The notes beneath the pieces are model-generated. The model saw nothing but the letters and a program-made list of their open reading frames with translations. It was not told the origin of the DNA and did no database searches. The translations under genes were made by a program, and so were the position numbers. Positions 1 through 31,501 of a DNA stretch of 31,501 nucleotides are shown here, one piece after another. The stretch is taken from positions 1 to 31,501 of the IMG/VR virus record IMGVR_UViG_3300042691_043364. One strand, 5' to 3'. The stretch's first letter is position 1. Every line of letters begins with the position of its first letter. Source of the stretch: a virus.

Positions 1-2
1 GC

Positions 3-23
3 CTCGACATGAACATCATCTGA
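3..23 (+). CDS. 3' end of an upstream gene (partial)
   Basis: Frame 3 reads LDMNII and then TGA at 21-23. A strong hairpin terminator follows 23 bases later, so a coding region very probably ends here. The other two + frames also stop within the first 31 bases, so the choice of frame is a judgement based on the plausible hydrophobic strand-like ending. Given the structural genes downstream the upstream gene may be a head protein, but nothing in the seven visible codons proves it. Confidence 0.35.
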   Translation, partial: LDMNII

Positions 24-46
24 TGTTCTAGCCGATAAGGCGCTGG

Positions 47-78
47 TCGGCCACCCTTCGGGGTGGCCGATTCAGTTT
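47..78 (+). terminator. Hairpin terminator with UUCG tetraloop
   Basis: A perfect 10-bp stem (47-56 with 61-70) is closed by the very stable C(UUCG)G tetraloop at 57-60. Only a weak T-rich tail follows. It lies between the end of the upstream gene and the candidate promoter at 86-94, so it probably ends the preceding transcript. Confidence 0.8.
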
Positions 79-85
79 GAGCGAC

Positions 86-94
86 ATACTTAAC
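86..94 (+). promoter_or_regulatory. Candidate late promoter box ATACTTAAC
   Basis: An exact match to the recurrent ATANTTAA(C/G) element of this window, identical to the copy before the first sheath gene. It sits just after a terminator and ends 56 bases before the ATG at 151. A promoter role is inferred from position and recurrence only. Confidence 0.5.
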
Positions 95-99
95 GGTAG

Positions 100-118
100 G
101 AATCGAATACTTCGATTC
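100..118 (+). repeat. Short perfect inverted repeat
   Basis: GAATCGAA (100-107) and TTCGATTC (111-118) form an 8-bp inverted repeat around a 3-base spacer. It lies between the candidate promoter box and the ribosome binding site of the gene at 151. It could be a 5' leader hairpin or an operator, or it could be chance. Confidence 0.35.
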
Positions 119-150
119 ATCGTTAGAGATTTTAAGAAGGAGATTTCAAG

Positions 151-603
151 ATGGCAAGCACAAAAATTGACACTCGCGGTACAGTCGACTCGTCTTCCGG
201 GACCGGTCTCACCGTTGACGTAGCGTCCACGTTCAACAGCTCAGTTTCCATGGTCTACACCCCATCGACCACGGTTCAGGCTATCGATGCGTCTGGGTCC
301 ATCACCTATCCGGGTGTGTACACCCTCAGCAACGTGACGCCGGCAGGTGTATTCCTTCCGGCTCCCTCGACCGTCCCCGGCGGCATGATCGTGTTCCGCA
401 CCCTGGGCTCCGCAGCGCAGCGGCACTTCCTGACGGGTACCTCCGACGCTGACCTCGGTGTGTTCATAACGAATGGAACGACAGGTGGAAGCAAGCTCAC
501 GCTCGGTGGGACAATCGGAAGCTCGGTGGCCCTGATCTCCGATGGAAGAAACTTCCTTCAGATGTCCTACAGCGGTTCTGCGCCCACATACTCGAACAGC
601 TGA
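151..603 (+). CDS. Small virion structural protein, possibly a head decoration or fibre protein
   Basis: A 150-residue protein rich in Ser, Thr, Gly and Val with almost no charge, the composition of a beta-rich virion surface protein. No signal peptide or membrane segment is seen. The C-terminal part (GSSVALISDGRNFLQMSYSG, residues about 122-141) has a pattern common at the ends of small phage decoration and fibre proteins; that is a family impression, not a search result. The start is supported by AAGGAG about 8 bases before ATG. The gene forms its own transcription unit between two hairpin terminators and has a candidate promoter box at 86-94. This suggests strong, separate expression as expected of an abundant capsid-associated protein. 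The gene is convincing, the exact role is not. Confidence 0.6.
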   Translation: MASTKIDTRGTVDSSSGTGLTVDVASTFNSSVSMVYTPSTTVQAIDASGSITYPGVYTLSNVTPAGVFLPAPSTVPGGMIVFRTLGSAAQRHFLTGTSDADLGVFITNGTTGGSKLTLGGTIGSSVALISDGRNFLQMSYSGSAPTYSNS

Positions 604-619
604 TCGTATTCGAGCACTC

Positions 620-656
620 ACGGGCAGGACGATGGCGGTCCTGCCCGTCTTGTTTT
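620..656 (+). terminator. Rho-independent terminator after the small structural gene
   Basis: An 11-bp perfect GC-rich stem (620-630 with 638-648), a 7-base loop and a T-rich tail (CTTGTTTT). It begins 17 bases after the stop at 603 and isolates this gene from the cassette starting at 706. Confidence 0.85.
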
Positions 657-705
657 AATGATTTTAGGCCGAGCGTAATATGTATCTGAGTATGGAGATG
701 CAAGC

Positions 706-1896
706 ATGAGAATCACTGAGGCTGCCCTTCGCAGGATACTTCGCGAGGAAGCGAGAAGAACACGTATATTCGAGGCTGAACTCGACGGTGGGAGCGAGCC
801 CGGCGAATCAGACGCCACTTCCGATCCCGCAGATGCTGCGAACACAGTTGCCGCAGCCACCCCTACCGCGAATCCTGCATCGAGTCTCGACGCTACGTTA
901 AAGGGGATTCTGCAGAATGGACTTTCCAACCTCGGCTTAACAGGTTTCAACGTGGACGCAGCCACCCCGCAGAGCCTCGTCACGAAGTACCTGGAGTTCC
1001 TGAACGTTGGAACGATGAACGCCGACCTGTGGTTCGGTGATGGGCAGTACCCTGCGCAGTACGATGAAGCTCAACAGAAGAAATTCCTGAATTACTTCGT
1101 TGACAAGTGGAACCAAAACCTGGATTTCGCTGAAGTGGTGGACGCGGATGAGGACAATGACGTGGGAGACGACACCGTGGACTGGGGTACAGTGGATACC
1201 AATGAGCTCATCAACCTCATAGACAGTGACGAGGCACCAGGAGGTCTCGACTCTTTCGATCGTTATACAGGTCAGTGGAACGATGAAGCAGGTCTCCAGC
1301 TTGTCAGGATTCACAACGCGTTCGTTGCATTGAAGAAGCTGCTTCCTGGAACGCCCAACATCAATCCGAGCAGCCTGAAACCGCAGGGCGGCGGTGCGGC
1401 GTCCACACCGGCTGAGACTGCCAAGCCAGCCGAGCCCGCTACTTCTGATGCCGGCACAGCAGCGAGTGGAACAGCAGCAGCAGGCGGAGCAGCAGCAGCA
1501 GGTGGAGCAGCGGCAGGTGGTGGGTCGAGACAGCAGATCCCAGTCATCGCAGGCGTGGCAGAGATACAGGGCATTGTCGGAATGTCCAGGGAACAGCAGG
1601 ACGGTCGATGGGGAAAGAACACTCAGATTGCCGTCTCAAATTACATAGATCAGAAGCTGAAAGGTAGGATAGTCATAGAACCACAGGACATCACGGCATT
1701 GCAACTCGCATCGCAGTGGAAAACGGTAGGTCCACGTATTACGTCTGTGAACGGTACGGCGGCGAGGTACCCGAACGGCAACGCTCAGGAATTTCTGGCG
1801 TTTCTAAAGCTAACGGCTCAACCCGTTCAATCGAATCCTGGAGGAAAGATGCTCAGCGAGAGCAGGAAGAGGATAAGCATCAACTGGGGTCGCTGA
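706..1896 (+). CDS. Putative head cargo protein with targeting-like N-terminus and peptidoglycan-binding-like domain
   Basis: 396 residues. The N-terminus MRITEAALRRILREEARR is a basic amphipathic helix followed by IFE|A at residues 21-24, which resembles a T4-type capsid-targeting peptide and prohead-protease site. Residues about 28-65 are acidic and Ala/Pro-rich, probably disordered. An acidic helical domain spans about 65-225. A Pro/Ala linker with AAAGG repeats spans about 226-272. Residues about 285-313 (IQGIVGMSREQQDGRWG, then KNTQIAV) match the DGxxGxxTxxAV signature of the peptidoglycan-binding domain 1 fold. The C-terminus MLSESRKRISINWGR resembles that of the next gene. GGAG 8 bases upstream supports the start. 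It could be an injected cell-wall-binding protein; it shows no catalytic lysozyme motif. Neither domain assignment has been tested by search. Confidence 0.6.
   Translation: MRITEAALRRILREEARRTRIFEAELDGGSEPGESDATSDPADAANTVAAATPTANPASSLDATLKGILQNGLSNLGLTGFNVDAATPQSLVTKYLEFLNVGTMNADLWFGDGQYPAQYDEAQQKKFLNYFVDKWNQNLDFAEVVDADEDNDVGDDTVDWGTVDTNELINLIDSDEAPGGLDSFDRYTGQWNDEAGLQLVRIHNAFVALKKLLPGTPNINPSSLKPQGGGAASTPAETAKPAEPATSDAGTAASGTAAAGGAAAAGGAAAGGGSRQQIPVIAGVAEIQGIVGMSREQQDGRWGKNTQIAVSNYIDQKLKGRIVIEPQDITALQLASQWKTVGPRITSVNGTAARYPNGNAQEFLAFLKLTAQPVQSNPGGKMLSESRKRISINWGR
1470..1521 (+). repeat. GCA-rich imperfect tandem repeat encoding an Ala/Gly linker
   Basis: Units of about 18 bases (GCAGCAGCAGGYGGA-like) repeat roughly two and a half times within the gene at 706-1896 and encode AAAGG-type repeats. 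It is a low-complexity spacer between the helical domain and the peptidoglycan-binding-like domain, and prone to length change by slippage. Confidence 0.7.
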
Positions 1897-1914
1897 GACC
1901 AGGGAGCGATTAAG

Positions 1915-3447
1915 TTGTTCAGCATCTTGAAATTCATGTACCCGGTCTCACGGGTCGATGAGGGCGGCAACACCCGCGCGCTCGTGCGTGACCCTGAGAC
2001 GGGCCTCGTCGTCGGCGGCGAGCAGATCAGAACTTTTCGTGGGCGGGAGGCGTACGCTGAGAAGATAGATCTCAGGTCAGGACGGATCACACGTCAGCAG
2101 CTGAGGGCCGATGTCATCGAGATGCTGGTGAAGCTCGATGAGGAGTTCGAACGGGATCACGGCGAACCCATCTGGGACCGGGCACAGAGGGACGACATCC
2201 TCGGGTCGGGGTTCGCTTTTAACGGTTCATCGTCGCACCTCTTCGCGCCCCCGGAGACTCTCTCCGACGAGGAGTTCATCAAGCACAAACCGTCTGTCGG
2301 TGACATAGACCTGACAGTGCCAGCTGATAAGATGGATAAGCTGTTTCAGACCCTCAACAGGCGTGAGGACGCGCAGCTCACGCCCAACATCGCCTACGTC
2401 GGTCACAACAAGAAGTCGCCGGGCTCGCACCAGATCAACGCGCTCTTCGCCTACACCTGGGACCCTGATGCTCCGGAAGGTGAGGGTGACACCTTCTTCC
2501 AGATCGATTTCGAGGGTTCCGAGTACGAGGAAGGTAGACCTACCGAGTGGGCAAAGTTCTCGTACTCCTCGGCATGGCGTGACGTTCTCGCAGGGGTCAA
2601 GGGCCTCGCGCATAAGGTTCTGCTCTTCTCCATCGCGGCGGTGAAGTCACCACCGCCCATCAACGCCCGTGAGGCGACCCCCACGGCCTCCGCTGAGAGT
2701 CCTACCATCAAGACGACACGCGACCCCAGCTTCGTTGAACCTTCGTCGGATGAGATCGAGAGGATGGTGGCTACGCGGCAGGAGGAGATCATGGGAACCC
2801 AGAAGAGGAAGAACCCTGAATCCGCTCGTAAAGCTGCCGAGCGGGAGGTAGCCGCCCAGATCAGAAAGTCGTCAAGGATTCCTGCTCCCCTCAGGCCCGT
2901 GAGAACCCTCGATCTTGTGACTGGGCTGGGTGATCGCTACCAGAGGCTCGACTGGACCCACAACGGTGACGAGGTCTACAAGTACCTCAAGCGCACCGAG
3001 CGTACGAACTCGATACGCGATGTGAGGGCGATATTTGAGAACCTGATGGGGTCGACTCCCCCACCGACTCCTGAAGACCTGCAGAAGTTCGGTTCCTTCC
3101 TCGGTGTCATCGAGCTCATGAAGGAACGCCTTGCTCCGCAGGAGATTGTCAAGGTGTACGAGGAGATGATAGATCGTTTCTTCGGTGAGCGTGGACAGCA
3201 GCTCTCGGCGACCGATCCGAATGAGGACATGGGCGTGAAGGATAAGGTCCTCGAGACGTTCAGGCAGCTGCTCCCAGAGGCGGAATCCTCGACAGTTGAC
3301 CTCGAGGGTATCAAGAAATCATTCTACTCGAGGTACAAGGTCAGGGGTCAGGAAGGGTTTGAGGAGGACTCCGATCAGCCCAACATCGACGAGTCACGCA
3401 GCAGGAAGATGTCGAGACTCATAGAAGCTGTGATCTGGGGAAGCTGA
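1915..3447 (+). CDS. Pol-beta-fold nucleotidyltransferase-like protein
   Basis: 510 residues from a TTG start, chosen because AGGGAG lies 8 bases upstream; the next in-frame ATG is at 1936. The nucleotidyltransferase signature is visible: GSSS at 104-107, then SVGDIDLTV with D130 and D132, and a third candidate carboxylate in FFQIDFEG at D198. The superfamily pattern is hG(G/S)...DhD...hDh; here the spacing between the GS and DxD elements is longer than usual. Residues about 240-310 are a Pro/Ser/Lys-rich linker, followed by a helical C-terminal region. The last 18 residues, ESRSRKMSRLIEAVIWGS, resemble those of the neighbouring gene and contain LIE|A, a possible prohead-protease site. The stop overlaps the next start (TGATG), so it is co-translated with the ligase/NMNAT-like fusion. 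Members of this fold transfer nucleotides to RNA, proteins or small molecules; the substrate cannot be read from the sequence. Confidence 0.65.
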   Translation: MFSILKFMYPVSRVDEGGNTRALVRDPETGLVVGGEQIRTFRGREAYAEKIDLRSGRITRQQLRADVIEMLVKLDEEFERDHGEPIWDRAQRDDILGSGFAFNGSSSHLFAPPETLSDEEFIKHKPSVGDIDLTVPADKMDKLFQTLNRREDAQLTPNIAYVGHNKKSPGSHQINALFAYTWDPDAPEGEGDTFFQIDFEGSEYEEGRPTEWAKFSYSSAWRDVLAGVKGLAHKVLLFSIAAVKSPPPINAREATPTASAESPTIKTTRDPSFVEPSSDEIERMVATRQEEIMGTQKRKNPESARKAAEREVAAQIRKSSRIPAPLRPVRTLDLVTGLGDRYQRLDWTHNGDEVYKYLKRTERTNSIRDVRAIFENLMGSTPPPTPEDLQKFGSFLGVIELMKERLAPQEIVKVYEEMIDRFFGERGQQLSATDPNEDMGVKDKVLETFRQLLPEAESSTVDLEGIKKSFYSRYKVRGQEGFEEDSDQPNIDESRSRKMSRLIEAVIWGS

Positions 3448-5231
3448 TGTCAACGAATATCTCGATCGACGATCTTAAAAAAGTCATGATACGCCCCGAC
3501 GCGTCAGCTCGGGCACGTGCTAATGACCGAGCAAAGGCGCAGGCGTTCCTCGATGATCCTAGCATCAAGATCGTTGAGAAGATCGACGGCACGAAGCTCA
3601 CGCTCCTGCGCAGGAATAATGAGTTCGATCCGGACAACTACGCAAAGAACTGGTACATCGCGTACAAGGGTAACGTGATCTATCCAGGCGAGGCGCGTGG
3701 CCTGGCCAGCCGCGAGGAGGAGGTTCGTGCGACCTCATCAGGCACGGCGCAGTACTCCCTCATCCACACCCATCTCGCGCGGGTTCACAGGAATACAGCC
3801 TCCATTCCGCAGGGAACCGAGTTCTTCCTCGAGTTCGTGCAGCGTAAGCCGACCATCAGTCGTGAGTACCCGAAGAAGCACGGCATATTTCTCACCCTCT
3901 TCGGCCCATCACGCTATAAGGTAACAGGAACACATCTCGTCACGAACATCACCCCTGTGGATGACGAGGCGACTCTCGAGGAGTACGCGAGGCTCCTCGA
4001 TGTGAATACCTATCCCACGCTGTTCGAGGGGTCTCTGTCATCACTGCAGGGCCTGCAGACAGGGATCAGGAGCTCCTCCATCGAGAGGCGGGTCGCTGAC
4101 ATGATCGAAAAGATCCGCGCAGCGTACGCCGACACAACCCCGGATCGTCCGCTGCGGATCGTGGACGCACTGTACGAAGTCTTCTCGGATTTTGACACGT
4201 CGCTGTCCACCGAGACTGAACGCTCTCCTGCGGAGGGTTCGGTGTTCAGGACATCAGCAACACGAGCTCTCTATAAGGCGCTCAGGTTCGATCAGCACGA
4301 CGTTGAGCATCGCGCTGCGATGAAGCAGAAGTTCAGGGCTGCGACCCGTGAGGATGAGCAGGCTTACTGGGACGGTGTCATCGCGATCGCAAATGAGATA
4401 TCAGCTGAGCACGCTCCCAATCAACGTCGAAACGTTCCGGAAGCCGAGCTCAACAGCAAGTTCGAGGACATTCACCAGGAGTGTTACTTCGACAGCGCGA
4501 TCGCGAACCGTCTCGGTGCACTCAACCACCCAAAGTCCCTGATACAGCGGCAGGAGGATCTCTTCCTCACAACGAAGTCGCAGGTGATGAGACGGCTCGA
4601 GATAGGGACCCAGAACGGGATCAGCATCGGCATATTCGTCGTCGCTGGAAAACCTGTTCACGCTGGACACTGGAGCATGATACAGCTGGCATCCCAGGAG
4701 TGTGACGAGGCGCTTATCATCACATCGACCTCCGGACGTGATGAGCTGCCCCCTGGTGTGATGATCGATGCGTGGAAGGCGGTGCTGGAGCCGCAGTTTC
4801 ACCGTGATTATCCCAACGCGACCCTCATCATCACCCCTGAATCACCGTTGCAGCTCGCGGTCGATAAGATGCGACAGCTGAAGGATGTCGTGAGCAAGTT
4901 CGTGTTCTACTCCGATGATGAGGACGCGCGTGGCAAGTACGCAGTGGAAAAGATGTCGGATTACATTCGTGATCCGGTCGCATTCTCCAAGTTCCAGCAG
5001 CGTCCGGTCGCGAGGTCAGAGACCGTGCAGATCTCAGGAACAAGGATGAGGCAGTTTCTTGCTGCTGACGACAAGCAATCGTTTGACAGCTACGTACCTC
5101 AGACGTTGAGCCAGGAGCTGAAGGACAAGTACTGGTCAATCCTGAAAGGTGAACACGGAAAAATAGTCGATTCGAGAAGCAGAAGCAACATTCTGAGAGC
5201 TTTGTTTGAATCTCTCAGAAATACGAAATAA
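3447..5231 (+). CDS. Fusion of ligase-type (KxDG) nucleotidyltransferase and NMNAT-like (HxGH) adenylyltransferase
   Basis: 594 residues. Residues 43-54 (VEKIDGTKLTLL) hold the KxDGxK motif I of covalent nucleotidyltransferases (RNA/DNA ligases, capping enzymes), with K45 the expected adenylated lysine. EFFLEFV at 125-131 fits a motif III-type strand and FEG at 193-195 could be motif IV. A helical linker follows. The C-terminal domain starts at about 390: IGIFVVAGKPVHAGHWSMIQ has HxGH (H405, H408), and ISGTRMR at 529-535 matches the ISxTxxR motif typical of NMNAT/NadM/NadR enzymes. These adenylate NMN to NAD+; related enzymes use other substrates. The C-terminus SRSRSNILRALFESLRNTK resembles the possible capsid-targeting tails nearby. 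The gene overlaps the preceding nucleotidyltransferase by one base. Possible roles are RNA repair, NAD+ replenishment or nucleotide tagging. Domain calls are fairly secure, biology is inference. Confidence 0.75.
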   Translation: MSTNISIDDLKKVMIRPDASARARANDRAKAQAFLDDPSIKIVEKIDGTKLTLLRRNNEFDPDNYAKNWYIAYKGNVIYPGEARGLASREEEVRATSSGTAQYSLIHTHLARVHRNTASIPQGTEFFLEFVQRKPTISREYPKKHGIFLTLFGPSRYKVTGTHLVTNITPVDDEATLEEYARLLDVNTYPTLFEGSLSSLQGLQTGIRSSSIERRVADMIEKIRAAYADTTPDRPLRIVDALYEVFSDFDTSLSTETERSPAEGSVFRTSATRALYKALRFDQHDVEHRAAMKQKFRAATREDEQAYWDGVIAIANEISAEHAPNQRRNVPEAELNSKFEDIHQECYFDSAIANRLGALNHPKSLIQRQEDLFLTTKSQVMRRLEIGTQNGISIGIFVVAGKPVHAGHWSMIQLASQECDEALIITSTSGRDELPPGVMIDAWKAVLEPQFHRDYPNATLIITPESPLQLAVDKMRQLKDVVSKFVFYSDDEDARGKYAVEKMSDYIRDPVAFSKFQQRPVARSETVQISGTRMRQFLAADDKQSFDSYVPQTLSQELKDKYWSILKGEHGKIVDSRSRSNILRALFESLRNTK

Positions 5232-5236
5232 TTAAC
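5228..5236 (+). promoter_or_regulatory. Candidate late promoter box ATAATTAAC
   Basis: An exact match to the recurrent ATANTTAA(C/G) element. It begins at the TAA stop of the preceding gene and ends 17 bases before the ATG at 5254, with the ribosome binding site between them. Confidence 0.45.
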
Positions 5237-5253
5237 AGCAGGAGATTCAATTC

Positions 5254-6303
5254 ATGCTCATCAGAGAAAGTGCATTACGCAAGATCGTCCGTCAGGAGAT
5301 CCTAAGAGAGGTCACGCAGGCCGACCTCAACAAGGTAGTCAATGATCAAATAGCGGCTGGCGGTGGAGCGACAACCGCGGGTGGGAGCGTAACACCGCTT
5401 GCAAATCCTAATTTGAAAGCGGTCGGTCCTGACTTCCCACCTGCCAAATACAAGGGAGCATGGCAGATGCTCGTTGGATCAGGTAAAATTCCGGGAGAGT
5501 CAGGCTACGTCAAGCAATTTTGGGACGCTGTATCCAAGCAGGTTCCTGAGGTTTCCGAGAAGCTAGGGACGACGGCCGTCTCTAATCAGATGGCAACTTT
5601 AATTGACGGAGTCGCCCAACGAGGTAGCAAGCACCCCCGCGCTGCCGCGATGTTGCAGGTTCTTGACAGCGGGGAGCCCGCTGGAAGAACTGTTATCAAT
5701 GTTTTTTACACAGCATTGACAGGTAAGTTCGCGACGAGGACGTACGATTCCATGCAGTACTTTGCTCAACCTGATCCGCAGTACTGGAAGGGAACTGAGA
5801 AGCTGTCCAAGGCCGCCGAGGGTCAGGCTAGCGTAGCTCAGAACATCATACGGTATCTCAGGATTATTCTTACCATGGATCCTTCAACGTTCATGGCAAC
5901 TCCGAACCCGACTCCGACCCCAACACCGACTCCGGCCCCTGAGCCCCCTCCGCCGCCTCCGAACCCGAACCCAGTTGACGTCGTTGACACTGGACTGAAG
6001 ACTGGTGCATGGTTGAAGCAGAACGGCGTTCAGGCTGCGTATCCAGGTCGCTTTAAGGATTCACCGTACTACGTTCTTGGTAAGGATCCAGCAAGGAAGC
6101 CCGTCGCCGGTACGACCGTCCTCGGACCTTACGGCGACCCGTTTATCTACGAGGAAGCGGGCGGTGGAAAGCTTCGAGTCGTGGGTGGACCGATCAGGAG
6201 GTCGATTGGTGCTGTCTTCACGCATACCCAGACCAAGAGGATGTACGGACAGCACAACCCAAGCGGTCCGGGACAGAGAAAGGTCGCGGGTAAGACCGTT
6301 TAA
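5254..6303 (+). CDS. Putative head cargo protein with targeting-like N-terminus and Pro/Thr linker
   Basis: 349 residues, function not recognised. The N-terminus MLIRESALRKIVRQEILRE is a basic amphipathic helix closely like that of the gene at 706 (AALRRILREE versus SALRKIVRQE), with LRE at 17-19 as a possible protease site. A Gly/Ala/Thr spacer (33-48) leads to a helical domain (about 50-215), then a Pro/Thr/Asn linker (about 217-241), then a small C-terminal domain (about 243-349) rich in Gly, Arg and aromatic residues. No enzyme motif is seen. CAGGAG about 10 bases upstream supports the start. It has its own promoter-like box and a downstream hairpin terminator, so it is probably a separate late transcript. 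The architecture (terminal tag, helical domain, flexible linker, small domain) parallels the gene at 706. Confidence 0.55.
   Translation: MLIRESALRKIVRQEILREVTQADLNKVVNDQIAAGGGATTAGGSVTPLANPNLKAVGPDFPPAKYKGAWQMLVGSGKIPGESGYVKQFWDAVSKQVPEVSEKLGTTAVSNQMATLIDGVAQRGSKHPRAAAMLQVLDSGEPAGRTVINVFYTALTGKFATRTYDSMQYFAQPDPQYWKGTEKLSKAAEGQASVAQNIIRYLRIILTMDPSTFMATPNPTPTPTPTPAPEPPPPPPNPNPVDVVDTGLKTGAWLKQNGVQAAYPGRFKDSPYYVLGKDPARKPVAGTTVLGPYGDPFIYEEAGGGKLRVVGGPIRRSIGAVFTHTQTKRMYGQHNPSGPGQRKVAGKTV
5903..5974 (+). repeat. CCN-rich low-complexity tract encoding a Pro/Thr linker
   Basis: The tract encodes PNPTPTPTPTPAPEPPPPPP followed by NPNP within the gene at 5254-6303. It is a typical flexible interdomain spacer and not a mobile element. 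Confidence 0.75.
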
Positions 6304-6327
6304 CAACTCGAGTCTTTCTTTTCCAAT

Positions 6328-6360
6328 GAACGAGCGGCTTCACGCCGCTCGTTCCTATTT
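6328..6360 (+). terminator. Hairpin terminator before the neck genes
   Basis: An 11-bp perfect stem (6328-6338 with 6344-6354) with the loop TTCAC, followed by a short T-containing tail CTATTT. The tail overlaps the candidate promoter box at 6355-6363, so a terminator and a promoter are packed back to back. Confidence 0.75.
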
Positions 6361-6363
6361 AAG
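6355..6363 (+). promoter_or_regulatory. Candidate late promoter box CTATTTAAG
   Basis: It has the TANTTAAG core of the recurrent element, with C in place of the usual first A. It lies immediately after the terminator stem and 14 bases before the ATG at 6378. Confidence 0.4.
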
Positions 6364-6377
6364 GTCGGAGACGTCAG

Positions 6378-7550
6378 ATGTCAACATTCACGACCACCTT
6401 AAACCCGACCCCGTTCGGATTCTTCGATTCGGACGCAAACTTCCAGACCGAAGCAGACGCGATGGTGACGTTTGTGAAGCGTCGCCTTGGTGATGATATA
6501 CTCTCTGTCGAGCTCACCAAGAAGCAGATCTGGGCTTGTTTCGAGGAGGCGTTCCTCGAGTACGGTTCGATAGTCAACCAGTACCAGGCGAGAAGCCAGC
6601 TGCTCTCATTGCTAGGCATGCAGACGGGCAGTCTCGATGAGGCGACCCAGAAGCTTCCACGTGACACCCTCAACTACATCATCCGTCTTGCCGAGCCCTA
6701 CGCGGTGGAAGCAGGCTTGGGAGGAACGTACAATTCCGTCTCGGGCTCGATCCAGCTCAGGCAGAACGTTCAGGATTATGACCTCTACACCGAGCTGCTG
6801 GATCCGGCGACAAACACACCGGTTGTGAGCTCGTCTCTGAATCCAGAGCATCGCAAGATGAGAATCTTCGAGATCATGCACTACAACCCGTCCGCAGCTT
6901 ACCGATTCTTCGATACGACATCTGCGATCAACTACCTCAACAACGAATTCTCGTTCGAGTCCTTCACTCCAGAGACTGTCTTCTACGTCCTACCCGTCTT
7001 CGAGGATATTCTCCGCGGTGGCCAGATGAACATCTCGAACCGGGTACGCCGCTCGAACTACAGCTATCGTGTGACAGGCACGAAACTTAGGATCTTTCCT
7101 GCTCCTACAGCAGAGAATCCCTTGAAGCTATGGGTCAGGGTCGGCTTCGAATCCAACCCCCTGAACCCTGCGATCACGGACAACTCGATCAGCGGCGTCT
7201 CAAACCTTTCGAACGTACCATACGGTAACTTCGTGTACTCAAGGGTGAACTCATTGGCTCGTCAATGGGTCCGTCAGTACGCTCTTGCTCTCTGCAAGGA
7301 ACTTCTGGGTATGATTCGTTCAAAGTTCGGATCAGTCCCAATCCCAGGCGGGGAACTGCAACTCGACGGCAGCGATCTCAAGTCTTCAGCGAAAGAGGAG
7401 AAGGATAAACTGAGAACCGACCTGAAGGAGATGCTGGACTCGATGACCTACAACAAGCTCATCGAGACAAAGGCTGCTGAGATAGACAACGTGCAGAAGA
7501 TCCTCAAGTCGATCCCGGTCCCGATGGGCCGCGTGATCACGATCGGGTGA
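6378..7550 (+). CDS. Neck protein, T4 gp13-like
   Basis: 390 residues. The helical N-terminal part (FQTEADAMVTFVKRRLGDDILSVELT is split here as residues about 22-47) and the C-terminal block WVRQYALALCKELLGMIRSK (from W297) plus VPIPGGELQLDG (about 321-332) have the pattern of T4-type gp13 neck proteins, which cap the filled head and connect it to the tail. The protein is longer than T4 gp13 (about 309 residues), with a central beta-rich region at about 125-260. It ends in a Lys/Glu-rich helix. GGAG about 9 bases upstream supports the start. The next gene follows after 4 bases and resembles gp14, the partner of gp13, which strengthens the call. Co-transcription with the two following genes is likely. 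Confidence 0.65.
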   Translation: MSTFTTTLNPTPFGFFDSDANFQTEADAMVTFVKRRLGDDILSVELTKKQIWACFEEAFLEYGSIVNQYQARSQLLSLLGMQTGSLDEATQKLPRDTLNYIIRLAEPYAVEAGLGGTYNSVSGSIQLRQNVQDYDLYTELLDPATNTPVVSSSLNPEHRKMRIFEIMHYNPSAAYRFFDTTSAINYLNNEFSFESFTPETVFYVLPVFEDILRGGQMNISNRVRRSNYSYRVTGTKLRIFPAPTAENPLKLWVRVGFESNPLNPAITDNSISGVSNLSNVPYGNFVYSRVNSLARQWVRQYALALCKELLGMIRSKFGSVPIPGGELQLDGSDLKSSAKEEKDKLRTDLKEMLDSMTYNKLIETKAAEIDNVQKILKSIPVPMGRVITIG

Positions 7551-7554
7551 TCGA

Positions 7555-8208
7555 ATGGCGCGTCTCTTCATCACACCACGCGAGCTCGATCTCATCAGCG
7601 ACCTCACAAAAGAGGTCATAAAGGACGTGATAGGTCAGAAAATATTCTACTATCCTATTCGTTCTGACATTACCACCGTGCACGACGTTTACGAGGAATC
7701 GATTGAGAAGATATTCGATCCTCCGATCGAGGTTGATGCCCTGGTGGAGTGGTCGCCCGGTGAGATAAAGACGACCAAGTTCGGCAGCGACAAGTATCAT
7801 TCGATAGAGGCCCGGGTCCATGCGCAGGATCTCTCGGATAAGAATCTCCGTCTGAAGATGGGAGATTTCATGTCCTACGGTTCAATATTCTTCGAGATTA
7901 CCCAGGTTGTGACGATCAGCAAGATATTTGGGCAGGTTGAGCACGTCACAGGATACAAGCTGGTCGGCAAGCAGGCCAGGGAGGGTCTCATCAACAGGAC
8001 GGCGCCTGGACCTGCTGCTCAGAATCTTGAGGTCGATAAGGTCGTGCAGGACAAGTTCGTGCAGCAACGTGGTGCCTCCGTCAACGAGCTCGGTCCGACG
8101 GCAGATCGTCGTGAGCTCCAGGCAGACGGCAAGCTCGACAGCCCGCTAACTGGACCCAAAAAGGTCGAAAAGGACGGGATAAATTCCTCCTTCTACGGTG
8201 ACGAATGA
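7555..8208 (+). CDS. Neck protein, T4 gp14-like
   Basis: 217 residues. The order of elements resembles T4 gp14: a region reading IGQKIFYYPI (about 26-35), an acidic stretch with VYEESIEKIFD (about 44-54), a beta strand block (YHSIEARVHAQ, about 81-91), then MGDFMSYGSIFFEITQV (about 102-118), equivalent to the GDLIYFPMDNSLFEV part of gp14. The C-terminal 60 residues are polar and probably disordered. gp14 together with gp13 completes the head neck before tail joining. The start lies 4 bases after the gp13-like stop, and the stop overlaps the next start (ATGA), so translation is coupled. The similarity is a remembered pattern and remains to be confirmed by profile search. Confidence 0.55.
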   Translation: MARLFITPRELDLISDLTKEVIKDVIGQKIFYYPIRSDITTVHDVYEESIEKIFDPPIEVDALVEWSPGEIKTTKFGSDKYHSIEARVHAQDLSDKNLRLKMGDFMSYGSIFFEITQVVTISKIFGQVEHVTGYKLVGKQAREGLINRTAPGPAAQNLEVDKVVQDKFVQQRGASVNELGPTADRRELQADGKLDSPLTGPKKVEKDGINSSFYGDE

Positions 8209-9461
8209 GCACCAGATTTTCGACCAAGAGAAAGTACGGTGACAAATCGATCGATCTCGGATACGATGGAAGCGCAGTACCTGATGATCTGATCATTCCG
8301 TCCTGCGGTCTCGAGGATATAGATCGCGCGATGTTCAACCTGTTCGATAAGGATCTGCCGTTGATCTACAGGATGAAGGACGGCAGCACCCGCAAGGTCC
8401 CCGTTATCTTCGCAACAGGTGAGAGGTTCGCGATAACACGCCGCAAGGAGCCGATACGTGATAAGAACGGGGCTATCGTCGTCCCGCTGATCACGATCTC
8501 GAGAAAATCGATAGAGCAGCAGTCCCAGAAGGGAATAGAGATGGGCGACATCGGCACGATCGATATCAAGAGACAGCTCTCGAAGGATGACCCGCTGTAC
8601 CAGAGGATCGTGAACTCCGTTAACCTCGACAGCACCGACGTCAGCTCTCGCCGTGAGGGTCTGGACAGGCCAGGTCGGATGGCGAATGGTCGTCTCCTGG
8701 AACCGAATCTCGGGGCCGGACTGTACGAGACGATATCGATACCTGTTCCGAAGTTTCTAACCGCAACGTACGAGATAACGCTGTGGACCCAGTTCATGCA
8801 GCACAGTAACGAGATACTGACGACGATCATGAGCGGGTATCACAACATCCGCGCTAGATCGTATCGTATAGAAACGAACAACGGGTACTGGTTCAACGCT
8901 GCATTCGAGACTGCCATACAAACGGAAGACACATTCGATGATATGAGCGACAGCGAGAGGACTGTTAAGAATACGCTAACAGCGATCGTTCCCGCGTACA
9001 TCATACTTCCGAATGCTCCTGGCATCCCCAACGGCGTGAGAAGGACGATCTCGGCCACCCAATTCTCGTTTGGTCTTGTGGACGCGCCGCTCCCAGTCGA
9101 AACGAGGGGAAACATGCTTGATATGCGGCTGGACTCGCACCTGCTGAACTCCATCGCGACGGTAGACGATCCAACCCCCGTCGGTTCGATGGCAACCCCG
9201 CAGGCATCGCAATCGACACGTGAAGCTGGTGGAAATCAGAAAATGGACGCATCCGTCGTAGCCGGATCGACAACATCCGTCGGCGGTGTGGAGTCAGGCT
9301 TCCTGCTGTCACGTACGACCACCCAGAGCCTCTCTGTTGACCCGATAACAGGTCATCCTATGGATGTAACAGTCAAGGTGAGAAGAGTGTCCCAGGCACA
9401 CGGAGAGGAGGTTCTGACCGTCGTCAACAAAACGCTAAAATCGGATAGGGACTTAAAATGA
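8205..9461 (+). CDS. Tail completion / sheath terminator protein, T4 gp15-like
   Basis: 418 residues. It shares several recognisable elements with T4 gp15: a strand reading KVPVIFATGERFAI (about 65-78), IDIKRQLSKDDP (about 119-130), and the block KFLTATYEITLWTQFMQHSN (around residue 189), followed by a helix ILTTIMSGY. gp15 forms the hexameric ring that ends the tail tube and sheath and binds the neck. The protein is longer than gp15 (272 residues) because of N-terminal sequence and a Ser/Thr/Gly-rich C-terminal extension (from about 320) that looks flexible. It overlaps the gp14-like gene by four bases. Being third in a gp13-gp14-gp15 order directly before the sheath matches the T4 order and supports the call. 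Confidence 0.75.
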   Translation: MSTRFSTKRKYGDKSIDLGYDGSAVPDDLIIPSCGLEDIDRAMFNLFDKDLPLIYRMKDGSTRKVPVIFATGERFAITRRKEPIRDKNGAIVVPLITISRKSIEQQSQKGIEMGDIGTIDIKRQLSKDDPLYQRIVNSVNLDSTDVSSRREGLDRPGRMANGRLLEPNLGAGLYETISIPVPKFLTATYEITLWTQFMQHSNEILTTIMSGYHNIRARSYRIETNNGYWFNAAFETAIQTEDTFDDMSDSERTVKNTLTAIVPAYIILPNAPGIPNGVRRTISATQFSFGLVDAPLPVETRGNMLDMRLDSHLLNSIATVDDPTPVGSMATPQASQSTREAGGNQKMDASVVAGSTTSVGGVESGFLLSRTTTQSLSVDPITGHPMDVTVKVRRVSQAHGEEVLTVVNKTLKSDRDLK

Positions 9462-9485
9462 TGTCATCGTTTCGCTTCCTTCATG

Positions 9486-9494
9486 ATACTTAAC
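9486..9494 (+). promoter_or_regulatory. Candidate late promoter box ATACTTAAC
   Basis: An exact match to the recurrent element, identical to the copy at 86-94. It lies in the 65-base gap before the first sheath gene and ends 32 bases before the ATG at 9527. No hairpin is obvious in this gap. Confidence 0.55.
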
Positions 9495-9526
9495 TGTTGA
9501 TTATCCCACTAGATTAGGAGCAACTG

Positions 9527-12500
9527 ATGTCGGAACAGACCTTTCGCTCTCCTGGATTCTTTGAACAGGAGATTGAGCTTACCGCCCCGGGCGCACAACC
9601 GATTGGTGTGCCGGGTGGACTCGTAGGAGCCGCCGCTGCCGGACCAGCTTTCGTACCGACCACCGTCGCGTCATTCTCGGATTTTGAGGCTCGCTTCGGC
9701 GGTCTGGACCCAAACTACCCTTCGACCTACGCTGCGAATGAGTGGCTGAAGCACAAGGGCGCGCTTACGTTCATTCGAGTGCTCGGAGCGGGCGCGAATG
9801 CGAGCTCCACTGATTTTGCGAACACGCTTTCACAGGGGACTGTGAAGAACGCGGGTTTCAAGATCGTCGGATCGAGTGTAGGAATCCCTCCCACCGATAG
9901 TCGTAAGACCAACATGGTCCAGTTCCTCGTCGCACGCCACTCTCTACCTGCTCACACGGCGCTACCCGCTGAGTGGAAGGGATTCCCGGTCTTCAGCGAC
10001 AATCCGAGCTTCGGAAGCCCAGCTGGCTCCGACACCCTGAACATCGTCCGAGGTGTTCTCATGTTCCCGACCGGAGCGCGGGGTATGGTCCTCGACATGA
10101 CTGGATCTGGGGCTGCCTGGACTGGCACCGGTGCCGCGATCGACGACCTCGCCTCAACTGACCTGAACTCACTGTCTGCGACGTACGGGAAGTTTAAGTT
10201 CGCGATATCCTCGTCTCTCGGCGTGGCTTTCGGTGCCACGGACACCGTGCCCGGGGTCAGGATGCTAACGGCTTCGCTTGATCCAGCTGCGAACGATTAC
10301 TTCGGAAAGGTGTTCAACACCGATCCTGCTAAGCTTCAGGCGGAGCAGCACATGCTCTACCTCGACTTCCCGGTTGAGGCTGAGCTGGCTCCTCTTGACG
10401 TCACTGGTGACAGCTGCATCGCGATCACGTCGGGCAGCGACAGTCACTACAGCAATTTAGGAAGGTTCGACACCCGGTACAACACCGCCCGGACTCCTGC
10501 AATAATCTCTCAGCCTTACGGAACGACGGAGTACGATCTCTTTCATTTTGAGACGCTCACCGACGGCGCATCGGGTAACGACCTCTTCAAGATCTCCTTC
10601 TCCAATGTCAGGGCCTCAACGGACCCCCGGAATCCTTTCGGAACTTTCGACGTCGTCATTCGTGATCTGTATGACAGCGATACGTCCACTCGCGAGCTGG
10701 AGAGATTCTCGGGTTGTAACCTAAATCCAGCGAGCCAGGATTACATAGCGAAGAAGATCGGAGACTACAAAGTAAGCTTCAACTTCGACGCGGTGGACAC
10801 GGACGAGCAGCGCCTCGTGGTGTCTGGAAAGTTCAGAAATGCCAGCAGACGGGTTCGCGTCGTGATGAATGAACGCGTCGAGAAGCAAAACATCCCCACA
10901 TCGGCCTTGCCTTTCGGTTTCCGCGGCATTCCTGTGGTAAGAACCACCCAGACTCTGACGGACACCGCGTCGACTTTGACGCTTGGCAACAGCAGCTACG
11001 GGACTGCTGGGCAGCTTCCTCGACTGCAGTGCGTCACGTCCGCGGTCACTGGGCTCACCGGCTCCATCGTGCCACCCCTGCCGTTCAGGTTCAAGGTGAC
11101 CAAGGGCGTTGTCAACGGAACTTCGTGGACAGGGCAGCCTGGAATTCTCGAGATTCCTGACTCTCGCTACCACTGGGGCGTGAAATTCGAGAGAGTTCCC
11201 ACGACGGGATCTGCTGAGAACGCTGTCATGTCAGCGAACGATGGAACTGAGTTCAACACTCTCATCAACGCGTACTCGAGAATGCAGGGCCTCGAGAAGC
11301 TGGACGTCCTGGTGACCGGCTCACATGCGGATGCGTTCAACGCGAACAAGTTCACGTTGTCTCGCGTCGCGCTTTCCAATCTCACCCTGTCCGACGTTAC
11401 GGGCACCATTGAAGCTCACATGAAGGAGACCGCCTACATCAGGAACGGAGTCCCGAATAGCACGGACTACAGGATCAACGATACGATCGGCGATCGTCTA
11501 ACGTTCGCGTCCCTGCTGTCAGGCTCAGCTGCAACGTTCAATAAGTTCTCTGAGTATGCGAAGTTCTCGACCATATTCTACGGTGGCTTCGACGGCGTCA
11601 ACATCTTCGATTCTGCCGCAAGCCTCCTGGGTGACAAGGCGACATCGACCGAGCTGGATGGTCGCGCCGGTGCAGGCAGCGAGCCAACGAACGTGACAGG
11701 CCTAGGATACAATCCCGGAGGTTCTGAGCTCTCTAACAACGCTATCAATTCCTATAGGGTCGCGTCGAAGCTCATGACGGATCCGATAATCACCAACGTG
11801 AACGTTATTGCCACGCCCGGAATCAAGGAGCCTTTGGTCACGGACTATGTCGGTCGTCGCTTGAACGACTACGCTCTAGCGATGTACGTCCTTGACATCC
11901 CGAACTACGATGACTCCAACGTGAGAATATTCGACGGTTCGGGAAGAAAGCCGAATGTGACAAGGACGGCCGATGCCCTGACGACCAGGTCGGTGAACAA
12001 CAACTACGTCGCCACCTACTTCCCCGATGTGTTTGTCAATGACACTACGGTCGGTCGTCGAGTCAGGGTTCCGGCATCAGTCGCGGCGCTCGGAGCGCTC
12101 TCCTACGGTGATCGCGTTGCCTACCCATGGTACGCGCCAGCAGGATTCAACAGAGGCGCTCTTGACTTCGTGTCCAACGTCGACGTGAGACTGAGCACGG
12201 CTGACAGAGACTACCTATACGACGCGAAGATCAATCCGATCGCAACGTTCCCGGGAAGCGGATACGTAATCTTCGGGCAGAAGACCCTGCAGCTCAGCAG
12301 GTCGGCGTTCGATAGAGTGAACGTTAGGAGGCTATTCCTCGAGATCAAGCGGGTCATCCGCGACGTGGCACGTGGTTTGATATTCGAACCGAACGATGCG
12401 ACGACACGCTCCAACTTCATCAATCGAGCCACCCCACTTCTCGCCCTTATCAGGTCCCAGGCTGGAATTGAGCAGTACAGAATCATCATGGACGAGACGA

Positions 12501-12625
12501 ATAACACGGCTAATGATATTGCCGCGAGCAAGCTGAACGGTCGAATCATAGTTGTTCCGACCCGCGCAGTTGAATTTATCGCGGTTGACTTTATCATCAC
12601 ACCGGCAGGCGTCGAGTTCGTATAA
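9527..12625 (+). CDS. Contractile tail sheath protein, first paralog
   Basis: 1032 residues, against about 660 for T4 gp18. The N-terminal sheath pattern is clear: GLVGAAAAGPAFVPTTVASF (about 28-47), then an FG and WLKHKGALTFIRVLGAG. A second sheath landmark lies at about 350-413 (NPFGTFDVVIRDLYDSD, then NLNPASQDYIAKKIGD). The C-terminal domain holds VNVRRLFLEIKRVIRDVARG (from about 930), FEPND and a final NGRIIVVPTRAVEFIAVDF, the segment by which sheath subunits pack on the tube and interlink. The extra length lies mainly in the middle, as surface domains would. AGGAG about 7 bases upstream supports the start. The next gene is a paralog of similar layout. It has its own promoter-like box. 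Confidence 0.9.
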   Translation: MSEQTFRSPGFFEQEIELTAPGAQPIGVPGGLVGAAAAGPAFVPTTVASFSDFEARFGGLDPNYPSTYAANEWLKHKGALTFIRVLGAGANASSTDFANTLSQGTVKNAGFKIVGSSVGIPPTDSRKTNMVQFLVARHSLPAHTALPAEWKGFPVFSDNPSFGSPAGSDTLNIVRGVLMFPTGARGMVLDMTGSGAAWTGTGAAIDDLASTDLNSLSATYGKFKFAISSSLGVAFGATDTVPGVRMLTASLDPAANDYFGKVFNTDPAKLQAEQHMLYLDFPVEAELAPLDVTGDSCIAITSGSDSHYSNLGRFDTRYNTARTPAIISQPYGTTEYDLFHFETLTDGASGNDLFKISFSNVRASTDPRNPFGTFDVVIRDLYDSDTSTRELERFSGCNLNPASQDYIAKKIGDYKVSFNFDAVDTDEQRLVVSGKFRNASRRVRVVMNERVEKQNIPTSALPFGFRGIPVVRTTQTLTDTASTLTLGNSSYGTAGQLPRLQCVTSAVTGLTGSIVPPLPFRFKVTKGVVNGTSWTGQPGILEIPDSRYHWGVKFERVPTTGSAENAVMSANDGTEFNTLINAYSRMQGLEKLDVLVTGSHADAFNANKFTLSRVALSNLTLSDVTGTIEAHMKETAYIRNGVPNSTDYRINDTIGDRLTFASLLSGSAATFNKFSEYAKFSTIFYGGFDGVNIFDSAASLLGDKATSTELDGRAGAGSEPTNVTGLGYNPGGSELSNNAINSYRVASKLMTDPIITNVNVIATPGIKEPLVTDYVGRRLNDYALAMYVLDIPNYDDSNVRIFDGSGRKPNVTRTADALTTRSVNNNYVATYFPDVFVNDTTVGRRVRVPASVAALGALSYGDRVAYPWYAPAGFNRGALDFVSNVDVRLSTADRDYLYDAKINPIATFPGSGYVIFGQKTLQLSRSAFDRVNVRRLFLEIKRVIRDVARGLIFEPNDATTRSNFINRATPLLALIRSQAGIEQYRIIMDETNNTANDIAASKLNGRIIVVPTRAVEFIAVDFIITPAGVEFV

Positions 12626-12631
12626 TCCAGA

Positions 12632-12640
12632 ATAGTTAAG
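12632..12640 (+). promoter_or_regulatory. Candidate late promoter box ATAGTTAAG
   Basis: An exact match to the recurrent element in the 35-base gap between the two sheath genes. It ends 20 bases before the ATG at 12661 and is followed by the ribosome binding site AAGGAG. Confidence 0.55.
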
Positions 12641-12660
12641 CGAAGTAAGGAGTTCAACTT

Positions 12661-15651
12661 ATGGCAGCGCCAGGCATAACACTCAATGAAATTGATAGTA
12701 CAGGTGGAACCACCGAGGTTCAACCTACAGGTAGGTCCGCGGGAGTCATAGGAACTGCTCTGCAGGGAACCGCTTTCGTTCCCGTCACCGTGGCGAATGT
12801 AGCCCAGCTCAGGGCTGAGTTCGGTTACGGTGACTCCCTTCACGTCGCTCCGATAGCCTTACAGCAGTGGCTGCAGAACGCATCTGCTGGTACATACGTA
12901 AGAGTTCTCGGAGCTGGCGATGGGAAGAAGAGGACAGCCACTGGTGCAAACGCTGGCAAGGTTAACAACGCTGGTTTCGTGGTCGGCTCGAGGTTGGTCA
13001 GGTCGGAAACAGGTGCATTAGGCAATAACTCCTACGCCACAACCTACGGTTTGGAGGGCAGGACGTACTTCCTCGGATGCTACATGTCCGAATCTGCGGG
13101 CTCATGGGCTTTCTCAGAAACAGGAATTCAGAATTCGACAGCCTCCCAGCCGATAATCAGAGGAGTTCTCTTCGCAGCCTCAGGCGTTCAGATCGCTCTC
13201 TCAAGCTCAGCTCCTGGCGCAACTTCTGATACCTATTCAGCCACCAAGGCTACCGAGTTTCCTGCGAAAGGATGGTTCACGGGCTCGTTGGATCTTCGCT
13301 CAGGCAAGCAGGACTTTACTGTTTTCCTGAATGGACATAACAACTCGGGATACGGAAGCATAATCACTGCCTCATTCATCCCGAGCGCAAACAACTACAT
13401 CTCCAGGGCTTTCAATACAGACCCGGATCTCCTAGAGGAGTACGGTCACGTCCTGTACGCTCACTACGACGTTTTGGCTTCCTACGCGGTCCCGACCGGT
13501 TCGGGAGTCGCCCCAGAGTCCTTAATTCGTAGAAATGGAACATCGATAGCTCTCGAAGAGATCGTATTCTGCCTGACGGGCTCACAGGCTCGAAACGATG
13601 GCACGACCGTTTATCCCAACTACGAGGGATTCGAGGACAGATACACCGCACCGTCCACCCCCTACATAGCCTCACAGGACTTCGGCGGTACCCGTTACGA
13701 TCTCTTCAAGGTTCACGCGAGGTCCGACGGTGAGCAGGCGAATGAGCTTTTCAAGGTTGAAATTCGCGACATCAAGTATCCTACCGTCGCGGACGGATAC
13801 GCAACGTTCACGCTTCTGCTCCGCAGCTGGGAAGACACGGACGACTCAAGGACGATCCTCGAGGAGTACCCGCTCTGTAATCTTGATCCTGATAGCAGCA
13901 ATTACATTGCCAAACTGGTCGGAGATCAGAACGTTTACTTCGATTTCGATCGAGCGGTCGGTTCACAGAAGATTGTCGAGGAAGGTCTCTACGGAAGAGT
14001 TTCGAGAAGAATCCGTGTGCAGGTCTCAGACGCTGTCGCGAACAAGATCGTCCCGACAAATACTCTTCCCATTGCCACACGAGGCTACTACCATCTCGTG
14101 ACCTCGGGTTCGGGCTTCCTGTCGACCGGTGGTGGAACTTCCTACCTGGATGTCCCACTTACCAATGCTCGTGAGTTGCCAGTACCGTTCAGGAGAACGA
14201 TCCATATCCTCGCAGAAACAGGGTCAGCCTCTGCTATCCCTGAACCCAAGTACTGCTGGGGGCCCCAGTTCGATATTCCGAACTCACTCACGCGCCCGAA
14301 TGATGGAACCTCGGATCTCAACAACACCTCGATGGCCTCGTACACGAAGTACTTCCCCAAGTATCACACCGTGTACCAGAACCCGTGGGTTGGAGACAAC
14401 GCGGGGGCTGCCACTGTCGACAATTCGGTCGTTGACGCTGACCTCTTCAATAAGAACCTCTTCACCCTGGAAAATGTGCAGGTGCAGACCGGCTCGAACG
14501 GAAGAATAGACAACGGCCTCTGGAGAAAGGCGGTCTACCAGCGTGATGGTATACTTGACAACTCTCTGGGTGGAAGGTTCGTGAACCCTGTCACTGACTT
14601 CGTGTCGACGCTGGGAGCGACCACCTATCTCAAGCACGTAACATTCATGCAGGGAGGGTTCGACGGACTCAACAAGTTCGACCCGGACAAGTTCTACATG
14701 AGAGACTCGGCCGTCCGCCGTGAGATGGACAACGCGAACCAGGGCGAGCTCGATGGTCCGACGGTCGCAGCGTACAGGAAGGCAGTCGACATCATGGGTG
14801 ACAAGTCATTCGCTGACGTTCACCTGCTGGCGATTCCGGATGTCAGACATCCGGCCGTCACTGATTACGCTCTCAGCGCCATGCAGACGAAGTTCGACGC
14901 GATGTACCTCATGGATGTCGAGCTGAAGGATGAAAACAACAGTTTCGTTACATCATCGATAGATCTTCGCGCTAACAGCAGGGTGAACGTCGGTTACACA
15001 GCCACAAGGTTCAGCAACAGATCGTTGAACAGCTCATTCGGAGCAGCTTACTTCCCAGACGTCAAGCTCTCGATAGATCCAGGAACTGGCATCGCCGAGG
15101 AGATGAATATCCCTGCTACCGCCGCGGCCTTGGGTGCATTCTCTCAGAATGATGCTCTCGGATTCGCGTGGACAGCACCGGCAGGCTACAATCGCTCTAG
15201 AATACCTGCAACGGGTCTCACCACCATCATCAATCAGACAAACATCGACACTGTCTACGACGCAGGGGTGAACCCACTGACCAGGGACGCTGACGGTGTT
15301 ACCATAATCGGCGGTCAACGCACCCTGCTCAGGGAAGGCAGCGCTCTTGACAGGGTCAACGTCCGCAGGCTCCTGATCGAGGTTCGTCGCAGGGTTCGCG
15401 CCGTGGCATACGGATTCCTGTTCGAGCCGAACAGGGCTGCAACGATCGCGAGATTCAACGCCGCCGTTGCTCCGATTATGAGACAGGTTCAGGCACAGCG
15501 TGGAGTCGATAGGTACCGGGTGCAGATCGATACATCAACGACAACGCAGGCTGACGTTGAGAATAACACGATTCGCGGAAAGATCTTCCTCCAGCCGACC
15601 CGCGCTGCTGAATTTATCTCAATTACTTTCGAAGCAAGTAATTCTATCTAA
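12661..15651 (+). CDS. Contractile tail sheath protein, second paralog
   Basis: 996 residues with the same landmarks as the first sheath gene: GVIGTALQGTAFVPVTVANV near residue 30, WLQNASAGTYVRVLGAGDG, a middle block with ATFTLLLRSWEDTDDSR and CNLDPDSSNYIAKLVGD at about residues 375-425, and the C-terminal VNVRRLLIEVRRRVRAVAYG (from about 900), FLFEPN and a closing GKIFLQPTRAAEFISITFE. The two proteins are clearly related but diverged through most of their length, so this is an old duplication. AAGGAG about 9 bases upstream marks the start. Separate promoter-like boxes before each copy suggest that each is expressed in its own right. They may form a mixed sheath, or one may form a specialised ring; the sequence does not say which. 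Confidence 0.88.
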   Translation: MAAPGITLNEIDSTGGTTEVQPTGRSAGVIGTALQGTAFVPVTVANVAQLRAEFGYGDSLHVAPIALQQWLQNASAGTYVRVLGAGDGKKRTATGANAGKVNNAGFVVGSRLVRSETGALGNNSYATTYGLEGRTYFLGCYMSESAGSWAFSETGIQNSTASQPIIRGVLFAASGVQIALSSSAPGATSDTYSATKATEFPAKGWFTGSLDLRSGKQDFTVFLNGHNNSGYGSIITASFIPSANNYISRAFNTDPDLLEEYGHVLYAHYDVLASYAVPTGSGVAPESLIRRNGTSIALEEIVFCLTGSQARNDGTTVYPNYEGFEDRYTAPSTPYIASQDFGGTRYDLFKVHARSDGEQANELFKVEIRDIKYPTVADGYATFTLLLRSWEDTDDSRTILEEYPLCNLDPDSSNYIAKLVGDQNVYFDFDRAVGSQKIVEEGLYGRVSRRIRVQVSDAVANKIVPTNTLPIATRGYYHLVTSGSGFLSTGGGTSYLDVPLTNARELPVPFRRTIHILAETGSASAIPEPKYCWGPQFDIPNSLTRPNDGTSDLNNTSMASYTKYFPKYHTVYQNPWVGDNAGAATVDNSVVDADLFNKNLFTLENVQVQTGSNGRIDNGLWRKAVYQRDGILDNSLGGRFVNPVTDFVSTLGATTYLKHVTFMQGGFDGLNKFDPDKFYMRDSAVRREMDNANQGELDGPTVAAYRKAVDIMGDKSFADVHLLAIPDVRHPAVTDYALSAMQTKFDAMYLMDVELKDENNSFVTSSIDLRANSRVNVGYTATRFSNRSLNSSFGAAYFPDVKLSIDPGTGIAEEMNIPATAAALGAFSQNDALGFAWTAPAGYNRSRIPATGLTTIINQTNIDTVYDAGVNPLTRDADGVTIIGGQRTLLREGSALDRVNVRRLLIEVRRRVRAVAYGFLFEPNRAATIARFNAAVAPIMRQVQAQRGVDRYRVQIDTSTTTQADVENNTIRGKIFLQPTRAAEFISITFEASNSI

Positions 15652-15659
15652 TAGTTAAG
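15651..15659 (+). promoter_or_regulatory. Candidate late promoter box ATAGTTAAG
   Basis: Identical to the box before the second sheath gene. It overlaps the last base of the sheath stop codon and ends 14 bases before the tube gene ATG at 15674. Confidence 0.5.
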
Positions 15660-15673
15660 GAACAGGAGAACAC

Positions 15674-16162
15674 ATGGCCGAGACGCTCTCAGTCACCGAT
15701 ATGCTACCCAACAAGTTCGAACCTAAGAGGAAGAACCGATGGGTTTTCTCGATCGAAGGTATCGATGCTTACCTCATCAAGTCAACGAAGCGCCCAAGCG
15801 TGAAGACTGAGGAGAAGGAGATTCCCTGGATCAACTCACGTCGTTACATCGCCGGTAAGACGACCTTCGACACGATTGACGTCACGCTCTATGACGCTAT
15901 CGCCCCCTCGGGCGCGCAGCAGGTCATGGAGTGGGTCCGCACTCACTTCGAATCGGTCTCAGGCCGCGCTGGTTACGCTGACTTCTACAAGCGTGATTGC
16001 CAGCTCAAGCTGCTCGATCCGGTTGGAACGGTCGTCGAGCTCTGGGACATCAAGGGCGCGTTCATCACGTCCGCTGGTTTCGGTGAGCTCGCGTACGACG
16101 GCGACGACCTGATGGAAATCTCCCTGACGCTTCGCTTCGATAACTGCGTACTTCAGTACTGA
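15674..16162 (+). CDS. Tail tube protein, T4 gp19-like
   Basis: 162 residues, essentially the length of T4 gp19 (163). The sequence has the conserved tube order: a short polar N-terminus, KRKNRWVFSIEGIDAYLIKS (about 18-37), a loop with EIPWINSRRYIAGKTTFDTI (about 50-69), a helix APSGAQQVMEWVRTHFE, and a final strand region DDLMEISLTLRFDNCVLQY. It polymerises into the rigid inner tube inside the sheath. Its place directly after the sheath genes is the standard order. The start has ACAGGAG about 8 bases upstream. A strong terminator directly downstream should insulate this highly expressed gene. Confidence 0.92.
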   Translation: MAETLSVTDMLPNKFEPKRKNRWVFSIEGIDAYLIKSTKRPSVKTEEKEIPWINSRRYIAGKTTFDTIDVTLYDAIAPSGAQQVMEWVRTHFESVSGRAGYADFYKRDCQLKLLDPVGTVVELWDIKGAFITSAGFGELAYDGDDLMEISLTLRFDNCVLQY

Positions 16163-16183
16163 CAGTCGCTCCTTGGGGAGCAG

Positions 16184-16214
16184 ATGGCCGCGCAAATTGC
16201 GCGGCCATTTTTTT
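16184..16214 (+). terminator. Strong rho-independent terminator after the tube gene
   Basis: A perfect 10-bp GC-rich stem (16184-16193 with 16199-16208), a 5-base loop AAATT and a run of seven T. It is the clearest intrinsic terminator in the window and ends the sheath-tube block. Confidence 0.95.
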
Positions 16215-16227
16215 ACTTGTGTGAAGA

Positions 16228-16249
16228 TCGGTTAACAATTGCATTAAGC
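16228..16249 (+). promoter_or_regulatory. Possible degenerate promoter element
   Basis: TCGGTTAAC and, 6 bases further, CATTAAGC are partial matches to the ATANTTAA(C/G) element. They sit where a promoter would be expected, between the strong terminator and the GTG at 16269. The match is too loose for more than a tentative call. Confidence 0.25.
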
Positions 16250-16268
16250 AGATTCAGGAGTAAATAAC

Positions 16269-17111
16269 GTGGCAGGTGAGACAGATCGTAGCGCTCTATT
16301 TGGAGGAGCGGTTCCCGCGGGAATACAGACCAAGGACGTAATGCGTGATGATTTCGGGTTTGAGATTCCAGTTGAATCTGTCCCGCTTCCTTCTAACGGA
16401 ATCGTGTATCCACCCGAGTCTCCCCTTCACAACAAGGAGACGGTTGATATTCGGGCTATGACCGCTAGGGAGGAGGACATCCTCACCTCCAGATCGCTCA
16501 TCAAGAAGGGAACTGTCATAACGGAGCTGATCAAGAGCTGCCTGATCGATCGCAGGATCCAGGTGCAGGACATGCTCGCAGGTGATCGAAATGCTGTCAT
16601 GATATCCCTACGGGTCACGGGTTACGGCGCTGATTACAACGTCGAGATCGACTGTCCGAAGTGTAACAACAAGACGAAGCACGAGTTCGATCTAGGATCG
16701 TTACCGATCAAGAGACTTGGAATCGAGCCGATCGCTCCGGGACAGAATGTCTTCGAGTTCAAGCTTCCGGTCACGAAGAAGACGGTACACTTCAAGTTCC
16801 TGACAGGTAGGGATGAGGAGGAGATAAACACGATCCAGGAGCGTACAAAGAAGCAGGGGGCGCAGGCCGATAACCTCGTTACGACCAGGCTTCAGTATTC
16901 GATCGTGGCCATCGAAGGTAAGACCGATAGGTCCTCCATCAACGGCTTCATCAGGAACATGCCCGCTCGTGATTCGATGTCCCTACGTAAGTTCATCGAC
17001 TCCCACGAGCCGGGAATCGACATGAAGGGAGAGTTTGACTGTTCATCCTGTAATGAGGTGAGCGAGGTGCGGATACCGCTGGGTGCCAGCTTTTTTTGGC
17101 CTGACGCCTGA
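16269..17111 (+). CDS. Baseplate hub assembly protein, T4 gp26-like, with zinc-ribbon cysteines
   Basis: 280 residues from a GTG start with CAGGAG upstream. The stretch VPLPSNGIVYPPE (about 38-50), RAMTAREEDILTSRSLIKKG (about 60-79) and the CLIDRRIQVQDMLAGDRNAV block fit the family of T4 gp26, a baseplate hub and tape-measure assembly protein. Two CxxC pairs, CPKC at 129-132 and CSSC at 258-261, look like a zinc ribbon split by the intervening domain. The family link is recalled by pattern and not checked by search. The last codons run through seven T (17091-17097) and the next ORF overlaps by 29 bases in the +1 frame. A longer frameshifted product, like the tail assembly chaperone pairs of other phages, is therefore possible. 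Confidence 0.7.
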   Translation: MAGETDRSALFGGAVPAGIQTKDVMRDDFGFEIPVESVPLPSNGIVYPPESPLHNKETVDIRAMTAREEDILTSRSLIKKGTVITELIKSCLIDRRIQVQDMLAGDRNAVMISLRVTGYGADYNVEIDCPKCNNKTKHEFDLGSLPIKRLGIEPIAPGQNVFEFKLPVTKKTVHFKFLTGRDEEEINTIQERTKKQGAQADNLVTTRLQYSIVAIEGKTDRSSINGFIRNMPARDSMSLRKFIDSHEPGIDMKGEFDCSSCNEVSEVRIPLGASFFWPDA

Positions 17112-17361
17112 GGATAGGCAGATATTTCTCGAGCAGTCGTTCTCACTGATGTACTACATGGGATTCTCGTACTGGGAGTGCTATAACATCCCGACACAGT
17201 ATCGTGTGTGGTTTATCCAGCGGTTGAACAAGGAGCTCACGAGGGCCTCGGAGAGCGAGAACGTACCGACCCGGGCTGCCCATCAGAACAGCCCACAGAC
17301 CCGAGCTCTGATGGGTTTGAATCGAGCTGAGGCACCTGCTCGCCTTCGTCGATTTACGTAA
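17083..17361 (+). CDS. Small tail-assembly protein, possibly made as a frameshift extension of the gp26-like protein
   Basis: 92 residues if started at the GTG at 17083. The sequence SLMYYMGFSYWECYNIPTQY, continuing RVWFIQRLNKEL (residues about 20-51), is an aromatic-rich helical segment of the kind seen in phage tail chaperones that follow gp26-like genes. Residues 52-92 are polar. There is no convincing ribosome binding site near the GTG, and the only other early start in frame is the ATG at 17149, which would cut off about a quarter of the protein. The ORF overlaps the upstream gene across a T7 run in the +1 frame, so expression by frameshifting or by transcript slippage is a real alternative. 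The reading frame itself is convincing; the start is not. Confidence 0.6.
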   Translation: MPAFFGLTPEDRQIFLEQSFSLMYYMGFSYWECYNIPTQYRVWFIQRLNKELTRASESENVPTRAAHQNSPQTRALMGLNRAEAPARLRRFT

Positions 17362-17369
17362 TAATTAAA
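17361..17369 (+). promoter_or_regulatory. Candidate late promoter box ATAATTAAA
   Basis: It has the TANTTAA core with A as the last base and overlaps the stop of the preceding ORF. It ends 14 bases before the ATG at 17384. Confidence 0.4.
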
Positions 17370-17383
17370 TCGACGGAGACGAC

Positions 17384-17650
17384 ATGTCAAAAAACAGCAA
17401 CGATAAGGTTCTTGCGGAGATATACTCAGCCGCGGGTCGGTACATACTTGAGGGAGGACAGCCCCCAAAGCTTCTAGGGGATCAGGAGCAGTCGAGGGTG
17501 ATACGTAGAGTAACCCTGGCTTCGAGACGCCTGTACGAGGCTCTGTGCGATGACAACTCGACCGTCGATACTATAACTGCGATGATGGATGAGAAGAAGC
17601 GGGCGGCCCTTGACTTTAAGAGAGCGTTCAACCAAGATTGGCGTTTTTAA
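17384..17650 (+). CDS. Small helical protein of unknown function before the tape measure
   Basis: 88 residues, highly charged and predicted by eye to be mostly helical (AEIYSAAGRYILEGG, then RRVTLASRRLYEALCDD and MMDEKKRAALDFKRAF). No signal peptide, membrane segment or known motif is seen. CGGAG about 7 bases upstream supports the ATG. It lies between the gp26-like/chaperone ORFs and the tape measure gene, where T4-like phages keep small baseplate hub and tape-measure chaperones (gp51, gp28), so a tail assembly role is the most likely guess. Nothing in the sequence proves it. Confidence 0.55.
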   Translation: MSKNSNDKVLAEIYSAAGRYILEGGQPPKLLGDQEQSRVIRRVTLASRRLYEALCDDNSTVDTITAMMDEKKRAALDFKRAFNQDWRF

Positions 17651-17693
17651 TTTTTTCTGCCTCGCATAGTTACATGTTGAAGGCGTCCACTAA

Positions 17694-20600
17694 ATGAGCA
17701 CTGAGACAGAGCTCCTCGAAGAGCAGAATAAACTGCTGTTACAGCAGACGCAGTTACTGCGTGACCTCAATCGTGCGCTGCAAGAGCAGTCCGAGAGGAT
17801 GGCAGCGATGGGCGACAGCTACGGTCAGCAATCGAGAGTTGTCGAGGAAGCGAACGCTGCCGTGGAGGATTACTCGTCCTCGATGTTCAACCTCGGTGAG
17901 CAGCAGAGCAATGTGAACCAGATGTTCTCCGAGGGCGCTGAGAAGAGCCAATCATTCGGTGACAGTCTCAAGTCATGGTTGAACAAGAGCAGCTCGGCTG
18001 CAGCCTCAGGTCTCTCAACCGCGATAGACCAGCTCACTGCGAACTTCTCAGCGCTGACTGACGTCATCACGAACCCGCTACAGGCAGCTTTCGGGTTTCT
18101 CTTCACAGCTTTCGATATGCTCATGGAGAAAGCGGTAGATCGCATCAGGGAGTTCTTCGAATTTCGGGACGCTCTCGAACGTGTAAGGAAGGAGTTCGGC
18201 AGCTTCACCGAGAACACTTCAGGTAGAATATACAAGAGCTTCACGCAGTTCAACTCAAGCCTTCGAGAGGCTGCGGGCAACACGGGTGTCTTTGCGTCAA
18301 AGTTCAGTATGGGTATGCAGGGCACGATCGAACGACTGGAGATGGTGGCCGAGCTCGCGGGTGATATGGGCGCAACATTTGATGTGCTCGGCCAAGAGTT
18401 CAACGATGCGACCGCGGAGCTCTACGTGCTGAAGCAGGGTCTGCTGTTCTCAGGTGAGGCGCTGAAGAACGTCTCCGTGATGTCGATCGTCAGCGGCAAG
18501 AGCCTGAAGCAGTTCAGCAACGATACGCTAGCCAGCGTGAACAAGATAGGACGTCAGCTCGGAATATCATCGAAGGTTCTAGGTCAGGACGTCGGTAAGT
18601 TCCTGTCGAACTTCAAGTCCCTAGGGAAAATGACAGGTGACTATGTCACCGAGATCACGAAGGCTGCCTCCTACACGAGAAAGCTCGGAATCGAGCTGAA
18701 CGAGCTCATCGGGTTGAACCAGAAGTTTGACGATTTCGAGCAGGGCGCTGAGGCTGCGGCGCAGCTCGCTGCCGCTTTCGGAATGGTTCTCGACCCTGTT
18801 AAGCTCATCCAGGCGCAGAATCCAGCTGACGTTCTCAGCGATCTGCAGAAAGCTTTCGCTGCGACAGGCAGGTCGTTTGAGACGCTCTCGAGGCAGGACA
18901 AGGCCCTGCTGGCCTCGCAGTCAGGCTTGACCGAGGAGCAGGCTGCCCTCGCCTTCTCCGCAAAGGGTCTTTCGTTGTCGTATGACGAGATTAGGACCTC
19001 GGCTGACGGCGCGATGAAATCGCAGAAGAGTCAGGAGGAGATCATGCGTGATCTCGCTGACAGCATCGAGAACGTGATCACTCCCATCGAAGCTGTCGCC
19101 AGCTTCTTTAAAATGTTCTTGAAGGGTTTCGAGGATGCCCTGATGCGCTCAGGTCCAGTGCAAGCGACGATCAACGCCCTCGCCACTGCCCTGCTGAATG
19201 TTTACTACGCTGGTATGCGAACGTTCACCGCGTTCCTGAAGATACCTGGTGTTAACGCTGTTTTCACCGGACTTCTTGAGGTCGCCAAGATGGTCGGGAA
19301 TGTGTTCGATAAAGTTGCGACAAAGGTCGAGGAGTTCGTGGTCTTAATGTCGACCGACCCGAAGATGGCGGCAAAGAACTTCGTGACAGGTATCACCGAC
19401 GTCTTCATCAGCTCGTTCAACTCGATATTCAGTCCAAAGGAAGGCGGTGGTCCATCAATCTTTGAGACCATGATCGATGGACTTGGGCAGACATTCATGG
19501 CGGTTGCCGCCGCAATACCAGGTCTGATCCTCGGTCTCGTGAAGTCCCTGAAGAGCGTCCTGACAAATCTCACGAAGATCATGCGGGATTCGTTTAAGAA
19601 GCCCGAAAGCGGTCAACCGACGGTGGGTCAGTCGCTGTTTCAGGCGATAAAAGATGGGATGAATGATCTCATCGCCGAGCTGCCGTCGCTTATGCCTATC
19701 CTAATTGAGTTCGGCACCGAGCTCATCACGTTCGTCGGCCGCGCAATCCAGGAGTTCCCATTCGCGACCCTCTTTGTTGCTGGGGGTCCTATTCTCACCG
19801 CAGCATCGGGAATCTTCAACCAACTGAAAGACACGGTGATCGGTCTCTTTTCTGATGGTGGAACGGCGGGCGCCCTTACGGGAGCAGCAGCGAAGGTAAA
19901 CGAGGGTACGCAATCTCAGGAGGCACTCGCAGCAGCTCTTAACAAGCAAGGTGCTGCGATGACTGGCGATGGACCAAACAGCTTCAACAATCTCGTCGGT
20001 CAGTTCGGGGGAGCCGCAACGAAAGCGGCTGAGTACGCTGCAGTTGCATTCGGAATCGCTCTTATCGGAGAGTCGATCATCAAGCTCATGAGGGCTGTGC
20101 TCGAGCCACCCAAAGGAGAGACCAAGAGCATTGTAGACTTAATGGTCGCAGCGGGCACGGCACTTGGAACTGTCAGTGCTGACGGTCTATCAGCAGCATT
20201 CCAGATCGTCGGAGGCGTTATAGTCGCCGCTATTGGTGGGGTCGCTGCTATCATGTTCGCGATGTCAAAAGTGGACATGTCAACGCTCGTCGTAGCTGCG
20301 GCTGGTACCGCAGGTACTCTTGGACTAGGTGCTCTCGTCACAGAACTCCTCAGCCAAGCTATCCCCGTTGTCAGCGGTATGATTAAGACCATGATGGAAT
20401 ACGTCGGTGGGCCTGAATTTTCAAAACAAATTGAGGGAGTCAAAAAACTTTCAACGAGTATCAAGCAAGGAGATATCGACTCGATGAATAACCTCGGTTC
20501 GATCTTCTCTTCGATTGGAACAATGATGGGAAATCTTCTGAAGGTCGGCACCGGTCTTAACTCGTTCCCAAGCGTTCCTAAAGAGATCGATGGTAAGGCA

Positions 20601-21998
20601 ACCGCTGGTGAGGAATCTGCGTCTGGAAAGTTGGAAAGAATCATGGGTTACGTGTCCGCTATGATCGGAAGCAAGAGTGATAAGTCAGGAATAGTTGGAA
20701 TCATATCTAAGTTCGAGGAGACGCTCGGAACAGATCTCACGTCAGCCACCCAGAAGTTCCAGGCTATCGCGATGATAATGGACCCGATGTCCAAGATGAT
20801 GTCAACTTTCGGGACATCGGGTTTGGATTTCATCAAGACGATATCAGCCGTGGCCGCAGATGGCTCGAAGGTTGACGCTGACGCTGCCCTGGTGCAGGTT
20901 CGTGATTTCATCGGAGCTGTTGGTTCAGGCGCGGCGGACATCCTGCTGGACATAAACACGCGGATCAACCTGTCGAAAGAGCAGGTGGACACGCTTTCCG
21001 GAAAGTTAAGCCTCATCTCCACCACCTCGACGTTCCTCGGTACATTCGGACAGAGCATGAAGCAGCTCCTCGCCGCCGTGCAAACGTTCGATACGTCCGG
21101 TAACACGGCGACAGCGATGAAGTCGCTCCAGAGCTTCCTCTTCGGAAACGAGGGCGGCGTCGTGGAGAGTGACATGGAGTCGATACCCGTCGAGGCGGTG
21201 GACGGCGTCATCCCCATCATGATGAAAGTGATGTCGGACATCGCCGCATTTATCAACAGCGACGTGGCAACCGTCGACCCTGCGAAATTCGACATGTTCA
21301 CGAAGATCTTCTCGGCGTCAGGCTCGTTGAGCTCGATGATCACGGCGGTCTCATCAGGGGCCCAGATCGGACAGAAGGGAGCACTCGACGCGATCCTCTT
21401 TCTCCACCAGCTGAACGGCAGCGGGAACAAGGACGCCAGCTTCGCCGCCCACCTCTACAGTGTCATCAGCGAGTTCTCGAGATTCGATCAGATCAACTTA
21501 CCGCTCCTCGCACGACGAGAGACCAACATGAAGGGAGCTTTCAACGTCATCGGGTCCTACATCGAGGGTCTAACCGGGACGGTGAGCACGGGAACGGTGG
21601 ACAGGGTGAAGGGCTCACTCAAGCAGCTCCAGGAGCTCAGGCAGTCGATCTCCGAGACTGCGGCGGCTCTCGATGCGCTAGACCTTGTTACACTCGACGC
21701 TGCGATTGAGGGCTTCGGTGCCAACATGAACGTCGTGAAGAAGAAGTTCGAGATCAACGGCGGCAAGGTGCAGATCAACGTCAACATGAATGTCACGATG
21801 AACGCGCAGAGGATGGCGGAGACTCTCGTGATCGACGGCTTCGTGCAGGCGAGTCAGGAGTTCGGAGATTACGTGAATTCACCTGAGAGCGTAAGGGCGA
21901 AACAGTACGACTATTACACCACCGAATATAATAGAGGCGCGGCGGCCACGACGCTCCCGGCTCGACGCGATCCTCTTGGCTTACCGGGAGCGTTCTGA
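17694..21998 (+). CDS. Tail tape measure protein
   Basis: 1434 residues, the longest ORF here and placed after the chaperone-type genes as tape measures usually are. The N-terminus is a coiled coil (ETELLEEQNKLLLQQTQLLR, residues about 4-50). Long helical repeats follow. Hydrophobic, Ala/Gly-rich segments at about 600-622 (FMAVAAAIPGLILGLV), 680-702 and 830-895 (GVIVAAIGGVAAIMFAMS and an adjoining Ala/Gly stretch) are typical of tape measures that insert into the host membrane during DNA delivery. It is more than twice the size of T4 gp29 (590 residues). At about 0.15 nm per residue the tail would be near 215 nm, which is an inference. No lysozyme or peptidase motif was seen. The start follows a 43-base gap with a weak ribosome binding site (GAAGGCG). 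Its stop overlaps the next start. Confidence 0.85.
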   Translation: MSTETELLEEQNKLLLQQTQLLRDLNRALQEQSERMAAMGDSYGQQSRVVEEANAAVEDYSSSMFNLGEQQSNVNQMFSEGAEKSQSFGDSLKSWLNKSSSAAASGLSTAIDQLTANFSALTDVITNPLQAAFGFLFTAFDMLMEKAVDRIREFFEFRDALERVRKEFGSFTENTSGRIYKSFTQFNSSLREAAGNTGVFASKFSMGMQGTIERLEMVAELAGDMGATFDVLGQEFNDATAELYVLKQGLLFSGEALKNVSVMSIVSGKSLKQFSNDTLASVNKIGRQLGISSKVLGQDVGKFLSNFKSLGKMTGDYVTEITKAASYTRKLGIELNELIGLNQKFDDFEQGAEAAAQLAAAFGMVLDPVKLIQAQNPADVLSDLQKAFAATGRSFETLSRQDKALLASQSGLTEEQAALAFSAKGLSLSYDEIRTSADGAMKSQKSQEEIMRDLADSIENVITPIEAVASFFKMFLKGFEDALMRSGPVQATINALATALLNVYYAGMRTFTAFLKIPGVNAVFTGLLEVAKMVGNVFDKVATKVEEFVVLMSTDPKMAAKNFVTGITDVFISSFNSIFSPKEGGGPSIFETMIDGLGQTFMAVAAAIPGLILGLVKSLKSVLTNLTKIMRDSFKKPESGQPTVGQSLFQAIKDGMNDLIAELPSLMPILIEFGTELITFVGRAIQEFPFATLFVAGGPILTAASGIFNQLKDTVIGLFSDGGTAGALTGAAAKVNEGTQSQEALAAALNKQGAAMTGDGPNSFNNLVGQFGGAATKAAEYAAVAFGIALIGESIIKLMRAVLEPPKGETKSIVDLMVAAGTALGTVSADGLSAAFQIVGGVIVAAIGGVAAIMFAMSKVDMSTLVVAAAGTAGTLGLGALVTELLSQAIPVVSGMIKTMMEYVGGPEFSKQIEGVKKLSTSIKQGDIDSMNNLGSIFSSIGTMMGNLLKVGTGLNSFPSVPKEIDGKATAGEESASGKLERIMGYVSAMIGSKSDKSGIVGIISKFEETLGTDLTSATQKFQAIAMIMDPMSKMMSTFGTSGLDFIKTISAVAADGSKVDADAALVQVRDFIGAVGSGAADILLDINTRINLSKEQVDTLSGKLSLISTTSTFLGTFGQSMKQLLAAVQTFDTSGNTATAMKSLQSFLFGNEGGVVESDMESIPVEAVDGVIPIMMKVMSDIAAFINSDVATVDPAKFDMFTKIFSASGSLSSMITAVSSGAQIGQKGALDAILFLHQLNGSGNKDASFAAHLYSVISEFSRFDQINLPLLARRETNMKGAFNVIGSYIEGLTGTVSTGTVDRVKGSLKQLQELRQSISETAAALDALDLVTLDAAIEGFGANMNVVKKKFEINGGKVQINVNMNVTMNAQRMAETLVIDGFVQASQEFGDYVNSPESVRAKQYDYYTTEYNRGAAATTLPARRDPLGLPGAF

Positions 21999-22246
21999 TG
22001 AGCAGCAACATAATCGAGGTCATGAAGAAGACGTCACTCTACAGGGACCTGCTCGAGCAGGTCCCGGAGGAGCAGCGTGACGCCGCAATACGAGCTCTCG
22101 AGGAGCAGCTCAAGCCGTATGACGCGCTCTGCGCTGCGGTCCCACCGGGAGCATTTGAGAAATTAGTTTCCTCGTTGAATCTCGAGAAGATACAAGCTGA
22201 CTTAGTTAAGTCAGACGCGAACCGGAGAGCTCCGAGGAGATTCTGA
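21998..22246 (+). CDS. Small charged protein of unknown function after the tape measure
   Basis: 82 residues, helical, with alternating acidic and basic patches (VMKKTSLYRDLLEQVPEEQR, then DAAIRALEEQLKPYDALC). No known motif, signal peptide or membrane segment is visible. It is translationally coupled at both ends: its start overlaps the tape measure stop (TGATG) and its stop shares a base with the next start. Such placement suggests a small tail or baseplate assembly factor made in step with its neighbours. A promoter-like box for the following gene lies inside its last codons (22202-22210). Confidence 0.6.
   Translation: MSSNIIEVMKKTSLYRDLLEQVPEEQRDAAIRALEEQLKPYDALCAAVPPGAFEKLVSSLNLEKIQADLVKSDANRRAPRRF
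22202..22210 (+). promoter_or_regulatory. Candidate late promoter box TTAGTTAAG inside the upstream gene
   Basis: It has the exact TANTTAAG core. It is the only copy found inside a coding region, and it still lies just 35 bases before a start codon (22246). This positional bias supports a regulatory role. Confidence 0.4.
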
Positions 22247-25200
22247 TGTCAGGGACGATATTCAACCCCCCGTACCCGCTGAACGAGGACGTCGATGGCG
22301 ATGGTAAGATCACCTTCGAGAGGGACGACATCTCGGTCAAGCAGCGGGAGACCCTGGGTTCATACCTCAGCCAGCTGACACGTGGGAAGGCTCCCGGTTC
22401 GGTTGATGAAAATCCAGCGGGTGAAATCGTCAATCCGACCTCATACGACGGTCAGATCCCACCGAATCACGCGAACCCATATCCCATAGCGGCGCCTGGG
22501 GTTCGGCAGATTCAGTACACGTCGACCGCAGTCGGATCAATAGCGGAAGCCCTCGCCCTTGAGCAGAGACCTTCTGAGATATTTGGGGTTGTCAGCGATC
22601 TTGTCGACGTCACCCCACTAGGTCAGGCTCGCGACACGACCGTGCGATCAGGTCCAGCACTGCTGAACGGTGTTGTCGGGGCTGATGGTCCGTATGGAAC
22701 TGTCGCTAAAACAACAGAGGCTGTGCAATACGCGGAGCGCCTCGGTGAAGCTCTCAAGAAGAAGAACAGGTACCACGGAAAGACGATCGTCAATGACAGA
22801 GAGGTAACCTCCAATTTCAGCTTTGCAACGGACGACGGTTCGTTCCCTACGACGTCAGCAAGAAGAAGACTGGGGGATACACTCACTGATAGACCTTTGG
22901 GGTCTTACTCGATCACCGAAAATTTTGCAATAGCGTCATCGGTCTCTGATCAAAACAATCGCGAAAGCGGTTTCGAAAATGCTTCTCAAAACGCGGGCCC
23001 AATAAAACCTGACGCTTTCGCCGCGATCGCAGCGGAGATGATGCTCCGCGCGACCGGAAAGTCCAGAGCAAGCGACAAATCAGAAATCCAGCTTGGGAGA
23101 ACGACGCTTGATACGAACGATTTTCGAGCGGCAAGGGCTTCTGGGTTTGGAAGTTTCAATCGAACGACTCTCCGCAGGGGCGAGGACGGTCTTCCAACGA
23201 GTGACGGCGTCGGAGAAAATGAGTACAGCTCAACAACGTTCGGGGTGATGAATAGCCCCGATGAACCGTATACAGGGTTCGATACCGCCGCCGCGTCATG
23301 GACAGCGTTCGTCACGTCCCTAACATTTTTTGGTATCATCATCGCTGTCTCTGCGATATTCATAGCGATTCCTCCAATTTCTCCGGGCCAGATACCTGCC
23401 GAAGTTAACGGATCGTTATTGGCTGGTGGCAGGAGACTCAAGAGCGGAAAGTTTAGATACGAGGAAGCGCCAGGGTTCTTAAGCGCCGTGGTCGATATCG
23501 CAGAGTCTGTTGCGGGCGCAGCTGGCGTCGATGTCAGCCTACCGATCTACAGGCCGACCAACAAGCTTGCTGGATTCAGCGATTGCGTTATCGCTGGTTT
23601 CGCGTCATTTTTAGGATCCACTTATTCGATCGATCCTAATCTGATACTCGGCACGGGTTTGATTCGTCTTAACGGTAACAACGCTGTGATCACCGGTGTC
23701 GTAGCTTTAAGGCTGGCAACTCTTCTCCTCGATTCGAACCAACGGCAGTATTATCTGAACATCATCAGGATTCTGAACAGGAGCGCGGGAGAGTTAGCAG
23801 CCCCAGACTTCAACAACGGTTTTGGAAACGCTATAGCGTCGGTCAACAACTTATTCGAGTCCGCAATACTAAAGTTCGTGAATACACTCGCTAGAATCGG
23901 TGACCTGATGTACGCGCAGGCCGCAGCGATCGATTATCGCTTGACCGACGCGGAGACATCACCCTCACGTGCGTATGATAAAGCGGACGGTTTCAGCCTC
24001 ACTGACAAAGCTTCGAAGGCTGATGCTCGAGGGTTCGCAGCGAGGAGGGTGAGGGGCGATAGGCTTATAGGTTCACGTGGTAGCACCATCAGTCTTTCTG
24101 ATCTACCCTCGGCTCATCTAATACCGGACGGCGCCGGGCAGGTGTACAGGGGTCTGCTAGGAGAATCAGCTATCGCCAAGAGAATGAAATCGGTTGTTCC
24201 CGAGGCTAGTAAGGATGGACGTATAAGACTGAAGCAGGAGGACGTGCGGAGACTGGAATCGGTGCTCGATGCCGAGTACATGCCCTTTTACTTCCAAGAT
24301 CTCAGAACAAATGAGATCGTGGCTTTCCACGCTTTCCTGGAGGACGTGTCTGACTCATACTCTGCTAATTACAATGAGACATCTGGATACGGAAGGATCG
24401 ATGGCGTCCAGAATTACAAGGACACAAAAAGATCGGTCGGCTGCACGTTTCATATCATCGGTATGAACCCCAGCGATTTTGATTACATGTGGTGGCAGAT
24501 CAACAAGCTCACGACGATGGTGTATCCGCAATGGTCGAAGGGTCGTGATCTATCTGGACAGGTCGACGGCAATGATTTCAAGTTCTCCCAACCCTTCTCA
24601 CAGATTCCCACCGCCACGCCGGTTATACGGGTGAGGATAGGCGATTTAATCAGGTCGAACTACTCGAGGTTCAATCTAAAACGTCTCTTCGGAAATCAGG
24701 ACACTGAGAAGAAGCAAGCTGACACGAACGTGCGATCTTCTAAGAGCACCCTGCTGCCAGGTATTTACCGAGCTGAAAGCATCGGCGGTGGGGGTATGAC
24801 TGTTGAAATCAAAGAACAACAAGATTTAGTATTCTCACCTTCCTTCAACGCAGCCACCAAAGAGTACGAGATTGACGGCTCAGTACTTTCACCGCCGCAG
24901 CTAGGAATTAGATTATTTGCGCTTGAGAATCAGCTGATCCAGGTGATCGCAGTTGCTACGAACGAGGTCTCTAACAATTTCTACAATCCAGCCAACAACG
25001 CGGTCGTCAAATCTTTCGAGTCAACCGCGGGCATGGGTCTAGCATCCGTGGTGAAGCAGCTTCAGTTCACGTGGATGTCGCAGGACATCATGTGGGGAGT
25101 TGGAGAAGATGGTCCCGGCAACCGTGCACCACGATCCTGTAAGGTACAGATGAGCTTCGAACCGATCCACGATATCGCGCCAGGTCTCGACCACGAAGGC

Positions 25201-25380
25201 TTCAACAGGGCGCCGATTTACCCAGTCGGAAGTATGGTCAACTCGATCGTCGAGGGTGGCGAAAAAGAGCCTTACGGTGCAGGTACGCAGACGATGGTCG
25301 AACGCAGACTCGAGATCGAGGCTGATAAGCAAACTTACCAGAAAGCGATTACACCTGGTATATTAAGCAGATTATTCTAA
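22246..25380 (+). CDS. Large baseplate/virion structural protein with EF-hand-like loop and membrane-like segment
   Basis: 1044 residues, not matched to a named T4 protein. Near the N-terminus DVDGDGKITFERDD (about 15-28) looks like a dockerin or EF-hand calcium loop, although the usual acidic residue at loop position 12 is replaced by R with acids on both sides. A strongly hydrophobic stretch (residues about 352-378, SLTFFGIIIAVSAIFIAIPP) could cross a membrane. The C-terminal third contains SVGCTFHIIGMNPSDFDYMW and a WWQINKLTTMVYPQWSKG segment (near residue 745), with a beta-rich continuation typical of baseplate proteins. GAGGAG 7-8 bases upstream marks the start. Its place between the tape measure and the LysM/hub genes argues for a baseplate component; the exact role is unknown. 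Confidence 0.6.
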   Translation: MSGTIFNPPYPLNEDVDGDGKITFERDDISVKQRETLGSYLSQLTRGKAPGSVDENPAGEIVNPTSYDGQIPPNHANPYPIAAPGVRQIQYTSTAVGSIAEALALEQRPSEIFGVVSDLVDVTPLGQARDTTVRSGPALLNGVVGADGPYGTVAKTTEAVQYAERLGEALKKKNRYHGKTIVNDREVTSNFSFATDDGSFPTTSARRRLGDTLTDRPLGSYSITENFAIASSVSDQNNRESGFENASQNAGPIKPDAFAAIAAEMMLRATGKSRASDKSEIQLGRTTLDTNDFRAARASGFGSFNRTTLRRGEDGLPTSDGVGENEYSSTTFGVMNSPDEPYTGFDTAAASWTAFVTSLTFFGIIIAVSAIFIAIPPISPGQIPAEVNGSLLAGGRRLKSGKFRYEEAPGFLSAVVDIAESVAGAAGVDVSLPIYRPTNKLAGFSDCVIAGFASFLGSTYSIDPNLILGTGLIRLNGNNAVITGVVALRLATLLLDSNQRQYYLNIIRILNRSAGELAAPDFNNGFGNAIASVNNLFESAILKFVNTLARIGDLMYAQAAAIDYRLTDAETSPSRAYDKADGFSLTDKASKADARGFAARRVRGDRLIGSRGSTISLSDLPSAHLIPDGAGQVYRGLLGESAIAKRMKSVVPEASKDGRIRLKQEDVRRLESVLDAEYMPFYFQDLRTNEIVAFHAFLEDVSDSYSANYNETSGYGRIDGVQNYKDTKRSVGCTFHIIGMNPSDFDYMWWQINKLTTMVYPQWSKGRDLSGQVDGNDFKFSQPFSQIPTATPVIRVRIGDLIRSNYSRFNLKRLFGNQDTEKKQADTNVRSSKSTLLPGIYRAESIGGGGMTVEIKEQQDLVFSPSFNAATKEYEIDGSVLSPPQLGIRLFALENQLIQVIAVATNEVSNNFYNPANNAVVKSFESTAGMGLASVVKQLQFTWMSQDIMWGVGEDGPGNRAPRSCKVQMSFEPIHDIAPGLDHEGFNRAPIYPVGSMVNSIVEGGEKEPYGAGTQTMVERRLEIEADKQTYQKAITPGILSRLF

Positions 25381-25394
25381 TCTAGGACGGAAAG

Positions 25395-25688
25395 ATGGCG
25401 ACCAGCAGATACCAGAAGGATCAGATAATCGGATCTCCGCAGAGACTCGCGACCGCCGCGGCGATAGTTAGCATCAGGGCGGCGGTCTCATCGGGCAGAA
25501 TCGCTACGAGAGAGATGACCACAGTCGGTGACCAGCGGCTGGATCAGATCGCTGGTTCAACCTACGGCGACGGAAAGCTCTGGTGGGTGATAGCGGCGGC
25601 GAGCGGGATCGGTTGGTGGTTACAGGTCCCATCCGGAACTCGTTTGATCATTCCGACCGATGTGAATGCTGTCATGGCTCTGGTGTAA
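25395..25688 (+). CDS. LysM-type baseplate protein, gp53 / tail protein X-like
   Basis: 97 residues. Residues about 46-85 (GDQRLDQIAGSTYGDGKLWW, then VIAAASGIGWWLQVPSGTRLIIP) carry the LysM pattern D-x-I-A-x-x-x-Y-G-D...WWVIA-x-A...G-x-x-L-x-I-P found in small tail proteins such as protein X and in T4 baseplate gp53. These proteins sit at the baseplate centre or wedge; the domain may bind peptidoglycan or act as a structural module. AGGACGG lies about 10 bases upstream of the ATG. The gene lies between two large baseplate genes, as expected for this family, and its 3' end overlaps or abuts the hub gene. Confidence 0.8.
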   Translation: MATSRYQKDQIIGSPQRLATAAAIVSIRAAVSSGRIATREMTTVGDQRLDQIAGSTYGDGKLWWVIAAASGIGWWLQVPSGTRLIIPTDVNAVMALV

Positions 25689-25689
25689 C

Positions 25690-28600
25690 TTGCCACGTTC
25701 TCCGATACTCAACATAGCTTCGAGAAACCTCGCGCAGTACTTCGGAGCGATCACTGACGCTGATTACATCGAGAGATCGATGGACGTACGTCTCGCGGTC
25801 CGCAAAACTCGGGATACACGTGCCTTGGGCAGCGCCGGCGGCGTCGAGGCTCTCGAGGCCCAAGGAGACGTTTATCGTGCCGGTGTAACGTCAAAGGTCG
25901 GAACAGACTCATCAGTTTACATAGCTGATCTCATCAACGGCGCGATAAGCATAGGGCAGGTGATTAACGGAAAGATAGAGGACAGGTACAGGCAAGACTT
26001 CGCGGTTTACGGTACGGGACAGTCGGGTGGCATCTTCATAGGTTCTGGTCCCGGAGGGGACTTAAGAACATTAGCAGGTGTGGTCGCTGAGAGGATAAAC
26101 TCGTCCATCACCGATCCGAGCCTGTCTAACCCGAACGTGTACGCGATGAATGTTTACAATCCGTACCTCGGTCCTGCAACGCGTGACATGGGACCCCTCG
26201 AGATCTTCATGAACTCGATCCCTACACTAGAATTTTCTAAGTGTGTGCCGTACGTAAATGTTGACCTCATAACGGCTAAGCCTCCCCTCGACAACTCCAA
26301 CAATCCATCTTCGTTAAGCCTCATCAGGTTCTTGAATCCCGCCAAGGTGGGCTCAGCTGACTACGCGACGCTATCAGCGCAATCAACGAGGGTCAAGTCA
26401 GAGGTTCTCGATCTCGGTGCGGGAACACGAGCAGGTATGGAGCTCTTTACGGCTCCGCAAACTTTGGTGAACCTTGACGCGACCGGTCGCGAGTACGTTC
26501 CTATCATAGACCGTATGCGACCGCTCGCATCACTGGGCGAATTGAGCATCTCTCTGAAGATGCAGGGAAATACGACATCAGCGTTTACCCAGATCAGGAT
26601 GGAGATCACCGTCCACGACAGATCACGCTTGAGGGAAATTGCTGACTTGGTAAGAGCCGATTTGTATGGCAGAACGTTTCTGGACATCACTTACGGATGG
26701 TCTCACCCGGAGGGAGGGCTCAATTCGAAGAATGAATACGGGAAGTTCCTAGATGCGATAAAAGTGTCAGGGCGGTACAGGATCGCGACCTCGAGCTACA
26801 CATTCGAGGAGGGTGGGCAGATCAAGATTACGCTTAATCTTTTCTCCGTAGGAAGCGTAGACCTTCTATCCCTGGTGAGCAGAAATTCGAAGCACCACCA
26901 GCGTGATCTTGAGATCGCTGTGAGAAAAATTCGTGAGGCGCTTGAGGAGAAAAAAGCGATGGGCTTGAGCGGCCCTGGCATGACGAAATACGACTTCCTG
27001 AACCAAATAACAGACCCTTCGTCCCTGCTCAAGGCTGCCGCCGACAACAGCTTCCTCCAGGCTGTTGACAAGTTACAGGGCGATGGTAAAAACATCGATC
27101 TTGGCGATCCGTTGGTCCGTGCACTGTGCGATGCTTTCGGTGAGCTGGCACTTCCCAAGGGGGCAAGCAGCTGGACTACGGTCTCGAACAGTGTGGCTGG
27201 GACGACGGGGGTCGTGACCGAGTTCACCCAGGAAGTTACAAAAACGTACGCGGATGCCATCAAAGAGATTCCAAAGATGACAACTGATGGAATCTCAGAT
27301 GGTCTATTCGTCGGTAAGAACATAGCGCGTCCGAAGCTGATGTATTCGAACGCAGGCGCAAAAGACGAAGACATTAAAAAGATTTTCGAAAAAGATTACG
27401 TCTCACTTGGGGCGGCGATCATGAAGCTCGTCGCGTATCCGCTTGCTGACTCAAACACGTACGAGGAGGTGCAGGTCATCTTCTACCCTTTCAACGATTA
27501 CGCAGGAGCGATGCATGGCTGTCCTCTTAGCTGGTTTCCGGTTGACAGAAACAGATTGAACACTGCGGTCGCTGAGCTCGCCAAGAGAAGTCCGGAAATC
27601 TCCCTAAATGTCATGATCGAACTGCTGAACAGCAGGTTCGTAGGATTCCCGGCGGAGAGGGCTTACCTGATGGCGGATTACTACGATCAGGAGCAGGCCC
27701 CGAAAGGAACAGCTCAGATCAAAAAAGGAAACGTGCCTGGGCAGCAAAAGGGGGTCACTTTCGAAGCGAAATACAGGAGCACGTTGGACGAGAGACTTTC
27801 CGCCGTGGGAATAAGCGAAAAGAAGTTCGTTCAGCCCAAGCTCGGTATCATAGTCGAAGGATCACCTCTTCTTAAGCTTGACGGTAGTCCGTTAGAGTAT
27901 TCAAGCAACAAGGTTTCCAAGTCGCTCATCAAGATTCACATATTCGATGCTGCCAGCACACCTTACAGAACTCTAGGTGAGATACTCGCTGCGGCGAGAG
28001 ACGATCAGCTGGGTGTTGTCATCGGTAAGGTGTCGGATTTCAACAGGGAGAGCTACTCGGCCGGCTTACAACCGGGTGACATCAAGCAGCGGCGGGCTGA
28101 TCTTGATCCTATCCTCAAGGCTGCTGAACAAGCCGGTTTGTTGTATGCTCTAGATACCAGCGGCCTAAAAAACTCAGCCGGAGAGTCGATCGAGGTGGGC
28201 CCAATGTACGCCGTGAAGGGAGAGTATAAAGATATAAAACGACTCGTCGCAGCGGGCATGCCGACGTTCACGTATGGATCATCGATGTCGGGTATCACGA
28301 ATGCCTCACTGTCGTCAGTCAACAGCTCGGGCGCAGGAAACGCGATGATAGTCAGATCGTTCCAGTCTCCCAGCGAGGTCGCTCCCGAGAATATCGACGG
28401 TGGTGTTCCGATGCAATTGCTACCAGCCCAGCTCAGCCTCAGCACGTTCGGTTGCCCGTTATTTTTCCCGATGCAGAGAGTTTTCGTGGATTTCGGAACC
28501 GGGACATCCCTCGACAATGTGTACTTCGTCCTCGGTGCCGAGCATAAGATAGGTCAAAGCGGCTTCAAGACAGACGTCAAGATGAGCTACCAGGAAGGGT

Positions 28601-29193
28601 TTGCGACCTACGTGAGCCTGAGCCAGAATCTAGCCATGATGGCAGCTCGTGTGAAGAATGCGCTTGACATTCCCTTGGGGGTCGCTGGCATTCCCGACTC
28701 CATTCCGAGCGCCTCTAAGGTGGATCTCGGCGCCGACCAAAAACTTGACCGGTCAACTCGTGAAGCGCAGCGTAAGTACAGGGAAGCTCTCGAGGCTGCA
28801 GGACGTGCGATTGGACGCTCTCTTGCTCCTGCTGCGAGAGTCTCGCTGGAGGTGCAGGCTGCTATCGCAGCGCAGGTTGAGAAGGTAAAGCTGAGAATTG
28901 CGTTAGAGGCAAAGGAGGCAGCCGACGCCGTTCGTAAGAAGATCGAGTCCGCTATACCCGAGGAAGTCAAGGCGAAGGTTATAGAGCTTCAAAAAATCGC
29001 TCAGCAGGCTGAGGTGGAAGCCAGATCCTTGGCTGCTTTCGTCGCAAAGGCTAAAGAGATCGCAGAGCTTGTGCTGGATGCCGAGAATTTGATCGCGCAA
29101 GTAGGTTCGGAGGCGGCAGGCATAATAATCGCATCAGCGAGCGACGAGATAGCGAAGCAGCTAAAGGAAAATCCTCCAAAAGCGCCCGAGTGA
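25690..29193 (+). CDS. Very large baseplate hub-like protein with C-terminal coiled coil
   Basis: 1167 residues from a TTG start two bases after the previous stop. An in-frame ATG at 25666 would add eight residues that only re-read the upstream gene. Neither start has a good ribosome binding site, so coupled re-initiation is favoured. A central region (about 280-400) includes MEITVHDRSRLREIADLVRA and FLDITYGWSHPEGG. Near residue 937 is GTSLDNVYFVLGAEHKIGQS with GFKTDVKMSYQEGF, the closing pattern of hub proteins (gp27/protein D type) whose module reads Y-x-V-x-x-x-x-H...F-x-T. From about 1010 to the end the protein is an Ala/Glu/Lys-rich coiled coil. The order LysM protein then hub fits contractile tails. 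It is far larger than T4 gp27 (391 residues) and probably carries fused domains that were not identified. Confidence 0.6.
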   Translation: MPRSPILNIASRNLAQYFGAITDADYIERSMDVRLAVRKTRDTRALGSAGGVEALEAQGDVYRAGVTSKVGTDSSVYIADLINGAISIGQVINGKIEDRYRQDFAVYGTGQSGGIFIGSGPGGDLRTLAGVVAERINSSITDPSLSNPNVYAMNVYNPYLGPATRDMGPLEIFMNSIPTLEFSKCVPYVNVDLITAKPPLDNSNNPSSLSLIRFLNPAKVGSADYATLSAQSTRVKSEVLDLGAGTRAGMELFTAPQTLVNLDATGREYVPIIDRMRPLASLGELSISLKMQGNTTSAFTQIRMEITVHDRSRLREIADLVRADLYGRTFLDITYGWSHPEGGLNSKNEYGKFLDAIKVSGRYRIATSSYTFEEGGQIKITLNLFSVGSVDLLSLVSRNSKHHQRDLEIAVRKIREALEEKKAMGLSGPGMTKYDFLNQITDPSSLLKAAADNSFLQAVDKLQGDGKNIDLGDPLVRALCDAFGELALPKGASSWTTVSNSVAGTTGVVTEFTQEVTKTYADAIKEIPKMTTDGISDGLFVGKNIARPKLMYSNAGAKDEDIKKIFEKDYVSLGAAIMKLVAYPLADSNTYEEVQVIFYPFNDYAGAMHGCPLSWFPVDRNRLNTAVAELAKRSPEISLNVMIELLNSRFVGFPAERAYLMADYYDQEQAPKGTAQIKKGNVPGQQKGVTFEAKYRSTLDERLSAVGISEKKFVQPKLGIIVEGSPLLKLDGSPLEYSSNKVSKSLIKIHIFDAASTPYRTLGEILAAARDDQLGVVIGKVSDFNRESYSAGLQPGDIKQRRADLDPILKAAEQAGLLYALDTSGLKNSAGESIEVGPMYAVKGEYKDIKRLVAAGMPTFTYGSSMSGITNASLSSVNSSGAGNAMIVRSFQSPSEVAPENIDGGVPMQLLPAQLSLSTFGCPLFFPMQRVFVDFGTGTSLDNVYFVLGAEHKIGQSGFKTDVKMSYQEGFATYVSLSQNLAMMAARVKNALDIPLGVAGIPDSIPSASKVDLGADQKLDRSTREAQRKYREALEAAGRAIGRSLAPAARVSLEVQAAIAAQVEKVKLRIALEAKEAADAVRKKIESAIPEEVKAKVIELQKIAQQAEVEARSLAAFVAKAKEIAELVLDAENLIAQVGSEAAGIIIASASDEIAKQLKENPPKAPE

Positions 29194-29202
29194 TCTGTAA
29201 AT

Positions 29203-29228
29203 TTTTATAGTGTTCCACTAAAATTAAG
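29203..29228 (+). promoter_or_regulatory. AT-rich leader with weak palindrome and a near-match promoter box
   Basis: TAGTG (29208-29212) and CACTA (29216-29220) form a short stem flanked by T and A runs. AAAATTAAG at 29220-29228 is one base away from the ATAATTAAG element. It could be a weak terminator of the hub transcript, a promoter for the polymerase gene, or both. The box ends only one base before the ATG at 29230, which is awkward for a promoter. Confidence 0.3.
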
Positions 29229-29229
29229 C

Positions 29230-30396
29230 ATGATCGTTGTATCAAGAAGAGCGTTAGGTTCTCCGAAGGATCTCGTGCATGACGGCAACGATATCTCATG
29301 GGCGTCCGAGAGCGACGGGTGGGTCTTGGGGGATCGTCAGCAAGCCAAGAGCGTCGAGGCGATCTATGAGACCGTGGTGAAAGAGGCTCCTAACCCGATA
29401 CCTCCTGAGTATCGGAAGTCGATGGACGGGCTCGCCCGTGGTGATGTCCCTTGGCCGCTGGTGATCCCATCCTCGATACTCAGGGAGCACGTCGCCAGTG
29501 TCAGCTCTGGTTTCGACGATATCATCGATGAGCTCGATGGGTACGAGGGGGTGCTCGAAAACTCAAGGCGGGTTCTCTCAAGCTTACAGCCGTGTCGTAT
29601 CGATCTCATGGAACTTCGAGTCTGCCAGTCCGGGTCATCCACACATGTGCTCGATTCCTTTGAGCCCGGCACGGACTCAATGTGTCCCGCTCCCATCTAC
29701 TCCCACGCGACGGCGACAGGTCGCTTGACGATCTTGGAAGGTCCGAGGATACTGACGCTTCAGAAGGAGCATCGCAGGGTGCTTGCCAGCCGCTTCAACG
29801 GCGGTAAGGTCATGCAGATCGACTTTGTGTCTCTCGAGCCCCGGGTGCTAAGGCTGCTCAAGAATGGGTCTGCACCCATCGACATCTACGCTGATGTCGC
29901 ACAACACATCGGGGGTGGCGCGGATCGCAGGCACGTGAAGCTGGCCACGTTGAAGATGCTCTACGGATCTTCAAAGGCTGGAATCGTGGAGAGCGTGGGA
30001 GAGCTCAGCGGTAGCTCGATCAGGAAGATCGAGGATTACTTCGGGTTGGCGAACCTACGATCACGTCTAATGAGCATGCTGAAGGAGCGAGGGCGCATCA
30101 CGAGCCACTGGGGTCGCCCTCTTCCCGAAGCGAACGAGCAACACCTCCTCGTCTCCCACTTCACACAGTCGACGGCTGTTGACGTCGCGCTTGGCGGTTT
30201 CGGTGATCTTCTTGAGGTGATCAGCTCCGAGGATCTCGATGTTGTTCCATGCTTCGTGCTGCATGACGCTCTCATCGTTGACGTTCACCCACTTGCTATG
30301 GTCCGTCTCGAGGAGATCGTTTCTCAAGGTCTGGAGATCGAGAGTCTCGGTAGGTTCGAGATTTCGCTGTCACCTGCCTATGTATCATCGGAGTGA
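29230..30396 (+). CDS. Family A DNA polymerase, polymerase domain only
   Basis: 388 residues. Family A motifs are visible in order: TATGRL at 161-166 (the TGRL-SS region), motif A IDFVSLEPR with D198 and E203, motif B DRRHVKLATLKMLYG (232-246) with R233/R234, K237, Y245 and G246, and motif C FVLHDALIVDV with H345 and D346. Both metal-binding aspartates are present. Motif C has Ala where most members have Glu (HDE), and motif B has TLKMLYG where NFGxxYG is usual, so it is a divergent member. There is no 3'-5' exonuclease domain; the N-terminal 150 residues match nothing recognised. Full-length polymerases are usually 550-900 residues, so either the exonuclease is encoded elsewhere (split polymerase) or it is absent. 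It follows the hub gene on the same strand without a clear terminator. Confidence 0.8.
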   Translation: MIVVSRRALGSPKDLVHDGNDISWASESDGWVLGDRQQAKSVEAIYETVVKEAPNPIPPEYRKSMDGLARGDVPWPLVIPSSILREHVASVSSGFDDIIDELDGYEGVLENSRRVLSSLQPCRIDLMELRVCQSGSSTHVLDSFEPGTDSMCPAPIYSHATATGRLTILEGPRILTLQKEHRRVLASRFNGGKVMQIDFVSLEPRVLRLLKNGSAPIDIYADVAQHIGGGADRRHVKLATLKMLYGSSKAGIVESVGELSGSSIRKIEDYFGLANLRSRLMSMLKERGRITSHWGRPLPEANEQHLLVSHFTQSTAVDVALGGFGDLLEVISSEDLDVVPCFVLHDALIVDVHPLAMVRLEEIVSQGLEIESLGRFEISLSPAYVSSE

Positions 30397-30399
30397 TCT

Positions 30400-30837
30400 A
30401 TGAACATTAGAGACAAGTTGCAGTCCAAGTACCGCGGGTTTGGGACATCGCCGCCGTCATGGACCAACAGCGGCCTGGGACGAGCTGATACGGATCCTGA
30501 CGGTCTTCTAAACGGATTAGGACTCACTGGATTTAGGGGTAAGGGCGATGACGCGCTGCACGATATATTCACGATACTGCAACGTGCGATCTCCTCCAGC
30601 GTCCTGAAAGGATTGTACACCGGCATAACGAAGAAAGAGCGTTCGGGCGCGATCGTCCTCGAAGCTGCCGCTGACCTGCACAGGTTCGGTAACGGAGCGG
30701 TCATGCTGAGGTTTCCGAAGTCCATCCTGACTGCGGCAGACGCCCTGGGCTGGATAGCGATTCCCTCCGGGTTGTCAGTCGCTCCGACTCCGTCACGAAC
30801 GGGCGTGATTATTTCATGGAGAGGTTTTGTAAAGTGA
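30400..30837 (+). CDS. Unknown protein between the polymerase and HD-family genes
   Basis: 145 residues, not recognised. It begins with a basic segment (MNIRDKLQSKYRGFG) and a Gly/Asp-rich stretch, followed by helices (DDALHDIFTILQRAISSSVL) and a mixed alpha/beta C-terminal half ending in VIISWRGFVK. No signal peptide, membrane segment or catalytic motif is apparent. The ATG lies 3 bases after the polymerase stop with GGAG (30390-30393) close upstream, so it is probably co-transcribed and translationally coupled with the polymerase. A replication-linked role is possible by context only. Confidence 0.55.
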   Translation: MNIRDKLQSKYRGFGTSPPSWTNSGLGRADTDPDGLLNGLGLTGFRGKGDDALHDIFTILQRAISSSVLKGLYTGITKKERSGAIVLEAAADLHRFGNGAVMLRFPKSILTAADALGWIAIPSGLSVAPTPSRTGVIISWRGFVK

Positions 30838-30860
30838 TCCCCTGATGATGATAATAAGGT

Positions 30861-31445
30861 ATGATGAATGAAAGGGAACTAACTGACCTCTGGACAGCCT
30901 ACACGAAGCTTGTCGATAAGATCAATCGCGGTGAGGGTTTGTCCCGCATGATGGAAGATCTCGGTGAGCGACTCCTCATGTGCCCAGCTGAACCTCGAAA
31001 CGATAGCCCCGGTTGTGAACCAGGCGGTCTTGTCCAGCAGGCCATCACTGTTGCGAAGGGTATGAAGCGGATCAACGACACTTTCGAGATGGGGGCTTCA
31101 ACCGAATCGATCCTGGTTGTCGGTCTCCTGCACGAGCTCGGCAAGGTCGGTAATCTCGAGGAGCCGTACTTCGTTCCAGAGGAGGAGGGCTGGCGTCGTG
31201 AGAAGCTCGGTGCTTTCTACAAGCCGAACGAGGGCATGTCCCGGATGACGATTCCGGAGCGCTCACTCTACCTCCTGCAACACTACGGCGTGCATCTCTC
31301 CGAGGAGGAGTTCATGGCAATCCGAGGTCCGAGCCGCCCGCCTGATTGGGTCGAGAGCCGTCTCGCTCCTACCGCAGAGCCGACTCTCACAATTCTCCTG
31401 CGATCAGCACGAGATATTCTCGTTAGAAAGATCGGAACCGAATAA
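30861..31445 (+). CDS. HD-superfamily phage protein, probably inactive as a hydrolase
   Basis: 194 residues. The segment SILVVGLLHELGKVG (residues about 81-97), then EEPYFVPEEEGWRREKLGAF and ERSLYLLQHYGVHLSEEEFM, follows the layout of phage HD-domain phosphohydrolases (LLHDIGKxG...RSLYLLQ...LTxEExxAI). Key ligands are changed. The HD pair is H91-E92. The upstream His expected after GGLV is Gln (GGLVQQ, Q59-Q60). The HDG that usually follows the AI of the last block is absent (AIRGPSRP). Loss of three ligand positions suggests a non-catalytic or altered protein. AAGG precedes two adjacent ATGs (30861 and 30864); the second has the better spacing. It follows the unknown gene after 23 bases. Confidence 0.65.
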   Translation: MMNERELTDLWTAYTKLVDKINRGEGLSRMMEDLGERLLMCPAEPRNDSPGCEPGGLVQQAITVAKGMKRINDTFEMGASTESILVVGLLHELGKVGNLEEPYFVPEEEGWRREKLGAFYKPNEGMSRMTIPERSLYLLQHYGVHLSEEEFMAIRGPSRPPDWVESRLAPTAEPTLTILLRSARDILVRKIGTE

Positions 31446-31450
31446 TTAAG
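31442..31450 (+). promoter_or_regulatory. Candidate late promoter box ATAATTAAG
   Basis: An exact match to the recurrent element. It overlaps the stop of the HD-family gene and ends only 3 bases before the ATG at 31454. That spacing would mean an almost leaderless message if the start is right. Confidence 0.35.
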
Positions 31451-31453
31451 GAT

Positions 31454-31501
31454 ATGGACACGATAGACAGAAAGTCTCTTCGCCTTATGATCTTTGAGGC
31501 T
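31454..31501 (+). CDS. 5' end of a gene with a capsid-targeting-like N-terminus (partial)
   Basis: Sixteen codons are visible before the window ends: MDTIDRKSLRLMIFEA. The LRxxIFEA ending closely resembles the N-terminal tag of the gene at 706 (IFE|A at 21-24) and the T4 internal-protein leader, in which the prohead protease cuts after (I/L)xE. The only upstream Shine-Dalgarno-like sequence (AAGGA) is just one base from the ATG, so the true start may be further downstream. If the reading is right this is another packaged protein. Confidence 0.5.
   Translation, partial: MDTIDRKSLRLMIFEA

Follow-up and report, generated by a model that had tools for sequence, protein, structure and literature searches.

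Two adjacent genes in the window, the 31,501-nucleotide stretch of viral DNA analyzed here, encode a nucleotidyltransferase (NTase) and a fusion of an RNA-ligase-fold domain to an HxGH adenylyltransferase domain, and both proteins are probably virion cargo, judging from their sequences. Conserved residues and predicted structures leave little doubt about the three domains and their linkage. Packaging and cutting are quite likely in the phages whose NTase bears a leader, and there is an even chance that the pair forms a capsid-delivered nucleic-acid repair module, most likely for RNA.

Two adjacent genes and their catalytic domains

The two open reading frames proposed by the sequence-only reading are present at 1915-3447 and 3447-5231, and they overlap by one base, since the NTase stop and the ligase start share one base in TGATG. 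The pair has the following features:

1901..1906, plus strand: Shine-Dalgarno sequence agggag, 8 bases 5' of the NTase TTG start (from the sequence)
1915..3447, plus strand: NTase, 510 aa, TTG start (PHROG 19290 at 9.6e-30)
Within the NTase: catalytic pattern G104-S105, D130, D132 and D198; E200, K229, H233 and K234 are also invariant
3447..5231, plus strand: RNA ligase-HxGH fusion, 594 aa (PHROG 27149 at 1e-19)
3447..4421, plus strand: RNA-ligase-fold domain, about residues 1-325 (Foldseek, Trl1 2.4e-7 and T4 Rnl2 4.6e-7; conservation)
3579-3590 (K45-x-D-G), E129, 4233-4238 (E263-G264) and 4275-4277 (K277), plus strand: ligase motifs
4614..5156, plus strand: HxGH adenylyltransferase domain, about residues 390-570 (PDB profile match to archaeal NMNAT 1f9a, 9e-9; Foldseek, PPAT/NMNAT)
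4659 (H405), 4668 (H408), R523 and 5031-5051 (ISGTRMR, residues 529-535), plus strand: motifs of the HxGH domain

By its conserved residues and predicted structure, the first gene encodes a nucleotidyltransferase with a weakly Pol-beta-like fold. The GS...DxD...D pattern of the Pol-beta superfamily was present in all 72 aligned NTases, with G104, S105, D130, D132 and D198 identical throughout. The predicted model (pLDDT 90.6) gave only weak Foldseek matches (TdT 0.09, RelP 0.12, none below 0.001), a likeness to TdT and small alarmone synthetases, enzymes with diverse acceptors. The Pol-beta assignment made earlier therefore holds for the catalytic residues, but the fold matches are weak. A search against Pfam returned no family even at E up to 1, neither the curated model of RlaP nor any other named NTase family.

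The ligase-HxGH protein gave only sub-threshold Pfam matches, and its AlphaFold model (pLDDT 88.5) matches both RNA ligases (Trl1, T4 Rnl2) and PPAT/NMNAT. The ligase domain carries the KxDG lysine of ATP-dependent RNA ligases together with their motifs III, IV (EG) and V (K). K45, D47, G48 and E129 are invariant in all 44 sequences covering these positions, and E263, G264 and K277 are conserved in 45/45 homologues, so that the KxDG ligase-type domain is confirmed at the level of conservation and predicted fold. In the HxGH domain, H408 is conserved in 45/45 homologues and R523 and S530 in 44/45. At position 405, 23 of the 45 have H and 21 have T, and R535 is replaced by I in 14. T-x-G-H is a known variant in the HxGH superfamily, for example in CoaD. 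The proposed NMNAT-like domain thus stands as to its motifs, fold and H408, but its first histidine is conserved in barely half of the homologues. Signals for the acceptor diverge: the sequence profile favours NMNAT, whereas the structure slightly favours PPAT.

We identified 94 distinct NTases, which belong to a large phage family without a name. Across distant phages the enzymes occur separately encoded, paired, or fused in either order, with triple fusions of 900-2100 aa. We regard the three enzymes as linked because they are fused in both orders and repeatedly adjacent, which bears out the coupling of three nucleotidyl-transfer domains suggested from the window alone. A second ligase type carries KxDG and SRxG-like patterns; its profile comparison with the window ligase is weak (E 0.004, probability 8.6), with collinear motifs. 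Both patterns occur in DNA ligases too. Phosphoesterase and P-loop kinase genes adjoin the module in some lineages, and neither these nor a polynucleotide kinase/phosphatase partner was found among the examined neighbours of the window pair. A scan of cellular genomes from the ligase-HxGH alignment returned no relative. The fusion may therefore be a virus-only family, for which the evidence is weak because the scan relied on a single short pattern and on tblastn against the window protein.

Protease-type sites and the head-gene setting

The T4 prohead protease gp21 cleaves on the C-terminal side of L/I-X-E; a stretch of ten N-terminal residues is enough for capsid targeting, and C-terminal cleavage occurs as well in Alt and in gp21 itself (PMC9026906). 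The features that bear on such processing are:

706..1896, plus strand: upstream protein, 396 aa, with N-terminal tag RIFE/AELDG and C-terminus MLSE/SRKRISINWGR (from the sequence)
1915..1962, plus strand: NTase leader MFSILKFMYPVSRVDE; predicted prohead-protease cut E16/G17, between bases 1962 and 1963, giving the mature N-terminus GGN
3394..3444, plus strand: NTase C-terminal tail SRSRKMSRLIEAVIWGS, following a predicted second cut, I-D-E493/S494
5163..5228, plus strand: ligase C-terminal tail IVDSRSRSNILRALFESLRNTK, in which I-V-D takes the position of I-D-E in the NTase tail
6378..7550, plus strand: neck protein (Ad2-like), marking the head/neck setting (PHROG 211 at 1.7e-13)

The sequence-only reading had overlooked the protease-processing signature of the NTase. 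Gly-Gly-Asn is the constant mature NTase start, preceded either by a leader (62 sequences) or by the initiator Met (28 sequences). The leader in the window ends in V-D-E, and [LIV]xE stands directly before GGN in 62/62 distinct leader-bearing homologues (third-last residue L or I in 53, V in 9) and in 14/14 after clustering at 50% identity. At the N-terminal end of the NTase model, pLDDT falls below 50 in residues 1-17 only. The predicted I-D-E493/S494 cut lies in a low-confidence linker ahead of a helix, and [VI]DE/S is conserved in nearly all window-clade NTases. Further, in 13 of 20 NTase-ligase-HxGH fusions the ligase domain is preceded by [LIV]xE/[AS] (1.8% background), and fusions in the reversed order carry LNE/SGQS. 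The triple-fusion lineage shows clear protease-type sites; four models (S77, S78, S49 and a gp21 profile from the window relatives) found no prohead protease in it.

The window ligase has no leader, and its tail resembles the NTase tail weakly, with [IV]xD retained in window-clade ligase tails. In the two largest window relatives, G001 and G002, the NTase tail had its highest-scoring match other than itself in a head-block protein of about 195 aa (15.9 and 15.7 bits, with the 0.1% null near 10); in the same comparison the ligase tail reached 9.3 and 5.9 bits and gp21 4.6 and 6.3 bits. A C-terminal tail common to head proteins is only suggested by these scores.

The late structural setting described earlier was confirmed, as the pair sits in a late block of head, neck and tail genes. 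In the two largest relatives of the window (171 kb and 143 kb), the pair has capsid genes on one side and neck genes on the other, and gp21 is found in the same head block. The gp21 family is present in both of these relatives and in 14 of 19 large contigs; the window fragment excludes that region. In G001, the ends of head-block proteins are enriched in protease-type sites (P = 0.002 for the C-terminus and P = 0.04 for the N-terminus); in G002 the enrichment is not significant (0.13 and 0.08). The protein encoded at 706-1896 is probably another internal head protein, because its ends resemble those of the NTase.

Since the proteins carry leaders and prohead-protease-type sites, we propose that they are probably virion cargo, which would explain their late structural setting. 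The NTase and ligase-HxGH would be produced late, alongside the head proteins, and the short NTase leader, perhaps together with amphipathic C-terminal tails of both proteins, would recruit them to the prohead scaffold core. A gp21-type protease would then cleave the NTase after V-D-E16, leaving Gly-Gly-Asn at the N-terminus, and probably also after I-D-E493. We infer that the trimmed enzymes would remain in the head and leave with the DNA at ejection.

Packaging is not universal, as 28 NTases have no leader, and a published virion gel of Campylobacter phage CP220 lists 11 bands, with neither NTase nor ligase among them. CP220 and CPt10 are cultured phages of the leader class, whose trimmed NTase would begin GGNTTTINK, and phage IBB_35 encodes an NTase (AEF56792.1) and a ligase (AEI88202.1) of the module. 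Alternatively, the enzymes could act in the infected cell, the leader being an uncut start-site or regulatory variant. The leaderless NTases and the failure to find a protease in the triple-fusion lineage are in line with this. However, we consider it quite unlikely given the [LIV]xE rule without exception in 62 sequences, the sites at fusion domain boundaries and the location of the pair among head genes in the window clade.

The proposed cargo is similar to T4 IPI-III and Alt in its short N-terminal leader with an L/I-x-E-type end and, for the window clade, in its late head-gene setting; the second site near the C-terminus of window-clade NTases recalls Alt (PMC9026906). Unlike these, it is a three-enzyme nucleotidyl-transfer module rather than a nuclease inhibitor or ADP-ribosyltransferase; in some lineages it is produced as a single polyprotein, and its presence in virions is predicted from genes. 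Polyvalent proteins of phages and plasmids (PMC5512222) likewise combine several conflict-related domains in one long phage protein, whereas in the present module the set of three domains is fixed and a prohead-protease-type site separates NTase from ligase.

Candidate functions of the module

RNA repair fits best among the functions listed in the sequence-only reading, the closest fold being that of RNA ligases, and we consider it an even or slightly better than even bet as the purpose of the module. In the new host, the ligase would seal broken RNA ends via a Lys45-AMP intermediate, the NTase would add nucleotides to RNA ends, and the HxGH domain would adenylylate a substrate or cofactor serving the same process. 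Cleavage of RNA, probably tRNA, by host defences would thereby be reversed before phage gene expression. RNA as the substrate and repair as the purpose are inferred, and no sequence feature separates RNA from other NTase substrates. The HxGH domain has no obvious role in RNA sealing. Like T4 Pnkp/Rnl1 and the jumbo-phage RNA ligase/RlaP NTase (PMC7824862), the module joins an ATP-grasp-type RNA ligase fold with a weakly Pol-beta-like NTase, and phosphoesterase and kinase genes adjoin it in some phages. It differs in that its NTase matches no Pfam family, its ligase continues into an HxGH adenylyltransferase domain as one fusion protein and capsid delivery is probable.

The module could instead rescue NAD+ or another cofactor, the HxGH domain being a true NMN adenylyltransferase that acts after defence NADases, with ligase and NTase as accessories or users of the product. 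Phage NAD+ rebuilding is known (NadV with NadM or NadR; PMC9503650) and shares with the module an NMNAT-related adenylyltransferase domain of the HIGH superfamily, and archaeal NMNAT is the best PDB profile match of the HxGH domain. However, the domain is structurally at least as near PPAT, is fused here to an RNA ligase rather than a Nudix or kinase domain, and the constant partnership of ligase and NTase would be unexplained. NadV is usually absent: of 19 large contigs only 6 carry it, and it is missing from both large window relatives, CP220 and Va1, so we rejected a general NadV link; NAD+ synthesis as the main role is unsupported, and we consider this reading unlikely. KptA/Tpt1 was also rejected as an NAD+ consumer (0/19 large genomes). 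One weak KptA match was observed near L117 (0.014).

Tagging of host RNA ends or proteins with nucleotides or a cofactor, as a means of takeover, is quite unlikely. T4 Alt, whose head delivery (PMC9026906) is comparable, modifies RNA polymerase with ADP-ribose, and three nucleotidyl-transfer domains together with the weak likeness of the NTase to TdT and alarmone synthetases would suit such a role, but end repair is favoured by the resemblance of the ligase domain to RNA ligases and by the kinase and phosphoesterase genes that lie beside the module in some phages. More speculatively, and in our view distinctly unlikely, the HxGH domain would make an unusual adenylylated substrate for use by the ligase or NTase. 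Many T4-like phages would on this reading carry the module ready-made in the capsid after trimming by the prohead protease, in some lineages with cleavage of a polyprotein between NTase and ligase, and it would perform an RNA-end chemistry (such as cofactor capping or tagging) that is not known from viruses. Repair of ends or nicks in the incoming phage DNA is very unlikely, since the ligase-domain matches among the top 50 Foldseek hits are RNA and not DNA ligases, even though there is precedent for head proteins that are injected and protect phage DNA (T4 IPI; PMC3012670) and the second ligase type carries KxDG and SRxG-like patterns.

Implications for phage RNA repair

If repair of RNA is indeed the purpose, the virus may arrive with its own RNA-repair kit. 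The phage RNA repair known so far depends on genes that are switched on once infection is under way. Defences that cut RNA, host anticodon nucleases among them, can strike early, so that enzymes entering with the DNA would shield translation in its first round. Judging from the fused forms, some phages may deliver polyproteins matured in the head. Additionally, with the E/GGN rule uncultured phages can be checked for virion-delivered enzymes simply from sequence, and the proposal gives a testable role to unnamed protein families found in many phages.

The module and its relatives

The window encodes a nucleotidyltransferase (NTase) followed by a fusion of an RNA-ligase-fold domain and an HxGH adenylyltransferase domain (ligase-HxGH). 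The one-base overlap of the two ORFs claimed in the sequence-only reading was borne out.

1915-3447: NTase ORF, TTG start, Shine-Dalgarno sequence at 1901-1906
3447-5231: ligase-HxGH ORF, overlapping the NTase ORF by one base in TGATG, shared by stop and start

The late structural setting was likewise confirmed, with a neck protein, two tail sheaths, a tail tube, a baseplate hub and a tape measure encoded downstream. Pfam gave no family for either protein, and PHROGs placed both in families listed there as of unknown function (NTase, family 19290, 9.6e-30; ligase-HxGH, family 27149, 1e-19), with weaker matches of the HxGH part to cytidyltransferase and NMNAT families.

A structure model of the ligase-HxGH protein, built from a 45-sequence alignment (mean pLDDT 88.5), matched fungal Trl1 (2.4e-7), T4 Rnl2 (4.6e-7) and archaeal RNA ligases in its ligase domain and PPAT and NMNAT in its second domain, for which the top match in a profile search of PDB sequences was an archaeal NMNAT (9e-9). 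Ligase residues K45, D47, G48, K50 and E129 are invariant in all sequences covering them, and E263, G264, K277 and H408 are conserved in 45/45. The invariance of K45 and the RNA-ligase matches uphold the proposed KxDG ligase-type domain; for the NMNAT-like HxGH domain, the fold and H408 stand, whereas H405 is H or T among homologues. The NTase model (pLDDT 90.6) had no close solved relative, its best, weak matches being TdT and small alarmone synthetases, both Pol-beta superfamily members. In fold comparison the NTase is weakly Pol-beta-like; all 72 sequences aligned keep its GS...DxD...D pattern.

The window's clade contains 23 viral contigs that carry the fusion; on each one that includes the region just upstream, that region encodes the NTase. 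Vibrio phages such as Va1, Campylobacter Firehammerviruses such as CP220 and Xanthomonas phage X1 carry distant relatives, and a wider search yielded 94 distinct NTases. Four layouts were found.

Layouts of the module among relatives (L numbers, viral loci)
NTase adjoining ligase-HxGH: window type
Separate genes for the three enzymes, close together: X1, L096, L124 and others
Single NTase-ligase-HxGH protein, 900-2100 aa: L035 and others
Single protein with ligase-HxGH ahead of the NTase: L185-L188

That the NTase, ligase and HxGH activities belong together as one set is strongly supported by their repeated adjacency and by fusions in either order. Triple-fusion and three-gene forms carry a different ligase, a divergent second KxDG type that profile comparison links weakly to the window ligase. 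We regard the enzyme domains and their linkage as close to certain.

The gene 3' of the pair differs among relatives (window 5254-6303; L011 8001-10961; L020 9793-11001), begins with MRISERQLRAIVNEEL-type tags and in L011 is joined in frame to the ligase-HxGH protein. The window's tandem tail-sheath genes are long (9527-12625, 1032 aa; 12661-15651, 996 aa), both with large additional N-terminal parts outside the sheath match. A 388-aa tail-region protein (29230-30396) partially matches PHROG 17 'DNA polymerase' (1.9e-16), a name that is probably misleading for this domain. Uncharacterised module neighbours include L193 5012-5962, L108 5417-6907, L040 7017-8021 and L037 11389-12183, the last with a GGGSSSGVDL...YEIKAVK stretch that might represent a nuclease-like fold. 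Two genes after the triple fusion, L117 encodes a 766-aa protein (6082-8380; family in 7 loci) with SGSNAA...SDLDLHIL near its start, which suggests a second Pol-beta-like domain; its C-terminus matches KptA weakly (0.014).

Leaders, cleavage-type sites and the prohead

The NTases start with Gly-Gly-Asn (exceptions, one GSN and one GGD), preceded immediately by the initiator Met in 28 and by a short leader, mostly of 4-22 residues, in 62. All 62 leaders end in Glu, and the residue two places before it is Leu in 38, Ile in 15 and Val in 9; the surrounding positions differ between sequences; after 50% identity clustering the rule held in 14/14, against about 22% expected. In T4 the prohead protease, gp21, cleaves C-terminal to L/I-X-E, and internal protein III needs no more than its ten N-terminal residues for head targeting (PMC9026906; PMC9958956). 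The window leader, MFSILKFMYPVSRVDE, ends in V-D-E; its Val is outside the strict T4 rule but also occurs in other NTase leaders, and the NTase model is of low confidence at residues 1-17 and confident thereafter. Leaders such as MKSFKEYLTE and MKTFKEYLVE match the T4 targeting sequence in length and kind. Short proteins with N-terminal tags in common, among them MKLTKSKLKQIIREEIQ and MSLDESALRKIIREEL, recur in these phages (L189 130-402 and 1169-1444; 168116-168871 in G001, a 171-kb clade relative), and the tags may represent a general head-targeting signal.

Among NTase-ligase-HxGH fusions, 13/20 carry a [LIV]xE|[AS] site (| marks the predicted cut) in the 15 residues leading up to the ligase domain, compared with 1.8% of background windows (nominal p = 1e-18, overstated because the sequences are related). 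The linkers are clearly different (INE|AEVK, LDE|AAPS, ITE|ADAP, LTE|SEVK), and no recurrent site precedes HxGH in these fusions. In reversed fusions the sequence joining HxGH to NTase contains LNE|SGQS. Cutting would be predicted to release the NTase from a ligase-HxGH protein, the same two products that the window encodes as separate genes. In three-gene forms, the ligase has a leader in 7/8 cases of a leader-bearing NTase, and both MGGN NTases are paired with leaderless ligases (small numbers).

Window-clade NTases keep [VI]DE|S ahead of an amphipathic C-terminal tail, a predicted site resembling the C-terminal processing of T4 Alt and gp21 (PMC9026906). Where the NTases have this site, the clade's ligase tails carry [IV]xD; Asp at that place in a T4 targeting sequence blocked cutting and kept targeting (PMC9026906). 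In G001 and the 143-kb relative G002, the NTase tail finds its best non-self match in the C-terminus (TMSRLRRLIRAIH) of a ~195-aa head-block protein encoded between protease and scaffold (60708-61307 and 103440-104021, respectively), and the two possibly have in common a tail that binds the core. Upstream of the pair, the window's 706-1896 product (N-terminal tag ending RIFE|AELDG, C-terminus MLSE|SRKRISINWGR) had no family match and is probably a further internal head protein that undergoes processing.

The gene order in G001 is portal, gp21 protease, small proteins, scaffold, capsid protein, NTase, ligase-HxGH and neck (genes named from family matches, sequence similarity and position). Its capsid protein has NLLRE|SNAL near residue 60; trimming removes 65 N-terminal residues from T4 gp23 (PMC9958956). 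Of 19 large contigs, 14 have a match to the gp21 family PF03420, 12 of them exceeding the curated cut-off. No model tried found a prohead protease in the triple-fusion lineage, a weak point of the packaging reading. We consider prohead processing and packaging probable in leader-class phages, the window included.

Proposed role in RNA repair

T4-like phages are already known to have capsid-targeted proteins, and RNA ligases with NTases are known from phages; in the open-licence papers searched we found no description of the three-enzyme combination, of the constant Gly-Gly-Asn start, of an HxGH partner or of polyprotein forms. The module's neighbours in other lineages include a calcineurin-like phosphoesterase and an AAA_33/zeta-type P-loop kinase. 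Four consecutive genes of L192 encode NTase, ligase-HxGH, kinase and phosphoesterase, and L189 has a single ORF with a kinase domain ahead of the NTase. Two such kinases begin with leader-like sequences (MLNIKFKDFLIES and MNIFDLIIES).

Of the roles offered in the sequence-only reading, NAD+ rebuilding is the less likely, since NadV occurs in 6/19 large contigs and neither window-clade genome tested, and KptA in 0/19; RNA repair fared better. In jumbo phages, RlaP NTases are proposed to act alongside RNA ligases by replacing nucleotides that have been lost (PMC7824862). Because of this precedent, the RNA-ligase fold and the adjoining phosphoesterase and kinase, we favour RNA repair as the module's purpose, at even chances or slightly better.
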